Origin: Candidatus Flavonifractor merdavium
GTDB taxonomy: Bacteria; Bacillota; Clostridia; Oscillospirales; Oscillospiraceae
Assembly (NCBI GenBank): GCA_019119335.1
Contig: DWXF01000006.1
Coordinates: forward strand, 1-64,000
Reading direction: 5' to 3'
Length of the DNA: 64,000 nucleotides
Below, in pieces: positions 1 through 64,000 of the stretch (position 1 is the stretch's first letter; each line of letters opens with the position of its first letter). The notes beneath the pieces were generated by a model. That model was not told where the DNA came from and did not search any database. It worked only from the letters and a program-made list of their open reading frames with translations. Both the position numbers and the translations under genes were made by a program.

Positions 1-1792
1 AGTGATAGCGGTTGGTGAAGTAGACGGTCTTGGCGCGGTTGATGGCGTCGAGCAGAAGACCTGCGTCGTAGCGGTCGAACGTAAAGCCGTTGCCGTCGCC
101 GGTAAAATCGTTGTAAGGCTCCACGGTGTCCTTCAGGCCGCCGGTCTCGCGGACAATGGGCAGCGTGCCATAGTGCATGGCGTTGAGCTGTGTCAGGCCG
201 CAGGGCTCAAAGCGGGAGGGCACCAGCAGCGCGTCCGCCCCGGCATAGATGCGGTGGGCTCTGGCCTCGTCGTACTGGATGCAGGCGCTGAAGGAGCCGT
301 GATAGGCGTGCTCATAGGAGCGGAAGGCGTCCTCATACCGCCTGTCTCCGGTGCCCAGCACCACCACCTGGGTGTTGCCGTCCAGCACCTGGGGAATGAT
401 GGCGTTGACCAGGTCCAGCCCCTTCTGATCGGTCAGCCGGGAGATAAGGCCGATGACAAACTTGCCCGCGTCCTCCTCCAGGCCCAGCTCCTTCTGGAGG
501 GCCAGCTTGTTTTCCATCTTGTGGTCCAGCACGTTGCCCAGGCCGTAATTGGCCGCCAGGGCGGGGTCGGTCTCCGGGTTCCACATGTCGTAGTCAATGC
601 CGTTGACAATGCCCCGGAGCTTGCCGCTGTGATAGCGCAGATGGTCCTCCAGCCGCTCGCCGTACTCGCTGCTCTGGATCTCCCAGGCATAGGTGCCGCT
701 GACGGTGGTGATCCGGTCGGCGTAGGCCAGCCCGCCCTTGAGGATGTTGGCCTCCACCCAGTCCTGCTTCAGCGCCCCCATGCTGAACACCTGGTCGGGC
801 AGGCCGGTCCAGTACTGGATGGTGGGGATGTTGTACACCCCCTGGAAGCGGAGGTTGTGGATGGTGAGCACCGTTTTGGCCCGGCCCACCGGGCTGTCCT
901 GGAACAGGGTGCGCAGATACACCGGCACCAGGCCCGCCTGCCAGTCGTGGCAGTGGATGATGTCGGGGATCCAGTTCATATAATTCAGCGCCGCCAGCGC
1001 GGCCTTGCTGAAGAAGCAGTATTTGGGGATGTCGTCCACCAGGTTGGTGTAGGGATTGCCCGAGGAGAAAAACTCCTGGTTGTCAATGAAGTCGTACACC
1101 ACGCCGTCGCAGATGTACTCCATGATCCCCACGTAGTAATTACGCCCGGTCCTGCCCAGATCCATGTAGAACTCGCCCCGATAGACCATCCTGTTCTGGT
1201 ACTCCTGGGGGATGCAGGCATAGCGGGGCAGCAACACCCGCACATCGCAGTTCAGCCGGGCCAGCTCCCGGGGCAGGGCGTACATCACGTCCCCCAGGCC
1301 CCCCGTCTTGACAAAGGGGTGACACTCCGAGCCGATAAACGCCACGCTCCGGCGGGGCAGGTTAGACATCTCACCCGCAGGGGCGGACTCCTCCGCCACA
1401 GGGGCGGGCTTTTCCGCAGCGGGGGTACTTTTCTTGGCGGCGGTTTTTTTCTCCACAGTGGGAGCGGCCTGCTTGGCGGCGGGCTTTTCCTCCACAGCGG
1501 GGGCGGCCTGCGCCGTCTCAGGGGCGCTCTTTTTCATGGCGGCAGCCGTCTTTCGGCTGGCAGTCGTTGTCTTTTTTGTAGCAGAAGCCGCTTTTTTCGT
1601 TGAGGACGCGGCCTTTTTTCTGGTTGCAGCAGTCTTTTTCGCGGCAGTCTCCGCCGGCTCTCCAGCGGGCGCGGCCGTCTCCTTGGGCGCAGTGTCCACC
1701 GCCGCGGGACGGGCCTGTTCCGCGGCCGGAGCCTCAGTCTTTTTCACAGGCGCTCTCTTCTTTGTGGAATCCGCTTTTTCCCGTGCCATCAT
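1..1792 (-). CDS. glgA: Glycogen synthase (ADP-glucose type, GT5), C-terminus cut by window edge
   Basis: Cytoplasmic enzyme that transfers glucose from ADP-glucose to a growing glycogen chain. I translated the minus strand directly, because the frame has no stop inside the window. The catalytic domain starts near residue 142 and carries the KTGGLGDV nucleotide-sugar loop (Lys about residue 162), a TIHNLRFQG segment, and the C-terminal SRFEPCGL...ETGGLKDTV region of GT5 enzymes. Roughly the last 20-30 residues lie outside the window. Residues 1-141 are an unusual Ala/Lys/Pro/Thr-rich tail with many KK, AKKTAA and EKPAP-like units, absent from textbook GlgA of about 480 residues. The ATG at 1792 follows an AAAGGAAGG site; a second ATG lies at 1789. 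The ATG at 1369, where the conserved part begins, has no well-spaced ribosome site, so the tail is probably translated. Confidence 0.93.
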   Translation of the reverse strand, partial: MMAREKADSTKKRAPVKKTEAPAAEQARPAAVDTAPKETAAPAGEPAETAAKKTAATRKKAASSTKKAASATKKTTTASRKTAAAMKKSAPETAQAAPAVEEKPAAKQAAPTVEKKTAAKKSTPAAEKPAPVAEESAPAGEMSNLPRRSVAFIGSECHPFVKTGGLGDVMYALPRELARLNCDVRVLLPRYACIPQEYQNRMVYRGEFYMDLGRTGRNYYVGIMEYICDGVVYDFIDNQEFFSSGNPYTNLVDDIPKYCFFSKAALAALNYMNWIPDIIHCHDWQAGLVPVYLRTLFQDSPVGRAKTVLTIHNLRFQGVYNIPTIQYWTGLPDQVFSMGALKQDWVEANILKGGLAYADRITTVSGTYAWEIQSSEYGERLEDHLRYHSGKLRGIVNGIDYDMWNPETDPALAANYGLGNVLDHKMENKLALQKELGLEEDAGKFVIGLISRLTDQKGLDLVNAIIPQVLDGNTQVVVLGTGDRRYEDAFRSYEHAYHGSFSACIQYDEARAHRIYAGADALLVPSRFEPCGLTQLNAMHYGTLPIVRETGGLKDTVEPYNDFTGDGNGFTFDRYDAGLLLDAINRAKTVYFTNRYH

Positions 1793-1826
1793 GAACCTTC
1801 CTTTCCCGTATTCTGGTACTGGCAAG

Positions 1827-1835
1827 AATATAACA
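1827..1835 (-). promoter_or_regulatory. Putative extended -10 promoter element for glgA
   Basis: The minus strand reads TGT-TATATT, an extended -10, about 35 bases before the glgA start. No convincing -35 box is seen at 16-18 bases, which fits an extended -10 promoter. Confidence 0.4.
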
Positions 1836-1863
1836 CATCCGGCCCGCTTTTCCCAGCCCCTCT

Positions 1864-1886
1864 TGGAAATTTCAGAAAAATTTCCA
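1864..1886. repeat. AT-rich 9-bp inverted repeat upstream of glgA
   Basis: TGGAAATTT and AAATTTCCA are perfect arms around a 5-base loop. The repeat lies between the end of the STAS-kinase gene and the glgA promoter. It could be an operator or a weak transcript end; the low GC content argues against a classical terminator. Confidence 0.35.
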
Positions 1887-1903
1887 CACTTTCTCCAAAT
1901 CCG

Positions 1904-3076
1904 CTAAAAGATCAGGGTACCCACCCGGCCCAGTAATTCGGTGAGATGGTCTTTGCACAGCCCGATGCTGGCCCGCCCCTGCTCCGTGTCCAAGCCGCCC
2001 CGGCGGATGGTGCGGCGCATGAGCCGGGCATAGCCCAGGACCATGGCCTTCTCCTCCACCGCCCGAAGCTGCTCGGGATCCTGGGTGCCCAGGTAGCTGG
2101 CCAGGGCCTTTTTCCAGAACACGCCGGCGGTCTCATAGGGCAGCTTCAGGGAATGGAGGGTTACGGTGTGGTCCAGTTCGCCGAAGGCCACAAAGCCCAG
2201 ATACATGGAGGCCAGCTCAAAAATGGGGTGGCCCACGCACAGGGTCTCCATGTCGATGAGCAGTACCTCGTCGTTCTGCATGACGATATTGTTGGTGTGG
2301 TAGTCGCCGTGGAGCATGGTGTCCCGCTCCGGCGCCCGCTCCACCAGGGCCACCAGCTTTTCGCCCTGTCCGGCGGGCAAATAGTCCCGGAGGAAGTTCA
2401 CCCAGTTCAGGGCCACCGCCTTCATCTCCGGCAGCTCGCCGGGCTTCACATGGGTGGCGTGCATCTTTTTCATCAGTTCCACATACCGCTCCACATAGAC
2501 GTCCATGCCCTGAGGATCGGCGGCAATGAGCTTGGAGAAGGAGTGGGCGTTGAGCAGCTCGAACACCGAGCCGTAGCCCTCCCCCACCCGCACCACATCG
2601 TAGGGGATGGCGGTGGGAACCCCCAGCACAAAGGCCTTGCGGGCCAGCTCCCGCTCCCGCTGCACGTCGGCCAGGCAGTGGTCGCCGTGGTAGACCTTTA
2701 CCGCCGTATCCTCATCGATGCGGTAGACGGTGCCGATGGACCCCCGACCGATGATCTCGCAGCCCTGGATGGAGACGGTCCGGTAAGCCTTCTCCACCGG
2801 TATCATCTCGGTAAAGCCGGTCAGGTTCAGAATTTCATAGACCTCGGCGGAGGCGTTTACCAGCCGGAGCCCGGGCTCCAGCTTCCGCAGCCGCAGCAAT
2901 ACCCGCAGCCCGGCGCTGGACATGTACTCCAGCTCCTTCAGATCCAGAACCAGCCCCTGGCGGGGGGTTCTCGCCAGCAGCACCCCAATCTCCGCCTCAA
3001 CCTCCGCCGCATTGCCGGAGTCGATGCGCCCGGTCAGGGCCACTCTCAGCACATCTTGTTCCTCGGTTACACTCAT
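1904..3076 (-). CDS. STAS domain fused to an APH/choline-kinase-like kinase
   Basis: A 390-residue soluble protein. Residues 1-100 are a STAS (anti-sigma factor antagonist-like) domain with LVLDLKELEYMSSAGLRVLL, where the Ser-Ser pair occupies the place of the phosphorylated Ser of SpoIIAA-like proteins. Residues from about 105 form a small protein-kinase-like/aminoglycoside-phosphotransferase fold: a glycine loop (IGRGSIGTVYRI), the Lys of AVKVYHG, the catalytic loop HGDYHTNN and the metal Asp of LLIDMETL. This resembles phosphotransferases of the APH family joined to a sigma-factor signalling module. The ATG at 3076 has GGAGGG upstream; longer frames are not supported. It follows the HD gene by 31 bases in the same direction, so the two are probably cotranscribed. 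Substrate unknown; autophosphorylation of the STAS serine is a guess. Confidence 0.8.
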   Translation of the reverse strand: MSVTEEQDVLRVALTGRIDSGNAAEVEAEIGVLLARTPRQGLVLDLKELEYMSSAGLRVLLRLRKLEPGLRLVNASAEVYEILNLTGFTEMIPVEKAYRTVSIQGCEIIGRGSIGTVYRIDEDTAVKVYHGDHCLADVQRERELARKAFVLGVPTAIPYDVVRVGEGYGSVFELLNAHSFSKLIAADPQGMDVYVERYVELMKKMHATHVKPGELPEMKAVALNWVNFLRDYLPAGQGEKLVALVERAPERDTMLHGDYHTNNIVMQNDEVLLIDMETLCVGHPIFELASMYLGFVAFGELDHTVTLHSLKLPYETAGVFWKKALASYLGTQDPEQLRAVEEKAMVLGYARLMRRTIRRGGLDTEQGRASIGLCKDHLTELLGRVGTLIF

Positions 3077-3107
3077 CCGGTTCCCTCCTTGCCCGCGCCC
3101 TGTGATG

Positions 3108-3671
3108 TCAGTCCTCTTCAAAGATCTGCCGCAGCAGCCAGTCGTACTCCTGCCAGGCAGGAGAATCCGCCAGCGGTGCCAGCGCCCGGGCCAGGCTCCG
3201 ATAGTACCAGTGGTGCTCCTCCGGGTCGGTCTGGTTAAAGCAGGCCCACATGGCGGCCCCCTGCCGCCGCTTGACCCGGTAGAAGGAGCGCAGGTTGGAG
3301 AGCTTGTCGCCCAGAGCCACAATGGCCGCTCCCGGGTCCTCCGCCCGGAGCAGCTGGTCGATGGCGGCCTCCTTCCGGGCCCGCCAGCTCTGGGCCGGGG
3401 GCAGGTGGCGCAGCTTGTCCTCGGTCTCCACCCCCACCAGCCGGGCCACCCGCTGGCCGAACCGGGCCCGGATCTCCTCCAGATCCGCCCCGGCGTCCTC
3501 CACCGTGTCGTGGAGGACAGCGGCGGCCAGCACCTGGCTGTCGTCGGTCAGGGTGGCGGCCACGGCGGCCGCCTCCATGGCGTGGAGAATGGCCGGTGAG
3601 CCGTCCCCCTTCCGCACCGCGCCGCCATGGGCGGCGATGGCAAAACTCATCGCCTCGCTCAGCAAATTCAA
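3108..3671 (-). CDS. HD-domain phosphohydrolase (RelA/SpoT hydrolase-like)
   Basis: A 187-residue stand-alone HD protein. The metal ligands are visible as H30 (PAILHAME), H54-D55 (AVLHDTVEDA) and D122 (VALGDKLSNLR), the order found in the (p)ppGpp hydrolase domain and in small MESH1-like enzymes. The length fits a hydrolase-only protein with no synthetase or TGS domain. The start is a TTG at 3671, eight bases after GGGAGGA; no better ATG retains H30. It heads a probable two-gene unit with the STAS-kinase. A role in removing an alarmone or another nucleotide pyrophosphate is plausible from the family but cannot be fixed from sequence alone. Confidence 0.78.
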   Translation of the reverse strand: MNLLSEAMSFAIAAHGGAVRKGDGSPAILHAMEAAAVAATLTDDSQVLAAAVLHDTVEDAGADLEEIRARFGQRVARLVGVETEDKLRHLPPAQSWRARKEAAIDQLLRAEDPGAAIVALGDKLSNLRSFYRVKRRQGAAMWACFNQTDPEEHHWYYRSLARALAPLADSPAWQEYDWLLRQIFEED

Positions 3672-3728
3672 TCCTCATTCCTCCCTGTCCTGTCCCGGCC
3701 GCTCTGGGTATAGGCGGGTTTTTGTTTT

Positions 3729-3757
3729 GGATTACCACAGAAGACGCGGACTGTCAA
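3729..3757 (-). promoter_or_regulatory. Possible promoter for the HD/STAS-kinase unit
   Basis: A perfect TTGACA on the minus strand (3752-3757) is followed after 17 bases by TAATCC, a poor -10. The gap is AT-rich relative to its neighbours. Only the -35 is strong. Confidence 0.35.
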
Positions 3758-3818
3758 GTACAAGTTTCACCGCCCGTCCTCTCCTCCGCCGCCTTTCCCA
3801 TTCTTAAGGTTCCGGCGC

Positions 3819-3848
3819 TTGCGCTTGCAAAGGACCCTATTATATAAT
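3819..3848 (+). promoter_or_regulatory. Possible promoter for the AAA/VWA pair
   Basis: TTGCGC (3819-3824), an 18-base spacer and a perfect TATAAT (3843-3848), about 60 bases before the AAA ATPase start. Confidence 0.5.
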
Positions 3849-3908
3849 GAAACACACATTTTTACAGGCAAAAGCGGCGGTTTGCCTCCGCGCGCCCGAA
3901 GGAGGATT

Positions 3909-4967
3909 ATGAATCTCACCATTACCGTCAATCACAAGCAGCTACTGGACATTCTGCTGAATGTGGGGCTGGTCCGCCCGGTGTTTATCTGGGGCGCCCC
4001 CGGCATCGGGAAATCCGCCATTGTGGAGGAGTTCGCCCACAGCCTGGGGCTGGAGTGCGTCTCCCTGCTGGGCAGCCAGCTGGCCCCGGAGGACATCATC
4101 GGCGTGCCCCAGATCAAGGACGGCTTCAGCCAGTTCTGCCCGCCCCGCTCCATCGCCCGGCAGGAGCCCTACGTGCTGTTCCTGGACGAGCTGAACGCCT
4201 GCACCTCCGAGGTGCAGAAGGCCTTCTACTCCCTGATCCACGAGCGGCGCATCGGGGAATACCATCTGCCCGAGGGGTCCATCGTGCTGGGGGCGGGCAA
4301 CCGGGCCCAGGACAACGCCATCACCCGGCCCATGTCCTCCGCCCTTATCAACCGGATGTTCCATGTGGAGCTCACCGCCAGCCCCCGGCTGTGGCTGGAG
4401 TGGGCGGGGCAGCACAACATCCACCCCTACGTCTACGACTACATCACCAGCCGGCCGGACCACCTGTGGTCCAAGCCCCCCAAGAGTGAGGAGCCCTTCT
4501 CCACCCCCCGCGCCTGGCATATGCTCAGCGACGCCATCCACAGCTGGGGCCCGGACATCGACGTGGACAGCCTGCGGGTGCTGGCCGCCGGCTGCCTCAC
4601 CCCCCAGCACGCCACCCAGTTCCTGGCCTATATCCGGCAGATACGCAGCCAGTACGCCCTGGACAAGATCCTGTCCGGCCAGCAGCCCTGGCCGGACAAG
4701 CCGGAGGAGCGGGACGTGCTCTACTTCCTGGCCCAGTCCCTCCGGGCCCGGCTGGTGAAGGAGCTGCCCCCGGAGCGGAGCCGGCTCAGCGCCGACAGCC
4801 GCGCCCTGGTGCTCCAGGCCAAGGACCGCATCACCGAGCTGGCCGACCTGAGCCTGGAGATCGCCCGGATGGCGGTGACCCCGGAGGACGGCCGGGAGCT
4901 GCCCGACTGGTTTGTGGTGGAGCTGTTCCGGGACCTGCCCCGGCTGGCCGACAAGAGAAACGGATGA
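3909..4967 (+). CDS. MoxR-type AAA+ ATPase
   Basis: A 352-residue cytoplasmic ATPase. The Walker A motif is GAPGIGKS (29-36), Walker B is YVLFLDE (88-94), and the sensor-1 asparagine follows GAGN near residue 131. The order and spacing match MoxR-like ATPases, which act as chaperone-like remodelling factors for a VWA partner. The ATG at 3909 follows GAAGGAGGATT; an upstream in-frame ATG lacks a ribosome site. Its stop overlaps the start of the next gene (ATGA), so the two products are made in a fixed ratio. The VWA/metallopeptidase-like partner encoded next is the likely client or adaptor. Confidence 0.88.
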   Translation: MNLTITVNHKQLLDILLNVGLVRPVFIWGAPGIGKSAIVEEFAHSLGLECVSLLGSQLAPEDIIGVPQIKDGFSQFCPPRSIARQEPYVLFLDELNACTSEVQKAFYSLIHERRIGEYHLPEGSIVLGAGNRAQDNAITRPMSSALINRMFHVELTASPRLWLEWAGQHNIHPYVYDYITSRPDHLWSKPPKSEEPFSTPRAWHMLSDAIHSWGPDIDVDSLRVLAAGCLTPQHATQFLAYIRQIRSQYALDKILSGQQPWPDKPEERDVLYFLAQSLRARLVKELPPERSRLSADSRALVLQAKDRITELADLSLEIARMAVTPEDGRELPDWFVVELFRDLPRLADKRNG

Positions 4968-6742
4968 GCGGCAGAAAGCAGCAGAAGGCCAACCCGGCCC
5001 TGGATGCCTTTCAGGCCGGGTGCGGCCTGGTGGCCCAGCATCCGGTGCTGGGGCCGCTGATGAAGCAGGCCACCGCCCATTTTGACGACAGCTACCCCAT
5101 GGCAAAAGAGGACTGGGCGTGGATCACCGCCAACGGGGACCTGTACGCCAACAGCCACCGCCGGGCCGCCCCCCAGGAGTGGGCCTATGTGGCGGCCCAC
5201 TGCCTGCTCCACCTGGCCCTGGGCCACATCCGGGAGGACCGGGCCGGAGACCCGGTGTGGAACGCAGCCTGCGACTGCGTGGCGGCCCGGTACCTGTCCG
5301 ACCTGCACATCGGCACGCCGCCGGGGGAGCTCTCCGCCCCCCTGCCCCCCAACACCCGGGAGGAGGAGGCCCTCTACCGCTGGCTGAAGGAGCACAGCGA
5401 CGACGCCTATTTCCGTTTCTCCACCATGAGCGGCGGACGGCCGGACCTGGTGTGGGAGCCCATCCGCGCCAGCTGGTGGCAGGGCCCCACCGACTGGCGG
5501 CAGCTCTTCGCCGAGAGTCTCCGGGACGCCCTGCGCTCCGCCGTGGACTACGCCGGGGGCGTCTCCACCCCGCCGGGGTCCCACAAAAAAATGGGGCCCA
5601 TCCAGCGGGCCCGGGAGTGGTTTTTATCCAGCTATCCCCTGCTGGGGGGCGTGGCCTCCGGCTTCCGGCTGGTGGACGACCCCCTGACCGTCCAGCGGAT
5701 GGACGTTCCGGTGGCCGCCATCTCCATGCACCTGCGGGAAATTTATGTCAACCCCGTTGCCGGACTGACCGAGGAGGAGTGGCGGTTTGTCCTGGCCCAC
5801 GAGTACCTCCACGCCGCCCTGTGCCATGAGGCAAGGCTGGGCAAGCGGGACCCGGAGCTGTGGAACGTGGCCTGCGACTATGTGATCAACCAGTGGCTGC
5901 GGGACATGGAGGTGGGCTCCATGCCAGAGGGGCTGCTCTTTGACCCGGAGCTGCAGGGCCTGTCGGCGGAGAGCGTGTACGACCGTCTGGCGGTCAATCT
6001 GCGCAAGTACAAGCGCATGGCCCAGCACGACATCCGCTTCGGCCCGCCGGACTGGGCGGCCTCCAAAGACTTTGTGGATCTGGACAGCTGGTGCCGCTCC
6101 GCCATTCAGCGAGGGCTGGACTATCATCAGGCCCATGAGCGGGGCTATCTCCCCGAGGGGCTGGTGGAGGAGATCCGGGCCCTGTCCCAGCCCCCCATCC
6201 CCTGGGACGTGGAGCTGGCCCGGTGGTTCGACGAGCGGTTCGAGCCCCTGGAAAAGCGCCGCACCTATGCCCGGCTCAGCCGCCGCCAGTCGGCCACGCC
6301 GGATATTCCCCGCCCTTCCTGGCATCTGGAGGAGGCGGCCCGGGCGGGTCGCACCTTCGGCGTGCTGCTGGACACCTCCGGCTCCATGGACCGGGCTCTG
6401 CTGGCCGCCGCCCTGGGCTCCATCGCCAGTTACAGCGCCGCCCGGGACGTGAGCCGGGTGCGGGTGGTGTTCTGCGACGCCGCCCCCTACGACCAGGGCT
6501 ACATGGAGGCGGCCGACATCGCCGGCAGCGTCAAGGTCCGGGGCCGGGGCGGCACGGTGCTCCAGCCGGGGGTGGAGCTGCTGGAGCACGCCCCCGACTT
6601 TCCCAGACAGGCGCCGCTGCTGGTGATCACCGACTGCGAGTGCGACCGGCTGAACCTGTACGGCCGGGACCACGCCTTTCTGGTGCCCCGGGGACGCAGT
6701 CTGCCCTTCCCGCCCAAGGGGCCGGTCTTTTACCTGGAATAG
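4964..6742 (+). CDS. DUF2201-type protein: duplicated metallopeptidase-like domain plus VWA-like domain
   Basis: A 592-residue soluble protein, translationally coupled to the AAA ATPase. It contains two similar zincin-like stretches. The first reads HCLLHLALGH (79-88) and is followed by DPVWNAACDCVAARYL. The second reads HEYLHAALCH (279-288), a full HEXXH-type motif, followed by DPELWNVACDYVINQWL. The C-terminal third is a VWA-like domain with the metal-site motif DTSGS (470-474). The second copy keeps the catalytic Glu; the first has Cys in that place. Architecture fits the putative metallopeptidase/VWA family (PF13203 plus PF09967) that pairs with MoxR ATPases. No signal peptide. A strong terminator follows, so this closes a two-gene operon. 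Confidence 0.85.
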   Translation: MSGRKQQKANPALDAFQAGCGLVAQHPVLGPLMKQATAHFDDSYPMAKEDWAWITANGDLYANSHRRAAPQEWAYVAAHCLLHLALGHIREDRAGDPVWNAACDCVAARYLSDLHIGTPPGELSAPLPPNTREEEALYRWLKEHSDDAYFRFSTMSGGRPDLVWEPIRASWWQGPTDWRQLFAESLRDALRSAVDYAGGVSTPPGSHKKMGPIQRAREWFLSSYPLLGGVASGFRLVDDPLTVQRMDVPVAAISMHLREIYVNPVAGLTEEEWRFVLAHEYLHAALCHEARLGKRDPELWNVACDYVINQWLRDMEVGSMPEGLLFDPELQGLSAESVYDRLAVNLRKYKRMAQHDIRFGPPDWAASKDFVDLDSWCRSAIQRGLDYHQAHERGYLPEGLVEEIRALSQPPIPWDVELARWFDERFEPLEKRRTYARLSRRQSATPDIPRPSWHLEEAARAGRTFGVLLDTSGSMDRALLAAALGSIASYSAARDVSRVRVVFCDAAPYDQGYMEAADIAGSVKVRGRGGTVLQPGVELLEHAPDFPRQAPLLVITDCECDRLNLYGRDHAFLVPRGRSLPFPPKGPVFYLE

Positions 6743-6775
6743 CTTCCGGCGGAAACATGGCATTGGGATATTTTA

Positions 6776-6811
6776 AAAAACGTGAGCCCCATTGGCGGGG
6801 CTCACGTTTTT
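6776..6811 (+). terminator. Rho-independent terminator after the AAA/VWA operon
   Basis: Perfect 15-base arms including a GC-rich core (CGTGAGCCCC / GGGGCTCACG) with a 6-base loop and a run of T. Confidence 0.93.
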
Positions 6812-6823
6812 CCTGTACCGGCG

Positions 6824-6852
6824 GCCTAACCGACGAATTCCGGCGGTTAGGC
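6824..6852. promoter_or_regulatory. 9-bp inverted repeat upstream of the sensor-like gene
   Basis: GCCTAACCG and CGGTTAGGC are perfect arms around 11 bases, about 20 bases upstream of the -35 below. Position suggests an operator; the binding factor is unknown. Confidence 0.5.
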
Positions 6853-6871
6853 AACGAATTTCGTCATATCA

Positions 6872-6900
6872 TGGACGGGCAGGCAGGCAATCCATATAAT
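6872..6900 (+). promoter_or_regulatory. SigA-type promoter for the sensor/membrane gene cluster
   Basis: TGGACG (6872-6877), 17 bases, perfect TATAAT (6895-6900), with the first gene starting 30 bases later after GTCAGGAGGG. Confidence 0.65.
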
Positions 6901-6929
6901 AGGAGCAGGCTGTCAGGAGGGTCGTATCC

Positions 6930-8171
6930 ATGCATGATTTTTTGACTGTCCTTGTGCGCATCATCGCTGCCGCCGTGCAGACAAACGGGGCATACCGCCT
7001 GTATGGGGTCTATTTTGACCGCCAGTCCGCGGACAAAAACAAGGAATGGGCCGGCTTTCTCCTCTGCTTTCTGCTCTGCGGGCTGAAGGCGGTGCTGAAC
7101 ACCCCGCCGGCAGTCAACGGAGCGCTGACCATCGGCATCTACTGCGGGCTGGCCTTTTTGTACGCGGGCACTGTGCTGGGCCGGCTGGCGCGGGCGCTGG
7201 GGATCGTGGCGCTGATGGTCCTGTGCGAGGGACTGGTGGCTGGACTCATAGTCTTTTTCCCCCTCCCCCCGCGCGCCGCCTGGATGACCGGCAACATGCT
7301 GTCTCAGCTGCTGTTTCTGATGATCTCCCTGAGCCTGAAACGGCTCCACATGCCGAAAACCAGCCCCCGGCTCTCCCGGCTGTATTGGCTGGCCATCCTC
7401 TGCCTGCCCACCGGCACGCTGGCCGTCCACATTCTGCTCATCTTTGTCTTTTACGACCCGGCGGGAAATCCCATTTTCCTGCCGGTCTCCATTATGCTGA
7501 TGCTGATCAACCTGCTGACCTTCTATGTGCTGGACCGGCTGGAGGAATACAGCGCCGCCTATTACGAAACGGAGCTGCTGGCCCGGCAGAACCAGGCCTA
7601 CCGGGCGGAGTTTGAGCTGATGCGCCAATCCCAGCAGCAGGTCAGCGCGCTGCGCCACGACATGAAAAACCACCTGGCGGTGGTGCGGCAATACGCCGCC
7701 GCGGGGCAGACGGAGGAGCTGGGGCGGTATCTGGACCGCTGCCTGGAGCAGCTGGCCCATCCCGGCTTTGTCCATACCGGCAACCCGGATATCGACAGCA
7801 TTCTGAACTACAAGCTGGGCCAGGCGGAGCGGGCCGGGGCCAGGCTGACGCTGGACGTGCGGCTGCCGGAAAACGTTACGGCGGACGCCTTTGATTGGAA
7901 CATCATTCTGGGCAGCCTGCTGGACCACGCGGTGGAGGCGCTGGAAAAGAGCCGGGAGAAGCGGCTCTCCCTCTCCCTGCGGGTGGACCGGGGCATCTTT
8001 TATCTGAACATTTCCTACGGCTATGCCGGTTCCGCAGCCCAGGCGGAGGGGCCCGGCGGCCCGGGCGGCTCCCTTGTCCAGCGCGCCATAGACAAGTACC
8101 ACGGAACGCTGGACGTGAACTGCACCGGGCAGGTATGCACCGTGGCGGTTATGCTCTATCTGGAGCCGTAG
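6930..8171 (+). CDS. AgrC-like GHKL sensor protein with degenerate ATPase boxes
   Basis: A 413-residue membrane protein. About six hydrophobic segments fill residues 1-200, followed by a coiled dimerisation region with the H-box SALRHDMKNHL (His about 243), as in AgrC/VirS-type peptide sensors. The ATP-binding part is eroded: the N-box reads ILGSLLDHAVEAL where active kinases have N-L-L-D-N-A, and the G-box glycines are replaced by an irregular Gly-rich stretch (EGPGGPGGS). No LytTR response regulator or AgrBD-type peptide gene lies next to it. It may therefore be a sensor without kinase activity, a phosphatase, or a scaffold. ATG at 6930 with a good GGAGGG site. It begins a run of membrane genes all on the plus strand. 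Confidence 0.75.
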   Translation: MHDFLTVLVRIIAAAVQTNGAYRLYGVYFDRQSADKNKEWAGFLLCFLLCGLKAVLNTPPAVNGALTIGIYCGLAFLYAGTVLGRLARALGIVALMVLCEGLVAGLIVFFPLPPRAAWMTGNMLSQLLFLMISLSLKRLHMPKTSPRLSRLYWLAILCLPTGTLAVHILLIFVFYDPAGNPIFLPVSIMLMLINLLTFYVLDRLEEYSAAYYETELLARQNQAYRAEFELMRQSQQQVSALRHDMKNHLAVVRQYAAAGQTEELGRYLDRCLEQLAHPGFVHTGNPDIDSILNYKLGQAERAGARLTLDVRLPENVTADAFDWNIILGSLLDHAVEALEKSREKRLSLSLRVDRGIFYLNISYGYAGSAAQAEGPGGPGGSLVQRAIDKYHGTLDVNCTGQVCTVAVMLYLEP

Positions 8172-8195
8172 GCTGAAGACGGGGAGGAAAGCTAG

Positions 8196-9398
8196 ATGCA
8201 AACTGCAAAGCGCGAGCATGTGCTGTCCGGTCTGGTGGGGGCCTTTCTGGGCTCCCTGATCGGCGTGGCCTGCATTGTGGCGGTGGGCCAGCTGGGCTAT
8301 GTGGCCTCGTTCTGCGGCGTGGTGCTGGCCGTCTGCGCAATCAAGGGCTATGGGCTGCTGGGCGGCGCCATGACCCGGAAGGGGGCGGTGATCGCCTCCA
8401 TTCTGACGATTTTAATGACCTACCTGGGTAACCGGCTGGACTTTGCGGTCAGCGTGGCCCGCACCTTTGATATAGACATATTTTCCGCCTTTCGGGCGCT
8501 GGACTCCCTGCTGAATACCGAATATACCGTGTCCAGGGCCTACTGGGGCAACCTGGTCCTGCTGTATCTGTTCACCCTGGTGGGGGCGGTGCCCACGCTG
8601 TTTGCGGCCTTCCGCCACGCCGGCCGGGACAGCGCCCCGTCGGAGCCCGCACCCCAGCCGGCCCCCGAACCTGCTCCTGAGCCCCCTCCGGCAGCGCCTT
8701 CGGAGGCCCGCCGGGCTTTTACGGGCTCGCTGTTTCACGCCCTGCTCCCCTTCATCGGCCTGTTTTTGGGGGTGCTGGTATTCTGGCTCTCCCTCACCCC
8801 CGCCGTGTTGAACCTGCTGGTGGGACAGGCGGAGTCGCCGGAGGCGCTGCTGCGGGGATATCGCACCTGGTATATCCTCCTCATCGGCGCGGCGGTGGTG
8901 GCCGTCCTGCTGCCGGTGGCGGGCTCTGTCATCGCCATCAAAAAGGCGGATATCTCCCTCACCCTGCTGGGACTGGTGGTGGTGTCCGTCGGTTTCCCGC
9001 TGTTTTTGGGGCTGGCCATGCTGGGCCAGGAGGATGTCCCCGGACTGCTGGCCCGGAGCGGCGAGGATCTGGCCCAGCTGGAAAGCGGACAGCTGGAGCA
9101 GGCCACGGTATGGCTGAGCCCCAGGACGCAGCAGGAGGGGCTCCCCGGCCCCTACACCGAAGGCCAGCCGGAGCCGGTAACCCAGTACAGCGCCACGGGC
9201 GCCAGCGCGGACCCCACCTGGACGCCATTCTACATACCGGATTGCCTGGGCTTTGCCCCCGACCGGCAAACGCTGTATAACGGAAACGAGAGCATCAGCT
9301 GGAACGAGGAAAATTCCCAGCAGTACCGCCTCTCCTATACCACGCACTTCCATCTTGTGGTATCTGTGGAGCCGGTGGGGGATGAGGCCGGCGGATGA
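8196..9398 (+). CDS. Multi-pass membrane protein with Pro-rich linker, function unknown
   Basis: A 400-residue protein not recognised as a known family. Three to four hydrophobic segments lie in residues 10-140, then a Pro/Ala/Glu-rich linker (PEPAPQPAPEPAPEPPP), then three more hydrophobic segments (about 180-280), and a hydrophilic C-terminal domain of about 115 residues. The polar linker between two membrane bundles suggests two modules. The ATG at 8196 is eight bases from GGGGAGG, and it follows the sensor-like gene by 24 bases, implying one transcript. No catalytic motif is visible. It could be a sensor, a transporter-like helper or an envelope protein. Confidence 0.7.
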   Translation: MQTAKREHVLSGLVGAFLGSLIGVACIVAVGQLGYVASFCGVVLAVCAIKGYGLLGGAMTRKGAVIASILTILMTYLGNRLDFAVSVARTFDIDIFSAFRALDSLLNTEYTVSRAYWGNLVLLYLFTLVGAVPTLFAAFRHAGRDSAPSEPAPQPAPEPAPEPPPAAPSEARRAFTGSLFHALLPFIGLFLGVLVFWLSLTPAVLNLLVGQAESPEALLRGYRTWYILLIGAAVVAVLLPVAGSVIAIKKADISLTLLGLVVVSVGFPLFLGLAMLGQEDVPGLLARSGEDLAQLESGQLEQATVWLSPRTQQEGLPGPYTEGQPEPVTQYSATGASADPTWTPFYIPDCLGFAPDRQTLYNGNESISWNEENSQQYRLSYTTHFHLVVSVEPVGDEAGG

Positions 9399-9450
9399 AG
9401 CCGGACGGGGAACTTGCAATCAAAGAATCCGGTTTTATGGAGGTCGGGAC

Positions 9451-9675
9451 GTGGGACTGATATTCTTTCTGGCGCTTTTTGGGGCCCTTGGCTTTCTGGG
9501 CTCGGCCATCGCCTGTCTGGTTCTCACCTGGCAGTATCAAAAAAGCCGCCCGGGGGCGAAGCTTTCCATCGTGCTGCGGTGGGTGGGCTGCGGGGTGATA
9601 CTGCTGCTGGGGGTGGAGTGCGCGCGGTTTGCAGCGGCCGTATACCACGCCATGGTCACCATTTTTCCCCACTGA
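9451..9675 (+). CDS. Small two-helix membrane protein, GTG start
   Basis: A 74-residue protein with two strongly hydrophobic segments (about residues 1-25 and 41-65) joined by a short basic loop (QYQKSRPGAK). A longer open frame extends upstream into the previous gene, but GTG at 9451 has an ideal GGAGGT site six bases before it, so the short form is preferred. Not a recognised family. It sits between two larger membrane genes and probably belongs to the same transcript. Confidence 0.65.
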   Translation: MGLIFFLALFGALGFLGSAIACLVLTWQYQKSRPGAKLSIVLRWVGCGVILLLGVECARFAAAVYHAMVTIFPH

Positions 9676-9735
9676 AAAAACACATCAAAAACTGCCCGCG
9701 TTCTACTGGCGGAAGAAGGGAGAAACTCATATTTT

Positions 9736-10572
9736 ATGGCGTTTAAAATTGGATCTTTGCTCTTTCTGCTGATATTTGGATCGTTTGTACTGGCGCGGAT
9801 CTACGCCGTGGGCCCCCTGGTCTGGCTCAAGCGGGCGGCGCTGCGGAGCCGGGCCCTGGAGGGCACGGACCGCCGGGAGCTGGTGGACCGGGTCCGGCAG
9901 CTGCTGCCCCAGGCCAACGACGGCAACGTGATCTTTTCCCTGCACCGGGAGAACTCCTCCAGCGGCGGCAGCAAGGTGACGGTGATAAGCACCACCTATT
10001 ATTACAACGTATTTGTGGTGGACGGGGATTTTCTCTGGGTGCTCCCCATGGCGTACGACAAGCGGCGGCGGAACTATCAGCTGGGTACGCCCGTCCGGTT
10101 CTCCGCCAGCGACGTGCGGCAGGTCCGCCTGACCGGCAAGCACGGGAAAACGCTGACCTTCCACTTCCTGCTGGAGCTGGACGGCCGGAAGCTGGAACTG
10201 GCTATGGCGCTGACGCCCTACTGCTTCCGCCTGAACAAATATTATCCCTTTACCCTCATGCAGGAGGAGGCCTGCGAAAAGGCCCGGCAGACGGCTGAGC
10301 GGATGGCCTTTATCGCCTGCAGCCTGTCGGCAAGCGCGCTGGAAAAGGAACGTCTGAAGGACGAGTGCGGCGATTATGCCCTCTATGCCGTCTGTGCCAG
10401 CGTGTTCGGCCTTATGTGTACGCCCACCGAGAGCCCGATCCCCGTGCTGGCCTGTTTTGCCATCTCCCTCATTCTGTTCGGGGTAATGCTGTCCAAAAAG
10501 CAGGCGCCGAAAGTCAGCGCCGTCCTGGTGCTCCTGGCGGCGGTGGGAGCCTATCTGATGATGCGCCCGTAG
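9736..10572 (+). CDS. Membrane protein of unknown function
   Basis: A 278-residue protein with an N-terminal membrane anchor (residues 4-28), a soluble middle domain rich in beta-type patterns (residues 60-185, including KVTVISTTYYYNVFVV), and two hydrophobic helices near the C-terminus (about 215-277). The layout resembles membrane-tethered sensory or PH-like domains, but I cannot name the family. Start at the ATG; the ribosome site (GAAGGGAG) is rather far upstream. The downstream neighbour also has an anchored PH/GRAM-like layout, so the two may work together. Confidence 0.65.
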   Translation: MAFKIGSLLFLLIFGSFVLARIYAVGPLVWLKRAALRSRALEGTDRRELVDRVRQLLPQANDGNVIFSLHRENSSSGGSKVTVISTTYYYNVFVVDGDFLWVLPMAYDKRRRNYQLGTPVRFSASDVRQVRLTGKHGKTLTFHFLLELDGRKLELAMALTPYCFRLNKYYPFTLMQEEACEKARQTAERMAFIACSLSASALEKERLKDECGDYALYAVCASVFGLMCTPTESPIPVLACFAISLILFGVMLSKKQAPKVSAVLVLLAAVGAYLMMRP

Positions 10573-10600
10573 GAATCAATAAAGAAGGAGAGGAATTGTT

Positions 10601-11023
10601 ATGCTGTATACGCTTTTGGGAATGGGAATCGCCGTAGTATTGCTCCTGCTGATTTTGGCTATTGTGGTTCCCCTCTGCAAAAAATTCCGGTGGGGTCTGG
10701 ATGCCGAGTCCCAGATCACCCTGCGGCCGGAGGAGAAGCTGATCGCCTCCATGGTGGTCAGCTGGAAGCACAAGGCCTTTTACCTGAACAAGCGGGATAT
10801 CCCCTACGGCATCCTTGACATCACCAACCAGCGGCTGGTGTTTACCCACACCAGCGGCATCAACGTGAGCTTTGCCCTGGAAAAGGCCGACATCGCCAGC
10901 GTGAGCAGCGCCGGGCTGTTTATGAGCGTCCAGGCAACGGACGGCACCCGCTATCTGCTGGGCACCTCATGGAAAAAGGAATTCAAGAGCTATCTGTCCC
11001 AGATGGGCGTGCCGGTACAATAA
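10601..11023 (+). CDS. Membrane-anchored PH/GRAM-like small protein
   Basis: A 140-residue protein: one N-terminal helix (residues 4-27), then a single small domain whose pattern (LRPEEKLIASMVVSW, GILDITNQRLVFTH, ALEKADIASVSS) resembles bacterial PH-like/GRAM domains, in which an initial strand pair is followed by ITNQRLVF. Such domains usually bind lipid or protein at the membrane. ATG at 10601 behind AAGGAGAGGA. It is the last gene of the plus-strand run and is followed at once by a terminator. Confidence 0.65.
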   Translation: MLYTLLGMGIAVVLLLLILAIVVPLCKKFRWGLDAESQITLRPEEKLIASMVVSWKHKAFYLNKRDIPYGILDITNQRLVFTHTSGINVSFALEKADIASVSSAGLFMSVQATDGTRYLLGTSWKKEFKSYLSQMGVPVQ

Positions 11024-11029
11024 GGGAAA

Positions 11030-11062
11030 CGAGGCAGCGGTTTTACCGCTGCCTCGTTTTTT
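11030..11062 (+). terminator. Terminator closing the membrane gene cluster
   Basis: CGAGGCAGCGG / CCGCTGCCTCG arms, TTTTA loop, then TTTTTT. Confidence 0.93.
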
Positions 11063-11078
11063 CTCGCGCTGTCCGCCC

Positions 11079-12167
11079 TCAGTCCAGATACCGCAGGCCG
11101 GAGACGGCGCTGATACCAAGCCCCGGCCCGTCGGTCAGGGTGATGTCCTTGCCGCTGAAGCTGGCGCCCCCCACCACCGGGTCGGCGCTGCACAGGGCCG
11201 GTCCGTCCAGGTCCACCTTGGTGATGGTCCCCTTGGCGCAGGCCAGATGCACCGCGGCTGTAACGCTGACCTTGGCCTCCAGCATGCAGCCGATCATGCA
11301 CTCCACGCCGTAGACCTGGGCGGCGGAGACGATCCGCAGGGCGTTGGAGAGCCCGCCGCACTTCATCAGCTTGATATTGATGTAATCCGCCCCGTGATTC
11401 TGGAGGATGGTCATGGCGTCCAGGGGGGAGAACACACTCTCGTCGGCCATGACGGGCACCGGCGAATGGGCGGTGACAAAGCCCAGGCCTTCCAGGTCCC
11501 TGGCCTTCACCGGCTGCTCCACCAGCTCGATGTTCAGGCCGCCGGCCTGCATGGCCTCCAGCAGCTCCACGGCCTGACGGGGGGTCCAGGCCTGGTTGGC
11601 GTCAATGCGCACCACCGCCTCCGGCGCGGCGGACCGTACCGCCCGCAGCCGGGCCAGGTCCAGGTCCGGGTTCTCGCCCACCTTGATTTTCAGGGTGCCG
11701 TAGCCCTGGGCCACGGCGTGGGCGGCGTCCCTGGCCATGGTCTCCGGGTCGTTGACGCTGATGGTCAGGTCGGTCTCCAGGGCGGTGCGGCCGCCCCCCA
11801 GCAGCTTGTACAGGGGCAGTCCGCAGGCCTGGCCGTAGAGGTCCCACACCGCGATTTCGGCGGCCGCCTTGGCGCTGGTGTTGCCTACAATGCCGCGGCT
11901 GATGACGGAGCAGAGCTCCTCCAGGTCGGAGACCTCCCGTCCCACCAGCGCGGGGCAGACGTGCCCGGCCAGGGCGGCCTGGATCGAGCCCAGGGTCTCC
12001 CCCGTGACGGCGGCGGTGGGGGGCGCCTCTCCCCGGCCTACGGCGCCATCCGAGGTGTAGAGCTCCACCACCATATCCTCCACATGGCCTACCTCCCGGA
12101 GGGCCGTCCGAAAGGGCACCCGCAGGGGCGCGGACAGCAGCCCCAGCCGAAAACCGGTTATTTTCAT
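11079..12167 (-). CDS. Dipeptide epimerase of the enolase superfamily (L-Ala-D/L-Glu epimerase type)
   Basis: A 362-residue cytoplasmic enzyme. The barrel shows all expected parts: KxK acid/base pair at K160/K162 (LKIKVG), metal ligands D189 (RIDANQ), E217 (LVEQP) and D242 (ADES), the second base K266 in NIKLMKCGG, and the C-terminal DLDGP (319-323) that binds the substrate amino group in Ala-Glu epimerases such as YkfB and YcjG. In wall recycling it converts L-Ala-D-Glu to L-Ala-L-Glu so the dipeptide can be degraded. Its place at the end of a transcript with an RpiR regulator, NagZ and MurQ nearby supports this. Other dipeptide specificities exist in the family. Confidence 0.88.
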   Translation of the reverse strand: MKITGFRLGLLSAPLRVPFRTALREVGHVEDMVVELYTSDGAVGRGEAPPTAAVTGETLGSIQAALAGHVCPALVGREVSDLEELCSVISRGIVGNTSAKAAAEIAVWDLYGQACGLPLYKLLGGGRTALETDLTISVNDPETMARDAAHAVAQGYGTLKIKVGENPDLDLARLRAVRSAAPEAVVRIDANQAWTPRQAVELLEAMQAGGLNIELVEQPVKARDLEGLGFVTAHSPVPVMADESVFSPLDAMTILQNHGADYINIKLMKCGGLSNALRIVSAAQVYGVECMIGCMLEAKVSVTAAVHLACAKGTITKVDLDGPALCSADPVVGGASFSGKDITLTDGPGLGISAVSGLRYLD

Positions 12168-12182
12168 CCTATCTTCCTCCCG

Positions 12183-13046
12183 TCAAAGGTGGTGCTTGCT
12201 GCACTGGGAGAAGCTCTCAGACAGCGGCTTGGACACGGTTTCGTAATTTTTGTTGCACAGGGTGGTGAAGAGCATGTCCACCACCAGAAGGGCGGCGATA
12301 CGGCTGCTCATGGCCCCGCTGCGAAACTCCAGCTCCGGCGAGGAGGTAGGCAGCACATAGTCCGCCAGCTCAGCCAGGGGGTTGGAGCCGTACTTGGTCA
12401 CGGCTACAATGCAGGCGCTGCGCTCACTGGCCGCCCTGGCCAGCTCCAGCACCTCGGTGGTCCTGCCCGAGTTGGAGAAGAACACCGCCACATCCCCCGG
12501 CTTGATGGAGGTGATGTAGGTGAGCTGTACATGGGCGTCGGTGCAGAAGATGGCCCGCAGGTCGATGCGCAGCAGCTTGTAGTACAGGTCCTCCGCCACC
12601 AGCCCCGAAGCCCCCATGCCGAACAGCCGCACGCTCTGGGCGGCGGCGATCCTGGCGGCCACCGCCTCCAGCACGGCGGGGTCCTGGATTTTGGCGGTGC
12701 TTCTGACGGCGTCCACCGTACCGGCCTCGATGCCCCGGATGATGTCCTCGGTGCCGGAATAGATCCGGGTGTCCAGGAAGTCCATGCTGCTGGGCGCGGC
12801 GGTCTCCTCCCGGGCCTGGCGCAGCTGGGAGACCAGGTTCTTTTTCATCTCCTTCAGGCCGGAAAAGCCCAGGGACTTGCAGAAGCGCACCCACATGACC
12901 TGGCTGACCCCGCTCTTTTCCGCCAGGGAGGCAATGGGATCGTCAAACACGGAGCTGAGGTTTTGCAGAAAATATCTGGCCACCTTTTGCTCGGCGGGAC
13001 TGAGGGCATCATATCTGCTCCGGGTCCTGATCTCGATGTCTGTCAT
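12183..13046 (-). CDS. RpiR-family transcriptional regulator (HTH plus SIS domain)
   Basis: A 287-residue DNA-binding protein. Residues 1-80 form the RpiR helix-turn-helix (LSPAEQKVARYFLQN... SGVSQVMWVRFCKSLGFSG), and residues 110-260 form a SIS sugar-phosphate domain (FGMGASGLVAEDLYYKL; VAVFFSNSGRTTEVLELA). RpiR proteins of this type (MurR, NanR) sense phosphosugars; here MurNAc-6-phosphate is the likely ligand because MurQ and AnmK are encoded nearby. ATG at 13046 with AAAGGGG upstream. It precedes the epimerase by 15 bases and lies after a hairpin that may separate it from the acyltransferase gene. The TTCACAA repeats at 17.65-17.72 kb are its best candidate operators. Confidence 0.88.
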   Translation of the reverse strand: MTDIEIRTRSRYDALSPAEQKVARYFLQNLSSVFDDPIASLAEKSGVSQVMWVRFCKSLGFSGLKEMKKNLVSQLRQAREETAAPSSMDFLDTRIYSGTEDIIRGIEAGTVDAVRSTAKIQDPAVLEAVAARIAAAQSVRLFGMGASGLVAEDLYYKLLRIDLRAIFCTDAHVQLTYITSIKPGDVAVFFSNSGRTTEVLELARAASERSACIVAVTKYGSNPLAELADYVLPTSSPELEFRSGAMSSRIAALLVVDMLFTTLCNKNYETVSKPLSESFSQCSKHHL

Positions 13047-13069
13047 GGCAAACCCCTTTCCTGATGAAA

Positions 13070-13098
13070 ATGGGGATACCTGTTCCCAGTATCCCCAT
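13070..13098 (-). terminator. Intercistronic hairpin upstream of the RpiR gene
   Basis: ATGGGGATAC and GTATCCCCAT form a 10-bp stem; on the minus strand it is followed by ATTTTCAT. Probably a weak terminator or processing site between the acyltransferase and rpiR-type genes. Confidence 0.55.
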
Positions 13099-13101
13099 CG
13101 T

Positions 13102-13977
13102 CTATGTGTTTCTGAGGTACAGGCCGTACCCCCGGCCTACGGAACCTCCGGCGCGCAGCCGCTCCTTGAAGAGCCGCCGCAGGGCGGTATCCTCCGGCAG
13201 GCCATCCGCTTTTCCGTCCCAGGGCCTGCCGAAGATGATCCACATGTCCCCATAGCCGGGGTCGTCAATAACGTGCAGCAGCCGGTAGCGGGCGGCAAAC
13301 CGCCGGATGCCGGAGGCCTCCCCCAGTCCGGCGCACAGCGGGTGGAGCAGCCAGGAGTCGCACACAAAGGGCACGCCCCCCTCCCGGTCCTCCATCTGGA
13401 AAAAAGCCGCCGCCCGGGCGTAGGACGCCTGGCAGTCATCCTCCCGCAGCGGACCGCAGGAGGGGACATGGACGTTGATCACCCGCTCCCCCCGGGTCAG
13501 AGGGGCGTCGGCCCGGAAGTCGGTCAGCTCAAACTGCAGCCGGCCCAGGGCGAAGCAGTTCAGCTCAAAAAAGCGGTAGAACCACGCCGCCACAAAGGAG
13601 CCCCACACCCCGTAGATCCTGTGGCACTCCCGGGTTTTCCACAGCAGGTCGGCGAAGGAGTCGTGATAAATTCCCTCCTCCAGCCCGGCTGCGGCGTATT
13701 TTGCCCGGGCAGGCTCCAGCAGACAGAGGTAGGGCAGCATCCGCATGGTATAGGGGCTCTGGCCGCAGGGCGGGGCAAAGGTATCCATCTGGGCCAGTAC
13801 GCCCCGGATATCCACCGGCTCCCCCGCCTGATAGGCCTGGACCGTGTGCTCCAGCACGGCCCGGGCCTGCTGGTGCCTCATGGCGGCCTCCATGGCCCGG
13901 CCATAGGTCTCCACTGCCTCCGGGTGGTAGTCCCAGGGGGCCAGCAGCTGTTTGATTCCGGCGCGGTCACAGCGCAT
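13102..13977 (-). CDS. Acyltransferase-like protein (DUF5596/GNAT_C-type two-domain protein)
   Basis: A 291-residue soluble protein without signal peptide. The overall layout, with an N-terminal helical part (residues 1-120) and a C-terminal part carrying NVHVPSCGPLREDDCQASYARAAAFFQ and VCDSWLLHP, recalls the acyltransferase-domain proteins annotated from two Pfam families (NAT_N, GNAT_C) in gut Firmicutes; this assignment is from memory and moderate. It starts at ATG 13977, four bases after the GNAT gene ends, so the two are cotranscribed. In the cluster it may acylate an imported wall sugar or peptide, but no substrate can be read from the sequence. Confidence 0.6.
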   Translation of the reverse strand: MRCDRAGIKQLLAPWDYHPEAVETYGRAMEAAMRHQQARAVLEHTVQAYQAGEPVDIRGVLAQMDTFAPPCGQSPYTMRMLPYLCLLEPARAKYAAAGLEEGIYHDSFADLLWKTRECHRIYGVWGSFVAAWFYRFFELNCFALGRLQFELTDFRADAPLTRGERVINVHVPSCGPLREDDCQASYARAAAFFQMEDREGGVPFVCDSWLLHPLCAGLGEASGIRRFAARYRLLHVIDDPGYGDMWIIFGRPWDGKADGLPEDTALRRLFKERLRAGGSVGRGYGLYLRNT

Positions 13978-13980
13978 CTC

Positions 13981-14466
13981 TCACACCTCCCCGGCGTTCA
14001 GATCCTTGAGCAGCACCCGCTCTGCAATGCCGGGCTTGACGGCGTCGGGCAGCACGTCCAGCTCCCAATAGCCCAGGCCGCGGTAAAAGGCCAGCGCGCC
14101 GGCATTGAAATCGCTGACCAGCAGGCTGGTTCTGGCGCAGCCGGCCTCCCGGGCCATGCGCTCAAACTCTCCCATCAGGAAGCTGCCCACGCCCTGCCCA
14201 CGGGCCCACGGGGCGGCGCCCAGCAGGGAAAGGTAGTGGTACAGGCCGCAGAAGCCGCCCGGTACCACCCGCATCACCCCGGCAATGGCGTTTTCATCGG
14301 TAATGGCGTACCACAGCTGGCCCTGCCGGGCGGCCCGCTCCAGCGAACGCTGGAGCCGGTCGCCGCCGGCGAAGTATCGTTCCCAGATGGCGCTGCCCCG
14401 AAAGACCTCCACGCACTCCGCCAGGCGGTCTCCGCCGCCCGGCGCCAGCCGGAGCGTCGGGCTCAT
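13981..14466 (-). CDS. GNAT-family N-acetyltransferase
   Basis: A 161-residue single-domain GNAT. The acetyl-CoA pyrophosphate loop is visible as APWARGQGVGSFLMGEF (the R/Q-x-x-G-x-G/A pattern), followed by the typical SLLVSDFNAGALAFYRGLGY segment. Its ATG at 14466 overlaps the stop of the sugar permease (ATGA), which ties it to the transporter transcript. A longer frame running back into the permease gene is rejected because it reads the permease out of frame. Likely a small-molecule acetyltransferase acting on an imported amino sugar or peptide; specificity unknown. Confidence 0.82.
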   Translation of the reverse strand: MSPTLRLAPGGGDRLAECVEVFRGSAIWERYFAGGDRLQRSLERAARQGQLWYAITDENAIAGVMRVVPGGFCGLYHYLSLLGAAPWARGQGVGSFLMGEFERMAREAGCARTSLLVSDFNAGALAFYRGLGYWELDVLPDAVKPGIAERVLLKDLNAGEV

Positions 14467-15287
14467 CCCTTGACGCCGCCCAGGGCGATGCCCTCCACAA
14501 ACTGCTTCTGCATCAGGCAGTAGAGGACGAAGGGCACCAGGAAGGACAGGGTGGCCGCCGCCATGGGGGGACCGTAGTTGGTGGCAAAGTAGCTGGTGAG
14601 GGAGCTGGTTGCCACGGTGAGGGTCTGCATCTCGTTCTTGGTGGCGGCGATGAGGGGCCACAGCAGGGCGTTCCACGCGGAGTTGAAGGTGAAAATGGCC
14701 AGGGTGATCCGGGCCGGCTTGACCATGGGCAGCACGATGCGGGTATAGATGACAAACTCGCTGCACCCGTCGATCTGGGCGGCCTCGATAAAGTCGTTGG
14801 CCACGCCCTGGATGAACTGCCGCATCATGAACACGCCGAAGGCGCCAATGAGGGGGATGACCAGGGCGATGTAGGTGTTGAGCAGGTGCCACTGGCGCAT
14901 CATGACGTACAGGGAGATGAACACCACCTGGGTGGGGATCATCATGGTGGCCAGCACCAGGTTAAACAGGCCCTTCTTGCCAGGAATGGGCTTTTTGGCA
15001 AAGCCGTAGGCCATGGAGCAGCTCACCAGGTCCACCGTCACCACGCTGACCACCACCACGATCAGGCTGTTGAGGATGGGCCGGCCGAAGTTGCGGTTTT
15101 CAAAGAGGTAGCGGTAGTTGAAAAAGTCGAAGAGCTTGATGTCGTCCCAGTGGATGTACATGGTGGAGGTGTCGGCAAAGGAGACCAGGACCATGTATAC
15201 GAGAGGGACGATACACAAAATGGCGAACAGGGTGACCAGAACCACGCCCACGACGAAGCGCAGGCTGCGACGTTCTCTGCGTATCAT
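14463..15287 (-). CDS. ABC sugar transporter permease (MalG/UgpE type)
   Basis: A 274-residue inner-membrane permease with six predicted helices. The cytoplasmic EAA loop reads EAAQIDGCSEFVIYTRIVLPMVKP in two blocks (Glu-Ala-Ala through Leu-Pro), the docking site for the ATPase. It belongs to the carbohydrate uptake class 1 family. It follows the other permease by two bases. No ATPase gene is present in this cluster, so a shared MsmK-type ATPase encoded elsewhere is expected, as is common in Firmicutes. Context points to uptake of a muropeptide or amino-sugar disaccharide. Confidence 0.92.
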   Translation of the reverse strand: MIRRERRSLRFVVGVVLVTLFAILCIVPLVYMVLVSFADTSTMYIHWDDIKLFDFFNYRYLFENRNFGRPILNSLIVVVVSVVTVDLVSCSMAYGFAKKPIPGKKGLFNLVLATMMIPTQVVFISLYVMMRQWHLLNTYIALVIPLIGAFGVFMMRQFIQGVANDFIEAAQIDGCSEFVIYTRIVLPMVKPARITLAIFTFNSAWNALLWPLIAATKNEMQTLTVATSSLTSYFATNYGPPMAAATLSFLVPFVLYCLMQKQFVEGIALGGVKG

Positions 15288-15289
15288 AC

Positions 15290-16192
15290 TCAGTCCTCCT
15301 TTCCTTCAAAGAACCGCTGCTGGATGAAGTGGATGACCAGAATGACCAGCAGCAGCAGCACGGCCACGGCGCTGGCGTAGCCGATGCGGAAATCCTGGAA
15401 GGCGTAGGCGTATATGATGTAGGCGACCGTGGAGGTGGCGCCGTAGGGGCCGCCGCCGGTCAGCTTGTAGACGATGTCAAAGGCCTGGAAGGACCAGATG
15501 ATGCCCAGGGTCACGTTGAGGTAGGTAATGGGCTTGATCAGGGGGACAGTGATTTTCCAGAAACGCTGTCTGGGGGTGGCGCCGTCGATGAGGGCGGCCT
15601 CCCGCACGCTGACGTCGATGTTCATGATACCGGCATAAAAGATGATGGTAAAATAGCCCACGCTCTTCCACACCGCTACCAGAGAGACACAAACGAGGGC
15701 CGAAGTGGGTTCGCCCAGCCAGTTGTAGGGCCCCAGGCCGAAGATGCCCAGAATCTCGTTGAGCAGGCCGCCCTTGGAGGCCAGAATGACCTCCCACACG
15801 GAGGCGGCGGCCACATAGGAGGCCAGGGTGGGAATGAAGATCACGCTGCGCAGGAACCGGCCGTAGCGGTTGTTCAGGTACTCGGCCAGGAAGTTGGCCA
15901 CAAACATGGCCATCAGGGTCTGGAGGGGCACGGTGATGATAACGTAGATCACCGTGTTGAACAGGGCCCGGCGCAACTGAGAGTTGGTGAACACCTTGGC
16001 ATAGTTCTCAAGGCCGAGCCACTGGGGCGGCTGAGCCAGATTGTACTGTGTAAAGCTGTAAAACACCGTCATAAAGATAGGCGCGATACAAAAGACCAGG
16101 AAGATCAGCATACCCGGCGTGATGTACGCGATGCCGTAGGCGGCCTGACGGCGCATCAGGCGGGAGGCGGGCCTCCGATTCGGTTTACTCAT
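15290..16192 (-). CDS. ABC sugar transporter permease (MalF/UgpA type)
   Basis: A 300-residue permease with an N-terminal basic cytoplasmic tail (MSKPNRRPASRLMRRQ) and six helices. The EAA-type loop is EAALIDGATPRQRFWKITVPLIKP in form. It pairs with the downstream MalG-type permease to form the channel of a class 1 carbohydrate importer. The region between this gene and the upstream binding-protein gene holds a stable hairpin that probably lowers permease expression relative to the lipoprotein. Confidence 0.92.
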   Translation of the reverse strand: MSKPNRRPASRLMRRQAAYGIAYITPGMLIFLVFCIAPIFMTVFYSFTQYNLAQPPQWLGLENYAKVFTNSQLRRALFNTVIYVIITVPLQTLMAMFVANFLAEYLNNRYGRFLRSVIFIPTLASYVAAASVWEVILASKGGLLNEILGIFGLGPYNWLGEPTSALVCVSLVAVWKSVGYFTIIFYAGIMNIDVSVREAALIDGATPRQRFWKITVPLIKPITYLNVTLGIIWSFQAFDIVYKLTGGGPYGATSTVAYIIYAYAFQDFRIGYASAVAVLLLLVILVIHFIQQRFFEGKED

Positions 16193-16216
16193 TCTTTCAC
16201 CACACTCATTTCCGCT

Positions 16217-16264
16217 TTCAAAAAGAGAAACCGGGCATTGCCGGAGACGACCATGCCCGGTTTC
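16217..16264 (-). terminator. Intercistronic hairpin between binding protein and permease genes
   Basis: GAAACCGGGCAT / ATGCCCGGTTTC are 12-bp perfect arms with a 14-base loop; on the minus strand TCTCTTTTT follows. Acts most likely as a partial terminator/stabiliser giving excess binding protein. Confidence 0.75.
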
Positions 16265-16276
16265 TTCGTTCTGCTG

Positions 16277-17563
16277 TTAGGAAGCGATCTGCTCGTTGTA
16301 GTAGGTCATGGTCTGCTCAATGACCTGCTCGGGGGTGAGCTGACCCATGAGCATACCCTGGACGTTCTGCTGGAACTGGTCCATGAAGGAAGCGGAGCCC
16401 TCGAAGGAGGGAACCACGTGCATCTTGTCGGCGTCGTTGGTGTACATGCTCTGGAAGGGCTCGGGCTCGGTGTAGGTAGCGTCGGTGGTCAGAGAGGGCA
16501 TGCCATAGATCTGCTCATGGTAGTCGTCCATGCACTCGGCGCTGGTGATGTACTTGATGAGGTCGGCGGCCAGAGCCTTGTTCTCGCAGTAGCTGGCCAC
16601 GGCCAGGGAGTCCACGGAGAAGTTGGTGGCCACGCCGGCGGAGCCCTCCAGGCCCAGGGAGCACTGCCAGTCAATGCCCTTCTCGGTGTAGGTGGAGGCG
16701 TTGCCGGTGCCGTTGATGATGATGGCGGCCTCACCGTTGACGAACTTGCCGTTGGGGTCGTCCATGGTGACGATGCTGTCGTCAAAGATGCCCTCGGTCT
16801 TCAGCTTGTTGATAAAGGTGAGGACCTCCAGGGTGGCCTCGCTGTCCATGTTCAGGTTGCCCTCCTCGTCCAGCACGGTGCCGCCGGCCTGGAAGAAGAA
16901 GGGCCAGAAGCTGGCCAGCATGGCGGAAACGCCGTTGGTGGCGCCCCAGGACTGGATAAAGGGCCAGACATCGGGGTTGGCCTCCTTGAGGGCCACGCAC
17001 ACGTTAAAGAACTCGTCCCAGGTGGTGGGCAGCTCGGTGATGCCGGCGGCCTCCAGCATGTCCATGTTGTAGTAAATCACGCAGGGGTTGCCCGCCATCA
17101 TGGGCCAGGTGCACAGCTGGCCCTCGGTGTTGTAGGCGCCCTGGTCCAGGAAGACATACTTCTCCCGGTCCTCGTCGGTGATGTACTCGTCCAGGGGGGC
17201 CAGCAGGCCGGCGTTGATGAGGTCGTAGGTCTCGGTGACGTACACCACGTCGGGACCCTCGCCGGCGCCGGAGAGCATGCCGGTGTAGATCACGGTGGCG
17301 TAGTCGGACCAGGAGAGGATCTCCAGGTTGACGGTGCAGTTGTTTTCCGCCTCAAAGGCGTCCAGCTTTCCGTTCCAGAACTCCTCGTCGCTGATGCCGT
17401 CGCCGAACTGGTAGATGGGCAGCCAGAGAGTCAGCTCGGTGGGAGCGCCGCTGCCGGAGCCCTGGGTGTCGCCGCCGTTCTGGGCGGTCTGATCCCCGCC
17501 GCAGCCGGCCAGCAGGCCGATGGAGAGGGAGGCGGCAAGCGTAAGTGCAAGTACTTTTTTCAT
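16277..17563 (-). CDS. Sugar ABC transporter substrate-binding lipoprotein
   Basis: A 428-residue extracytoplasmic solute-binding protein. The signal peptide ends in the lipobox LLAGC with the lipidated Cys at 21. The mature part is a class 1 carbohydrate-binding fold (ELTLWLPIYQFGD at the start; repeated Asp/Trp/Tyr patches; NEQIAS C-terminus). It is the first gene after the strong promoter at 17.63 kb and has an AAGGAGGATAAC site. With the two permeases it forms an importer. Muropeptide or GlcNAc-(anhydro)MurNAc is the likely cargo because NagZ, MurQ and AnmK are adjacent; other amino sugars are possible. Confidence 0.92.
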   Translation of the reverse strand: MKKVLALTLAASLSIGLLAGCGGDQTAQNGGDTQGSGSGAPTELTLWLPIYQFGDGISDEEFWNGKLDAFEAENNCTVNLEILSWSDYATVIYTGMLSGAGEGPDVVYVTETYDLINAGLLAPLDEYITDEDREKYVFLDQGAYNTEGQLCTWPMMAGNPCVIYYNMDMLEAAGITELPTTWDEFFNVCVALKEANPDVWPFIQSWGATNGVSAMLASFWPFFFQAGGTVLDEEGNLNMDSEATLEVLTFINKLKTEGIFDDSIVTMDDPNGKFVNGEAAIIINGTGNASTYTEKGIDWQCSLGLEGSAGVATNFSVDSLAVASYCENKALAADLIKYITSAECMDDYHEQIYGMPSLTTDATYTEPEPFQSMYTNDADKMHVVPSFEGSASFMDQFQQNVQGMLMGQLTPEQVIEQTMTYYNEQIAS

Positions 17564-17628
17564 GTTATCCTCCTTACAATTTGACGTTTCCTCCGAAAGG
17601 ACGCCGCAAACGCCCTTTAGTTAGGAAC

Positions 17629-17657
17629 ATTATAACAGTCTGTTCACAAAATGTAAA
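17629..17657 (-). promoter_or_regulatory. Strong SigA promoter for the muropeptide ABC operon
   Basis: On the minus strand TTTACA (17652-17657), 17 bases, TATAAT (17629-17634), 66 bases before the binding-protein start. It lies between nagZ and the lipoprotein gene and so gives the transporter its own transcript. Confidence 0.85.
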
Positions 17658-17716
17658 GAAACAAAAGTTCAATTTCACAAAATATACTGTTTTATTCTTT
17701 CATAATTGTGAAATTG
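17643..17716. promoter_or_regulatory. Repeated TTCACAA-type sites, probable RpiR operators
   Basis: CAATTTCACAA (17670-17680) and TTGTGAAATTG (17706-17716) are 11-bp perfect inverted copies with centres 36 bp apart. A third copy TTCACAAAATGTA lies at 17643-17655 within the promoter, 31 bp from its direct repeat TTCACAAAATATA (17674-17686). TTTCA-N6-TGAAA at 17698-17713 is the kind of imperfect palindrome bound by RpiR proteins. Sites upstream of and inside the promoter would allow looping repression by the cluster regulator. Confidence 0.65.
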
Positions 17717-17717
17717 G

Positions 17718-19250
17718 TCAAAAAACCGAGTGGACCAGGGGCATCACGCCCGTAAATTGGCGCTTTTTGGCAAGCAGCGGGGCCAGCGCCTCCAGACTCC
17801 GGATGGTATACTCCCACACGGCGATGCCGGCCGCGCCCTGGGGCAGATTCAAAAGATCGTAGGGGTTGCGCAGCGCGGCCACCGCCATGGGCTTGCCCAG
17901 GGCGCCCAGGGCCTCCATCAGGGCCAGCTGGCCCGGCTTCAGGTGGGCGTTGCAGGTACCCAGCACGATGCAGCTGCTCTCCGCCGCCGCCTGGACGGCC
18001 CTGGCGATCTCCCCTTCCTCCGGGTCGTCGGAGGTGACCAGGGCGGAGCCGCCCAGGGCCTGGGCCATGTACTCGGGGAAGGCGGGGGTCTGGCGCACAT
18101 GGCTGGACACCAGGCTGGCCCGGATGGGGCCGCAGCCCACGAAGAAGGGCCGCTCCCCCAGCTCGGGCATGGGGCCGTAGAGCAGGGTCAGGGAGCGCTC
18201 CAGCATCTGGCGGACCTCCTCAGCGTCCGCCTCGGTGGCGCCGGGCAGTCCATCGGCCTGGCTCAGGCTGGACTTGGCACGGGCCAGCCGCTCCAGGGCG
18301 CAGTCAAATTCCGCCTTGGGCAGGCTCCCGTCCTCCAGTCCGGCCAGGAGCCGCTCCGCCGTCTCCTGGGCCAGGGCTGCGGTATGGGAGATACAGACGA
18401 TGTCCGCACCGGCGGCGATGGAGGCCACCGCCCCCTCCACCGTGCCGTAGAACTTGGCGATGGCGTCCATCTCCATGCAGTCGCTGATGATGACTCCGCC
18501 GAAGCCCAGCTCCTCCCGGAGCAGCCCGGTGAGGAGCCGCCGGGACATGGTGGCGGGCAGCCGCTCCGGCTCCAGCCTGGGGAAGAGGACGTGGCTGGTC
18601 ATGATGGCGGGGATGCCCGCCCCGATGGCCTTCCGGAAGGGAGGCAGCTCGCAGCGCTCCAGCTCCTCCCGCCCCTTTTCCACCAGGGGCAGGCCCAGAT
18701 GGGAGTCCACCGCGGTGTCGCCGTGGCCGGGGAAGTGCTTTCCGCAGGCCATCACGCCCCCCTCCAAAGTGCCCCGCATGAATGCCAGGGCCAGCTCAGA
18801 CGCCCGCTCGGGGTCGTCGCCGAAGCTGCGCACGCCGATGACCGGATTGGCCGGGTTGGAGTTGACGTCCAGCACGGGGGCCAGGTTGAAGTTGACGCCG
18901 CAGCTGCGCAGCTCCCGGGCGGTGAGCAATCCGGCCCGGTAGGGGGCGTCCCCTCCGGCGGCGGCCAGGGCCATGGCGCCGGGGGTGTTAAGCATATCGT
19001 CGGAGAGGCGGGTCACCACGCCTCCCTCCTGGTCGATGGCAATGAGGGGCTCGGCCCCGGTCTCGGCCCGGATGAGCTCCTTCAGCTCCCGGCACAGGCG
19101 GGTAAGCTGCTCCCTGCTCTCAATGTTCCGGCGAAACAGGATGACGTTGCCGATCTTGTGGGTCCGCACCAGCTGGGCGAAGCCCTCGTCGATCTCCGTG
19201 CCGGGAAATCCGGCCATAATCCGCTGGCCTACCGCTTGTCTGAGGTCCAT
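17718..19250 (-). CDS. nagZ: Beta-N-acetylglucosaminidase NagZ (GH3)
   Basis: A 510-residue GH3 enzyme that removes GlcNAc from muropeptides. The NagZ hallmark KHFPGHGDT begins at residue 171 and holds the His-Asp dyad (D178/H176 region), and the nucleophile is D257 in IISDCMEMDAI. There is no signal peptide, so it acts in the cytoplasm, unlike the secreted Bacillus subtilis enzyme. It is longer than Gram-negative NagZ (about 340) because of a C-terminal domain of about 150 residues resembling the GH3 C-terminal domain. Its ATG is four bases from the murQ stop; both are clearly one transcript. The 3' end abuts the RpiR-type repeats. Confidence 0.93.
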   Translation of the reverse strand: MDLRQAVGQRIMAGFPGTEIDEGFAQLVRTHKIGNVILFRRNIESREQLTRLCRELKELIRAETGAEPLIAIDQEGGVVTRLSDDMLNTPGAMALAAAGGDAPYRAGLLTARELRSCGVNFNLAPVLDVNSNPANPVIGVRSFGDDPERASELALAFMRGTLEGGVMACGKHFPGHGDTAVDSHLGLPLVEKGREELERCELPPFRKAIGAGIPAIMTSHVLFPRLEPERLPATMSRRLLTGLLREELGFGGVIISDCMEMDAIAKFYGTVEGAVASIAAGADIVCISHTAALAQETAERLLAGLEDGSLPKAEFDCALERLARAKSSLSQADGLPGATEADAEEVRQMLERSLTLLYGPMPELGERPFFVGCGPIRASLVSSHVRQTPAFPEYMAQALGGSALVTSDDPEEGEIARAVQAAAESSCIVLGTCNAHLKPGQLALMEALGALGKPMAVAALRNPYDLLNLPQGAAGIAVWEYTIRSLEALAPLLAKKRQFTGVMPLVHSVF

Positions 19251-19253
19251 GGT

Positions 19254-20153
19254 TCAGCCCTCCTCCAGTACTTTGGCGATAACGCCGCCGTGTTCCTTCA
19301 GCCGCTTCTCCGCCTCCTGGGCGCTCAGGCCCCGGGCCAGCATGACGATGGCGGTCTTGACCGAGAAGCCGCACTGCTCCAGGGTCTGGCGGGCCAGCTC
19401 CTCCTCCACGCCTGCGGCGGTGGACACGATGGAGATGGCCCGGCGCACCAGCTTTTCGTTGGTTGGCATCACGTCCACCATCAGGTTGCCGTACACCTTG
19501 CCCAGGCGGATCATGGCGCCGGTGGAAATCATGTTGAGCACCATCTTCTCCGCGGTGCCGCTCTTCATGCGGGTGGAGCCGGTGATGACCTCCGGGCCGG
19601 TCTCCACCCCGATGGGGATATCCGCCGCGGCGTTCATCTCCGAGTTCTTGTTGCAGGTGAGGGCCACGGTTCTGGCCCCGATCTCATGGGCGTAGGCCAT
19701 GGCGCCCAGCACGTAGGGGGTGCGGCCGCTGGCGGCGATGCCCACCACCAGGTCCCTGGCGCTCAGATGGATGCCCTCCATGTCCTCCCGTCCGGCCTGG
19801 GCGTTGTCCTCCGCCCCCTCGGCGGCCCGGAACATGGCGCTCTCTCCGCCAGCCATCACTCCCATCACCATACCGGGGTCCACCGAATAGGTAGGGGGAC
19901 ACTCGGCGGCGTCCAGCACGCCCAGGCGGCCCGAGGTGCCGCAGCCGCAGTAGATGAGCCTGCCGCCGTCCCGCAGGGCCTCATAGGCGGCGTCCACCGC
20001 CCTGGCGATGCTCTCCAGCTCCCGCTCCACGGCCAGGGCCACCTTTTTGTCCTCGTCGTTGATCCGGCGCACCATCTCCAGGGTGGAAATGCGGTCAATG
20101 TCCGCGGTATTGGGGTTACGCTGCTCCGTGGGCAGCATGTTCAGCTGTACCAA
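19254..20153 (-). CDS. murQ: N-acetylmuramic acid 6-phosphate etherase MurQ
   Basis: A 299-residue SIS-domain lyase that removes D-lactate from MurNAc-6-phosphate to give GlcNAc-6-phosphate. The signature GCGTSGRLGVLDAAECPPTY is present with the catalytic Glu of DAAECPP, plus GIAASGRTPYVLGA and the C-terminal helical domain (AGVEEELARQTLEQCGFSVKTAI in part). Length is typical. The frame begins with TTG at 20153, 19 bases after the serine hydrolase gene; an ATG at 20138 is an alternative, and neither has an ideally spaced site. MurQ and AnmK in the same island define a complete anhydroMurNAc to GlcNAc-6-P route. Confidence 0.94.
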   Translation of the reverse strand: MVQLNMLPTEQRNPNTADIDRISTLEMVRRINDEDKKVALAVERELESIARAVDAAYEALRDGGRLIYCGCGTSGRLGVLDAAECPPTYSVDPGMVMGVMAGGESAMFRAAEGAEDNAQAGREDMEGIHLSARDLVVGIAASGRTPYVLGAMAYAHEIGARTVALTCNKNSEMNAAADIPIGVETGPEVITGSTRMKSGTAEKMVLNMISTGAMIRLGKVYGNLMVDVMPTNEKLVRRAISIVSTAAGVEEELARQTLEQCGFSVKTAIVMLARGLSAQEAEKRLKEHGGVIAKVLEEG

Positions 20154-20172
20154 TCAAATCTACTCGCTTTCC

Positions 20173-21177
20173 TCAATGGATTTCCCGCCCAAGGGCCAGG
20201 TGCACTTCCCTGCGGAAGGCGTTCATGTCCGCTTGGGGCAGGTGGTCGTAATACAGTCTGTTTGTCAGCAGGGCCAGGCCTATGCCGGTCTGGCGGTCCA
20301 CCCACAGGCTGGTCCCGGTGAATCCGGTGTGTCCGCAGCCGGTGGGAAAGGCCCCCCCGGTGTGGAAGGCCAGACAGCGTCCCTCGCAGCCCGGCTGGGG
20401 GGTGACCGCCCCCAGGAAGGCCGGGTCCCGGGTGTTCAGATAGAACTGTCCCAGTCTGGCCACCCCCTCCCGGGTGCCGAACAGTCCGGCGTGGCCGCTG
20501 ACGCTGTGAAAATAGTAAAAGGCATTGCCGTCGTTGGGCTGGCCCACCACGTCGGTGCAGTGGGGCCGGAAGCCGTCAAAGGCCATCCCCCGCTCCCGGC
20601 ACATGTTCTCCTCCACCCCGTTGTCCCGGCAGGAGGGCACCAGAGGCAGGGAAGGCTCCGGGCAGAAGCACAGCTGGTCAATCCCCAGCGGCTGGGCCAC
20701 ATACCGGCGGATGACCTCCGGGAAGGGCAGGCCCGTAACGGCGCAGAGCACCTCCCGCAGGAGCATATAGCCGATGTCGCTGTACACCATGCCGGGCTGT
20801 CCCGGAGGGAGGTCGGCCAGGATCTCAAAGAAGGGCCGTCCGTCGGCGTAAAAGGGATACCAGGCCGGCAGGCCCGCCGTGTGGGTGAGCAGGGCCCGGA
20901 GGGTCATGCCCGCCAGGCGCGTCCCCAGCGTCCCCTGGGCTCCGCCCAGCAGTCCGCCCACCGGGTCGTCCAGGCAGACCCTTCCCTCCGCCGCCACCGC
21001 CAGCAGGGCGGTGGCGGTATGGGGCTTGGTGAGGGAGGCCAGGTCGAACCAGCGTCCCCCCGCCCCTTCGGTGGCTCCGGTCTCTCTCACGCCGGTTTTG
21101 TCAAAGAGCGCCCACTCGCCGTAGGGGAACACGCCCTCCGCCACGGCCCGCTCCATCAACGGCGCCACTATGCTCAA
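20173..21177 (-). CDS. Serine hydrolase of the class C beta-lactamase/esterase family (YbbE-like)
   Basis: A 334-residue protein with the penicillin-recognising fold: SxxK motif SLTK (in FDLASLTKPHTA), a YSD in place of YxN, and the HTG box in GHTGFTGTS. No signal peptide is evident, so it is probably cytoplasmic. A related beta-lactamase-like gene accompanies nagZ and murQ in Bacillus subtilis, which supports a role in handling the peptide part of muropeptides, though its substrate is not known. TTG start at 21177 with AGAGG eight bases upstream. It heads the transcript that continues with murQ and nagZ. Confidence 0.85.
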   Translation of the reverse strand: MSIVAPLMERAVAEGVFPYGEWALFDKTGVRETGATEGAGGRWFDLASLTKPHTATALLAVAAEGRVCLDDPVGGLLGGAQGTLGTRLAGMTLRALLTHTAGLPAWYPFYADGRPFFEILADLPPGQPGMVYSDIGYMLLREVLCAVTGLPFPEVIRRYVAQPLGIDQLCFCPEPSLPLVPSCRDNGVEENMCRERGMAFDGFRPHCTDVVGQPNDGNAFYYFHSVSGHAGLFGTREGVARLGQFYLNTRDPAFLGAVTPQPGCEGRCLAFHTGGAFPTGCGHTGFTGTSLWVDRQTGIGLALLTNRLYYDHLPQADMNAFRREVHLALGREIH

Positions 21178-21208
21178 GCAAAAAACCTCTTTTCATCTGG
21201 CAGGAAAT

Positions 21209-21238
21209 ATTGTATCATAGTACCATTGGATTTGAAAA
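21209..21238 (-). promoter_or_regulatory. Possible promoter for the serine hydrolase-murQ-nagZ transcript
   Basis: TTTTCA, 18 bases and TACAAT on the minus strand, 32 bases before the gene. An overlapping imperfect palindrome TGAAAATATTATATCA (21233-21248) may be an operator shared with divergent anmK. Confidence 0.45.
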
Positions 21239-21345
21239 TATTATATCACCCCGAAACCAGCAGTTCAATTATGCACTTTATACTGAATCGCAGGGGACCT
21301 TTTTGGCGAAAGGGACCAACAGATTTTGGAAGGAGTGGAGGACAG

Positions 21346-22548
21346 ATGATCAAACAGGTGGCAAACAAACCCTGGCGGCTGGCGGTGGGGCTGATGTCGG
21401 GTACCTCGGTGGACGGTATCGACGCCGCGCTGGTGGAGCTGGAGGGACTGGGGCCGGAGCCCAAGGTAAAGCTTCTGGCTTTTCGGAACATGCCTTATCC
21501 CCCAGCGGTGCGGGAGAAGATTTTCGCCCTCTTCCGCCCGGAAAACGCCACGGTGGACAAAGTGGGGTACATGAACTTTCTGCTGGGAGAGTATTTTGCC
21601 GAGGCGGCCCTGGCGGTGATCCGGGAGGCGGGGGTGGATAAAAACGCGGTGGACTTCATCGCCTCCCACGGCCAGACCATCTGGCACGCCCCTCAGGCCG
21701 ACTGCTCTGACGGCTACCCCATCCGCTGCACGGTACAGATTGGGGAGGGAGCGGTGATTGCCGAGCGCACCGGCATTCCCACCGTCTCTGACTTCCGGGT
21801 GGCCGACATGGCCGCCGGCGGACAGGGCGCGCCCCTGGTGCCCTTTACGGAGTATCTGCTCTACCGCCGGAAGGGGGAGACCATCCTGCTGCAGAACATT
21901 GGCGGCATCGGCAACATGACGGTGCTGCCCGCCGACGCCCCGCCGGAGTCGGTCTTTGCCTTTGACACCGGCCCGGGCAACATGATTATCGACGCGGTCA
22001 TCTCCGCCGCCACCGGCGGGGCGGAGGGCTTTGACCGGGACGGGGCCGCCGCCGCCCGGGGCACGGTGTGCCGGGAGCTGCTGGAGGAGCTTCAGAAAGA
22101 CCCCTACTATACCCAGCTCCTGCCCAAGACCACCGGCCGGGAGCGGTTTGGACAACAGTATACCGCCAAACTGCTGCGCTACGGCAAAGAGCACGGCCTG
22201 TCCTTTGACGATCTGGCGGCCACCGCCACCGAGCTCACCGCCTGGTCCATTGCCGACGCCTATGCGCGGTATGTCCTGCCCCGCTACCAGGCCACCGAGC
22301 TGATCGCCGGCGGCGGCGGCAGCTACAATCCCACCCTGATGGCCGCCCTGGGGCGGCGTCTGGGGGCCCACGGGGTCCAGGTGCGCACCCAGGAGGACCT
22401 GGGGCTGAGCAGCGACGCCAAGGAGGCGGTAGCCTTCGCCCTGATGGGGGACCGCTTCATGACGGGTCAGCCCAACGCCCTGCCCTCGGTCACCGGCGCC
22501 CGCCGCGCCGCCATCATGGGCAAGCTTTCCCTCCCCTCTCCCCGCTGA
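21346..22548 (+). CDS. anmK: Anhydro-N-acetylmuramic acid kinase AnmK
   Basis: A 400-residue ASKHA-fold kinase that opens and phosphorylates 1,6-anhydroMurNAc to MurNAc-6-phosphate, the substrate of MurQ. The ATP loop GLMSGTSVDGIDAAL, the ASHGQTIWH block and the catalytic Asp of DFRVADMAAGGQGAPLVP are all present. Length is slightly above the usual 370. The start at 21346 follows AAGGAGTGGAGG; a long upstream in-frame extension is not supported. It is divergent from the serine hydrolase gene and has a possible -10 (TATACT, 21279-21284) but no clear -35. It ends in a strong terminator. Confidence 0.95.
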   Translation: MIKQVANKPWRLAVGLMSGTSVDGIDAALVELEGLGPEPKVKLLAFRNMPYPPAVREKIFALFRPENATVDKVGYMNFLLGEYFAEAALAVIREAGVDKNAVDFIASHGQTIWHAPQADCSDGYPIRCTVQIGEGAVIAERTGIPTVSDFRVADMAAGGQGAPLVPFTEYLLYRRKGETILLQNIGGIGNMTVLPADAPPESVFAFDTGPGNMIIDAVISAATGGAEGFDRDGAAAARGTVCRELLEELQKDPYYTQLLPKTTGRERFGQQYTAKLLRYGKEHGLSFDDLAATATELTAWSIADAYARYVLPRYQATELIAGGGGSYNPTLMAALGRRLGAHGVQVRTQEDLGLSSDAKEAVAFALMGDRFMTGQPNALPSVTGARRAAIMGKLSLPSPR

Positions 22549-22555
22549 AACAGAC

Positions 22556-22600
22556 AACCTCCCCCCGGCGCGTCCTGTCCGCGCCGGGGGGAGGTTTTTT
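22556..22600 (+). terminator. Terminator after anmK
   Basis: AACCTCCCCCCGGCGCG / CGCGCCGGGGGGAGGTT arms (17 bp), 7-base loop, then TTTTTT. Confidence 0.95.
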
Positions 22601-22628
22601 GGGCAGGCGGCATCCCGCCGGGACCCGC

Positions 22629-22657
22629 TTGATTTGCGCCCATCCCTGGTGTACACT
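22629..22657 (+). promoter_or_regulatory. SigA promoter for the Hsp70/J-protein operon
   Basis: TTGATT (22629-22634), 17 bases, TACACT (22652-22657), 64 bases before the GTG start. Confidence 0.7.
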
Positions 22658-22721
22658 TTTTCCATCAGTATCCGCCGGGCTCCATGGTCCGGCGGCGGAG
22701 CAAAAAGGAGGCTGCCGACCT

Positions 22722-24473
22722 GTGGCAATCATCGGAATTGATCTGGGCACCACCAACTCGCTGGTCAGCGTCTATCGAAACGGACGCCCGGAGCTGCTCC
22801 CCAACGAGCTGGGGCAGTACATGACGCCCAGCTGTGTGGGGGTGCTGGAGGACGGCTCCGTGGTGGTGGGCGCCGTGGCCAAGGAGCGGCTGATTACCCA
22901 TCCCGCAGAGACCGCGTCCTCCTTCAAAACCTGGATGGGCACGGAAAAGACCTTCTCCCTGGGCGGAAAGAGCTTTCTGCCCCACGAGCTGTCCGCTCTG
23001 GTGCTGCGGAAGCTGGCCCAGAGCGCCCAGGCGGCCCTGGGAGAGCGGATCGAGGAGGCCGTCATCAGCGTCCCCGCCTATTTCAACGACAACCAACGCT
23101 GCGCCACCCGTCTGGCGGCTCAGCTGGCGGGACTGCCGGTAAAGCGGCTCATCAATGAGCCCTCCGCCGCGGCCCTCTTCCACAGCCGCGCTACCCCTCA
23201 GGAGGAGCGGCGGCTGCTCATTGTGGATTTCGGCGGCGGCACTCTGGACGTCAGCGTGGTGGACTGCTTTGCCAACATGGTGGAGATCGTGGCCATCGCC
23301 GGCAACAACCGCCTGGGCGGCAACGACATTGACCGGGCCATCGCCGACTACTTCTGCCGGCAGACCGGCCTTGTCTGGTCGGAGCTGGACGCCCAACAGC
23401 AGCGGCAGCTGCTCTCTCTGGCGGAGCGGGGAAAGACCGGCCTCAGCCATGCGGGGGGTCGGGGCTGCATCCTGGCCTGCCAGCTGGGCGGGGAGACCCT
23501 GAGCGCCCCGCTGAACCGGGAGCTCCTGTCCCACCTTTGCCAGCCCATCTTCCAGCAGGTCAAGGAGGTCATCGTCCGGGGCGTCCGGGACAGCGGCATC
23601 CCCATCTCTGCCATCCACGACGTGGTGCTGGTGGGGGGCTCGTCCCAGCTGGGCGTGTTTGTGGACTATCTGGAGGGGCTGTTTTCCAAGCGTCCCACCC
23701 TGGCGGAGCATCCGGAGCACACCGTGGCCCTGGGGGTGGGCCTGTGCGCCGGCATCAAGCAGCGGGACGCCCAGCTCCAGGACCTGGTGATGACCGACGT
23801 GTGCCCCTTCTCTCTGGGAGTGGCCACCTGCAACGATCTGCAGGACGTCAACCCCCACATGTCCACGCTGATTCCCCGCAGCAGCATCCTCCCCGCCCGC
23901 CGCACGGAGCGGTTTTACACCCTTTCCCCCTACCAGCGGCGCATCCGCCTGTCCATCTACCAGGGGGAAAACTACTATGCCGCCGACAATCTGCTGCTGG
24001 GAGAGCTGTCGGTGTCGGTGCCGCCGGACGATGCGGGCAAGCAGTCCGTCACGGTGACCTTCGCCTATGACATCAACGGGATTCTGGAGGTGACCGCCGA
24101 GAGCAGCGGCGGCGAGCGGCGGCGCACCGTCATTCTCAATCCCCGGCTCAACTGGTCGGAGGAGGAGATCAACCGGGCGCTGGAGCGGCTGAACGCCCTG
24201 CCGGACCAGTCTCTCCCCCGGGAGGAGGACCTGCTGCTTCTCTCCAGGGCGGAGCGGCTGTTTGCCGAGCTGACCGACAGCCGGCGGGAGGAGGCCGCCC
24301 ACATCATCCTGCGGCTGACCCAGGCCCTTCAGTCGGGCAGCTCCATCCGGCTGACCCAGGAGCGGGAGAACCTGCTCCGGCATCTGGAGGAGCTGGAGGG
24401 CTGGGCCCAGCGGGATATCTGGGAGCCCCCTTTCCGGGATGACAACGACGACGAGGACGAGGAGGAGATATGA
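22722..24473 (+). CDS. hscC: Hsp70-family chaperone, HscC-like
   Basis: A 583-residue cytoplasmic Hsp70. The nucleotide-binding domain (residues 1-370) has IGIDLGTTNSLVSVY, ISVPAYFNDNQR, INEPSAAALFHS, LIVDFGGGTLDVSVVD and VVLVGGSSQLGVFVDYL. A substrate-binding domain follows with the DVCPFSLGVAT linker region, and the tail is a short acidic stretch (DDNDDEDEEE). It is shorter than DnaK (about 610-640) and matches the HscC type in layout. GTG at 22722 with AAGGAGG upstream; no in-frame ATG is near. Its stop overlaps the next start (ATGA), coupling it to a J-domain partner, as HscC is to DjlC-type proteins. Confidence 0.88.
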   Translation: MAIIGIDLGTTNSLVSVYRNGRPELLPNELGQYMTPSCVGVLEDGSVVVGAVAKERLITHPAETASSFKTWMGTEKTFSLGGKSFLPHELSALVLRKLAQSAQAALGERIEEAVISVPAYFNDNQRCATRLAAQLAGLPVKRLINEPSAAALFHSRATPQEERRLLIVDFGGGTLDVSVVDCFANMVEIVAIAGNNRLGGNDIDRAIADYFCRQTGLVWSELDAQQQRQLLSLAERGKTGLSHAGGRGCILACQLGGETLSAPLNRELLSHLCQPIFQQVKEVIVRGVRDSGIPISAIHDVVLVGGSSQLGVFVDYLEGLFSKRPTLAEHPEHTVALGVGLCAGIKQRDAQLQDLVMTDVCPFSLGVATCNDLQDVNPHMSTLIPRSSILPARRTERFYTLSPYQRRIRLSIYQGENYYAADNLLLGELSVSVPPDDAGKQSVTVTFAYDINGILEVTAESSGGERRRTVILNPRLNWSEEEINRALERLNALPDQSLPREEDLLLLSRAERLFAELTDSRREEAAHIILRLTQALQSGSSIRLTQERENLLRHLEELEGWAQRDIWEPPFRDDNDDEDEEEI

Positions 24474-27400
24474 TGCAGCCTTGGGATCTGTTGGGTCTTG
24501 CCCCCACCCGGGACACGGGGGCCATTCGCCGGGCCTATGCGGCGGCGGCGGCGCGGTACAACCCGGAAGAGCACCCGGAGGAATTTCTGGCGGTACGCCG
24601 GGCCTACGAGCAGGCCATGGCCTACGCCCGGGGCCAGGAGCAGCCGGACGCCCCTCCGGAGACCCCCGCCCCCCAGCCCCAACCCGCAGAATCGGCCGGG
24701 CCAGCGAAGCAGGAGACCAAGACAGGCGGCTTCACCCTGTGGGAGGAAACCCAGGGGGAGGGTGGTTTCCCCTGCCCGGCTCTGGAGCGCTTTGAGGAGC
24801 TCTACCGCTCCAAGCAGCGCCGGGACCGCAAGCAGTGGGACCTGTGGTTCACCTCCCCGGAATTTCTGGCGGTCTTTCATGACCCCCGGTTCACCCATGC
24901 CCTGTGGCAGGCGGTAGACCAGGCAGGGGAGGAATTTCCGCCCCCCAAGGAGTTCCAGCTGGCCCTGGCCGTGGCCTACCGCTACCGGGCGGAGGTCTAC
25001 CAGGCTCACACGGAGTTTGTCCTGGAGCAGGGCGCCGGCTTTGAGGGGGTAAATCACATCCTGCGCATCGCCGGTCTGGGCCCGCTGGTGCGCAAGCTGC
25101 AGGGCAACGACGTGGTGCTCTCCGTGGCCTATCAGGATTACGAGACCCTCTGCGGCCTGGCCCGGGCGGGAATGTGGCAGCAGCCCGACCTGGAGCGGCT
25201 GCAAAAGGTCCTGATCCGGTACAGCAGCGCATATCTCAAGGAAAAATGCTCCGGCAAGCCGGAGACGGAGCGCAACATCGTTTCCATGCGCCTGCTGGAG
25301 GCCTTTTTCAACGACCATTTCCTGCCCACGGACGCCTATGAGGTGCTGTGGAACATCTTTGACCTGAACTCGGCGATTATGGGCCGCTCCAAGGTTTTCT
25401 ACGGCCGCCTGCGGGAGATCGTCCTGGCCAAGGCGCCGGAGGTGTGCGCCCCCCGGGAGCGGTTTGTGGAGCTGCGCACCGCCTACATTGATCTGGGGTC
25501 GGAGGTGCAGGCGGCGGGGGGAGAGGACTCCCCCCGGGGCCGGGCGCTGGTGGAGCGGTTTATGGCCCGGGAGGATTTTCAGCGGGCCATCCGCAACCGG
25601 GTGTTTGTCCGGGACGAGCTGCTTCCCCACTGGTGCAGCTGGTTTTCCAATCCCCACTTTCTCCAGGCCCTCTCCGACCTATATGAGGCGGACCAGACCC
25701 TGCCCTATGCTCCCAACGTGGTAGCGGCCATCCGGCAGGCCCTGCTCCAGCGGGAGGGGGAGATGGCGGCCAAGCAGGAGCGGGAGCAGCTGGCCCAGCT
25801 GGCTATGGAGGACATCGGGCCGGAGAGCTGCACCCTCTCCAATCCCCTTTTCCTGCGCTATTTTCTCCAGACCGCCTTCTACTGGGCGGAGGGCCAGGAG
25901 CAAGAGAGCCTGTACGCCCTGCTGGACCGGGAGTTCTCCTCCAACCAGGTGTGGAACCAGCAGCTGGCCCAGGCGGAGCTGTCCCGCTCCATTCCCCTCA
26001 CCCAGTCCGGCACCGACGAAACCGGCCAGAGCGTCCAGCGCACCATGGAGATCCAGCTCCTGTTCCACCAGTTTTACGTGGAGTACCGCATAGACGGCCA
26101 GGTCCTCTGCAACCCGGAGCTGCCCTTTTGGGGGCTGGCCCAGCTGGAGGATGACGAACTCTTTCTGCTGCTGCTCCCCATCCTGTCCGCCTTCCAGGAC
26201 GAACGGGAAGAGGTGCAGGCCCACCTGCGGGAGCGGCTGGCCCGGCTGGGCCTTCCAGACGCCCTGCTGTCCAGAACCGCCGAGGCGCTGGCGGGCGAGG
26301 CGGCCTGTCTGGTCCCCACGGAGGGCGGCGCCGCCATCCTCCGTCCGGCCCGCTTCTGCCAGGAGGCGGAAGGGGAGCTGTACAGCTGCGCCTGGTACGG
26401 CAACGGGCAGCTGCTGGCCTTCCGGCGGACGGCGGAGGGCCTTGGGCTGCTGCGGGAGTTCTGCCGGGATGGGGTGAGCTCCCTGCAGGATGCCTGGCAT
26501 ATCTCCACGGAGATTTTCAAAGAGGTATTCGCCCCCGCCCCCAGTCCGGACGAGCTGAACACCGGCCTGTGCCAGCACCTGCATGTGGAGTACTCCGCCA
26601 TGCCCAGCCAGGACTTTGAGGGGGAGGCCATCACCCCCGCCCTGCTGGCGCAGCTGCTCCAGGGGTTCGAGGTGAAACAGGTCACCCGCCTGGTGGTCAA
26701 CCACAACCTGGTCCTGCTCTGGAGCCAGCCCAGCTTCGTCACCGACGCCCAGCCCGGAACCTGCGCCCTGCTGCGCTTCCGGGACGACGCCCACGCCCGG
26801 GACGGGCTGCTGTCCGACTGGGAGAGCTATTACTACGGTCAGGCCGACCAGACCCCCCAGCTCCCCTTCCGCATGGGCACTTTGCCGGACTATCTGGTAC
26901 ACCGCACCCCACAAAAGCCCATCGAAACCCTGGTCGCCCTGCTCAACGGCATTGACAGCGGCAACGGCCGCTGGTCCAACAAGGTGGACCTCTACAACAC
27001 CGAGTACCACTATTATTACTACAAGCGGACCCAGGGCTGCTTCTCCATGGAGGAGTGCGGCGGCGCGCTGCTGCGCCGGCGGTATGTGCTCAACAAGACG
27101 CCCCTCCGCTTCGCCTATCAGGAGTCGGGGGGAACAGTCACCAGACTGGAGGTAAACGCCGCCACCCGGCTGACCCTCACCGACCAGCTGGTGCGCTTTG
27201 AGCTGGGCGGGCTGGATTACCTGTCCCTGTCCTGGGAGCTGGAGGAGCTGGGGCCGGTCCATCTGGTGCTGCTCCACCAGAAGGCCGACAAGGAGCGCAG
27301 GGCTCTGGCGGTGCTGATCCAGGACACCCCCCAGAGCATCGACTATCTGGTGGCGGATCGCTGGGAGTACATCAACACCGACCGGAAGGTCCGCAAGGCG

Positions 27401-27616
27401 GAATTCCGGGGCCGCATGATCCCCCGCTATCTGATCCACTATGACTTTGCCGGCCTGCGGGACTTCCTCGATCTCTTCTTCCTCAGCCTGCCCCGGCCCA
27501 AGTCCCTTCTGCACTATGAGTTCGGCAGCCTGGCCTCCGGCCCCGACCACCTGACAAAGCTGGGCTTTGCCGAGCACCGGCGGCGGCTTCTGGAGCCGGA
27601 GCCCGGCACCAACTGA
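24470..27616 (+). CDS. Giant J-domain-like co-chaperone, 1048 residues
   Basis: The N-terminus (residues 3-70) is a J-domain: WDLLGLAPTRDTGAIRRAYAAAAARYNPEEHPEEFLAVRRAYEQAMAYA. Helices II and III are clear, but the invariant HPD loop reads N31-P32-E33. A Pro-rich linker follows (residues 70-95), then about 950 residues of soluble alpha/beta protein with no signal peptide or membrane helix and no motif I can name. It is translationally coupled to the Hsp70 gene, so it is the likely dedicated partner. The large C-terminal part presumably binds clients. HPD to NPE should weaken stimulation of ordinary DnaK and may define a private pair. A terminator follows 25 bases later. Confidence 0.8.
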   Translation: MMQPWDLLGLAPTRDTGAIRRAYAAAAARYNPEEHPEEFLAVRRAYEQAMAYARGQEQPDAPPETPAPQPQPAESAGPAKQETKTGGFTLWEETQGEGGFPCPALERFEELYRSKQRRDRKQWDLWFTSPEFLAVFHDPRFTHALWQAVDQAGEEFPPPKEFQLALAVAYRYRAEVYQAHTEFVLEQGAGFEGVNHILRIAGLGPLVRKLQGNDVVLSVAYQDYETLCGLARAGMWQQPDLERLQKVLIRYSSAYLKEKCSGKPETERNIVSMRLLEAFFNDHFLPTDAYEVLWNIFDLNSAIMGRSKVFYGRLREIVLAKAPEVCAPRERFVELRTAYIDLGSEVQAAGGEDSPRGRALVERFMAREDFQRAIRNRVFVRDELLPHWCSWFSNPHFLQALSDLYEADQTLPYAPNVVAAIRQALLQREGEMAAKQEREQLAQLAMEDIGPESCTLSNPLFLRYFLQTAFYWAEGQEQESLYALLDREFSSNQVWNQQLAQAELSRSIPLTQSGTDETGQSVQRTMEIQLLFHQFYVEYRIDGQVLCNPELPFWGLAQLEDDELFLLLLPILSAFQDEREEVQAHLRERLARLGLPDALLSRTAEALAGEAACLVPTEGGAAILRPARFCQEAEGELYSCAWYGNGQLLAFRRTAEGLGLLREFCRDGVSSLQDAWHISTEIFKEVFAPAPSPDELNTGLCQHLHVEYSAMPSQDFEGEAITPALLAQLLQGFEVKQVTRLVVNHNLVLLWSQPSFVTDAQPGTCALLRFRDDAHARDGLLSDWESYYYGQADQTPQLPFRMGTLPDYLVHRTPQKPIETLVALLNGIDSGNGRWSNKVDLYNTEYHYYYYKRTQGCFSMEECGGALLRRRYVLNKTPLRFAYQESGGTVTRLEVNAATRLTLTDQLVRFELGGLDYLSLSWELEELGPVHLVLLHQKADKERRALAVLIQDTPQSIDYLVADRWEYINTDRKVRKAEFRGRMIPRYLIHYDFAGLRDFLDLFFLSLPRPKSLLHYEFGSLASGPDHLTKLGFAEHRRRLLEPEPGTN

Positions 27617-27641
27617 CCCTCGCTTATCTCCACAAAAGAAA

Positions 27642-27672
27642 AGAGGGATCAGCCCCATGGGCTGATCCCTCT
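27642..27672. terminator. Bidirectional terminator between convergent genes
   Basis: AGAGGGATCAGCCC / GGGCTGATCCCTCT form a 14-bp stem with a 3-base loop; T-rich flanks on both strands serve the J-protein gene and the convergent redox operon. Confidence 0.85.
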
Positions 27673-27697
27673 CTCCTGTTCTGACCTTTTTCGCCCC

Positions 27698-28234
27698 TCA
27701 ATCGCCCATTGCCTGCTCCAGGCGGGCGTTCAGGGTATCCTCCTGGTCCTTTACGTTTCCGATGATGGGCGCTCCCACAATGTTGCCCTCGCTGTCCACC
27801 ACATAGGTGGTGGGATAGCCCGTCAGCTGGGAAATAAAGTCCTGGTACAGCTCGTTATCCGGGTCGGGGGACAGATTGGTGTATGTCACGCCCTTTTCCG
27901 ACAAAATCTCCCGGGCGGTCTCCAGCTGCTCGTCGCTCTCTCCCGAGTCGGAGGCCACGCCGATCAGGTTGATGTTCTGCTCCTTGAAGCCCTGATAATA
28001 GGCCTCCAGCTCGGGCATTTCCTCAATGCAGGTGCCGCAGCCGTTGTTCCAGAAGTTGATAATGGTGGCGTCGTAATCGGCAAAGATATCGCTGGTCACG
28101 GTATTTCCCTGGGTGTCCAGCTCGGAAAAGGCGGGAAAGGGGGTCTTGGAGACCAGCGTATCGTCCGAGGACGAGCAGGCGCTCAGTCCCGCCATGAGGC
28201 CGGCGGCCAGCAGGATACAAATGCTCTTTTTCAT
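27698..28234 (-). CDS. TlpA/ResA-like thiol-disulfide oxidoreductase lipoprotein
   Basis: A 178-residue surface lipoprotein: signal peptide with lipobox GLSAC (Cys20), then a thioredoxin fold. The active site is C66-G-T-C69 in FWNNGCGTCIEEMPELEAY, and the cis-proline region is TGYPTTYVVDSEG. Such proteins reduce or exchange disulfides outside the membrane. ATG at 28234 overlaps the stop of the 4Fe-4S membrane protein (ATGA); longer in-frame translation back into that gene is rejected. In this operon it is the likely terminal thiol carrier fed by the membrane iron-sulfur protein. Confidence 0.9.
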   Translation of the reverse strand: MKKSICILLAAGLMAGLSACSSSDDTLVSKTPFPAFSELDTQGNTVTSDIFADYDATIINFWNNGCGTCIEEMPELEAYYQGFKEQNINLIGVASDSGESDEQLETAREILSEKGVTYTNLSPDPDNELYQDFISQLTGYPTTYVVDSEGNIVGAPIIGNVKDQEDTLNARLEQAMGD

Positions 28235-29112
28235 CGGCTCAACTCCTTTTTGTATTTCGCCCGCAGGTCCGGGGTCCTGCGAATGGCCTGATGGGGACAG
28301 GCCCGGATGCAGTCTCCGCACCGGATGCATTCGGTGTGGTTGGGGCTGCGGAACACGTCCACATCCATGCCGCAGACCTTGCTGCACGCGCCGCAGGCGG
28401 TGCACCGGTCCTGATCGACGGTCAGGCGGCAGAGCGCGTGCTTATTGAACAGGGCGTAGAAGGCCCCCAGGGGGCAGAGCCACTTGCAGAAGGGCCGGTA
28501 GAAAAAGACGGCCAGCACCACCACCCCAACCAGCAGGCAGCTCTTCCAGGTAAACAGCGTCCCCAGGCTGGCCCGGATGCTCTCGTTGGCCAGCGACAGG
28601 GGGAGCCCGCCCTCCAGAATCCCGGCGGGGCAGAGATATTTGCAGAAAAAGGGGTCTCCCAGCCCCACCTCATTGACCACCGTCATGGGCAGCAGGACCA
28701 CAAACACCGCCAGAACCCCATATTTCAGATAGGTCAGCCCGTGCAGCCGGCGGGTGCTGTATTTCCTGGTGGGGAGCTTGTGCAGCAGCTCCTGAAACCA
28801 TCCGAAAGGGCACAGAAAACCGCAGATCCCGCGCCCCAGGAGCGCGCCCAGAAAGAGGAGGATGCCCACAACGTAGTAGGACACCTGGTATCGGGGGGCG
28901 CCGATCACCGCCTGCAGGGAGCCGATGGGGCAGGACGCCGCAGCGGCAGGGCAGGAGTAGCAGTTCAGCCCCGGAACGCACACGCCTTTCAGGGGGCCGC
29001 GGTATAATTTCCCTTTAAAGAAGTTGGACAGAAAGGGATTGCAGGCCAACGTGGCCAGCAGCTGGATCTTCCAGCGGCTCCCGCTTCGTTTTTCTCTAGC
29101 CAATGCCCACAC
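28231..29112 (-). CDS. 4Fe-4S binding membrane protein (NapH/CcoG-like electron conduit)
   Basis: A 293-residue protein with about five helices. Cys pairs sit in NCYSCPAAAASCPIGSL, in GRGICGFLCPFGWFQELL, in FFCKYLCPAG and in RPFCKWLCPLGAFY, the NapH/YccM-type pattern. The C-terminus carries two classical [4Fe-4S] clusters (CTACGACSKVCGMD and CIRCGDCIRACP). It probably carries electrons from a cytoplasmic donor across the membrane to the lipoprotein TlpA. The frame opens with GTG at 29112 inside the upstream micro-gene; a TTG at 29103 is better spaced from GGAG and is an alternative. Confidence 0.88.
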   Translation of the reverse strand: MWALAREKRSGSRWKIQLLATLACNPFLSNFFKGKLYRGPLKGVCVPGLNCYSCPAAAASCPIGSLQAVIGAPRYQVSYYVVGILLFLGALLGRGICGFLCPFGWFQELLHKLPTRKYSTRRLHGLTYLKYGVLAVFVVLLPMTVVNEVGLGDPFFCKYLCPAGILEGGLPLSLANESIRASLGTLFTWKSCLLVGVVVLAVFFYRPFCKWLCPLGAFYALFNKHALCRLTVDQDRCTACGACSKVCGMDVDVFRSPNHTECIRCGDCIRACPHQAIRRTPDLRAKYKKELSR

Positions 29113-29224
29113 ACTCCAGACACAGATTGACGCCCTTGTGCAGCACCGTGACGTGCTCCTCCCGCAGCACCCCCGCCGCGATGAGGACCGCCCCGGCCAG
29201 CAGCAGAACGGAACTTCTCTTCAT
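29096..29224 (-). CDS. CD1871A-type CXXC micro-protein (42 residues)
   Basis: A 42-residue protein that starts at ATG 29224, eight bases after the lipoprotein gene ends. Residues 5-20 form one hydrophobic helix (SVLLLAGAVLIAAGVL), followed by a short outside part that ends LCLECVGIG with the pair C35/C38. This is the pattern of the clostridial CD1871A-family CXXC mini-proteins. Its 3' end overlaps the start of the 4Fe-4S protein, so the two are coupled. It may be a small redox or assembly partner of the electron conduit. Confidence 0.8.
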   Translation of the reverse strand: MKRSSVLLLAGAVLIAAGVLREEHVTVLHKGVNLCLECVGIG

Positions 29225-29232
29225 TCCCCCGC

Positions 29233-29907
29233 TCACCCCATCGTAATAGCCGCCATGCCGTCCTCTGTCTCGCCGCCGCTCTCCTGGCCCATAGACACAT
29301 AGCCGCCGGCGCTCTCCGCCAGCGCCTCCCCGTCCAGCGAGGAGCTCCAGGCAGAAATGAGGGAGCCGTTTACATACCAGACGCCGGTGCAGGGAATGCC
29401 GGAAGCCATCTCGTCGTTTTGGGCCAGGGCCTCTTTCATGGAGTCGTTGTACGCCACAATGGAAAAGGGCGCGTCCTGGAACAGCTGGGCATCCATGTCG
29501 CCCTTGACGCACACCACAATGTCGGCCCCCGCGGAGCGGACGCCCTCCGCCCCATCGCTCAGGGCCTGATAGAAGTCGGCAAAGCCCTCGTCCTCAGGGT
29601 CCAGAAAGGCCACGAAGGCCACGGAGGGAAGGTCCTCGTTGGTAAACTCCTCTCCCGCCAGCGTCTGGGTGGTAAAGTCGCCCACCTTGTTAATGGCCAC
29701 TTTATCCGCCGCGGGCACGGTGTTCTCCTCCAGATAGCTGTCCGCCCACTCCTGGGTGATCCAGCCCTTGTCCAGCGCGTCCTGCACTGTGACGGAGCCG
29801 TCCCGGATGGCCGCCTCCACCTCCTCCTGGCTGGGCGCCTTGCTCCCGCAGGCGGCAAGGGTGAGGCAAAGGGCCAGAGCGGCGGCTACAACACGTTTTT
29901 TCTGCAT
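29233..29907 (-). CDS. Lipoprotein with Cys-less redoxin-like domain
   Basis: A 224-residue lipoprotein with lipobox TLAACG (Cys about 20) and no other Cys pair. After a helical part (EEVEAAIRDGSVTVQDAL), the segment FTTQTLAGEEFTNEDLPSVAFVAFLDPEDE resembles the start of an AhpC/TSA or TlpA redoxin fold, but the place of the active CXXC is empty. It is the first gene of the operon and starts at ATG 29907 behind CAGGAGG. A role as a non-catalytic subunit or as a redox sensor of the operon is possible. A true thioredoxin fold is inferred from pattern only. Confidence 0.72.
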   Translation of the reverse strand: MQKKRVVAAALALCLTLAACGSKAPSQEEVEAAIRDGSVTVQDALDKGWITQEWADSYLEENTVPAADKVAINKVGDFTTQTLAGEEFTNEDLPSVAFVAFLDPEDEGFADFYQALSDGAEGVRSAGADIVVCVKGDMDAQLFQDAPFSIVAYNDSMKEALAQNDEMASGIPCTGVWYVNGSLISAWSSSLDGEALAESAGGYVSMGQESGGETEDGMAAITMG

Positions 29908-29947
29908 GGAAATTCCTCCTGTGTTTTCATTTGACGGGGGATATGGT

Positions 29948-29975
29948 ACCATACAGAATGTCAAATCCGTGTCAA
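29948..29975 (-). promoter_or_regulatory. Promoter for the redox operon
   Basis: TTGACA (29970-29975), 16 bases, TATGGT (29948-29953) on the minus strand, 41 bases before the lipoprotein start. The -35 lies in the left arm of the large inverted repeat. Confidence 0.65.
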
Positions 29976-29998
29976 GGAATACTTGACACGGATTTGAC
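29960..29998. promoter_or_regulatory. 17-bp perfect inverted repeat, probable response-regulator operator
   Basis: Arms 29960-29976 and 29982-29998 are perfect complements around GAATA. Each arm holds two TTGAC units 11 bp apart (CTTGACACGGATTTGAC), giving four half-sites and one helical turn between direct repeats, as expected for an OmpR-family dimer. The repeat covers the -35 boxes of both divergent promoters. Confidence 0.8.
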
Positions 29999-30012
29999 CC
30001 AGTTTGTGATAT
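29983..30012 (+). promoter_or_regulatory. Promoter for the two-component genes
   Basis: TTGACA (29983-29988) in the right arm of the repeat, 18 bases, then TGATAT, a weak -10; this fits activation-dependent or autoregulated transcription. Confidence 0.5.
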
Positions 30013-30041
30013 CTTGTCAGAAAAACGCCGGGAGTTTTGTT

Positions 30042-30716
30042 ATGAGAATTTTAGTGGTGGAGGATGAGCGCCAGCTGTGCGACGATATCGCGGAGGACCT
30101 GGAGCTGGAGCGCTACACGGTGGAACGCTGTTACGACGGCCTTACGGCATGGGAAACCATTCTGGTGGAGCCCTACGACCTGGTGATCCTGGACCTGAAT
30201 CTGCCGGGTATGGACGGGCTGGACATTCTGCGGGCCGTCCGGCAGGAGAGGCCGGAGCTGCGGGTGCTCATTCTGTCCGCCAGAAGCGCGCTGTCGGAGC
30301 GGGTGGCCGGTCTGGACCTGGGGGCGGACGACTACCTGACAAAGCCCTTTGAGCTGGAGGAGCTGGAGGCCCGGGTGCGGGCCCTGCTGCGCCGGGACTT
30401 TGCCCCCCGGAGCTCTGCCGTTTCCGCCGGGCCCCTGACCCTGGATGTCCAGCGGCGGGAGATTACGGCGGACGGGTCTGCGCTCCCCCTGACCCGCAAG
30501 GAATTTGAGCTGCTGGAATACCTGGTGCTCCACCCGGAGCGGACCGTCAGCCAGGAGGAGCTGCTGGACCACATCTGGGAGAGCGACTCCAACCCCTTCA
30601 GCCATTCTGTGCGCATGCACATCTCCTCCCTGCGAAAAAAGCTCCGCCAGGCCCTGGGATACGACCCCATTGTGACAAAGATCGGTCAGGGCTATCGCCT
30701 GGAGGTGGAGCGGTGA
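30042..30716 (+). CDS. OmpR-family response regulator
   Basis: A 224-residue regulator with a receiver domain (acid pocket E7-D8, phosphoacceptor D51 in VILDLNLPGMDG, switch region LILSARSA, Lys of DDYLTKPF) and a winged-helix domain (LPLTRKEFELLEYLVLHPERTVSQEELL; SVRMHISSLRKKL). The ATG at 30042 has GGGAG seven bases before it. The gene lies divergent from the redox operon with the 17-bp repeat between them, so autoregulation and control of the redox operon are likely. Its stop overlaps the kinase start. Confidence 0.93.
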   Translation: MRILVVEDERQLCDDIAEDLELERYTVERCYDGLTAWETILVEPYDLVILDLNLPGMDGLDILRAVRQERPELRVLILSARSALSERVAGLDLGADDYLTKPFELEELEARVRALLRRDFAPRSSAVSAGPLTLDVQRREITADGSALPLTRKEFELLEYLVLHPERTVSQEELLDHIWESDSNPFSHSVRMHISSLRKKLRQALGYDPIVTKIGQGYRLEVER

Positions 30717-31849
30717 AACAGCGTCTCTCCCTGCGCCTGCGGGTGACTCTGGTGTGCGGCCTGCTGCTGGCCGCCTGCTGCCTGCTTCTGACTCTCAGCC
30801 ACAACTACTACGCCTATGAGATGGCGGACGCCATTGAGGCCATTCCCCTCCAGCCGGCGGCTGCGCTGAACGGCGGCAGCTCATCGCCGATGGAGGAGCT
30901 TTCCCTGGCCCAGGCCACCCTCCCCGTGCGCAGGCTCTTCCGGGTGCAGAGCCTGCTGGCCATGGGGGTGATCGTGGCCGTGGGCTGTCTGATGGTGTAT
31001 TGGCTCACGGGGAAAGCCCTCGCCCCCCTGCGCCGCCTGGACGAGCAGATCCGCTGCCGGACCGCGGCGGACCTGGACCGACCCCTTCCCGTGCCCTCCA
31101 GCGGAGACGAGGTGGCGGGCCTGACGGCCTCCTTCAACCAGATGTCCCAAAATCTCAGCCAGGCCTTTGCCCAGCAGAAGCGCTTTTCCCAGTGCGCCGC
31201 TCATGAGCTGCGCACGCCGCTGACCGTGCTCAAAACCCGCATGGCCCTCTTTCGGAAAAAGGGGCTGTGCAGCACGCCGGAAACCGACGCGCTGCTGCGG
31301 GTGCTGGAGGAACAGACCCAGCGTCTGTCCGATCTGGTGGGCGATCTGCTGGCCCTGAGCAACATGGACACGCTGGAATGCGGGGACCGGGTTGACGTGC
31401 CCCAGCTGCTGGCCGATACGGTGGAGGACCTGCTGGAGCCGGCCCGGCAGCACCAAGTCTCCATCCAGCTCCACACCCAGCCGGGAACCGTTCTGGGAAA
31501 CCGCACCCTGCTGGAGCGGGCCTTCTTCAATCTGGTGGAAAACGCCGTCAAATACAACCGCCCCAACGGCACCGTGACGGTCTCCGCCGCCTGTACGGGC
31601 GGCGTTCTCCGGGTGGAGATCACCGACCAGGGCATCGGGATTCCCCAGGAGCTGCTCCAGCAGGTATTTGAGCCCTTCTTCCGGGTGGACCCCTCCCGCT
31701 CCCGTCAGCTGGGGGGCGCGGGGCTGGGGCTCTCCCTGGTGCGGGCCATTGCCGAGCTGCACAACGGGCAGGTTTGGGCCGAGCCCGCCCCGGGCGGCGG
31801 CAGCCGCTTTGTCCTGCTGCTGCCCGAAAGCGGGGCCTCCCCGGCCTGA
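30713..31849 (+). CDS. Sensor histidine kinase of the redox two-component system
   Basis: A 378-residue kinase starting with GTG in an overlap with the regulator stop. Two helices (about 10-28 and 79-99) flank an outside loop of only about 50 residues, then HAMP, the H-box AAHELRTPLTVLK (His164), N-box NLVENAVKYN, G1 DQGIGIP and G2 GGAGLGLSLV. All catalytic boxes are intact. The small sensor loop has no Cys, so it may read envelope redox state through a partner such as the Cys-less redoxin-like lipoprotein, or sense within the membrane. Confidence 0.93.
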   Translation: MKQRLSLRLRVTLVCGLLLAACCLLLTLSHNYYAYEMADAIEAIPLQPAAALNGGSSSPMEELSLAQATLPVRRLFRVQSLLAMGVIVAVGCLMVYWLTGKALAPLRRLDEQIRCRTAADLDRPLPVPSSGDEVAGLTASFNQMSQNLSQAFAQQKRFSQCAAHELRTPLTVLKTRMALFRKKGLCSTPETDALLRVLEEQTQRLSDLVGDLLALSNMDTLECGDRVDVPQLLADTVEDLLEPARQHQVSIQLHTQPGTVLGNRTLLERAFFNLVENAVKYNRPNGTVTVSAACTGGVLRVEITDQGIGIPQELLQQVFEPFFRVDPSRSRQLGGAGLGLSLVRAIAELHNGQVWAEPAPGGGSRFVLLLPESGASPA

Positions 31850-31855
31850 GCCTCC

Positions 31856-32800
31856 TCAGCCCTTGGCCCGGTTGACCAGGAAGATGCCCAGGCACACCAG
31901 CGCCAGGGCCGCCAGTCCATAGACGGTGAAGGCCTGGTTCTGCTCACCCAGCAGCAGGGCGGACAGGAGCACGCCGAACACCGGATTGAGAAAGCCGTAG
32001 ATGGTCACACTGGCCACAGGGTTATATTTTGTCAAAATACTCCAGATTGTATAGGCCACCGCCGACAATACGCCCATATAAGCCAGAATCAGCAGGGACG
32101 GCGGGTCAAAGCCGGACAGCGCTCCTCCACCGGCCAGGCCCCCGGCCAGCAGCAGCAGGCCGCCCAGCACAAACTGATAGCCGCACAGCACAAAGGCGTC
32201 CTCATGGGCGGAATAGGACTTGAACATGGACACGGCCAGGCCGTTTGCCACGGCGGCCAGGAAGATGGCCCCCTCCCCCGCCAGGGAGAGTCCCCCCGCC
32301 AGGGAGCCGCCGGACAGGTTGATGACCACCACCCCCAGAAATCCGCACAGGCAGCCCAGCAGCTTGTTCCACCCCAGGCCCTCAAAACGGAACACCAGGG
32401 CGGAGATGAGGATGGCCCAAAACACGTTGGAGGCGGTGATCACCGAGGCCTTTACCCCCGAGGTGTGGGCCATGCCGATGTAGAAGAAAAAATACTGCAC
32501 GGCGGTCTGCACCAGACCCAGCTTGGCCACCATGGGCCAGGAGCTGGATTTAGGGGCGACAAACCGCCTCTCCCGCAGACAGTGGACCAGGACGATAAGC
32601 ACCCCGGCGATGAAAAAGCGCAGGCCGGCGTAGACGATCTGGGCGGCGGAGTCCTCCCCGCCGATGTCCAGCAGCCGGTAGCCGATCTTGACCGCCGGGA
32701 AGGCGCTGCCCCAGAGCAGGCAGCAAAAGGAGGCCGCCAGGCCCACCACCCAGGGTCTGGTGAGGGCGGCGGCCGGCTTTTCTTGTTTGAAGTTGTTCAT
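31856..32800 (-). CDS. EamA/DMT-family transporter
   Basis: A 314-residue membrane protein with ten hydrophobic segments in two EamA repeats; the first begins LLWGSAFPAVKIGYRLL and the second carries TIWSILTKYNPVASVTIYGFLNPVFGVLLSALLLGE, the classical end of the family. Such proteins export amino acids or metabolites. It converges on the histidine kinase gene with only six bases between stops. It lies after the hairpin that follows brnQ, so it may be weakly co-expressed with the amidohydrolase operon. Confidence 0.9.
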   Translation of the reverse strand: MNNFKQEKPAAALTRPWVVGLAASFCCLLWGSAFPAVKIGYRLLDIGGEDSAAQIVYAGLRFFIAGVLIVLVHCLRERRFVAPKSSSWPMVAKLGLVQTAVQYFFFYIGMAHTSGVKASVITASNVFWAILISALVFRFEGLGWNKLLGCLCGFLGVVVINLSGGSLAGGLSLAGEGAIFLAAVANGLAVSMFKSYSAHEDAFVLCGYQFVLGGLLLLAGGLAGGGALSGFDPPSLLILAYMGVLSAVAYTIWSILTKYNPVASVTIYGFLNPVFGVLLSALLLGEQNQAFTVYGLAALALVCLGIFLVNRAKG

Positions 32801-32820
32801 GTCGCTCCTTCTCTCTGAAA

Positions 32821-32858
32821 CGCACCGCGGCAGGGCTGGCCGGCCCTGCCGCGGTGCG
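32821..32858 (-). terminator. Hairpin after brnQ
   Basis: CGCACCGCGGCAGGGC / GCCCTGCCGCGGTGCG form a 16-bp perfect stem with a 6-base loop. The T-run on the minus strand is short (GTTTCAG), so read-through to the EamA gene is possible. Confidence 0.7.
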
Positions 32859-32878
32859 TGCTTTTGTACCGGTGCTTT

Positions 32879-34204
32879 TTACTGGGCGCTGTCAGCCGTC
32901 TCGGCGGGCTGATAGAAGTAGCGGGGCTTGCCGCGGCAGATGATGCCGCCCACGATCATGCCGATGATGGTGGGCACCAGCCAGGAGAAGCCCTGCTCAA
33001 ACAGGGGGATAAAGCCCATTACATTGCGCAGGGCGGTGAAGTCGGGCGCCACGCTGAGGATGGCGTCGCCCACGCTCACCACGCCGGAGACGATAATGCC
33101 GCCCTTGTACACGCCGTCGTTGGGGATCCACTTGTCCAGCAGGCCCAGCACGGTAAAGACGATGCAGATGGGGTACATGATGAGGAAAATGGGGGTCACG
33201 TAGTCAATGATGCTCTGCACGCCGAAGGAGCCGAACACCGCGCCCACCACGCAGACTACCACGATCCACACCCGATAGGGGATGCGGCCCTTGGAGACCT
33301 CGTTTACCACCATGGCGCCGGTGGTGCCGATGCCCACTGCGGTGGTCAGGCAGGCCAGGCCCACCGCCAGGCCCATGCAGCCCATGCCCACAACGCCCAG
33401 GGTCTGGCCGATGAGGCCGGAGAGCAGGGTGGTCTGGGGAGTGCTCAGGTCATAGTAGGCGCCGCCGGTGGCGCCGATGTAGGTGAGCATCACATAGATG
33501 GTTCCCAGGGAGGCCACGCTGACCAGGCCTACCAGGATGCCGCAGCGCTTGCGCTCCTGCTCGTCCCGATGGCCCTTCAGCACCAGGCCGCTGATAAAGA
33601 TGTTGGCGCACATCAGGCCCACGGTCAGGTCGCCGGTCAGGTAGCCGGTGAGCATGGCGGAGGTGACGGGGCTGGGGTTATCCACCTCCTGGGGCACGCC
33701 GATGGGGGAGACCACGCCCTTGATGAGGACGATGGCCAGCATGATGAGCAGCAGAGGGGTCAGGTACTTGCCCAGCTTATCCACCACCGAGTTCTTGTCG
33801 AAGGCGAAGAAGAGCACCAGGGCGAAGAACACCACCATGGTCACCCAGATGGGGACGTTGGGGAACAGGGGCTGGATGGCCAGCTCATGGGTGGTGGCGC
33901 CCGACCGGGGCAGGGTGGAGCCCATGCCCACCAGGATGCAGCCGATGACATAGAACCAGTCGTAGAATCTGGGGTGGACGTGGCCCATCAGGGTCTTTAC
34001 GTCGCCCACGTTGTTCACCGCCCAGAAGGCGGTGACCGGCAGGATGACGCCGGTGATCAGGATACCAATGGCGCCCAGCAGCCACTGGGTACCGGTGGAC
34101 AGGCCGATCTGGGGCGGGAAAATCAGGTTGCCCGCGCCAAACATGGTGGAAAACAGGGCCAGGCCCACCACCACGCTGTCAATGCCCCAATGCTTCTTTT
34201 TCAT
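32879..34204 (-). CDS. brnQ: Branched-chain amino acid transporter BrnQ
   Basis: A 441-residue cation-coupled symporter with about twelve helices. The BrnQ signature ALFSTMFGAGNLIFPPQIG is at the N-terminus, and the ISGLVLKGHRDEQERKRCG loop is typical. It starts at ATG 34204, eight bases after GGAGGG; an in-frame TTG six bases upstream is not needed. It is the last gene of a four-gene unit with an L-cysteine desulfidase-like protein and two amidohydrolases, which suggests uptake of branched-chain or similar amino acids, or peptides processed by the hydrolases. Confidence 0.94.
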   Translation of the reverse strand: MKKKHWGIDSVVVGLALFSTMFGAGNLIFPPQIGLSTGTQWLLGAIGILITGVILPVTAFWAVNNVGDVKTLMGHVHPRFYDWFYVIGCILVGMGSTLPRSGATTHELAIQPLFPNVPIWVTMVVFFALVLFFAFDKNSVVDKLGKYLTPLLLIMLAIVLIKGVVSPIGVPQEVDNPSPVTSAMLTGYLTGDLTVGLMCANIFISGLVLKGHRDEQERKRCGILVGLVSVASLGTIYVMLTYIGATGGAYYDLSTPQTTLLSGLIGQTLGVVGMGCMGLAVGLACLTTAVGIGTTGAMVVNEVSKGRIPYRVWIVVVCVVGAVFGSFGVQSIIDYVTPIFLIMYPICIVFTVLGLLDKWIPNDGVYKGGIIVSGVVSVGDAILSVAPDFTALRNVMGFIPLFEQGFSWLVPTIIGMIVGGIICRGKPRYFYQPAETADSAQ

Positions 34205-34242
34205 ACACAATTCCCTCCGTTTCTCATGGTGCGGCCCCTCTT

Positions 34243-35862
34243 TCAGCCGCGCTGGTACACGATCTCTCCCTCTACCATAGTCAGCATAACCTGGGTGTCA
34301 AACAACTCCTCCAGGGGACGCTCAAAAATATTCCGGTCCAGCACCACCAGGTCGGCGTACTTACCCACCGTCAGGGTGCCGTAGCGGTCCTCGTCATAGG
34401 AGGCGTAGGCGGCCTCGCTGGTGAACATCTCCACCGCCTCTTCCAGGGTGACGCCGTTTTCCGGGTACCACTGGGGGCCGTTTCGCCCGTCCCGCCGGGT
34501 GACGGCGTAGTACAGGTTGGGCAGCACGTCAAAGGGCTCCACCGGGCAGTCCGAGCCGCCGCACATGTGTACCCCCAGGTCCTCATACCGCCGCCAGTTG
34601 TAGCTCTGCCTGCCCAGCTCGGGGCCTACGCAGTCGTCCACCACTTTGGAGTCGGCCTTGAGGAACACCGGCTGCACATAGGCCACCAGGTTCATCTCCT
34701 TGAACCGGTCCTGCTGGGCCTGGTCCATGATCTGACAGTGGATGATGCCGTTGCGCCGGTCGGGATGGGGGTGGGTGCGGGAGACCCGCTGGATGGTGTT
34801 GAGCATCTGCTCCAGGGCGGCGTCGCCGATGCAGTGGGCCACCAGATGGAAGCTGTTGGTGTAGGCCAGCTCGGCCAGTTCATACAGCTCCTCGTCGCCG
34901 AACAGCAACAGGCCCTTGGTGCCCGGGTCGTTGCGGTAGGGCTGGCGCATGGCGGCGGAGTGGGAGCCCAGGGAGCCGTCGCACAGGAACTTGATGGGCC
35001 CGAACTTGAAGCGGCCCAGGGTGTCGTTGGCCCGGTAGCCCATGTCCAGGAAGCGCTGAATCTGCTCGGCCCGGCGGAAGCGGATCTGCTCGTTGACCCG
35101 GATGGGCAGCCGCCCCTCCTCCGCCAGCTCCTTGTAGGCCTGGATGACGTCGGCAAAGTCGTCGTCGGCCACCAGGTTGAAGTCGTCGCTGTGGACCTGT
35201 ACGATGCCCTTGGAGGCCGCCTCCTTACAGACGGTAACCAGCATCTCCTTGATGTCCTTTACCGTGAAGCGCTCCCAGCAGCTCTGCACACACATGGCGG
35301 AGTTCTCCCGCACGTAGCCGTTGGGCAGGCCGTCCTCCCCGAAGTCCATGGTATGTTTGGTGGTGTCCGCCCGCTCGTCCCACAGCCCCGCCAGCTGGAG
35401 GGCCTTGGTGTTGAGGCAGACGATATGGCCGCAGGCCCGCTGCAGGAACACGGGCACGTCGGCGGCGATGGCGTCCAGGTCGTGGCGGTCGGGGATCTTG
35501 TTCACATCGCTCCAGTTGACCTGGTTGAAGTTGCAGCCGATGACCCAGCGGTTCTCCTTCCGGGCCTTTTCCGCGTCGGCCTTGCACAGGCGCACCACCT
35601 CTTCATAGCTGGTGGTGTCCACCAGGTCGATGCGCCGCTTGAAGGTGGCGTAAAAGAGCAGGTGCAGATGGGTGTCGGAGAAGCCGGGCAGCATCAGTCG
35701 GCCCTCCAGGTCGATCTTTTTGGTGTTGGCGTCCGCCAGGGACAGAACCTCCTGGTCGGTGCCCAGGCGGAGGATCACCCCGTCCTTCACCGCCATGGCG
35801 CTGACCAGGGGATAGGCCTTGTCCAGCGTGCGGATGACGCCGTTGTAAAAAATAGTGTCCAT
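34243..35862 (-). CDS. Amidohydrolase, YtcJ-like (amidohydrolase 3 family)
   Basis: A 539-residue metal-dependent hydrolase. Metal ligands appear as HLH in PGFSDTHLHLLFY, a His in HCQIMDQAQ, and the Asp of GGSDCPVEPFDVL; the C-terminal strand-rich part TLTVGKYADLVVLDRNIFE closes the two-lobed fold. The family hydrolyses N-acyl or amide bonds of small compounds and usually has unknown natural substrates. ATG at 35862 follows GAAGGAGG. It lies 26 bases downstream of a second amidohydrolase gene, so both act probably in one pathway. Confidence 0.88.
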   Translation of the reverse strand: MDTIFYNGVIRTLDKAYPLVSAMAVKDGVILRLGTDQEVLSLADANTKKIDLEGRLMLPGFSDTHLHLLFYATFKRRIDLVDTTSYEEVVRLCKADAEKARKENRWVIGCNFNQVNWSDVNKIPDRHDLDAIAADVPVFLQRACGHIVCLNTKALQLAGLWDERADTTKHTMDFGEDGLPNGYVRENSAMCVQSCWERFTVKDIKEMLVTVCKEAASKGIVQVHSDDFNLVADDDFADVIQAYKELAEEGRLPIRVNEQIRFRRAEQIQRFLDMGYRANDTLGRFKFGPIKFLCDGSLGSHSAAMRQPYRNDPGTKGLLLFGDEELYELAELAYTNSFHLVAHCIGDAALEQMLNTIQRVSRTHPHPDRRNGIIHCQIMDQAQQDRFKEMNLVAYVQPVFLKADSKVVDDCVGPELGRQSYNWRRYEDLGVHMCGGSDCPVEPFDVLPNLYYAVTRRDGRNGPQWYPENGVTLEEAVEMFTSEAAYASYDEDRYGTLTVGKYADLVVLDRNIFERPLEELFDTQVMLTMVEGEIVYQRG

Positions 35863-35888
35863 ACCGTTCCTCCTTCTCATTGCCGGGT

Positions 35889-37133
35889 TTAGCTGTCCAA
35901 ACCGTTTTTCACGATCCGTCCGTCCTGAATGACCAGCTTTACATTCTCCTCCTGCCGCAGCACCTGGATGTCCGTCCCCGGATCGCCCGACACCAGCAGC
36001 ACGTCGGCCAGCTTGCCCGGCTCCAGGGTGCCCAGCTCGTCCTCCATCAGCAGCAGCCTGGCGTTGGTCTTTGTGGCCATGGAGATGACCTCCATGGGGG
36101 TGTAGCCCGCCGCGCACAGCCGCTCCAGCTCCAGGGTGGCCTGGCTGTACGGACAGCCGAAGCTCTCGTCCCCCAGGAAGTCGCACCCCACGCCCACCTG
36201 TACGCCGGCCTTGCGGGCCATCTCCAGGGAGCGGTAGTGGGCCTCATAGGAGCGCTCGGTCTTTTCCCGCAGGTAGGGCAGCACCCCAGGGGTGTGGGAA
36301 AAATAGGTCTTGGAGGCGTGCATGATGGCCAGAGTGGGCACCAGGAAGCAGTCGTTTTTCAGCATCAGCTCGATGCACTCCTCGTCCAGATAGAAGCCGT
36401 GCTCGATGCACTTCACCCCGTTTTTCAGCGCCATCTTGATGCCCCGGTTGGCCTGGGCGTGGGTGGACACATAGCTGCCCATGTTCTCCGCCTCCTCCAC
36501 CGCCGCCCGTATCTCCGCGCCGCTGAAGTGGCTGTGGGGGGTGGCCTTGTCCCCCTGGGAAAATACCCCGCCGGTGGTCATGATCTTGATGAGGTCGGCC
36601 CCGTTGCGGGCGTTGATGCGGCAGGCCCGCCGCACCTCGTCCTCCCCGGTGACCAGGAAGGCGGGGCTGTAAGCCCCCAGGCTGCCCTCCAGGGAGAGCT
36701 TCTGGTACACGTCCCCGTGGCCGCCGATCTGGGAGAGGATCTTCCCCGCCCCGAAGATGCGGGGCACGTCCAGCAGTCCCTCCGCCACCGCCGGCTTGAG
36801 CAGGATCACATCGCTGCCCAGATCCCGGAAGGCGGTGTAGCCCTGCTGCCGCAGCTGGGCCATGTCCCGCAGGGCCCGGGCCATGCTCAGCTGGGGGGTC
36901 ATGCTCAGCCAGTCCACCGCCGTGGCGCTCCCCCAGCCCATATGGACATGGGCGTCAATGAGTCCGGGGAGAATGGTGGCGTTCCGGGTGGTATAGCACT
37001 GGGCCCCCTCCAGCTCCGGCAGTTCGCTCTGGCGGCACACCAGGCGGATCCGGTTCCCCTCCAGCACCACCGCGCCCTGCTCTATGGGCGGGCCTCCGTT
37101 GCCGTCCAGCACCCGTCCCTTCAATACGATCAC
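35889..37133 (-). CDS. Amidohydrolase (imidazolonepropionase/Xaa-Pro dipeptidase-like)
   Basis: A 414-residue metalloenzyme. Metal-site residues are visible in DAHVHMGWG, in the Lys of LIKIMTTGGV, in the His residues of YVSTHAQANRG and CIEHGFYLD, and in the Asp of VGVGCDFLGDE. This arrangement matches amidohydrolases annotated as Xaa-Pro dipeptidase or imidazolonepropionase-like, with carboxylated-Lys chemistry. The C-terminus LGTLEPGKLADVLLVSGDP is typical. It sits 19 bases downstream of the desulfidase-like gene. Substrate: a peptide-like or cyclic amide, not fixed by sequence. Confidence 0.87.
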   Translation of the reverse strand: MIVLKGRVLDGNGGPPIEQGAVVLEGNRIRLVCRQSELPELEGAQCYTTRNATILPGLIDAHVHMGWGSATAVDWLSMTPQLSMARALRDMAQLRQQGYTAFRDLGSDVILLKPAVAEGLLDVPRIFGAGKILSQIGGHGDVYQKLSLEGSLGAYSPAFLVTGEDEVRRACRINARNGADLIKIMTTGGVFSQGDKATPHSHFSGAEIRAAVEEAENMGSYVSTHAQANRGIKMALKNGVKCIEHGFYLDEECIELMLKNDCFLVPTLAIMHASKTYFSHTPGVLPYLREKTERSYEAHYRSLEMARKAGVQVGVGCDFLGDESFGCPYSQATLELERLCAAGYTPMEVISMATKTNARLLLMEDELGTLEPGKLADVLLVSGDPGTDIQVLRQEENVKLVIQDGRIVKNGLDS

Positions 37134-37152
37134 AGGTCAGTCCTCCTTTCCG

Positions 37153-38436
37153 CTACCCCTTTGCCCGGCGCTGGGCGATGATGGACACCATCACCCGGTC
37201 GGTCTCCAGCATGCCCGGGTCGTTCAGCCGGCCGATGTTGGCAAAGGTCTCCTCAATGGTCCTGCCGATAATGCCCTCTCCCGCCGGCACATGGCAGCCG
37301 GCCATGGCCAGATAGGCCGCCTGCACCGCCATGGCGGCGGCAGTGCTCAGCTTGTAGGCGCAGGAGCTCTTGGCTCCGTCGCAGAACATGCCGCCAATGG
37401 TGCCGATAACCGTCTGCATGGCCTGTACCGACTGCTCATACCCGCCGCCCAGCAGATAGGTCACCGCCGCGGCCATGCCGGTGGCGGCGGCCACGCCGCA
37501 GCCGCAGAAGGCGGTCATGCGCTTGATATGGCCCTTGATGTAAATGGTGATCATGGAGCTGATGGCCAGGGCCACCGCCGTCTGCTCCCGGGTAGCCTCC
37601 AGCTCCTCCGCCGCCGTCAGCACCCCCACAAAATTGGTGATGCCGTGGTTGCCGCTGCCGGTAATGGCGGTAATGGTCACGTTCATCCCGCCCATGCGGG
37701 CCTCCCCCGCGGCGGCGGTATAGGCCCGCACGGCGCCGCATACCGCCAGGGGGCCCTTGTCCTGGATGGCCGTACAGGCCCGGATGGTCCGGCCCAGCCG
37801 CCGGGTGGGGTCCTCCAGATCCCGCAGAGCCGCCTGCTTGTTGCGCTGGGCCCCCTCCAGCAGAAAGTCAAAGGCGTCTGGCTCCATGGAGCAAATCAGG
37901 TTGTAGAGCTCCTCCACCGTATGCCCCTGGAAGGGACAGGGGAGGGGGCCTCCGGCTCCGCCCTGTCGGCACAGCAGCACCCGGCCGTTGCGGGAGAGCT
38001 CCACCACGTTGGAGTAGTCGTACATGATCACCGCCTGGGCCTCGTCCTCCCCCGCCCGCACCACGGCGCGGACATACAGCGGGTCGGGGGTCTCGCCGTA
38101 CTTTACCGTCACCCGGCCGGCGGCCACCGTCTCCTCCGCCCGGCACACCATCTCGTCGGTGACCTCCTCCAGAATGGCCAGCCCCCGCTGGGGCCGGTCC
38201 AGCAGCACGCCCAGGGCGGCGGCCAGTTCCAGGCCCACCCGTCCGGTGCCCGGTATGCCAACGCTCACCCCGTTTTTGTAGATATTGGGGCTGACCAGAA
38301 CCTGGATCTCCTCTGCCGGCTTCCCCAGGGCGTGGGCGGCGGCCGCCGCCGCCAGACATACGCTGCCCGGGTCGGTGCAGCCGGTGGAACATTCAATCTC
38401 CGAGGCCAGCGCCTGCAGCAGTTCCTCTTGCGTCAT
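37153..38436 (-). CDS. L-cysteine desulfidase family protein (CyuA/YhaM, UPF0597)
   Basis: A 427-residue cytoplasmic protein of the L-serine dehydratase alpha-like fold. Conserved cysteines that hold an Fe-S cluster are seen in STGCTDPGSVCLA, in AFCGCGVAAATG and in GGMFCDGAKSSCAYK. The ITGSGNHGITNFVG glycine block is diagnostic of the YhaM/CyuA family, which breaks L-cysteine (or L-serine) to pyruvate, ammonia and sulfide. The start at 38436 follows GAGGAG. It is the first gene of the amidohydrolase/BrnQ unit. The 274-base gap upstream holds no clear SigA promoter, so activation by the adjacent two-component system is possible. Confidence 0.87.
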   Translation of the reverse strand: MTQEELLQALASEIECSTGCTDPGSVCLAAAAAAHALGKPAEEIQVLVSPNIYKNGVSVGIPGTGRVGLELAAALGVLLDRPQRGLAILEEVTDEMVCRAEETVAAGRVTVKYGETPDPLYVRAVVRAGEDEAQAVIMYDYSNVVELSRNGRVLLCRQGGAGGPLPCPFQGHTVEELYNLICSMEPDAFDFLLEGAQRNKQAALRDLEDPTRRLGRTIRACTAIQDKGPLAVCGAVRAYTAAAGEARMGGMNVTITAITGSGNHGITNFVGVLTAAEELEATREQTAVALAISSMITIYIKGHIKRMTAFCGCGVAAATGMAAAVTYLLGGGYEQSVQAMQTVIGTIGGMFCDGAKSSCAYKLSTAAAMAVQAAYLAMAGCHVPAGEGIIGRTIEETFANIGRLNDPGMLETDRVMVSIIAQRRAKG

Positions 38437-38710
38437 ACTGCTCTCCTCTTTCTCTCCGGTTGTTTCATCTGTGCGGATCCCGGTGGAACAGAGGATCCTT
38501 TTTCTATACCATACCAGAGCTGGAACCGGATTCCCATGCACAAAAGCGCCGAATCCGCAAAGAGATCCCACTATTTTTTCCTCGCAGGCAGCAGAAAGAC
38601 CAGGATTTTTTTGATGTTCTTACTTTTTTATACCTCCCCAATCGGCGAAGCGCCCACTGTACGGAAATACCCGCCCGGATGCGCAGGCCCGGGGCCATCC
38701 GGCCCGGCCG

Positions 38711-40126
38711 TTACCTGCGCCCCTCCTTGGGCGGGTATCCAAATTGTTTTTTATACACACGGCTGAAGTAATTGGGGTCCTCATAGCCCACGGCGGCGGC
38801 AGCGGCGGAGACCGAAGCCCCCTCCTCCAGCAGCCGGGCGGCGTGACCCAACCGCACCCGGGTCAGATAGTCCCGAAAGGTCTGGCCGGTGTGGGCGTGG
38901 AAGATCCGCCCCAGGTAGGCGGGGCTGACAAACTGCTCCCGAGCCACCCCCTCCAGCTTCAGCGGCTCGGGATAGCGGGATTCCACAATGGCGATGGTGC
39001 GGGCCACCAGAGGGTGGTCGGCCCGGCTGTCCGGGGCCAGCAGTCCGGCTGCCCGGGCGGCCAGCTCCCCCATGCGACGGGACAGCTCCCTGGGGGTGAA
39101 GCACGCCTCCAGGTCCAGCTCCGGCCGCCAGTCCGCCCCCACCTGTCCGCAGGCCCGGCGCAGCCCGGCGCAGTACAGCTCCAGCCATCCCTCCAGAATG
39201 GCGGCGTCTCCCCGGCAGCCGCTCAGCAGCCGGGCGCACAGCTGTCCGGCGGGCTGGATGGTATCCTCCCCGCTCCGCAGGGCCCGGATCAGGCGGGCCT
39301 CCGCCTGGTCGGGATAGGGCTCCCGCTCCCCCGTCCAGGGGGTGTAGCGGCACACCAGCCGCTGGGGAAAGAGGGGGCCGCTGCAGGCGGCCAGGCGGGC
39401 GGTACGGTAGCTCTCCGCCAGCTCCTCCGGCCCGGCGGCTGCCTCTCCCACCCCCGCCCGGGCCAGACGGCACCGGCCGGGCAGCAGGGGCGTCCACTCC
39501 GCCAGCAGCCGCCCGGCGGCCTCCAGGGGCTCCGCCGCTCCCTCCGGGCAGTAGCACACCACCCGCCGGCCGTAGCACTCCAGCCGGAGCTCCGGCCCGG
39601 CCTGGGCGCTGAGGGCCTCTCCCTCCTCCAAAGACAGGGGGGCGGACAGCAGGACCATCACCACCCGGGCGGGCAGCCGGGGCAGCGGCTGGGGCAGGCC
39701 GAAGGTCATGCCGCAGGCCAGACTGGGCCACAGCTGGGGCGGCTGGGCCCGCCCCCCGGCGGGGCGGCTGAGCACGCCGCGGATGCGCTGGAGCAGCAGG
39801 TCGGGCCGCATGGGCTTGAGCAGGTAGTCCTGGATGCCCACGGACATAGCCTTGCTGGCAAAATCGAACTCATTGTAGGCGGTGAGAATCATGATCCGGC
39901 AGTCCAGCCCCCGGCTGCGGACATGTTGGGCCACCTCGAAGCCGGAGCGGCCCTTGAGCATGATGTCCAGCAAAATCAGGTCGGGGGGCAGCTGGTCAAT
40001 CATCTGAATGGCCGCCTCGCAGGTGGCGGCGCAGCGGATGTGCCGGGCCGGGACAAGGGCCTCCATCAGCCCGGCCAGCTCCCGCCGCTCGGCGTACTCG
40101 TCCTCCACCACCAGAATCTCATACAT
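38711..40126 (-). CDS. YesN-type response regulator with AraC DNA-binding domain
   Basis: A 471-residue regulator. The receiver domain has E8-D9, phosphoacceptor D54 (DLILLDIMLKG) and the Lys of YLLKPMRPD. A middle region of about 230 residues is Ala/Arg/Leu-rich with no known motif. The C-terminal AraC helix-turn-helix pair (VSPAYLGRIFHAHTGQTFRDYLTRVRLGHAARLL; VGYEDPNYFSRVYKKQFGYPP) is intact. The start overlaps the kinase stop by eight bases. Likely targets are the downstream desulfidase/amidohydrolase unit or the upstream ABC operon. Confidence 0.9.
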   Translation of the reverse strand: MYEILVVEDEYAERRELAGLMEALVPARHIRCAATCEAAIQMIDQLPPDLILLDIMLKGRSGFEVAQHVRSRGLDCRIMILTAYNEFDFASKAMSVGIQDYLLKPMRPDLLLQRIRGVLSRPAGGRAQPPQLWPSLACGMTFGLPQPLPRLPARVVMVLLSAPLSLEEGEALSAQAGPELRLECYGRRVVCYCPEGAAEPLEAAGRLLAEWTPLLPGRCRLARAGVGEAAAGPEELAESYRTARLAACSGPLFPQRLVCRYTPWTGEREPYPDQAEARLIRALRSGEDTIQPAGQLCARLLSGCRGDAAILEGWLELYCAGLRRACGQVGADWRPELDLEACFTPRELSRRMGELAARAAGLLAPDSRADHPLVARTIAIVESRYPEPLKLEGVAREQFVSPAYLGRIFHAHTGQTFRDYLTRVRLGHAARLLEEGASVSAAAAAVGYEDPNYFSRVYKKQFGYPPKEGRR

Positions 40127-41321
40127 GGGCCCCGCCCCCTTCCCTGTCCAGAGGGCAGAGCAGCTCCACGGTAGCTCCCTGTCCGGGGCTGCTGGCAATA
40201 TTCATCCGGGCCTCCGGGCCGAAGAACAGCTTGAGCCGGTCGGAGACGTTGCGCAGGCCGGAGCCCTCGCCGCCCCCCTCCTCCAGCTGCTCCAGCACCG
40301 GCTGGGGAATGCCGTCGCCGTTGTCCGAGACGGTGATGCACAGCAGCTCCTCATCCAGCCGGACTTTGACCGACAGGCGCAGGGGCCGCTCCTCATCCGC
40401 CATGCTGTGGACGATGGCGTTCTCCACCAGGGGCTGGATGGTGAGCACCGGGATCATCACCCGCTCCCCGCCGGGCTGGCAGTCGATCTCGTAGGAGAAT
40501 TCCGGCCCCATGCGCTGGCTCTGGATGGCCAGATACTTCTCCGCGCACAGCAGCTCCTCCGACAGGGTGCACACCGAGTCCTTGGCCCGGTAGGCCCGGC
40601 GGAGCAGGTCGGACAGATCGCAGATGAGACCGGCGGTCTGGGCAGCGTTCTCCCGGTAGGCGGTGCGCATCAGCAGATTCAGGGTGTTGAACAGGAAGTG
40701 GGGGCTGATCTGGGACTGGAGAAATTTAAATTCCATGGAGTGGAGCTTGCGCTCCAGCTCCAGCTTTTTTTCCATCTGCTGGGCGTACTCCATCCGGGTG
40801 TGCAGCTCCGACTGGCTCACCGCCAGATAGGAGGCGAAGATCCGCAGCAGCTGGACCCGTGCGTCCAGCTCCTCCTGGGAGAGCACCCGCAGCTCCGCCG
40901 CGGCCCCCTGCAGGCGGGCGTAGTCCAGGCCCAGCTGGGCGCAGCTGTCCTCCAGACGGCGGTAAAATTCCGCCTGGGTGTCCTGGGTGAGAAACTGGCC
41001 GTAGGAGAGATAAATGGACCGCTCCTCCTCCACCGGCACCGGCATGGAGATGACGCTCACCCCCATGTGGCAGCACTCCACCACCACGCCGTCGCCGGCA
41101 CGCAGACCCATGGTGTGGTTGCAGGCCCGGCACCGGGCCGCCCCCTCCGGGCTGTCCATCACGCAGCGGCAGAACTGGGTAAAGCGCTCCAGCCGGAGCG
41201 GTCCGTGCCAGCTGCCCGACTGGTCAATAAAGGAGATGGTCTGCCCCGTAACGTTGGTAAAGGCCAGATCCATCTGACGCAGCAGGTGATCCAGCGCCCG
41301 GCTGTCCTTGTGCGGCGGCAT
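40119..41321 (-). CDS. PocR-domain LytS/YesM-type histidine kinase
   Basis: A 400-residue kinase with no membrane helix. Residues 15-180 match the PocR sensory domain: GQTISFIDQSG, four Cys positions (FCRCVM, CRACNHT, ECCHMGVS) and SYGQFLTQ; the Cys-rich pattern may hold a metal. A coiled linker leads to the HisKA_7TM-like H-box LQSQISPHFLFNTLNLL (His208) and a HATPase with PLVENAIVHS and DNGDGIP. PocR domains sense small metabolites in the cytoplasm. It forms a two-gene operon with the AraC-type regulator, driven by the strong promoter at 41.36 kb. Confidence 0.9.
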   Translation of the reverse strand: MPPHKDSRALDHLLRQMDLAFTNVTGQTISFIDQSGSWHGPLRLERFTQFCRCVMDSPEGAARCRACNHTMGLRAGDGVVVECCHMGVSVISMPVPVEEERSIYLSYGQFLTQDTQAEFYRRLEDSCAQLGLDYARLQGAAAELRVLSQEELDARVQLLRIFASYLAVSQSELHTRMEYAQQMEKKLELERKLHSMEFKFLQSQISPHFLFNTLNLLMRTAYRENAAQTAGLICDLSDLLRRAYRAKDSVCTLSEELLCAEKYLAIQSQRMGPEFSYEIDCQPGGERVMIPVLTIQPLVENAIVHSMADEERPLRLSVKVRLDEELLCITVSDNGDGIPQPVLEQLEEGGGEGSGLRNVSDRLKLFFGPEARMNIASSPGQGATVELLCPLDREGGGAHV

Positions 41322-41346
41322 AGGCCGGCCTCCCTTCCATCCGTGT

Positions 41347-41361
41347 ATAGGTTGGACCTAT
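41347..41361. promoter_or_regulatory. Inverted repeat over the +1 region of the PocR kinase promoter
   Basis: ATAGGT-TGG-ACCTAT is a perfect 6-bp palindrome overlapping the end of the -10 box; a candidate operator. Confidence 0.5.
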
Positions 41362-41388
41362 TATACTGTCCCCGCCGTTCAAAGTCAA
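41360..41388 (-). promoter_or_regulatory. SigA promoter of the PocR kinase/YesN operon
   Basis: TTGACT (41383-41388), 17 bases, perfect TATAAT (41360-41365) on the minus strand, 39 bases before the start. Confidence 0.85.
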
Positions 41389-41405
41389 CGCACTACCATG
41401 TGAAA

Positions 41406-41431
41406 GGGCCGGAGGCTGCTGCCTCCGGCCC
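41406..41431 (-). terminator. Hairpin ending the DUF3798 ABC operon
   Basis: GGGCCGGAGGC / GCCTCCGGCCC form an 11-bp stem with a 4-base loop; followed by TTTCAC on the minus strand. Confidence 0.7.
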
Positions 41432-41451
41432 TCGCTTTATTGGATCTGCAA

Positions 41452-41925
41452 TCAGAAATCGCCCAGGCCCATACCGTCGTCGATGACCACGGTCTCCTCG
41501 GGCTCCTCGGTGATAACGGGGATGAATTCGGACAGGTAGGCCTCCTCCGGCAGCCCCGCCAGGTAGGCGGGCAGATTGATGATGGGGCCGTCCATACCGT
41601 AGGGCAGGGGGATGGTGTAGGTCACCGGGGCCTGCTCATCGCCCCCCTTCTCCTGGGTGATAATGAGGGTGACGGTGATTTTCTGGCCAATCTGGTCGGC
41701 GGAGGCACGCTCATCCTCATAGAGCTTGGAGAGGGCGTCGCCGTCGGCGTTGTCCCCCACGTGAATCTCAATCTTGTAGGGCGCTTCATAGGTGGTGCCC
41801 TGGTACTCCACGGCTTTGTTGTCAAAGTATACCGTGTGACCCCGGCCAATGACCATCATCACAGCGCAGACAGCCACCAGGATCAGGAGGAGCGCCAGCT
41901 GAAAGATCAGTCTGCGGCTCTTCAT
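41452..41925 (-). CDS. Small membrane-anchored protein of the ABC operon (DUF6672-like)
   Basis: A 157-residue protein with one N-terminal helix (residues 7-26) and an outside domain of about 125 residues with beta-type patterns (KIEIHVGDNADGDALSKLYEDE; ITVTLIITQEKG). It starts inside the stop of the permease gene (ATGA) and is the last member of the transporter operon. From memory such proteins accompany DUF3798-type ABC systems and are filed as DUF6672, but I am not certain. It may help assembly or couple the binding protein to the channel. Confidence 0.65.
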   Translation of the reverse strand: MKSRRLIFQLALLLILVAVCAVMMVIGRGHTVYFDNKAVEYQGTTYEAPYKIEIHVGDNADGDALSKLYEDERASADQIGQKITVTLIITQEKGGDEQAPVTYTIPLPYGMDGPIINLPAYLAGLPEEAYLSEFIPVITEEPEETVVIDDGMGLGDF

Positions 41926-43049
41926 TTCGCACGCGCCTCCTCTTCCTTCTGGGCCAGGGCCAGCAGATAGCCGGTCTGGCTCTTGGCCCGGTGCTTTCTG
42001 CTCTCATACATGATGAGGGCCACGGTAATGACGCCGTAGGACACGAAGGTACGGAAATACTCGCCGATCATGGAGTCGCCGGTGATGGCGGTGCCGGCCT
42101 CGGGGGCCAGAATGAACATCATGTGGAACAGAGTCACGCCCAGGAAGGCGTTGCCGATGGAGGCCTTCTCCACCGACGCGCCGCCCACCAGCAGGGCCGC
42201 GATGCTGAAGGTGCCGATCTGGGTGTGGGCGGAGTAGGTGGGGAAGTTGCCCAGATTCTGCAGATAGATGATCATGCCGAAGCCAGCCACTACCGTGGAC
42301 ATGACGATGGCGATGATGCGGGTGCGGTCCACGTTAATGCCGGCGTCCCGGGCCACGTTCATGTCCTGGGCCACCGCCCGCATGTCCTGGCCCAGCTTGG
42401 TGCGCCGGAACCAGACGATCACCAGGCAGAGCACCGCGATGATCAGGAAGGTGAGCACCGGGATCTTCACGCCGCCCACATTGATGGCCAGCAGGTTGTC
42501 CAGCTGCTGGCGCATGCTCAGCAGGCTGACGGTGTTGCGGATGCCGTAGCCCCGGGGCAGCTTCAGGGTGCTGTGCATAATGGGGATGATGGAACCCATC
42601 AGGAACAGCACCACCAGCTGGTAGACGCCATTCATGAAATAGGAAATGAAGTAGCTGGTGACCATCTCACGGCCCTTGGCCTTGTTCAGCAGGTTGCCGC
42701 AGAACAGACCCAGCAGGACGGAAATGGGAATGGAGATGATCATGGCCAGGATAATGCCGGGGATCCCCCAGATCTGCCAGTCCACCACCAGAATCAGGGC
42801 GATCTCACCGGCCATGGCCCCCAGGGTCATGCCGAAGTTCAGACCCATGCCCGCCATGATGGGGATGAGCAGTGCCAGGATCAGGAAGGTGTTGCGCCCC
42901 ATACGGGTGACCAGCTCATTGAGCAGATAGGCGGGGGAGTAACCCGCCAGCGGCAGGCAGATCAGGCAGATCAGCACGAACATAATGGGGACAGAGTTGT
43001 CCTGGAGCAGCCGTTTGAGGCTGACTTTGGAGGTTTGTTTCCGCTTCAT
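41922..43049 (-). CDS. ABC transporter permease (LIV-II/BMP-type), second subunit
   Basis: A 375-residue inner-membrane permease with about ten helices. Conserved pieces are GMGLNFGMTLGAMAGEIALI, DMRAVAQDMNVARDAGINVDRTR and GTFSIAALLVGGASVEKASIGNAFLGVTLFH, the arrangement of branched-chain-amino-acid/ribose/BMP-type permeases. It begins in the stop of the previous permease and pairs with it. Substrate not defined. Confidence 0.9.
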   Translation of the reverse strand: MKRKQTSKVSLKRLLQDNSVPIMFVLICLICLPLAGYSPAYLLNELVTRMGRNTFLILALLIPIMAGMGLNFGMTLGAMAGEIALILVVDWQIWGIPGIILAMIISIPISVLLGLFCGNLLNKAKGREMVTSYFISYFMNGVYQLVVLFLMGSIIPIMHSTLKLPRGYGIRNTVSLLSMRQQLDNLLAINVGGVKIPVLTFLIIAVLCLVIVWFRRTKLGQDMRAVAQDMNVARDAGINVDRTRIIAIVMSTVVAGFGMIIYLQNLGNFPTYSAHTQIGTFSIAALLVGGASVEKASIGNAFLGVTLFHMMFILAPEAGTAITGDSMIGEYFRTFVSYGVITVALIMYESRKHRAKSQTGYLLALAQKEEEARAK

Positions 43050-44140
43050 CTTGAACCCCCCTTAACTTTGCGGGTCAGCGCGTAGACGATCATGCCGTTG
43101 GAGATGATGATCCGCACCACCTCGCTTACGTCCATGTGGATCATGGCGGTCATAACGGTGGGGGTCAGGGTGACCACACTCTGGTACAGGATGGTGCCGA
43201 TGATCACATGGGGGATGGTCGCCTTGTTGACGGCGGCGCCGCCGATGAGGATGGCGGCCACCGTGGGCAGAGTCATATTGTTGGGGGCCATGTACAGCTG
43301 CATGAAGCCGAAGCCCTGCTGATAGACCAGGATACCCACCGCGCCCAGCCAGGTGGACATGATCACCGACAGCAGGCGCATCTTGTCCACATTGATGCCG
43401 GAGGCCCGGGCGAACAGGGGATTGGAGCCCACGGCGGTCATGGCGGTGCCGGTCTTGGTGTGGAGGAAGGCCCACATGCCGAAAGCCAGCAGGGCGAAGA
43501 ACAGGATGGCGCCGGTGGGGAAGTACAGGCCGTTGGCCGGATCAATGGGAATGGCCAGGAAATTGGCCAGAGCCCCGCCGTAGAAGCCGTCCAGAGAGAT
43601 GGTGGTACGCAGGCCCTTGCCGGACAGGCCCCACACCATGGTGGGGCTGGTGTAGGGCAGCAGCAGCCACATCATGCACATAAAGGCGATGGAGGCCAGG
43701 CCCACATAGGTGGCGATCATCATTTCGCCGCCCTTGATGCGGTTGAGCAGCCAGCCGTAGCCGCCGCCCAGCAGCAGGGCGAAGGGGGTGGCCAGCAGGA
43801 TGGCAATGAAGAAGCTCACCGGCCCGGTGGCGCCCAGCTGGATGGCCAGGGTGCCCCCCAGCAAGCCGGCAATGATCCCCAGGGGAATGCCGAAGTTCAG
43901 GCTGCATCCGGAGTGAATCATGGGCACCATGGCCAGCACCAGCACGGCGTTCCAGCTGAAGCGGTTGATTACGTTGCCAACCTGCATGGTCAGGTCGGCG
44001 CCCACAATGGGCGCCATGATGAAGAGCAGCAGGACAAACCCGGCGATGATGGTTCGGGGCAGCCCGAAGCGGGAGGCAAAGCTGAAGCGCTCCATCAAGT
44101 CCCGGTTTTCCAGCGTTTTTTCCATATCTGTTTTGTCCAT
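43046..44140 (-). CDS. ABC transporter permease (LIV-II/BMP-type), first subunit
   Basis: A 364-residue permease with ten hydrophobic segments. MIHSGCSLNFGIPLGIIAGLLGG near the N-terminal third and VGSNPLFARASGINVDKMRLL followed by AAILIGGAAVNKATIPHVI are hallmarks of the LIV-II superfamily. ATG at 44140 has AAGGAGGATGTC. Ten bases separate it from the ATPase gene. It forms the channel with the other permease of the operon. Confidence 0.9.
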   Translation of the reverse strand: MDKTDMEKTLENRDLMERFSFASRFGLPRTIIAGFVLLLFIMAPIVGADLTMQVGNVINRFSWNAVLVLAMVPMIHSGCSLNFGIPLGIIAGLLGGTLAIQLGATGPVSFFIAILLATPFALLLGGGYGWLLNRIKGGEMMIATYVGLASIAFMCMMWLLLPYTSPTMVWGLSGKGLRTTISLDGFYGGALANFLAIPIDPANGLYFPTGAILFFALLAFGMWAFLHTKTGTAMTAVGSNPLFARASGINVDKMRLLSVIMSTWLGAVGILVYQQGFGFMQLYMAPNNMTLPTVAAILIGGAAVNKATIPHVIIGTILYQSVVTLTPTVMTAMIHMDVSEVVRIIISNGMIVYALTRKVKGGSR

Positions 44141-44150
44141 GACATCCTCC

Positions 44151-45734
44151 TTATACCACCTGGCTGACCATCAGCGTACCGAAGGCCTCCGAGGACTCGG
44201 TGGCCGGCAGGATACCGGCGACGCGCCCGCCTGAGACAATGGCAATCCGGTCGCAGCACTGGCGCAGCTCCTCCAGTTCGGAGGAGATCACCACCACGGT
44301 CACGCCGAATTCCCGGTTGAACCGCTTGAGGGCCTCCAGCACCAGGGCCTTGGCGCCCACGTCGATACCCCGGGTGGGCTCGGAGACGAAGAGGAACTTG
44401 GGCTGCAGAGCGAAGGCCTTGGCCAGGCACACCTTCTGCTGGTTGCCGCCGGAGAGCTCCTTGGCCTTCTGCCGGGAGCCGGTACACTTGATCTTCAGCT
44501 CGTCGATATATTTGTCGGTCACGGCGCGGATGGCCCGCTCGTCCCGCCAGGTGAACAGGCCGAATTTTTTGAGGAACTTGTTCTGGATCTGCATGGCGCC
44601 GAAGGCCACGTTCCACTCCAGGGACTCGTCCAGCAGCAGGCCCACCCCCCGGCGGTCCTCCGAAACGAAGGCCAGGGAGGCGTCCAGGCACTTTCTGGGG
44701 CTGTTGAGGGGAATGGGCTTGCCCTCAAACTCCACCGTTCCTCCCGCCTCGTACAGTCCCATGATGCCGTTGGGGATACCCAGCTTGCCCTGTCCAGCCA
44801 GGCCGCCGATGCCCAAAATCTCGCCCTCTTTGATATCCAGGTCGATGTTGCGCACCGTCTCGCCGGGCATGTCCACCCACAGCTTGCGGATGGACATGAT
44901 GGTCTTGGCGTCGGGCAGCTCCCGCACCTCGGCGGCGGCGGCGCTCTCCACATTGCGCCCCACCATCCAGCGGGTAATCTCCTGCACGTCCAGCTCCTTG
45001 GCGGGGGCTTCCTTCACCACATAGCCGTCCCGCATGACCACCACTGTGTTGCACACGGACAGGATCTCATGGAGACGGTGGGTAATAAAGATGACGGAGA
45101 TCCCCTGGGCCGACATGTTCCGGATGGAGGTCAGCAGAGCCTCGGCCTCCTTCTCGGTGAGCACGGCGGTGGGCTCGTCCAGAATCAGCAGCTTCAGCTG
45201 GTCCTTGCTCAGCTCCCGGGCGATCTCAGTAAACTGCTTGTGGCCCACGGGCATGTCGCTGATAACCATATCGCCGCTGATCTTCACGCCCATCTTGTCG
45301 ATCGCCTGATCCGCCCGCTGGGAAATGGCCTTGTAATCCAGGGTGTCCAGCCGGGGCCCAAAAACCTGGGAGACAATGTTGGGCTTGGTGGGCTCCCGGT
45401 TGAGCAGGATGTTTTCGGCGGCGGTAAAGCCGGGAATCAGGGAAAACTCCTGGTGTACCATGCCGATACCGGCGGCCAGGGCCTCAAAGGGGGTGGCAAA
45501 TTTTACCACCTGGCCGTTGAGCCTGATTTCTCCCTCATAGCCGCCGGTCTCCCGGATGACGTCCATACCAAAGAGGATCTTCATCAGCGTGCTCTTGCCG
45601 GCGCCGTTCTCACCCACCAGGCCCAGCACCTCGCCGGGCCCCAGGGTGATATTGATGTCGCTCAGAACCTGGTTGCCGAAGAAGTCCTTCTTGATATTCC
45701 GCATTTCCAGCAAGGGAGCATTGTTGTTTTCCAT
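44151..45734 (-). CDS. Double-domain ABC ATPase (RbsA/NupA type)
   Basis: A 527-residue protein with two ATPase halves. The first has an intact Walker A (GLVGENGAGKSTLMK) and Walker B (LLILDEPTAVL). The second has a degenerate Walker A (GIGGLAGQGKLGIPNGIM) but a good signature (ELSGGNQQKV) and VSEPTRGIDVGAK, as usual in RbsA, MglA and BMP-type importers. It energises the two permeases encoded next. The gene follows the binding-protein gene across a long hairpin that should reduce its expression. Confidence 0.93.
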   Translation of the reverse strand: MENNNAPLLEMRNIKKDFFGNQVLSDINITLGPGEVLGLVGENGAGKSTLMKILFGMDVIRETGGYEGEIRLNGQVVKFATPFEALAAGIGMVHQEFSLIPGFTAAENILLNREPTKPNIVSQVFGPRLDTLDYKAISQRADQAIDKMGVKISGDMVISDMPVGHKQFTEIARELSKDQLKLLILDEPTAVLTEKEAEALLTSIRNMSAQGISVIFITHRLHEILSVCNTVVVMRDGYVVKEAPAKELDVQEITRWMVGRNVESAAAAEVRELPDAKTIMSIRKLWVDMPGETVRNIDLDIKEGEILGIGGLAGQGKLGIPNGIMGLYEAGGTVEFEGKPIPLNSPRKCLDASLAFVSEDRRGVGLLLDESLEWNVAFGAMQIQNKFLKKFGLFTWRDERAIRAVTDKYIDELKIKCTGSRQKAKELSGGNQQKVCLAKAFALQPKFLFVSEPTRGIDVGAKALVLEALKRFNREFGVTVVVISSELEELRQCCDRIAIVSGGRVAGILPATESSEAFGTLMVSQVV

Positions 45735-45763
45735 AGTGTTCTTCTACTCCTCTCACGCTTTGA

Positions 45764-45799
45764 AAACAGCAGGGGAAGGAACTCCTTCCCCTGCTGTTT
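45764..45799 (-). terminator. 17-bp intercistronic hairpin between binding protein and ATPase genes
   Basis: Arms 45764-45780 and 45783-45799 are perfect complements with a 2-base loop. The likely role is partial termination or mRNA protection so that the lipoprotein outnumbers the other subunits. Confidence 0.8.
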
Positions 45800-45822
45800 G
45801 AATGAACCATCGGAGAAATAGA

Positions 45823-47076
45823 TCAGGCGGTGGTGAAGTACTCCTCGGGCACCTCCACCTCAGTGGAGCCCATGTAGTAGCCGGGATCGCCCATAATGTA
45901 GGTATCCTGGTACACCAGGAAGATGTTCTCGGACTTGACGCCGGTGGTGGCGTTGGTGTAGCCGGAGCCGTTCCACTCGGCGCCGGGGGAGAACACCTCG
46001 TAGGCCTTGGCGATATCGTCCATATCGGTCAGGTCGCTCTCGCCGTTGATGACGTTCATAGCGTGCTGAGCCAGACCGGCGGAAGTGGTGTAGCCGTAGG
46101 AGTAGGCCCAGGTGCCGAACCGGTCGGCGCCGCCGGCCTCGACAACGGCGGACTCCACCTTGGCCAGGATCTTCTCAAAGTCGCCGGCCTCCTCGGTCAG
46201 GTCCAGACCCAGAGCGCCGGGGTAGCCCATCAGAGGAGAGGGCAGGTCGGCCTCGATGAAGTAGCCGCCGTACTCAAACAGCTGCTTCAGCAGGGGCTCG
46301 GTGTGGGCGTCGTTGGTGCAGAAGTAAGCGGTCTCCGTGCCGTACTTCTGAACCCACTCGGGCACCTTCTCCAGGATGTAGGCCTGAGCGCCGGCCACGC
46401 CCACGTCAGAGGTGGGATCGGGGGCGGTCTCCTGATGGAACTCCATGCCGAACTCCTCGCAGGCCTTCTGCATGACGGCCACGCGGCGGCTCATGGTCTC
46501 ATAAGCCATGTGGCGGGGGAAGGAGATGTGCACGAAGTCGGTGCAGCCCAGCTCGTGGGCGGTGCGGATGATCAGATAGCCGCGGGCCACGAAGTCGTTG
46601 TTACACACCAGGTCGGCGGCGGAGCCGATCTCGGGCAGGTCCTCATGGGACTCGCCGGCGATGCAGATGATGTCGGGGCGGCGCTCCTTGACCTGACGGA
46701 AGGCCTCGGTGGTGCCGGGGACAGCCTGGTTGACGACGATGGCCTTGATGTCGGGGTCGTCGGCCAGACCGGCGATCTTCTGGATGGTGGTCTCCACCTC
46801 GTCGGTGAAGTTGTCGGGATAGGTGGCCAGAACCACACGGTCCTCACCGTACATGGCCTGGAAGGCCTCGGCGCCCCGGCGGTCGTCCTCGGACTGGGAG
46901 ACGGTGCCGGTCACAATGCCGATCTTAAAGGTGTCGCCGGCCTCAGAGCCGGAAGGGGCCTCGCTGCCCTGGGGGGCAGTGCTGTTCTGCGCGCCGGAGG
47001 GATTGCTGCCGCTACCGCAGGCGGCCAGGGCCAGCAGCATGGCTGCTGACAGCAGGATACTGATTGCTTTTTTCAT
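45823..47076 (-). CDS. DUF3798-family substrate-binding lipoprotein
   Basis: A 417-residue lipoprotein: signal with lipobox LALAACG (Cys20), a Gly/Ser/Pro-rich spacer, then a two-lobed periplasmic-binding fold (FKIGIVTGTVSQSEDDRRGAEAF; DIKAIVVNQAVPGTTEAFRQV; DIICIAGESHED; FVHISFPRHMAYETMSRR). This matches the DUF3798 family of clostridial proteins with unknown ligand. ATG 47076 follows GGAGGT; it is the first gene of the operon behind the repeat-bearing promoter. Ligand possibly a nucleoside- or peptide-like compound; undetermined. Confidence 0.88.
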   Translation of the reverse strand: MKKAISILLSAAMLLALAACGSGSNPSGAQNSTAPQGSEAPSGSEAGDTFKIGIVTGTVSQSEDDRRGAEAFQAMYGEDRVVLATYPDNFTDEVETTIQKIAGLADDPDIKAIVVNQAVPGTTEAFRQVKERRPDIICIAGESHEDLPEIGSAADLVCNNDFVARGYLIIRTAHELGCTDFVHISFPRHMAYETMSRRVAVMQKACEEFGMEFHQETAPDPTSDVGVAGAQAYILEKVPEWVQKYGTETAYFCTNDAHTEPLLKQLFEYGGYFIEADLPSPLMGYPGALGLDLTEEAGDFEKILAKVESAVVEAGGADRFGTWAYSYGYTTSAGLAQHAMNVINGESDLTDMDDIAKAYEVFSPGAEWNGSGYTNATTGVKSENIFLVYQDTYIMGDPGYYMGSTEVEVPEEYFTTA

Positions 47077-47121
47077 ACATACCTCCAATTTTCGGCAAAG
47101 CTTGCCGAGGCTATATGTATA

Positions 47122-47149
47122 ATAATAACAGACGTTCATAGATTGTCAA
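47122..47149 (-). promoter_or_regulatory. Promoter for the DUF3798 ABC operon
   Basis: TTGACA (47144-47149), 16 bases, TATTAT (47122-47127) on the minus strand, 46 bases before the start. A small hairpin CGGCAA/TTGCCG (47093-47107) lies in the leader. Confidence 0.75.
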
Positions 47150-47171
47150 TACTCAGTTCATAATTTGTCAA
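47134..47171. promoter_or_regulatory. 22-bp direct repeat at the DUF3798 promoter
   Basis: On the minus strand TTGACAAATTATGAAC (47156-47171) and TTGACAATCTATGAAC (47134-47149) match at 14 of 16 positions, spaced exactly 22 bp (two helical turns). The downstream copy includes the -35. This is a good candidate for a response-regulator or activator site. Confidence 0.65.
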
Positions 47172-47650
47172 CACCAAGTCCATATTTCTGGTTTCTGGAA
47201 AATACAGGGCAATTCATTTCCAAGTGAAAACAAGTGCATGACCAGCACGGAAGGCTTACCTGCCGGCTGTCTGTGCTGCTCTGCTATCAGGTATGCAGCG
47301 TCGGCCGAATCTCCTATTTCCCCCTATTTTTGGCTGTATATGCGCCGTCAGCACACCCGCACAGTCAAAGTTCTGTCACAACAGAATCGAATATTTATAC
47401 AACATTTTATGCAAAAATCAACAGCCCGTCTGTCCAAAGACGGGCTGTTGATTTCCACACAACCAGAGCGGGCGGGCCCAATATCCGGCCGGTCGGCCTG
47501 CAAATATTTGGAGGCCGACCCCTTAAACGCGGGCAGAATCCCGCCGATTACATATTTAGTGTTCCACATGTTTTGCCCTTTTCCCGGCTCCGGCCGCGGA
47601 TCGGGCGCGCAAAGAAAAAGAGAGCCATAAAGAGAAAGGAAGAATTGATC
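47172..47650. other. Structured intergenic stretch of 479 bases without a supported gene
   Basis: Short frames here lack ribosome sites and are not called. The stretch holds three inverted repeats: TTCTGT/ACAGAA (about 47371-47386), a 17-bp terminator-like hairpin (47415-47454), and GGTCGGCCT/AGGCCGACC (47491-47499, 47512-47520) whose loop includes CAAATATTTG. It may carry the leader of the DUF3829-like gene or a small RNA on the minus strand ending in TTTTT at 47414. Confidence 0.5.
47415..47454 (-). terminator. Terminator-like hairpin in the intergenic stretch
   Basis: AAATCAACAGCCCGTCT / AGACGGGCTGTTGATTT arms, loop of six. The T-run is better on the minus strand (GATTTTTGC). No annotated minus-strand gene ends just here, so it may terminate a small RNA or isolate the two flanking transcripts. 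Confidence 0.65.
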
Positions 47651-48694
47651 ATGACCCAGACCGGAACGAGATTCCCCCTCATGCGCCTCAGCGCACTGCT
47701 GCTGACGGCCGGCCTGCTCCTGTCCGGATGCACCGGCGGCGGAGCGCCGGCAGCGGACAACAGCGGCGCTCCCGCCGAAAGTCCCCTCCCCGCCGAAAGC
47801 GTATCCCCCACCCCCAGCGAGAGCACCGATTTCAGAAAATACAACGCCTACTCCGATGTAATGAGCGACATCTATGAGATGGACGGCATGCTGGCCGCCT
47901 ACTTCACCGTGGTGCAGGATCAGCCGGAGTTTGCCCTGGCGGAGGGCATGGATTACAGCATGCTGGAGGACGTGTTCTACAACTATATCCCCCTGAACAT
48001 CATCATGAACACGGCCCTGGATTACAGCACCGAGGAGCCCGTCTACCCCGAGCAGGACGCCCTGCTGCTGGAGCTGGAGCAGCCCTATTCTGATATGTGC
48101 GACGCGCTGAAAGATCTGTCCGACTACCTGTCCTTTGACCGCTATGTAGATGACAATATGGCCCAGGCCGCTCAGCTGCACACCCAGATTTATGAGGCGG
48201 TGGGCCCCTTCGACCAGGCCGCCTGGCCCTTTGTGGAGTCCATGCACGTGCTGGATGAGGAAACCGAACAGCTGGAGCTGGACCGCCTGCAGGCCGAGGG
48301 CATGGACATCGCCTTTTACAGCCGCACCATCACCAATATCTGCAGCGAAATGGACGCCGACGTCTGGGCCCAGCTGGAAAGCGCGGAGTCTCTGCCGGCC
48401 CTGGACATGACCAACCTGGAGAGCCTCTATACCCAGTATCAGGAGGCCTATGCCGGCCTCACCGCGGCCATGGAGGACCCGGAGCAGGTGGAGAAGGTGT
48501 ACAGCTGGAGCTCGGATGAGTACTGGTCCGACACATACCGGGACAACTTTACCACCGCCGTTGCCGACGTAAACACGGCCATTACGACCTTCATGGAGGA
48601 GGCGCGGAGCCAGGCGGATTACAGCCAGAGCTATGAGCAATTCTATACGGCAGTCTCCGAGCTGATTGACCAGTATAATAACAGCTTCGTGTAA
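47651..48694 (+). CDS. DUF3829-like lipoprotein (YiiG type)
   Basis: A 347-residue lipoprotein. The signal peptide ends in GLLLSGCTGG (lipidated Cys), followed by a Pro/Ser/Glu-rich spacer and an all-helical domain of about 280 residues (KYNAYSDVMSDIYEMDGML; YSQSYEQFYTAVSELIDQYNN), consistent with DUF3829. Start at ATG 47651, eight bases after GGAAG; the much longer upstream frame has no site. It converges on the radical SAM gene and shares a terminator with it. Function unknown; possibly a cell-surface binding protein. Confidence 0.78.
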   Translation: MTQTGTRFPLMRLSALLLTAGLLLSGCTGGGAPAADNSGAPAESPLPAESVSPTPSESTDFRKYNAYSDVMSDIYEMDGMLAAYFTVVQDQPEFALAEGMDYSMLEDVFYNYIPLNIIMNTALDYSTEEPVYPEQDALLLELEQPYSDMCDALKDLSDYLSFDRYVDDNMAQAAQLHTQIYEAVGPFDQAAWPFVESMHVLDEETEQLELDRLQAEGMDIAFYSRTITNICSEMDADVWAQLESAESLPALDMTNLESLYTQYQEAYAGLTAAMEDPEQVEKVYSWSSDEYWSDTYRDNFTTAVADVNTAITTFMEEARSQADYSQSYEQFYTAVSELIDQYNNSFV

Positions 48695-48732
48695 GAAACG
48701 CGGACCGTCTCTTACCGAACGCAGAGAGAAGC

Positions 48733-48776
48733 ATATGCCGGGCAGGAAGCGCAGCCTTCCTGCCCGGCATATTTTA
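48733..48776. terminator. Bidirectional terminator between convergent genes
   Basis: Arms 48733-48749 and 48756-48772 are 17-bp perfect complements with a 6-base loop and TTTT on the plus side. It serves the lipoprotein gene and lies at the stop codon of the radical SAM gene. Confidence 0.9.
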
Positions 48777-50093
48777 AAGTATGTTGGGGGCAATTTTTCG
48801 TCTGATCTGGGCACGGTACACAAAATTGACCATGAGGTAAAAAAGGGTGCGGCCGGGATGACGCAAAAACCGCCGGTGGAAGATGGTGCGCCGGAGGATG
48901 GCCGGGATGGTGTAGAGCTTTTCATACACCATCCAGTAGCACTCCGTCACCTCCGCCGCCTTCAGGTTGGGGGTGTCCAGCACGGAGACGGAGGGCTTGT
49001 ATTGAAAGTAGTCGTAGTCGGTGATCTTCCCCGCCGCCTTCATTTCCTCATGGAGGTCTGTGCCCGGAATGGGGGTAAGGCAGTAGAATTTGGGGGCCAC
49101 AATATCGGTGCGCTTAATGAAGCGCACCGTTTCCAGCAGGCTCTCCCGGGTGTCCCCGTCCGCTCCCACGATCATCTCGCTGGCCACCTCAATACCGGCA
49201 TCGCTCACCTTTTTGATGATCCGTACATAGTCCGCCGGATCACACCAGCTCTTCTGAAAGCTGTCCAGGTTTTCTTTGGTGATGCTCTCCAGGCCGAAGC
49301 TGAGGGTATAGCACCCGCTGTCCGCCGCCGCCCGGAGCAGGGGCTGGTTGTCGGCGATCTGGATGGCGCACTGGCTCATCCATTTCATCCGCAGGGGCTT
49401 GATCTGCCGGCACAGCTCCAGCATATAGTCCGGATCGGCCACAATGTTGTCGTCAATGAGGAGAAATTTCCGAAAGCCCAGACTTTTTACATATTGGATG
49501 TCCCGGATCACCTCCGGAATGGGCCGTTTGAGATACTTTCCCCGGTAGATGCAGTGGATGGAGCAGAACTTGCAGGTGTTGGGGCACCCCCGCCCCGCCT
49601 GCACCGGCAGAAAATCCCCGATGGACTTGTGGACCACCAGGTCGTACCGGGGCAGGGGCAGCTCCAGCTTGGTGATAGGCCGGTGGTAGACCGGCTTCAG
49701 CTCCTCCCGCTCCAAATCATGACACATCTCGACAATAGACTCTTCCGAGTCTCCAATCATCACGCTGTCGCAGTATTCCCCGGCCAGCTGGGGCACCAGG
49801 CTCACCATGGGCCCGCCCATGTAGACGATCTTCCCCCGCTTTTTGAACTCCAGGGCAATGTCCTTCCCCCGGTTGGCCGCATGGCCCATGCCCCCGATGC
49901 CGATGACGTCGGCGTCGGTATCGTAGGGGATGTCCTCAATGGTCTCAATGCAGATCTCCGCCGTCCACCCCTCCGGCAGCAGAGAGGCCAGCACCGGGTA
50001 GGCCAGGCCCACAAAGTAGAGCTTTTTCTTTTTCACCACCCGGCCCCAGTCGTCGTAGATGGAGGGCTGAATAAAGAGGATTTTCTTGTTCAT
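48774..50093 (-). CDS. B12-binding-domain radical SAM protein 1
   Basis: A 439-residue enzyme. The N-terminal 150 residues have the Rossmann-like B12-type fold (ILFIQPSIYDDWG; ADVIGIGGMGHAANRGKDIA; IVYMGGPMVS) without the DxHxxG motif that binds cobalamin base-off. The radical SAM site is C170-x3-C174-x2-C177 in GRGCPNTCKFCSI. The C-terminal part (about 380-439) is basic and may touch membranes or lipid. ATG 50093 follows GAGGTCCGCC-type sequence; it is the last gene of a four-gene unit. Reaction unknown: methylation, ring formation or C-C bond formation on a lipid or polyketide are known for relatives. Confidence 0.85.
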   Translation of the reverse strand: MNKKILFIQPSIYDDWGRVVKKKKLYFVGLAYPVLASLLPEGWTAEICIETIEDIPYDTDADVIGIGGMGHAANRGKDIALEFKKRGKIVYMGGPMVSLVPQLAGEYCDSVMIGDSEESIVEMCHDLEREELKPVYHRPITKLELPLPRYDLVVHKSIGDFLPVQAGRGCPNTCKFCSIHCIYRGKYLKRPIPEVIRDIQYVKSLGFRKFLLIDDNIVADPDYMLELCRQIKPLRMKWMSQCAIQIADNQPLLRAAADSGCYTLSFGLESITKENLDSFQKSWCDPADYVRIIKKVSDAGIEVASEMIVGADGDTRESLLETVRFIKRTDIVAPKFYCLTPIPGTDLHEEMKAAGKITDYDYFQYKPSVSVLDTPNLKAAEVTECYWMVYEKLYTIPAILRRTIFHRRFLRHPGRTLFYLMVNFVYRAQIRRKIAPNIL

Positions 50094-50106
50094 GGCGGAC
50101 CTCCTC

Positions 50107-51444
50107 TCAGTTGGGACGAAGCATCAGCTTGATGTACTGCCAGGTGATGCACAGCGCCCCCCGGCGTACCCGGCGGTAGACGGACAGGCCGTAGCGCTCC
50201 CTGATATACCGCCGCCCCTTCCGGGCGGCGGAGGTTTTCCAGTAGGCCCGGAGGATGTGGTAGTAAAAGGCCCGCTTGGACATGCGCTCCGGCTCCAGCG
50301 CGGCGTGGGCCATGTCAAAGAGGTGGTAATTGCCCTCCTTTTCGGTAATGCGCCCCTTCCACGCCTCATAGAGGGGAGTGCCCTTGATGGGCGTGACGGG
50401 CTGGATATTCACCATGGGGTGCTCAAAGGAGTTGAGGTAGGCGATGAGGGCGTCAAAGTCCCGCTTCTCCCAGTCGAAGCCCACGATAAGGCCGCTGTAA
50501 CACTGCACACCGTACTTCTCCAGGATCCGCACCGCCCGGTTGTTGACCTCCACCGTGGTGCGCTTGCGGTATTCCTCCAGCTCGCCGGCCTTGAAGGACT
50601 CCAGCCCCACAAAAAAGGCGTCGAAGCCGTGGCGGGCCAGCAGTTCCACCAATTCCTCGTGCTCTGCGATGAAATCCGCCCGGCCGAAGGCCAGGAAGGT
50701 CTTGCGGATGCCCCGCTCCTCCAGCCCCCGGCAGAAGTCCCGCAGCCGCTGGGGCTCGAAGAGGAAATCGTCGTCCACGATAAAGACGTTCTCCTCCCGG
50801 ATCTCCTCCAGCTCGTCCAGCACATCCTCCAGCTCCCGCTGAAAATAGGGCCCCAGCCGGGCGCAGAAGCAGAAGGCGCAGTCGTAGGGGCAGCTGAAGG
50901 AGGTCTTGATGGTGGCGCAGCGGTCGTGGTAAATGTAGTTGTAATGGGGACGATACCTTGCCGTCTTGCTCCGGTCGGGGTGCGGGAAGGGGAAACACGG
51001 CTCTTTTGGGACCCGGCCCAGAGCGCTCAGCTCCTCCCGGGACGCCCCCCGCTCCACCCCCGCCATCACTCCCGCCAGGGCGTACAGCCCCCCGGTGAGC
51101 ACCACATCCAGAAAGGGGCTTTCAAAGTCCTCCGGCACCACCTCGGCGTGGACGCCCCCCACCAGAGTGATAATGGACGGATCGTGGTCCTTCACCCGCC
51201 GGGCATACTCCTTCACCACGCCGACGTGGATCTGATAGGCGGTGAAGGCCACCACTTGGTAGTCCCCCGCCCGCAAGGCGGCGGAGAAGTCCCGGTCCAG
51301 CACCAGGTCCACAATGTCCGCCCGGTGGCCCAGCCTCTCCAGCAGGGCGGCGGCGTACTCCAGCTCCAGCGGCTCGCAGAGCATGAAGCTCTGGAGGTTG
51401 ATGGTGTCCTTATGGGGGCGGGGCTTCACCAGCAGGATGTTCAT
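50107..51444 (-). CDS. B12-binding-domain radical SAM protein 2
   Basis: A 445-residue enzyme of the same architecture but only distantly similar to the neighbour. The B12-type domain is residues 1-150 (ILLVKPRPHKDTINLQSF; VVAFTAYQIHVGVV; TLVGGVHAEVVPEDF). The cluster motif is C185-x3-C189-x2-C192 (SCPYDCAFCFC), with an extra Cys at 194. The ATG 51444 overlaps the stop of the GNAT gene (ATGA). The two radical SAM genes and two acyltransferase-like genes share a promoter, which suggests sequential steps. Confidence 0.85.
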   Translation of the reverse strand: MNILLVKPRPHKDTINLQSFMLCEPLELEYAAALLERLGHRADIVDLVLDRDFSAALRAGDYQVVAFTAYQIHVGVVKEYARRVKDHDPSIITLVGGVHAEVVPEDFESPFLDVVLTGGLYALAGVMAGVERGASREELSALGRVPKEPCFPFPHPDRSKTARYRPHYNYIYHDRCATIKTSFSCPYDCAFCFCARLGPYFQRELEDVLDELEEIREENVFIVDDDFLFEPQRLRDFCRGLEERGIRKTFLAFGRADFIAEHEELVELLARHGFDAFFVGLESFKAGELEEYRKRTTVEVNNRAVRILEKYGVQCYSGLIVGFDWEKRDFDALIAYLNSFEHPMVNIQPVTPIKGTPLYEAWKGRITEKEGNYHLFDMAHAALEPERMSKRAFYYHILRAYWKTSAARKGRRYIRERYGLSVYRRVRRGALCITWQYIKLMLRPN

Positions 51445-52448
51445 AGCTCCTCCTTGAACACACGAAACCGGGTTTTGACGGGCTTGTACTCCAGAAACGG
51501 GGCAAACCGGCGGCAGAGCGCGTTGACCAGGGGGTTGGAGTGGTGGAGGGCGGCGTAGAGGCGGGTATAACGGCAGCCCAGCTTCAGCTTGGTGTCGTCG
51601 GCCGTCTGGCCGAAGTCGATGGTGCGAAAGCCCTTTCGGATGCCGTAGTCCACAATCTCCAGCAGCATCCGGTGGTAAACCGGCAGACGGGCGTTGCACC
51701 GGTAGTCCAGGCCCACAAATTCAAAAATCAGCTCTTCCCCGTTCTCCAGCAGCTGGACGAAGCCCACCGGCTCTCCCCCCTCCTCGGCCACAAACAGGCG
51801 GAACATCTCCCCCTGAAAATAGGCCTTGCTGAGCCGCTCAATGCGCACCCGGGAGGAATCCCGCACGTTGCAGTAGAGGGAGTGGAGCCGGTCATCGAAC
51901 CCGCCGCCGTCCTCCAGATAGCGGATGGTCAGGCCCGCCGTCTTTTTCAGGATGCGCTTGTAGTGGTTGCGGTAGGGGCTTCGCATGCTGCCCAGATACT
52001 CCTCCAGGCTGTTCCACCGGAGGGTGAGGATGCACTTGGGACAGGTCAGCCCCACGGCAAAGCCGTCCACCGCCCCGTCGGGCAGGTTGAGCACCATCTT
52101 AAAACCACGGATGGCCCGGATCTCCCGGAACAGGGCCTCCCGCAACTCCCCCAGCACCACCCCGCTTCGGGTGACGCACATGGGCAGGTAGATGAGCGTG
52201 ACGGTTATAGGGAGATCCACCGGAGAGAACATGCCCAGGTTGTAGCCCTTCCGCCGGTGCGCCACGAAATAGCTGTCCAGCTGCCCCGCCCGGTTATAGA
52301 GCATGTGATAGCTGGGCTGGTAGTCCTCCTCCGTCCCCTCCACAAAGGCGAGGAAATCCCGCTTCAGGTAGGGATTGTCCCCCGCCAGGCGGTCCCACGC
52401 CTCAGGCAGGCGCTTTGCCCGGGTCTCCACACGCACCTCATAGTCCAT
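51441..52448 (-). CDS. GNAT/FemAB-like acyltransferase 1 (BioF2-like)
   Basis: A 335-residue soluble protein with two GNAT-like halves. The C-terminal half shows SPYRNHYKRILKKTAGL, FVAEEGGEPVGFVQLLENG and LPVYHRMLLEIVDYGIRKGF, the pattern of the Acetyltransf_6/FemAB group, which transfers amino acids or acyl groups to cell-envelope or lipid acceptors. It starts at ATG 52448 in an 11-base overlap with the upstream gene. A longer open frame that continues back into that gene is discarded. Substrate unknown. Confidence 0.7.
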   Translation of the reverse strand: MDYEVRVETRAKRLPEAWDRLAGDNPYLKRDFLAFVEGTEEDYQPSYHMLYNRAGQLDSYFVAHRRKGYNLGMFSPVDLPITVTLIYLPMCVTRSGVVLGELREALFREIRAIRGFKMVLNLPDGAVDGFAVGLTCPKCILTLRWNSLEEYLGSMRSPYRNHYKRILKKTAGLTIRYLEDGGGFDDRLHSLYCNVRDSSRVRIERLSKAYFQGEMFRLFVAEEGGEPVGFVQLLENGEELIFEFVGLDYRCNARLPVYHRMLLEIVDYGIRKGFRTIDFGQTADDTKLKLGCRYTRLYAALHHSNPLVNALCRRFAPFLEYKPVKTRFRVFKEEL

Positions 52449-53490
52449 CAATCCAGTACACCTCATACTTCCGGTGGGGCTCCCCCAGCAGATGGCGGTT
52501 GAGCCGGGTGGAGGGCAGGTTGTTGTCCCAGACAAAATTGGTCTCCAGCCAGGGGTAGCGCTCCCCCGCCAGACGGTTGAATGTCCGCAGCAGGGCCACG
52601 GTGGCCGCCGGGGACCGGGAGCCGATGGCGTTGAGTTTGGCGGTGGTGATCCTCTTCCGTTTGAAAAGCCAGGCCGCCCCGATGGCGGGCAGGCTGTGCT
52701 CCCGCCCGCCGGAGAGCATCTCGTTGAAATCCGGGTGCCAGAAGAGAAAGCCCACGTCCTCCCCCGCCCGGTTTCGGGCGAAGAGCAGGTGCTCATCCCG
52801 GAGAAAAGGCCGCAGAGCCTTCATCAGGTGGTAAAAGTGCCCCTCTTGGGTGGGGAAATAGAGGTGGGTCTTTCCAATGGTCTGTTCGCACAGCGCCCGC
52901 ATGCGCTCGGTCTCCCGGTAAAATTGCCTCAGATCGCACCGGCAGACCTCCACGGCGGGAGCGGTCTGGGGCAGCCGCCGCGCCGCCGCCCTCCGCTCTC
53001 CCCGGTAGGTGGAGAGGGTATCCCTGCGCAGGTCCTGGAAGTAGTCCCCGTAGTAGGGCTTGTTATACAGACTGTCGAAGGTGTTTTTATGGGAAAAGCC
53101 CGCGGTCAGAATGCCCACCCCGTAGCTGATGTGGGCGTTGAGGCCGATGACCACCCGGGACAGGCCCAGGCGTCTGGCCCGTTCCTTCGCCTGGGAGAGC
53201 AGCAGCTCCACCGCCCCCCGCTGGCCCTCCAGCGCCTCAAAAAAGGACACCTGCAAGGCGGGCAGGCCGGGGTGATGGAGCAGCATGGCCTGGGCCAGCA
53301 CACGCCCGTCCTCCTCCACCAGCACCGGCGTCACCCGGCAGGCCCGGGCAAAAGGGGTGGTCTGATCCAGCAACTCCCGCAGCACAAAGGAGCTGGTGCT
53401 CACATAGCAGGGGTCGCCCTGATAGAGCCCGCGCTGAAAGTCCAGGTATCGTTTTCGCCCCCGGGCGTCCGTGATCACAGTGAGGTGCAT
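52438..53490 (-). CDS. GNAT/FemAB-like protein 2
   Basis: A 350-residue soluble protein, first gene of the unit. The N-terminal half has SRVVIGLNAHISYGVGILTAGF and the C-terminal half LLFARNRAGEDVGFLFWHPDFNEML plus AAWLFKRKRITTAKLNAIG, consistent with a GNAT-like double fold, but similarity is weaker than for the neighbour. Start at ATG 53490 preceded by GGGGAG; an in-frame ATG 18 bases upstream is less likely. It may donate or accept an acyl group in the same pathway as the two radical SAM enzymes. Confidence 0.65.
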   Translation of the reverse strand: MHLTVITDARGRKRYLDFQRGLYQGDPCYVSTSSFVLRELLDQTTPFARACRVTPVLVEEDGRVLAQAMLLHHPGLPALQVSFFEALEGQRGAVELLLSQAKERARRLGLSRVVIGLNAHISYGVGILTAGFSHKNTFDSLYNKPYYGDYFQDLRRDTLSTYRGERRAAARRLPQTAPAVEVCRCDLRQFYRETERMRALCEQTIGKTHLYFPTQEGHFYHLMKALRPFLRDEHLLFARNRAGEDVGFLFWHPDFNEMLSGGREHSLPAIGAAWLFKRKRITTAKLNAIGSRSPAATVALLRTFNRLAGERYPWLETNFVWDNNLPSTRLNRHLLGEPHRKYEVYWIDGL

Positions 53491-53520
53491 CGTCTCCCCC
53501 CTGTCCATAAAGGTAGTCTC

Positions 53521-53549
53521 AGTATAGCATGGGGCTTGCTGCGGGACAA
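53521..53549 (-). promoter_or_regulatory. Promoter of the radical SAM/acyltransferase operon
   Basis: TTGTCC (53544-53549), 17 bases, TATACT (53521-53526) on the minus strand, 31 bases before the first gene. Confidence 0.65.
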
Positions 53550-53672
53550 GCACAATCCTTCCGGCACCGTCCCCCAGCAATCCCCCTACCCTGCAGGCCG
53601 GATATTGGGAGAGTCTTTCGGTCCATGACCAGGAGGATCAGGGGGCCGCGCCCCCGCCGGCGCAGGAGTCTC

Positions 53673-53701
53673 TTGCAAGGCGCCAAAATAAACCTTATAA
53701 T
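53673..53701 (+). promoter_or_regulatory. Promoter of the sigma factor operon
   Basis: TTGCAA (53673-53678), 17 bases, perfect TATAAT (53696-53701). Confidence 0.7.
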
Positions 53702-53773
53702 GTAAGTTACCAGTCAAATCTGAGCGATCTTTCCGGAGCAGCCGGGAGATTGCGTGATACAGGTGGTGAAACC

Positions 53774-54268
53774 GTGGGCAATTCCATGCCGGATGAAGGG
53801 CTGATTACAACACTATATCAGGAGATGTACGGCCGGATGATTGCCTACGCCTCCAGCGTTCTGGGAGACCGGAGTCTGGCGGAAGAAGCGGTGCAGGATA
53901 CCTTCTGTATCTTTTGTGTGAAGGCAGAGACAACCCTGCGGCACGAAAACCCCCGGGGCTGGCTGATGCGCACCCTTCAGAATGTCATGCGGAACATGCA
54001 GCGCCACCGGGCCGCCGCCAGTCGGCTGATCATGCAGTCTCTGCAAACCGAGCATTTGGAAGAGCTGCTGGTGTATGATGAGGAGGATGTGGAGCTTCTC
54101 TATGAGGACCTGGCCGCCCATGCGGATTTTCAGCTGTTCAAGCGGGTTGTGCTGGACGGCTGCACCATGCAGGAGGCCGCCCAGGAGCGGGGGATCACGG
54201 TGGAGGCCTGCAAGAAGCGCATCCAGCGGCTGCGCACCCATTTGAAGCAGAAACTCTCCGATCTCTGA
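53774..54268 (+). CDS. ECF-type RNA polymerase sigma factor
   Basis: A 164-residue sigma factor with region 2 (YQEMYGRMIAYASSVLGDRSLAEEAVQDTFCIF) and region 4 (VVLDGCTMQEAAQERGITVEACKKRIQRLRTHLKQ). Both a GTG at 53774 (with AGGTGG seven bases before) and an ATG at 53786 can start it; an upstream TTG is too near its site. It is followed after 58 bases by a membrane DUF4367 protein that probably holds it in check, the usual ECF/anti-sigma arrangement. The signal and the target promoters are not known. Confidence 0.88.
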   Translation: MGNSMPDEGLITTLYQEMYGRMIAYASSVLGDRSLAEEAVQDTFCIFCVKAETTLRHENPRGWLMRTLQNVMRNMQRHRAAASRLIMQSLQTEHLEELLVYDEEDVELLYEDLAAHADFQLFKRVVLDGCTMQEAAQERGITVEACKKRIQRLRTHLKQKLSDL

Positions 54269-54326
54269 GCGCCATGTCCCCAATGCAACCGTCTTGTACA
54301 TAAACTGTATGAAAGGAGGGAGCGCG

Positions 54327-55247
54327 GTGTCCGTACCGGAAAAGAGCAAGCAGCGGGACTATTCCCGCTATGACCAGATGAGCACAGCCGAGCTGGAACA
54401 GATTCTCCGTCTGGATTTCCAGGCTTCGGACGGGACAGCGTCTGATCTGGATGCCATTTTGTATATCGCCGACCTGCTGGCCAAACGAAGCGGGCCGTCC
54501 GATCCGGATGCCGCCTGGGAGAAGTTCCAGACCCAGTACCGCCCTTATGCCGACGGCCGCTCCCTGTACGACTGGGACGACGGCGGCGGCATCCCGGCGC
54601 TGGAAACGGCACAGAATCCCCCCGTCTCTGTCCGGCCCCGGCGCCTGCGGCGGCTGGCTGTGCTGGCGGCCGTTCTGGCGGCCCTCCTCCTGGGCGGAAT
54701 GGCGGCTCAGGCCGCCGGTGTGGATATTCTGGGCGTCTTTGCCCTGTGGACGGATGAGAACTTCCGTTTCGTTCCCATGGACCCGGACGAAGCCTCCGGC
54801 GCCGGCACAGACCCGGAGACCCCCGCGCAGCAGCAGCCCATTCTCCAAACATTGGGACTGGACGGTCTGTTCCCCACATGGTGCCCCGAGGGCTTTTTCC
54901 CCGGCTCCACAAATATTACCGAGCTTAACAACAGCATCTCCGCAAATGTGTCCTTCTACGGTGATGTCAGGTACTATTCTGTGGTGGTCCAGCAATTTTT
55001 GCAGCCCCAGACCTCTACCGGCACGTTTGAAAAGGACGACACCCCTGTGGAGGAGTATGTCCACAACGGTTGGGTTTTTTATATCCTCTCCAACCTGGAC
55101 ACCCTGACCGCCACCGCTTATGACGGGACCTATATGATCATGATCAGCGGCTCACTCACCAGAGAGGAAATCAAGGCCGTTATTGACTCCATTCCCCTCC
55201 CCCAGTCCACCCAGAGCCAGGAGCGGGTCCAATCGCCCATACAGTAG
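54327..55247 (+). CDS. Membrane anti-sigma-like protein with DUF4367 domain
   Basis: A 306-residue single-pass protein. Residues 1-105 are a charged cytoplasmic part that could bind the sigma factor (LDAILYIADLLAKRSG), 109-130 is the membrane helix after RPRRLRRL, and the outside part ends in a DUF4367 domain (about 185-295: PTWCPEGFFPGSTNIT; SVVVQQFLQPQTSTGTFEKDDTPVEEY). GTG at 54327 follows GGAGGG by six bases; the longer frame starting at an upstream ATG has no ribosome site. Inferred to regulate the upstream sigma factor in response to an envelope signal. Confidence 0.8.
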   Translation: MSVPEKSKQRDYSRYDQMSTAELEQILRLDFQASDGTASDLDAILYIADLLAKRSGPSDPDAAWEKFQTQYRPYADGRSLYDWDDGGGIPALETAQNPPVSVRPRRLRRLAVLAAVLAALLLGGMAAQAAGVDILGVFALWTDENFRFVPMDPDEASGAGTDPETPAQQQPILQTLGLDGLFPTWCPEGFFPGSTNITELNNSISANVSFYGDVRYYSVVVQQFLQPQTSTGTFEKDDTPVEEYVHNGWVFYILSNLDTLTATAYDGTYMIMISGSLTREEIKAVIDSIPLPQSTQSQERVQSPIQ

Positions 55248-55268
55248 ACTGGTCCGAGCTCCATATCC

Positions 55269-55305
55269 AAAGGAGCCTGCCGCGATACCGCGGCAGGCTC
55301 CTTTT
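55269..55305 (+). terminator. Terminator of the sigma/anti-sigma operon
   Basis: AAAGGAGCCTGCCGCG / CGCGGCAGGCTCCTTTT arms, ATAC loop, T-run. Confidence 0.94.
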
Positions 55306-55322
55306 TGCTTTTGTATGTTTTC

Positions 55323-55610
55323 TCAGGGGGTATTCCGGGGTCTGCGGGCCAGTTCCATAATCTCAGGATACTTTCCAATCACGTAATCATAGCTGTCCCT
55401 TCTGTGGGGCAGCAGGCATTGGCTGCAATCCTTGATCCCGTTTTCCAGATACTTGAAGTTCCCGCCGCACTTGTCTCCCAGCGCGTACAGGGGACAATAG
55501 CAGAACAGGCAGTTAAAGTCCTCCGGCTGCTCCGTCCGATGGCAGGGAAAATACTCACACTGCCGGTGAGAGAAAAAGCGGTACTGCTCTGGCTGCTTTT
55601 TTTCTTCCAT
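55323..55610 (-). CDS. Cysteine-rich small domain protein
   Basis: A 95-residue protein with eleven Cys residues in the order FSHRQCEYFPCHR, FNCLFCYCPLY, DKCGGN and KDCSQCLLPH. This is the cysteine-rich small domain (PF04071) which in other genomes is fused to or beside cobalamin-biosynthesis genes. It has no signal peptide and should bind zinc or iron. ATG 55610 has AAGGAG nearby; an extended in-frame form of 126 residues is not supported. No cobalamin genes are in this window. Confidence 0.82.
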   Translation of the reverse strand: MEEKKQPEQYRFFSHRQCEYFPCHRTEQPEDFNCLFCYCPLYALGDKCGGNFKYLENGIKDCSQCLLPHRRDSYDYVIGKYPEIMELARRPRNTP

Positions 55611-55766
55611 TTCCACGGTCTCCTTTCTGCCCGTTCCAGGGGGCGCCCAGGCAGGAGACCGCCTCCGTCCCCTTGCGGCACGCCCCATGGTCAGGCTTTT
55701 CACCCTTGATTATACCACAATCCCGCCCGCATATGGTATTCCAAACCTGCTGACTTTACCGGAATA

Positions 55767-56453
55767 TCAGATTCCCAGCGGCAGCGTTCCGGTGACGCTG
55801 CGCTTGATGTAGCCGCTGAGCATTTCTTTCCAGTGGGCCTCCATGGCAGCCTGAGCGGCGGCGGGGTCTCCCCCGCGGATGGCCTCTACCGTCTGACGGT
55901 GAAAGCTGACGCTCTTCTCCAGGGTCTCCAGGGCATAGTGGTCGGCTGCAGCCCGGGTAACGCGGTGCATCTGGTTGTTGATCTGATTCAGGATGTCAAC
56001 CAGCCGCTTGTTGGCGCAGTTTTGACTCAGCAAATCATGAAATACAAAGTCCTCGTGGGAGATCTCGCGGGGGGAAAGGAGGCCCTCCTTCAGCATACGC
56101 TCCTCCCGGCTCACGGACTCCTCCATACGATTCAAAAGGCTGTCCGTATGATTCTGGGCAATCAAAAAAGCGGCCAGGCCATCGTTGGCTGTCCGCAGCT
56201 GATAGAGCTCCACAATGTCGTCAATGGTCACATAGGGAACCATGGCGCCCCGATTGGGAATGAGATTCACAAACCGGTCCTGCGCCAAACGGATCAGCGC
56301 CTCCCGCACCGGAGTCCGGCTGACGGCGAATTGCTTGCACAGCTCATTTTCAATCAGGAATGTACCGCCAGGATATTTCCCGTCAATGATCTCGTCACGC
56401 ACAGTAAAGTAGATTTGATTGCTCTTGTTGGCATCGTTTGACTGCTTAGCCAT
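55767..56453 (-). CDS. GntR-family regulator, FadR/FCD type
   Basis: A 228-residue repressor. Residues 15-75 form the winged helix (YFTVRDEIIDGKYPGGTFLIENELCKQFAVSRTPVREALIRLAQDRFV) and residues 90-215 the helical FCD ligand-binding domain with the metal-site Asp/His positions in HEDFVFHDLLSQ and SVSFHRQTVEAI. It is divergent from the MFS/hydrolase operon. The palindrome ATTGTATACAAT over the MFS -10 box fits a FadR-type operator. It probably represses the operon until its substrate or intermediate appears. Confidence 0.92.
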   Translation of the reverse strand: MAKQSNDANKSNQIYFTVRDEIIDGKYPGGTFLIENELCKQFAVSRTPVREALIRLAQDRFVNLIPNRGAMVPYVTIDDIVELYQLRTANDGLAAFLIAQNHTDSLLNRMEESVSREERMLKEGLLSPREISHEDFVFHDLLSQNCANKRLVDILNQINNQMHRVTRAAADHYALETLEKSVSFHRQTVEAIRGGDPAAAQAAMEAHWKEMLSGYIKRSVTGTLPLGI

Positions 56454-56506
56454 GTTTCTATGGATTCCTTTCGATACAGTTCATTGATTTGGCCTGTTTT
56501 TCTTTC

Positions 56507-56536
56507 ATTATTTACCAATGTGCGGGTAAATGTCAA
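56507..56536 (-). promoter_or_regulatory. Promoter of the GntR gene
   Basis: TTGACA (56531-56536), 18 bases, AATAAT (56507-56512) on the minus strand. Confidence 0.7.
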
Positions 56537-56618
56537 GCAAATTGCGCCACTTTTCTGAAAAAACTTAAAGGAGCGCGGGGTTCTGGCAGGCGCGTTATAT
56601 TGGATGTATAAAATAAGC

Positions 56619-56647
56619 TTGACAAAGGTATTCAGATTGTATACAAT
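56619..56647 (+). promoter_or_regulatory. SigA promoter of the MFS/OCH/FAH operon
   Basis: TTGACA (56619-56624), exactly 17 bases, TACAAT (56642-56647). The rest of the 300-base gap between the GntR and MFS genes holds the divergent promoter described above and nothing else I can identify. Confidence 0.88.
56636..56647. promoter_or_regulatory. Probable GntR operator over the -10 box
   Basis: ATTGTATACAAT is a perfect 12-bp palindrome that contains the TNGTNTACNA core typical of FadR-subfamily sites. Its right half is the -10 of the MFS promoter, so binding would block RNA polymerase. Confidence 0.8.
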
Positions 56648-56753
56648 GTGAATGCAGAAAAGCCCACCCTGTTTCTGGCAGCAGGGAACGCTCCTTCGGC
56701 AGACAGACGGCGGCGCGCAGCACAACATCCTATGAGAGAAAGAGGTTGAGGAA

Positions 56754-57995
56754 ATGTCAAATCCAATTGAAAAGGCTTCGGAAAACAAGACCATCAAATT
56801 CGGCGCGGTCATGTCCATTATCTGCGGCTTGATTCTGTCCATGGGCGCCATCCACATGGACACCATCAACTGGATCCTGCCCACCATCGCCACGGACCTG
56901 GCTTCGGGCAACAGCACCCTGATGGTGACCTCCGGATTCTTCTACGGCATGATGGTAGGCCACGTCATTGTCGGCCCCCTCTCCGATATGATTGGCAAAA
57001 AGAAGACCATGGTCTTCGGCTTTCTCATTTGTATCGTGGGCGCCGCCATCGGCTCCCAGGCAAGCGGGCTGGGCGGACTGATTGCCGCCCGTCTGCTCCA
57101 GGGCGTGGGCGGCGCAGCCTCCTCCAACGCCGCCCGGGCCGTGGGCGGCGACGCCGGCAAGGGCCGCAAGTCCGCCATGGCCCTGACCTTCATGCAGATC
57201 TGGTCCGCCGCCATTCCCATTATCCTGCCCCTCTCCGGCAAGTGGGTGGGCAACAGCTTCGGCTGGCCCGCCATCTTCTGGCTGCAGGCCGGCATCTGCG
57301 GCATTCTGTGCATTCTGGTGCTGATCTTCGTGCAGGAGACCTCCGAAATCGCCGGCAAGGGCTGCGTCAAGCGGATTTTCGGCGAGGTCAAGAGCTGCCT
57401 GGCCACCCCTGAGTATGTGTTCTTTGTGCTGTGCTTTGCCTTCAACATGGCCACCTTCTTCCTGTATTCCGGCTCCATGTCCTTTGCCATGGTGACCGAG
57501 CTGGGCATGGACAACAGCCACTATGCCAACGTCTACGCCTGGGGCGCGGTGGCCATGACCATCTTCGCCTTCCTGGGCCGCACCTTCATCGCCCCCAAGG
57601 TCAATCCCTCCGCTATCATCAAGACGCTGAACCTGGTCCAGGTGGCCGTGGCGGTCTTTTTTGCCGCCGCCTTCATCGGCGGATTTGCCGACTGGCGCTA
57701 CATGCAATACATGCTGTGGGTCCTGCCCGCCGTCCAGGGTATCGTGCTCCCCGTGGCCATGTCCCTGGTAATGAACGCCTCCGGCAAGGCCACCGGCACC
57801 GGCGCCGCCTTTATGGGCTTTGTCCAGTATCTCTTCTCCTCCATCACCACCTCCATCCTGGCCACCGTCAAGGAGGGCGGCTCTGTGGGCCAGTACATCG
57901 GCATCATGATGATCATTACCGCCAGCTGTTCCTTCATCGCCTGTATCTTCGGCAAGCGGTGCCTGCTGAAGAAGGACCCCAACGCCGTCATCTGA
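56754..57995 (+). CDS. MFS transporter (Bcr/CflA-like DHA1 type)
   Basis: A 413-residue transporter with twelve helices. GPLSDMIGKKKTMVFGF is the MFS loop 2-3 motif, and ARLLQGVGGAASSNAARAVGGD resembles the Bcr/CflA motif. In this operon with catabolic hydrolases an importer, or an exporter of the products, is equally possible from sequence alone. ATG at 56754 follows GAGGTTGAGG. It is the first gene after the GntR-controlled promoter; a hairpin separates it from the hydrolase genes. Confidence 0.9.
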   Translation: MSNPIEKASENKTIKFGAVMSIICGLILSMGAIHMDTINWILPTIATDLASGNSTLMVTSGFFYGMMVGHVIVGPLSDMIGKKKTMVFGFLICIVGAAIGSQASGLGGLIAARLLQGVGGAASSNAARAVGGDAGKGRKSAMALTFMQIWSAAIPIILPLSGKWVGNSFGWPAIFWLQAGICGILCILVLIFVQETSEIAGKGCVKRIFGEVKSCLATPEYVFFVLCFAFNMATFFLYSGSMSFAMVTELGMDNSHYANVYAWGAVAMTIFAFLGRTFIAPKVNPSAIIKTLNLVQVAVAVFFAAAFIGGFADWRYMQYMLWVLPAVQGIVLPVAMSLVMNASGKATGTGAAFMGFVQYLFSSITTSILATVKEGGSVGQYIGIMMIITASCSFIACIFGKRCLLKKDPNAVI

Positions 57996-58030
57996 GCGGG
58001 CCTTCCGTCCTTCTGCCGCCCGACCTGTTT

Positions 58031-58065
58031 CGACCCCGCCCCGCCGCCTTGGCAGGGCGGGGTCG
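58031..58065 (+). terminator. Intercistronic hairpin after the MFS gene
   Basis: CGACCCCGCCC / GGGCGGGGTCG are 11-bp perfect arms with a 13-base loop and no T-run, so it may attenuate or protect the transcript rather than end it. Confidence 0.55.
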
Positions 58066-58123
58066 GACAAAAATATCCTTCTTACGCCACGCAAGCCTGA
58101 AATCAAATAAAGGAGAGAAGCAT

Positions 58124-58975
58124 ATGTCTTACGTTTATGACAAGAGAAAGCCCTACCGAACCTACCTGGAGGAATATGCGCCCAAGTGGGACGGCATGGC
58201 TCACCTGCGCCGGGACGAAAACGGCATTCTGGAGGTCCGCTTCCACACGGACGACGGTCCCGTCCGGTTCTGTGAGGCTATTCACGCCGGGTATCTGGGC
58301 CTGCTGCATGACATCAGCCACGACCCTGACAACGAAATTGTCATTCTGACCGGTACCGGGGACAGCTTTGTGGCCCTGTCTGACCCCGAAATGTCCGTGG
58401 AGTTCCCCACCTATACCTCCTCCGTGACCTACGACTGGTGGTATCTCACCGCCACCCGGGTGCCTCTGGCCTGGCTGGACATTCCCGTTCCCGTCATCTG
58501 CGCCCTCAACGGCCCCATCACCATCCATCCGGAATCGGTGCTGCTCTCCGACTACATCATCGCCGGCGACAACGCCCTCACCGTGGACCGGCACATCCAG
58601 GATGCCGGGTGCGCCCCGGTGGACGGCGTGAATATCCTGTATGAAAAGCTGCTGGGCGTCAACGCCGCCCGGGCGCTGCTGCTGAACAGCGGGGTCATCG
58701 ACGCCCAGCGGGGCAAAGAGCTGGGCATCTTCGCGGAAGTGGTGCCCCACGGCACCGAGCTGGACCGGGCCTGGGAGTTTGCCAGAGATCTGATCAAGCG
58801 GGTGCCCTCCCGCATGGTCCGCCGCATGACCCGCGAAATCTTTACCCAGAGCCTCCGGGAGGCTTTTATGAAGGATATCCGCTCCAGCCTGTGCCACGAG
58901 TGCTATTCCTCCGAGCTGCGGACCGACTCCAAGCCTGAGGAGGGCCACAAGAACATGATCAACAAGGAGCTGTAA
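58124..58975 (+). CDS. 6-oxocamphor hydrolase-like crotonase 1 (putative beta-diketone hydrolase)
   Basis: A 283-residue crotonase-fold enzyme. From memory it aligns well with Rhodococcus 6-oxocamphor hydrolase (OCH): VILTGTGDSF, the HPE segment in NGPITIHPESVLLSD, and the active residues map to H54, H135, H157, D167 and E259 (OCH H37, H122, H145, D154, E244). OCH cleaves a C-C bond between two carbonyls (retro-Claisen) without CoA. Start at ATG 58124 behind AAAGGAG. It lies upstream of an FAH hydrolase and a second OCH-like gene, which suggests cleavage of a cyclic or linear 1,3-diketone. The exact substrate is unknown; other crotonase reactions are not excluded. Confidence 0.78.
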   Translation: MSYVYDKRKPYRTYLEEYAPKWDGMAHLRRDENGILEVRFHTDDGPVRFCEAIHAGYLGLLHDISHDPDNEIVILTGTGDSFVALSDPEMSVEFPTYTSSVTYDWWYLTATRVPLAWLDIPVPVICALNGPITIHPESVLLSDYIIAGDNALTVDRHIQDAGCAPVDGVNILYEKLLGVNAARALLLNSGVIDAQRGKELGIFAEVVPHGTELDRAWEFARDLIKRVPSRMVRRMTREIFTQSLREAFMKDIRSSLCHECYSSELRTDSKPEEGHKNMINKEL

Positions 58976-59003
58976 CAGGCTCCTTCCGGAAAGGGTGAAA
59001 AAA

Positions 59004-60077
59004 ATGAAGCTGGTAACATTTGCCGTGGACACCCCCGTGGGTGAGATCCGCCGGGTAGGCGCCATTCGGAAAGACGGCCTTTATGTGGACCTGGCCGCGG
59101 GCCGGGAGGCATATCTGAAGTCCAAAGGTGTGGAGCAGGCCTATATCCAGGCCCAGCTGGACTGCCCCAGCGACATGCTGGCATTTATCCGGGCCGGGGA
59201 GGACGCCCTGAAGAAGGGCTATGAGGTACTGGACTTTGCCGCTGACAGGGCGCCCGGCAAGGAGGATGGGCTGACGGTGGTATACGAGCCCGCCTCGGTG
59301 CGTCTGCTCACCCCCATTCCCAGACCCAACACCATCCGCTGCTTCTCCCTCAGCGAAAAGCACATGCTCAACGGCATCAAGTCCATGCAGGACACCGCCG
59401 CCTGGGGCGGCACCAAGCCCTCCCTGACCAAGCTGCCCGACGAGTGGTACAACCTGCCCACCTACTATAAGACCGGCACCACCGAGATCTACGGCCCTGA
59501 CGAGCTGGTGCCCTGGCCCAGCCTCACCGACCTGTTCGACTATGAGCTGGAGATCGCCACCATCATCGGCAAGCGGGGCCGCAACGTGCCCGAGGAGGAG
59601 GGGGAGAGCTACATCTTCGGCTGGACCCTGTACAATGACTGGAGCACCCGGGACTGGCAGAACCGGGAAATGAGCATCAACCTGGGACCCAGCCTGTGCA
59701 AGGACAACGCCTCCTCTCTGGGGCCCTGCATCGTAACCCGGGACGAGTTCGACCTGTACAACGCCCACTTCACCATCCGGGTCAACGGCGAGGTGTGGTC
59801 CCAGACCATGGTGGACCTCTACTTCCCCCTCAAGCATCTGGTGGAGTATGTAACCCGGGTGCAGACCGTCTTCCCCGGCGATATCTTTACCAGCGGCACC
59901 CTGCCCTTCGGCGCCGGCTGCGAGCTGAAGAAGTGGATCCCCCAGGGCGGCGTCATCGAGTTCGAGGCCGAGGGGATGGGAATTTTGCGCAACTACATAG
60001 GCAAAAAGGGCGAGCCCGCCCCCCTGCCCGCCGCCCAGCGGCCCTATTTGAAGGTGGTCCGGGGCGAGGACGTGTAA
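59004..60077 (+). CDS. Fumarylacetoacetate hydrolase (FAH)-family protein
   Basis: A 357-residue enzyme. The metal triad of the FAH fold is E181, E183 (DYELEIATIIG) and D212 (WTLYNDWSTRDWQ); the C-terminal TVFPGDIFTSGTLPFGAG loop is typical. FAH enzymes hydrolyse C-C bonds next to carbonyl groups or act as hydratases, isomerases or decarboxylases on 2-keto acids. ATG 59004 is preferred over an in-frame GTG nine bases upstream. It sits between the two OCH-like genes, so three potential C-C hydrolases are encoded together. Confidence 0.88.
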   Translation: MKLVTFAVDTPVGEIRRVGAIRKDGLYVDLAAGREAYLKSKGVEQAYIQAQLDCPSDMLAFIRAGEDALKKGYEVLDFAADRAPGKEDGLTVVYEPASVRLLTPIPRPNTIRCFSLSEKHMLNGIKSMQDTAAWGGTKPSLTKLPDEWYNLPTYYKTGTTEIYGPDELVPWPSLTDLFDYELEIATIIGKRGRNVPEEEGESYIFGWTLYNDWSTRDWQNREMSINLGPSLCKDNASSLGPCIVTRDEFDLYNAHFTIRVNGEVWSQTMVDLYFPLKHLVEYVTRVQTVFPGDIFTSGTLPFGAGCELKKWIPQGGVIEFEAEGMGILRNYIGKKGEPAPLPAAQRPYLKVVRGEDV

Positions 60078-60086
60078 CCGCCTAAA

Positions 60087-60132
60087 AACCGGCCGGCGGC
60101 GGCTGTCTCCGGGAGCGCCCCGGCCGGCGGTT
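60087..60132 (+). terminator. Imperfect GC-rich hairpin between FAH and OCH-like gene 2
   Basis: AACCGGCCGG pairs with CCGGCC-GGTT across a bulge, followed by TTCTTCTTT. It is a possible attenuator in the 149-base gap. Confidence 0.35.
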
Positions 60133-60226
60133 CTTCTTTCCGACTGAACGCGCGATATGGTTTATTCCCGTGAGAGCCACAGGGATAAGCTTGATAGATT
60201 CCATCAGGGGAAAGGAGAATACCAAT

Positions 60227-61111
60227 ATGTCCAATCAGCAGTACGCGCACAAGTTTGAACTGGGCGTGCCCTACCGCACCTATCTGGAGGATTACGCGCC
60301 CAAGTGGGAGGAGCTGGCCTGGCTGACCAGAGACGAGGACGGCATCCTGACGGTTCAGCTCCACTGGGGGGATGACTCCTGCCGGTTCAGCGAGTCCGTC
60401 CACAGCGGTCTGGTGGGCCTGGCGCTGGATATCCAGCGGGATCCGGACAATGAGTGCGTCATCATCACCGGCACCGGCAAGGACTTCATGAACGAGCCGG
60501 ACAAGGCGGAGGCCCTGGCCGAGGGGGAAAAGGTCTACCCGCACAGCGCCACGTACGACTGGTGGTGGATGAACCAGACCCGCATCTTCAACGCCTTTAT
60601 CGATATCCCGGTCCCCGTGGTGGCCGCCATCAACGGCGGCTGCAGCTTCCACCCGGAAGTGTGGCTCATGTCCGACTACATTTTCGTATCTGACGACGCC
60701 TATTACGTGGACAAGCACGTGCTGGGGTCTCACTGTATTCCCGCCGACGGCCTGAATGAGCTGGTGGGCTACATCGTGGGCCGCAACCGGGTCAAGGGCA
60801 TCTTCCTGAAGGGCACCCGCATTGACGCGGAGATGGGGATAGAGCTGGGCCTGTGGCACGAGATCGCGCCCAAGGCAGAGCTGCTGGACCGGGCAAAAAC
60901 CTTTGCCAAAGAAAACATCCTTTGTCTGGAACCCATGCACCGCAGAATGTGGCGTGAGGTTTTTGTCCAGCCTTTCCGGGAGCTGATGGCCAAGACGGTA
61001 CGGGCGTCTCTGGCCCAGGAGGCCTATGCCGCCGAGCTGTGCGTGGTCAAGCCGGGCGAAAATCACGCGCTCCAGTTCCGGGAGGAATTCAGAAAGAAAA
61101 TGGGGTCATGA
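60227..61111 (+). CDS. 6-oxocamphor hydrolase-like crotonase 2
   Basis: A 294-residue crotonase similar to the first copy over its whole length (PYRTYLEDYAPKWEELAWL near the N-terminus; DPDNECVIITGTGKDF), so the two look like an old duplication. OCH catalytic positions are kept as H59, H142 (FHPEVWLMSD), H164 (VDKHVLGSHC), D174 and E265. The central loops differ, which points to different substrates or to a hetero-oligomer. Start at ATG 60227 with AAAGGAG. It ends the operon with a strong terminator. Confidence 0.78.
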   Translation: MSNQQYAHKFELGVPYRTYLEDYAPKWEELAWLTRDEDGILTVQLHWGDDSCRFSESVHSGLVGLALDIQRDPDNECVIITGTGKDFMNEPDKAEALAEGEKVYPHSATYDWWWMNQTRIFNAFIDIPVPVVAAINGGCSFHPEVWLMSDYIFVSDDAYYVDKHVLGSHCIPADGLNELVGYIVGRNRVKGIFLKGTRIDAEMGIELGLWHEIAPKAELLDRAKTFAKENILCLEPMHRRMWREVFVQPFRELMAKTVRASLAQEAYAAELCVVKPGENHALQFREEFRKKMGS

Positions 61112-61114
61112 GAC

Positions 61115-61155
61115 AATACGGCCGGCGCCTTTCGGCGCCGGCCGTATTTGTTTTT
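61115..61155 (+). terminator. Terminator of the GntR-controlled operon
   Basis: AATACGGCCGGCGCC / GGCGCCGGCCGTATT 15-bp arms, TTTC loop, then TTGTTTTT. Confidence 0.95.
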
Positions 61156-61162
61156 CCGGGGT

Positions 61163-61978
61163 TTACCGGACTGTGGCCCACCGCCGGCGCAGCCAGGGCA
61201 GCCGGATAAGCAGAACCAGCAGGAGCACATAGGGCAGCAGCGCGCCCATGTGGAACTGCTCAAAAAGGGAGTGGGCGGCGCCCAGCATGGTAATCCGTCC
61301 GGTTTCCGGTATCCTCACCTGGCCCTGGTCCTGAATATGGCGGGCCAGCCATCCGGACAGCGTGCCCGCGGCCGCGCCCTGCGCATCCTCCAGGGCGGAA
61401 AAGCCCAGGGTTCCGTCCACCATATCCTCGGGAACGGCCAGGGTAAAGCTGCGGGTATCCGTTCGCTCCAGGACCGTACCATCCTCCAGAACCACCTCCC
61501 GCACCCGGCGTCCCGGCAGCTGGGAGACATCAAACACAAAAGAGAAGCCGGATATCTGGGGAAACTGGTCCGCGCCGGATTCCGGGTCCAGCTGCTCGTC
61601 CTCTCCCAGCCGGGCGTGGGAAACCGCCTGCTCCAGCACCTGAAACAGCGTCTGGGCCTGTATGGTGACCACCCGGACAGGCTGATCCTGCCCGAACACA
61701 GCCTGGACGTCGCCGGCGGTGATTGTGCCTCCGGGCAGGCTTTGAACCAACAGCCCGCCGCAGACGATGGAGAGCTGGGCTCCGGTACCCGCCCGGAGGC
61801 TGTCCGCCACATAGCAGCCCAGGGCGGTTTCCTGAAGCCGGGCCCCGTAAGACCGGGAAGTGACATTGGGGGACATGGCCCCTTCGCTGGAGCCCAGCAC
61901 CGAGCCGGCGGCCCCCGCGGAGGAGAGCAGCAGGAAGATGCTCAGCAGCCAGCACTGCAATGTGCGCAGGGTCTTCAT
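61163..61978 (-). CDS. Stand-alone 5'-nucleotidase C-terminal domain protein, membrane anchored
   Basis: A 271-residue protein with signal peptide (residues 1-24), a 5'-nucleotidase C-terminal domain (ETALGCYVADSLRAGTGAQLSIVCGGLLVQSL; GTITAGDVQAVFG; TLFQVLEQAVSHAR) and a C-terminal helix before basic residues (LPYVLLLVLLIRLPWLRRR). The metallophosphoesterase half of normal 5'-nucleotidases is absent, and the substrate Arg of NGGGIR is replaced (CGGLLVQ). It overlaps the oppF stop (ATGA). It may bind nucleotides outside the cell for the peptide transporter operon or be a relic; catalysis by itself is unlikely. Confidence 0.78.
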   Translation of the reverse strand: MKTLRTLQCWLLSIFLLLSSAGAAGSVLGSSEGAMSPNVTSRSYGARLQETALGCYVADSLRAGTGAQLSIVCGGLLVQSLPGGTITAGDVQAVFGQDQPVRVVTIQAQTLFQVLEQAVSHARLGEDEQLDPESGADQFPQISGFSFVFDVSQLPGRRVREVVLEDGTVLERTDTRSFTLAVPEDMVDGTLGFSALEDAQGAAAGTLSGWLARHIQDQGQVRIPETGRITMLGAAHSLFEQFHMGALLPYVLLLVLLIRLPWLRRRWATVR

Positions 61979-62964
61979 ACGCGCTCCTTACAAACAGGGG
62001 AATCCGGCAGGGCATCCGGTCCGGCAAAATGACAGCTGACAAAATGCCCCGGGCTGACCTCCCGCAAGGCGGGCTGCTCCCGGCGGCACCGCTCCGCCGC
62101 GTGGGGGCACCGGGGCGCAAACCGGCAGCCCGGCTTCAAATTGACAGGAGAGGTAATCTCGCCCTCCATCAGCACCCGCTTGCGGCGGTTGCGGAGGCTG
62201 GGGATGGGGATGGCGGAGAGCAATCCTCTGGTATAGGGGTGAATGGGCGTGCGGAACAGCTCTTTACACGGGGCTTTTTCCACCATTTGCCCCATATACA
62301 TGACCAGCACATCGTCTGAGATATGCTTGACCACCGACAGGTCGTGGGTAATAAAGAGGTAGGACAGGCCCTTGCTCCGCTGGATCTGCTTGAGCAGATT
62401 CAGCACCTGGGCCTGAATGGATACATCCAGGGCGGAAACCGGCTCGTCGCAGACGATAAACTCCGGCTCCAAAGCCAGGGCCCGGGCAATGCCGATGCGC
62501 TGCCGCCGTCCGCCGTCCAGCTCATGGGGAAAGGCGTAGATCATATGCGCGGCGATGCCCACCAGCTCCATCAGCCCCCGCACCCGCTGCTCCAGCTGAT
62601 CCCGGGTCCGGCACACCTTGAAGATCTTCAGCGGCTCGGCAATCAGGTCCATGGCGCACAGCCGGGGATCCAGGGAGGACATGGGATCCTGAAACACCAT
62701 CTGCATCTCTTTCCGCAGCATTTTCCAGTCGGCCTTCCCCGCCTGCTCAATATTGCGGCCCTGAAATATAATCTCGCCGGAGGTGGACCGTTCCAGCCCT
62801 ACCAGCAGCTTGCCCAGCGTGGACTTTCCGCAGCCCGATTCTCCCACCACACCCAGGGTCTTTCCCTGCTCCAGCCGGAAGCTGATGCCATCCACCGCGT
62901 GGAGCGTTCCAGCGGCAATGGCAAAATCCTTTTTCAAGTTCTTTACTTCCAGAATAACGCCCAT
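61975..62964 (-). CDS. oppF: Oligopeptide ABC transporter ATP-binding protein, OppF type
   Basis: A 329-residue ATPase: Walker A GVVGESGCGKSTLGK, Q-loop FQDPMSSLDPR, signature LDGGRRQRIGIARAL (the usual S is D), Walker B FIVCDEPVSALDVS, and a C-terminal Cys-rich oligopeptide/dipeptide tail (PGCRFAPRCPHAAERCR). OppF and OppD form the heterodimeric motor of a peptide importer. ATG at 62964, six bases after oppD. Confidence 0.94.
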   Translation of the reverse strand: MGVILEVKNLKKDFAIAAGTLHAVDGISFRLEQGKTLGVVGESGCGKSTLGKLLVGLERSTSGEIIFQGRNIEQAGKADWKMLRKEMQMVFQDPMSSLDPRLCAMDLIAEPLKIFKVCRTRDQLEQRVRGLMELVGIAAHMIYAFPHELDGGRRQRIGIARALALEPEFIVCDEPVSALDVSIQAQVLNLLKQIQRSKGLSYLFITHDLSVVKHISDDVLVMYMGQMVEKAPCKELFRTPIHPYTRGLLSAIPIPSLRNRRKRVLMEGEITSPVNLKPGCRFAPRCPHAAERCRREQPALREVSPGHFVSCHFAGPDALPDSPVCKERV

Positions 62965-62970
62965 ACCGCC

Positions 62971-63957
62971 TCACTCCTTTCCTTGCCCATTCCCGGCCGC
63001 TTCCGCCAGCAGGCATTTGACCAGGTGGCCGGGGGCCGTCTGGACACAGGGCGGGCAGACCTGCGCACAGCGGGGAGTTGCCCGGGAGCAGCGAGGGTGG
63101 AACTTGCACCCGCCGGGCAGGTTGGTGGGATCGGGCATCAGGCCGGGAATGGGGGTAAGCATATCCACATCTTCATCCAGGGAGGGAATGGACTGGAAGA
63201 GTCCGATGGTATACGGATGGGCGGGGGACTCAAAAATATCCTCCAGCGTACCGCTTTCCACAATCTCGCCGGCGTACATGACGGCCACCCGGTCACAGAT
63301 TTCCGCCACCACGCCCAGGTCGTGGGTAATCAGGATCATGGCGGTATTCAGCTCTGTTTTCAGCCGCTTCATCATATCCAGCACCTGAGCCTGGATGGTT
63401 ACATCCAGGGCGGTGGTGGGCTCGTCGGCAATGAGCAGCTCCGGGTTGCAGGCCAGCGCAATGGCGATGACCACCCGCTGCTTCATGCCGCCGGAAAACT
63501 GATGGGGATATTCCCGGCCCCGCTGGGCCGGGATGCCCACCATCTCCAGCATCTCCAGCGCCCGCCGTTCGGCCTGGCTTTTGCTGAGCTTGTTGTGGAG
63601 CAGAACCACCTCCGCGATTTGGTCGCCCACCGGAATCACCGGGTTGAGCGCGGTCATCGGGTCCTGAAAGATCATGGAAATATGGTTACCCCGAATTTCC
63701 CGCATCCGCTTTTCCGGCTGCTCCAAAAGAGGCTTGCCGTCAAAATGGATGCTGCCTCCGGTGACCTTTCCGGGCGGATCGGGGAGCAGCCGCAGGACCG
63801 ACAGGGCTGTGGTGGTCTTTCCGGCGCCGGTCTCCCCCACCAGGCCCAGGGTTTCTCCCCGGCTCAGCGTCAGGTCGATGCCGTTTACCGCCTCCACCAC
63901 GCCTTCGCTGGTAAAATATTTGACCTCCAGATGTTCTATCCGCAGAAGCTCGTCCAC
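62971..63957 (-). CDS. oppD: Oligopeptide ABC transporter ATP-binding protein, OppD type
   Basis: A 328-residue ATPase: Walker [16 protein letters not shown], signature [12 protein letters not shown], Walker [15 protein letters not shown], and the tail [24 protein letters not shown] that holds a cluster in this family. The start is GTG at 63957 behind AAGGAGGGGAG. It directly follows the end of a permease gene and precedes oppF. Cargo: peptides, or other OppA/DppA substrates such as nickel chelates, not resolved here. Confidence 0.94.
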
Positions 63958-63970
63958 GGCGCTCCCCTCC

Positions 63971-64000
63971 TTATCGCTTCAGCCGCGGGTCCATGGCGTC
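63971..64000 (-). CDS. C-terminal end of an OppC/DppC-type permease (partial)
   Basis: Only the last nine codons and stop lie in the window: they read DAMDPRLKR, the usual C-terminus of DppC/OppC permeases. The gene continues beyond the right edge and belongs to the oppD-oppF operon. Confidence 0.75.
   Translation of the reverse strand, partial: DAMDPRLKR

Follow-up and report, generated by a model that had tools for sequence, protein, structure and literature searches.

Which reaction is served by an operon in which two crotonase-type enzymes flank an FAH-family hydrolase downstream of a transporter, and does that reaction involve coenzyme A? Open reading frames and Pfam matches place four open genes on one strand, in the order MFS-CRO1-FAH-CRO2, in the 64-kb window (the whole stretch of DNA analyzed). 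The MFS transporter is encoded at 56754..57995 (+), the crotonase CRO1 at 58124..58975 (+), the FAH protein at 59004..60077 (+), and the crotonase CRO2 at 60227..61111 (+), with gaps of 128, 28, and 149 bases between successive genes. A regulator of the FCD subfamily of the GntR family (55767..56453, −; Pfam GntR 3e-15, FCD 6e-20) is divergent from MFS. The promoter at 56619..56647 (+), TTGACA-17-TACAAT, has 11 of 12 consensus matches, and an intrinsic terminator with a 15-pair stem and a T-rich tail (61115..61148, +) lies 3 bases 3' of CRO2. The co-directional gene set described in an earlier note on this sequence is confirmed as an operon running from promoter to terminator. The FAH-CRO2 intergenic stretch folds no better than shuffled sequences (z −0.5); the MFS-CRO1 stretch shows mildly strong folding (z −2.3, equaled by 3 of 200 shuffles). 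No thiolase or CoA-transferase gene adjoins the operon within the window. To judge from its relatives, the host is an anaerobe of the Oscillospiraceae. Its assembly of 2,758,476 bases (2.76 Mb) is 82% complete, so that absences from it are weak evidence.

The two crotonases were compared with the structurally characterized 6-oxocamphor hydrolase OCH (PDB 1o8u; H122A variant 1szo) and beta-diketone hydrolase ABDH (PDB 2j5g and 2j5s), both of which act independently of CoA. In a PDB search the best matches of CRO1 were ABDH (2j5g, E 1.1e-40) and OCH (1o8u, E 9e-36), and its best CoA hydratase match had an E-value of 3e-11. CRO2 ranked OCH first (1o8u, E 6e-30), then ABDH (2j5g, E 7e-28), with the next match at 4e-11. 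OCH and ABDH thus outscore the best CoA hydratase by 29 (CRO1) and 19 (CRO2) orders of magnitude in E-value. Identity over the compared parts is 37% (ABDH) and 33% (OCH) for CRO1, and 30% and 32% for CRO2. A 48-row tree separates all 15 ECH-type rows from all 33 OCH-type rows on a branch with 100/100 support, and joins CRO1, its five orthologs, and CRO2 in a clade (100/99) with a stem of 0.63. The inner order of the tree was not used because long branches were flagged, among them those of CRO2, L076, and OCH; L076 is possibly the nearest outgroup of the CRO clade (support 95/79, long branch). Sequence comparison therefore supports membership of CRO1 and CRO2 in the OCH/ABDH family, as the earlier note had supposed. 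CRO2 is 45% identical to CRO1. A recent duplication as the origin of CRO2 is not supported, CRO2 being 42-45% identical to CRO1 and the five orthologs alike; this equal distance indicates that CRO1 and CRO2 had already parted before CRO1 spread.

The active-site residues were examined in an alignment of 42 rows (OCH, ABDH, CRO1, CRO2, 23 other OCH-like proteins, and 15 ECH-type proteins). OCH columns 45, 122, 124, 142, 145, 154, and 244 read HHEDHDE in OCH and ABDH, HHEDIDE in CRO1, and HHEDVDE in CRO2, so that His45, His122, Glu124, Asp142, Asp154, and Glu244 are all kept. The residues concerned are H54, H135, E137, D155, H157, D167, and E259 in CRO1 and H59, H142, E144, D162, H164, D174, and E265 in CRO2. 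H54, H135, D167, and E259 of CRO1 and H59, H142, D174, and E265 of CRO2 are the equivalents of OCH His45, His122, Asp154, and Glu244, whose roles we in part presume. At column 145, which is Ile in CRO1 and Val in CRO2, the conserved His stands one position upstream. The statement in the earlier note that both crotonases keep all catalytic residues stands for His45, His122, Asp154, and Glu244 but has to be qualified for this third His, which in this alignment is shifted by one residue. Other columns vary within the family, with Gln at column 45 in 2 of the 23 OCH-like rows (L013 and L015) and Asp at column 124 and Val at column 142 in rows of the L036 type.

A rival reading starts from the displaced His: CRO1, CRO2, and their clade may have given up C-C hydrolysis for another reaction that does not use CoA, such as isomerization, hydration, or decarboxylation, with the FAH protein making the only C-C cut. 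Column 145 is His in all 25 other OCH/ABDH-type rows, that is, in OCH, ABDH, and the 23 further OCH-like rows (the ECH-type rows have Glu in 12 cases and Phe in 3). The column-145 His is missing from CRO1 and CRO2 and likewise from all five CRO1 orthologs, whose motifs were compared separately and not as rows of the alignment, and the stem of the clade is long (0.63). Nevertheless, CRO1, CRO2, and all five orthologs have the shifted His without exception, at an identity of 42-45% between CRO2 and the rest; the motif TVDRH[IL]QDAG is present in 5/5 orthologs, with the His displaced as in CRO1. Moreover, one-residue variation before the column-145 His is seen in other family members, a MAFFT alignment with one-residue gaps returns His157 of CRO1 to the His column, and the remaining acidic and His residues are kept. 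We regard a change of reaction as unlikely. The corresponding motif of L076 is EAHFEPSG. An AlphaFold2 model of CRO1 built from five sequences had a mean pLDDT of 36, too poor for geometry. Hydrolysis of a 1,3-diketone without CoA is the predicted activity of CRO1 and CRO2, a prediction of chemistry from family membership and genomic context.

The FAH-family protein matches Pfam FAA_hydrolase (PF01557, 8.5e-42) and, in the PDB, 1gtt (E 2e-22) as well as 8sky and 6iym. Its gene is the sole PF01557 match in its own assembly. Its motif residues include H120, and E181, E183, and D212 fall on the aligned E-x-E...D site; we take these three to be candidate metal ligands.

Relatives of the locus were sought with two peptide patterns in the genomes of 84,980 species; 31 stretches matched, and the yield is a lower bound. 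Three of these encode relatives: L033 (Bacillota), L034 (Lachnospiraceae), and L035 (Oscillospiraceae, goat omasum). No close copies of CRO1 outside its own genome were found in overlapping samples of 99 relatives, 391 genomes of the class, and 398 of the phylum, and three viral_contigs scans for further CRO1 relatives found none. A CRO1 search of the family of L034 matched 3 of 397 genomes, namely that of L034, G1178 (80% identical), and G902, where the match is distant (38%). When the host's family was searched with the FAH protein, 2 of 400 genomes matched, that of the host and G1381, which also has CRO1. With orthologs defined as more than 75% identical to CRO1, there are six loci counting the window, and in 6/6 MFS lies directly 5' of CRO1 and FAH within two genes 3' of it. 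The co-occurrence of FAH is independent in 5/5, since G1381 was found through its FAH. The MFS orthologs, immediately 5' of CRO1 in the five further loci, are 63-82% identical to that of the window, and GntR orthologs are 53% identical in L035 and 50% in L079 (G1381). MFS-CRO1-FAH is thus a core order shared with five further genomes of Firmicutes, including the one from goat omasum; the earlier note had suggested a search for this gene order in gut Firmicutes.

Other parts of the locus vary. A second MFS gene occurs in 4/6 loci (L033, L034, L035, and L075), and CRO2 only in the window (1/6); a CRO2 search of the L033, L034, and L035 genomes gave one match each, their CRO1. Among the window, L033, L034, and L035, RpoB fragments are 64-79% identical, CRO1 77-88%, and MFS 68-85%. 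CRO1 identity exceeds that of RpoB in all six genome pairs; MFS identity exceeds it also, by 1-4 points except in the pair L033-L034 (85 versus 64%). These values fit either horizontal movement or strong constraint, most clearly for L033-L034. The FAH proteins group differently, that of the window with L033 (64%) and that of L034 with L035 (61%), with 31-36% identity across groups. The regulators track the MFS/CRO1 grouping, being of GntR type in the window and L035 and of LysR type in L033 and L034. Two divergent FAH types fill the same slot, which indicates that the FAH step is kept though the enzyme differs.

A convergent ABC operon of Opp/Nik type, overlooked in the earlier note, ends at 61163 in the window. 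Its last gene (61163..61978, −) encodes a protein with a hydrophobic N terminus and only a 5'-nucleotidase C-terminal domain (PF02872, 8.5e-20), with a 47% identical ortholog at the same place in L077. It is preceded by genes for ABC ATPases of DppF type (61975..62964, −) and DppD type (62971..63957, −), which are 70 and 69% identical to their L077 orthologs. Beyond the window the operon continues with two permeases and an SBP_bac_5 protein, to contig position 67490. In NCBIfam the binding protein and one permease come closest to models of nickel or oligopeptide carriers, below cut-off, and not to diketone carriers. In G1381, of another genus, a single strand (L077/L079) carries MFS-CRO1-FAH-ABC-thiolase-CoA-transferase-GntR, with ABC orthologs 47-73% identical to those of the window placed 3' of MFS-CRO1-FAH and with the thiolase and 3-oxoacid CoA-transferase A and B above their NCBIfam cut-offs. 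A transporter, a ligand-type regulator, and C-C hydrolase candidates in one unit had been proposed as a compact pathway. The components stand, but "compact" is too strong because the other genus adds an ABC importer, a thiolase, and a CoA-transferase on the same strand.

The promoter contains the palindrome ATTGTATACAAT (56636-56647, +), in agreement with the SigA-type promoter with a GntR palindrome at its −10 element described before. We read it, and the 10-mer TTGTATACAA, as a putative GntR operator. ATTGTATACAAT occurs once in the whole 2.76 Mb assembly and is letter-identical at equal spacing in L035. A looser pattern, TNGTATACNA, would be expected 0.06 times in the window and is found twice, the second time at 59278 within the FAH gene. 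The assembly holds TTGTATACAA at four places and a reversed control pattern at three, so that the argument is one of position and not of number. Specifically, two of the four places are the MFS promoter and the ABC operon promoter (67587-67596), 96 bases 5' of the binding-protein gene that opens the operon. In L077 (G1381), where the MFS promoter region holds TTGTATACAC, the operator is present with one mismatch. No good operator was found at the ABC gene of L077, where the best site has three mismatches, and an operator search of the LysR-type loci L033, L034, and L075 gave nothing better than two mismatches.

Gene order, protein families, conservation of promoter and operator, and co-conservation of the genes were computed; the direction of transport, the reactions and their order, the effector, and the substrate we infer. 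On balance, the locus is probably a catabolic one, controlled by GntR (FCD) and made up of two convergent operons, for the uptake of a 1,3-dicarbonyl compound and its retro-Claisen hydrolysis, with keto acids as products. The repressor would sit on the TTGTATACAA sites in both promoters and leave the DNA on binding the substrate or a breakdown product. The ABC importer, the MFS permease, or both would bring in a small 1,3-dicarbonyl compound, and CRO1, here with CRO2, would hydrate its activated C-C bond without CoA, a retro-Claisen cut as in OCH and ABDH. The FAH enzyme might then make a second, metal-dependent C-C cut or decarboxylate the keto acid, and a 3-oxoacid CoA-transferase and a thiolase, presumably encoded elsewhere in this genome, would make acetyl-CoA from the keto acid.

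A role in detoxification, in which MFS is an exporter and the hydrolases destroy a toxic diketone or triketone of plant or microbial origin, would fit the nearest named models of the MFS protein, the multidrug exporters TcaB and Bcr/CflA, although both are under their cut-offs. It accords poorly with a co-conserved solute-binding ABC importer that bears the same operator in its own genome, and with the thiolase and CoA-transferase of L077; we consider it quite improbable. That CRO1 and CRO2 are ordinary CoA-dependent enoyl-CoA hydratases of a fatty- or aromatic-acid CoA pathway is hardly credible and was rejected, for although Pfam assigns both to ECH_1, none of the NCBIfam crotonase-type models (best 25 of 46 and best 25 of 44) comes near its cut-off, the PDB ranking and the tree favor OCH/ABDH, and no acyl-CoA ligase or dehydrogenase is seen in the module.

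The OCH/ABDH family and the C-C hydrolase candidates of the earlier note are borne out, but the substrate that it suggested is unsupported: nothing here singles out curcumin, grass-wax diketones, resorcinol-derived 1,3-cyclohexanedione, or phloroglucinol products. A reduced phenolic ring finds no backing in the module, which has no phenolic-ring reductase, and so rests solely on OCH-like genes of sister genomes. These genes, of another subfamily and about 30% identical to CRO1, were examined in nine neighborhoods, and in five of them (L036, L038, L042, L043, and L044) they adjoin a gene for BKACE, a beta-keto acid cleavage enzyme. All five BKACE neighborhoods contain a thiolase and a 3-hydroxyacyl-CoA dehydrogenase, four DUF362, four a CoA-transferase, three a phosphotriesterase-family gene, and three two OCH-like copies. 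BKACE is absent from L037, L039, L040, and L041, where only the L040 gene lies near a contig end (about 2 kb). For one L036 protein, no PDB entries other than ABDH and OCH reach E 1e-10. The host itself has four BKACE genes, on contigs other than that of the module. One of the four lies in a cluster (L054) that encodes a PF04199 cyclase together with DUF362 (65% identical), a dehydrogenase, and a thiolase, and has no OCH-like gene. Since the known anaerobic phloroglucinol pathway uses a cyclase-family C-C hydrolase, cyclases may fill steps equivalent to those of OCH-like enzymes. A CRO1 search of the host assembly returned itself, CRO2, and one distant crotonase only. Among eight plasmid-borne OCH-like relatives, L065 adjoins P450, ferredoxin, and GMC oxidase genes, and by annotation 0/7 annotated plasmid neighborhoods contain an FAH gene (the eighth is unannotated).

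As a tentative proposal, the Firmicutes of gut and rumen might have in OCH-type crotonases a second class of anaerobic C-C hydrolases, so far overlooked, that open rings or diketones. CRO1 and CRO2, with the relocated catalytic His, would stand for a branch that works with FAH in an import module switched by GntR or LysR and moving between families; in BKACE clusters for dearomatized phenolics, another branch would stand in for the hydrolase of cyclase type. The one gene-level example of CoA-independent C-C hydrolysis in anaerobes that we met is the cyclase-type phloroglucinol enzyme (PMC10470551). If the proposed function holds, the locus provides testable genes for CoA-independent C-C hydrolysis in anaerobes, and could account for the way in which gut or rumen bacteria cut dietary 1,3-diketones or dearomatized phenols. 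The putative operator would then also lend itself to a reporter with which the substrate could be sought. The enzyme family is known, but an open-access literature search showed no such anaerobic gut system, in line with the earlier note, which knew of none.

Among known systems, OCH, which we take to belong to the aerobic camphor pathway, shares with CRO1 and CRO2 the CoA-free crotonase family and the His45, His122, Asp142, Asp154, and Glu244 columns; it differs in sequence (33 and 32% identity) and in the His145 column, Ile or Val in the CRO enzymes. We know of no OCH from an MFS-FAH module in anaerobes. Of the solved structures, that of ABDH from Anabaena matches CRO1 best (E 1e-40, 37% identity). 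Its catalytic residues are given as D153, H144, E243, and H43 (PMC3584854), of which the H144 column is altered in CRO1 and CRO2. The phloroglucinol pathway of Clostridium scatologenes is described as PGR, DPGC, TfD, and TAL, an anaerobic retro-Claisen cleavage with thiolase chemistry at its end, in which the C-C hydrolase DPGC is Mn-dependent and of the cyclase family (PMC10470551). That pathway has a reductase, BKACE, and DPGC, whereas the window module is without all three; no DPGC-type cyclase, TfD-type dehydrogenase, or BKACE is among its genes. Finally, Rhodococcus sp. no. 34 has a curcuminoid hydrolase, CurH, described as a bacterial enzyme that hydrolyzes a beta-diketone of the diet (PMC12981152), the kind of reaction predicted for CRO1 and CRO2.

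Five clusters in sister genomes (L036, L038, L042, L043 and L044; L036 lies at G004:C39, 2192-12773) each contain genes for a beta-keto acid cleavage enzyme (BKACE), a 3-hydroxyacyl-CoA dehydrogenase, a thiolase and one or two crotonases resembling 6-oxocamphor hydrolase (OCH). Most also carry DUF362 and CoA-transferase A/B genes, and some a phosphotriesterase-family gene. These clusters are candidates for an anaerobic pathway of diketone or ring cleavage. The 2.76-Mb source assembly (G000) has four BKACE genes, on contigs C3, C13, C38 and C49, each in a different gene setting. The C49 cluster (L054; G000:C49:29000-47000, 2-9928), comprising BKACE, thiolase, 3-hydroxyacyl-CoA dehydrogenase, DUF362 and PF04199 cyclase genes, parallels L036 but has the cyclase and lacks an OCH-like gene.

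In the window operon, a strong GC-rich hairpin without a T tail (57996-58123; z -2.3) lies between the MFS gene and CRO1, the first crotonase gene. The ABC operon, convergent in the window, ends in two genera with a gene for a 5'-nucleotidase C-terminal domain protein; in the window product (61163-61978) this is the only domain, and Pfam found no metallophosphatase part.

The crotonase of locus L076 (G902:C3:1000-19500, 7872-9990), whose third-His motif has the usual form, is possibly the nearest outgroup to the CRO1/CRO2 clade. Its gene is flanked by cupin-like and alpha/beta hydrolase genes. On a Paraburkholderia sprentiae plasmid (L065, 513-6768), genes for a P450, a ferredoxin and a GMC oxidase adjoin that of an OCH-like crotonase, an arrangement resembling those for camphor-type terpenoid degradation.
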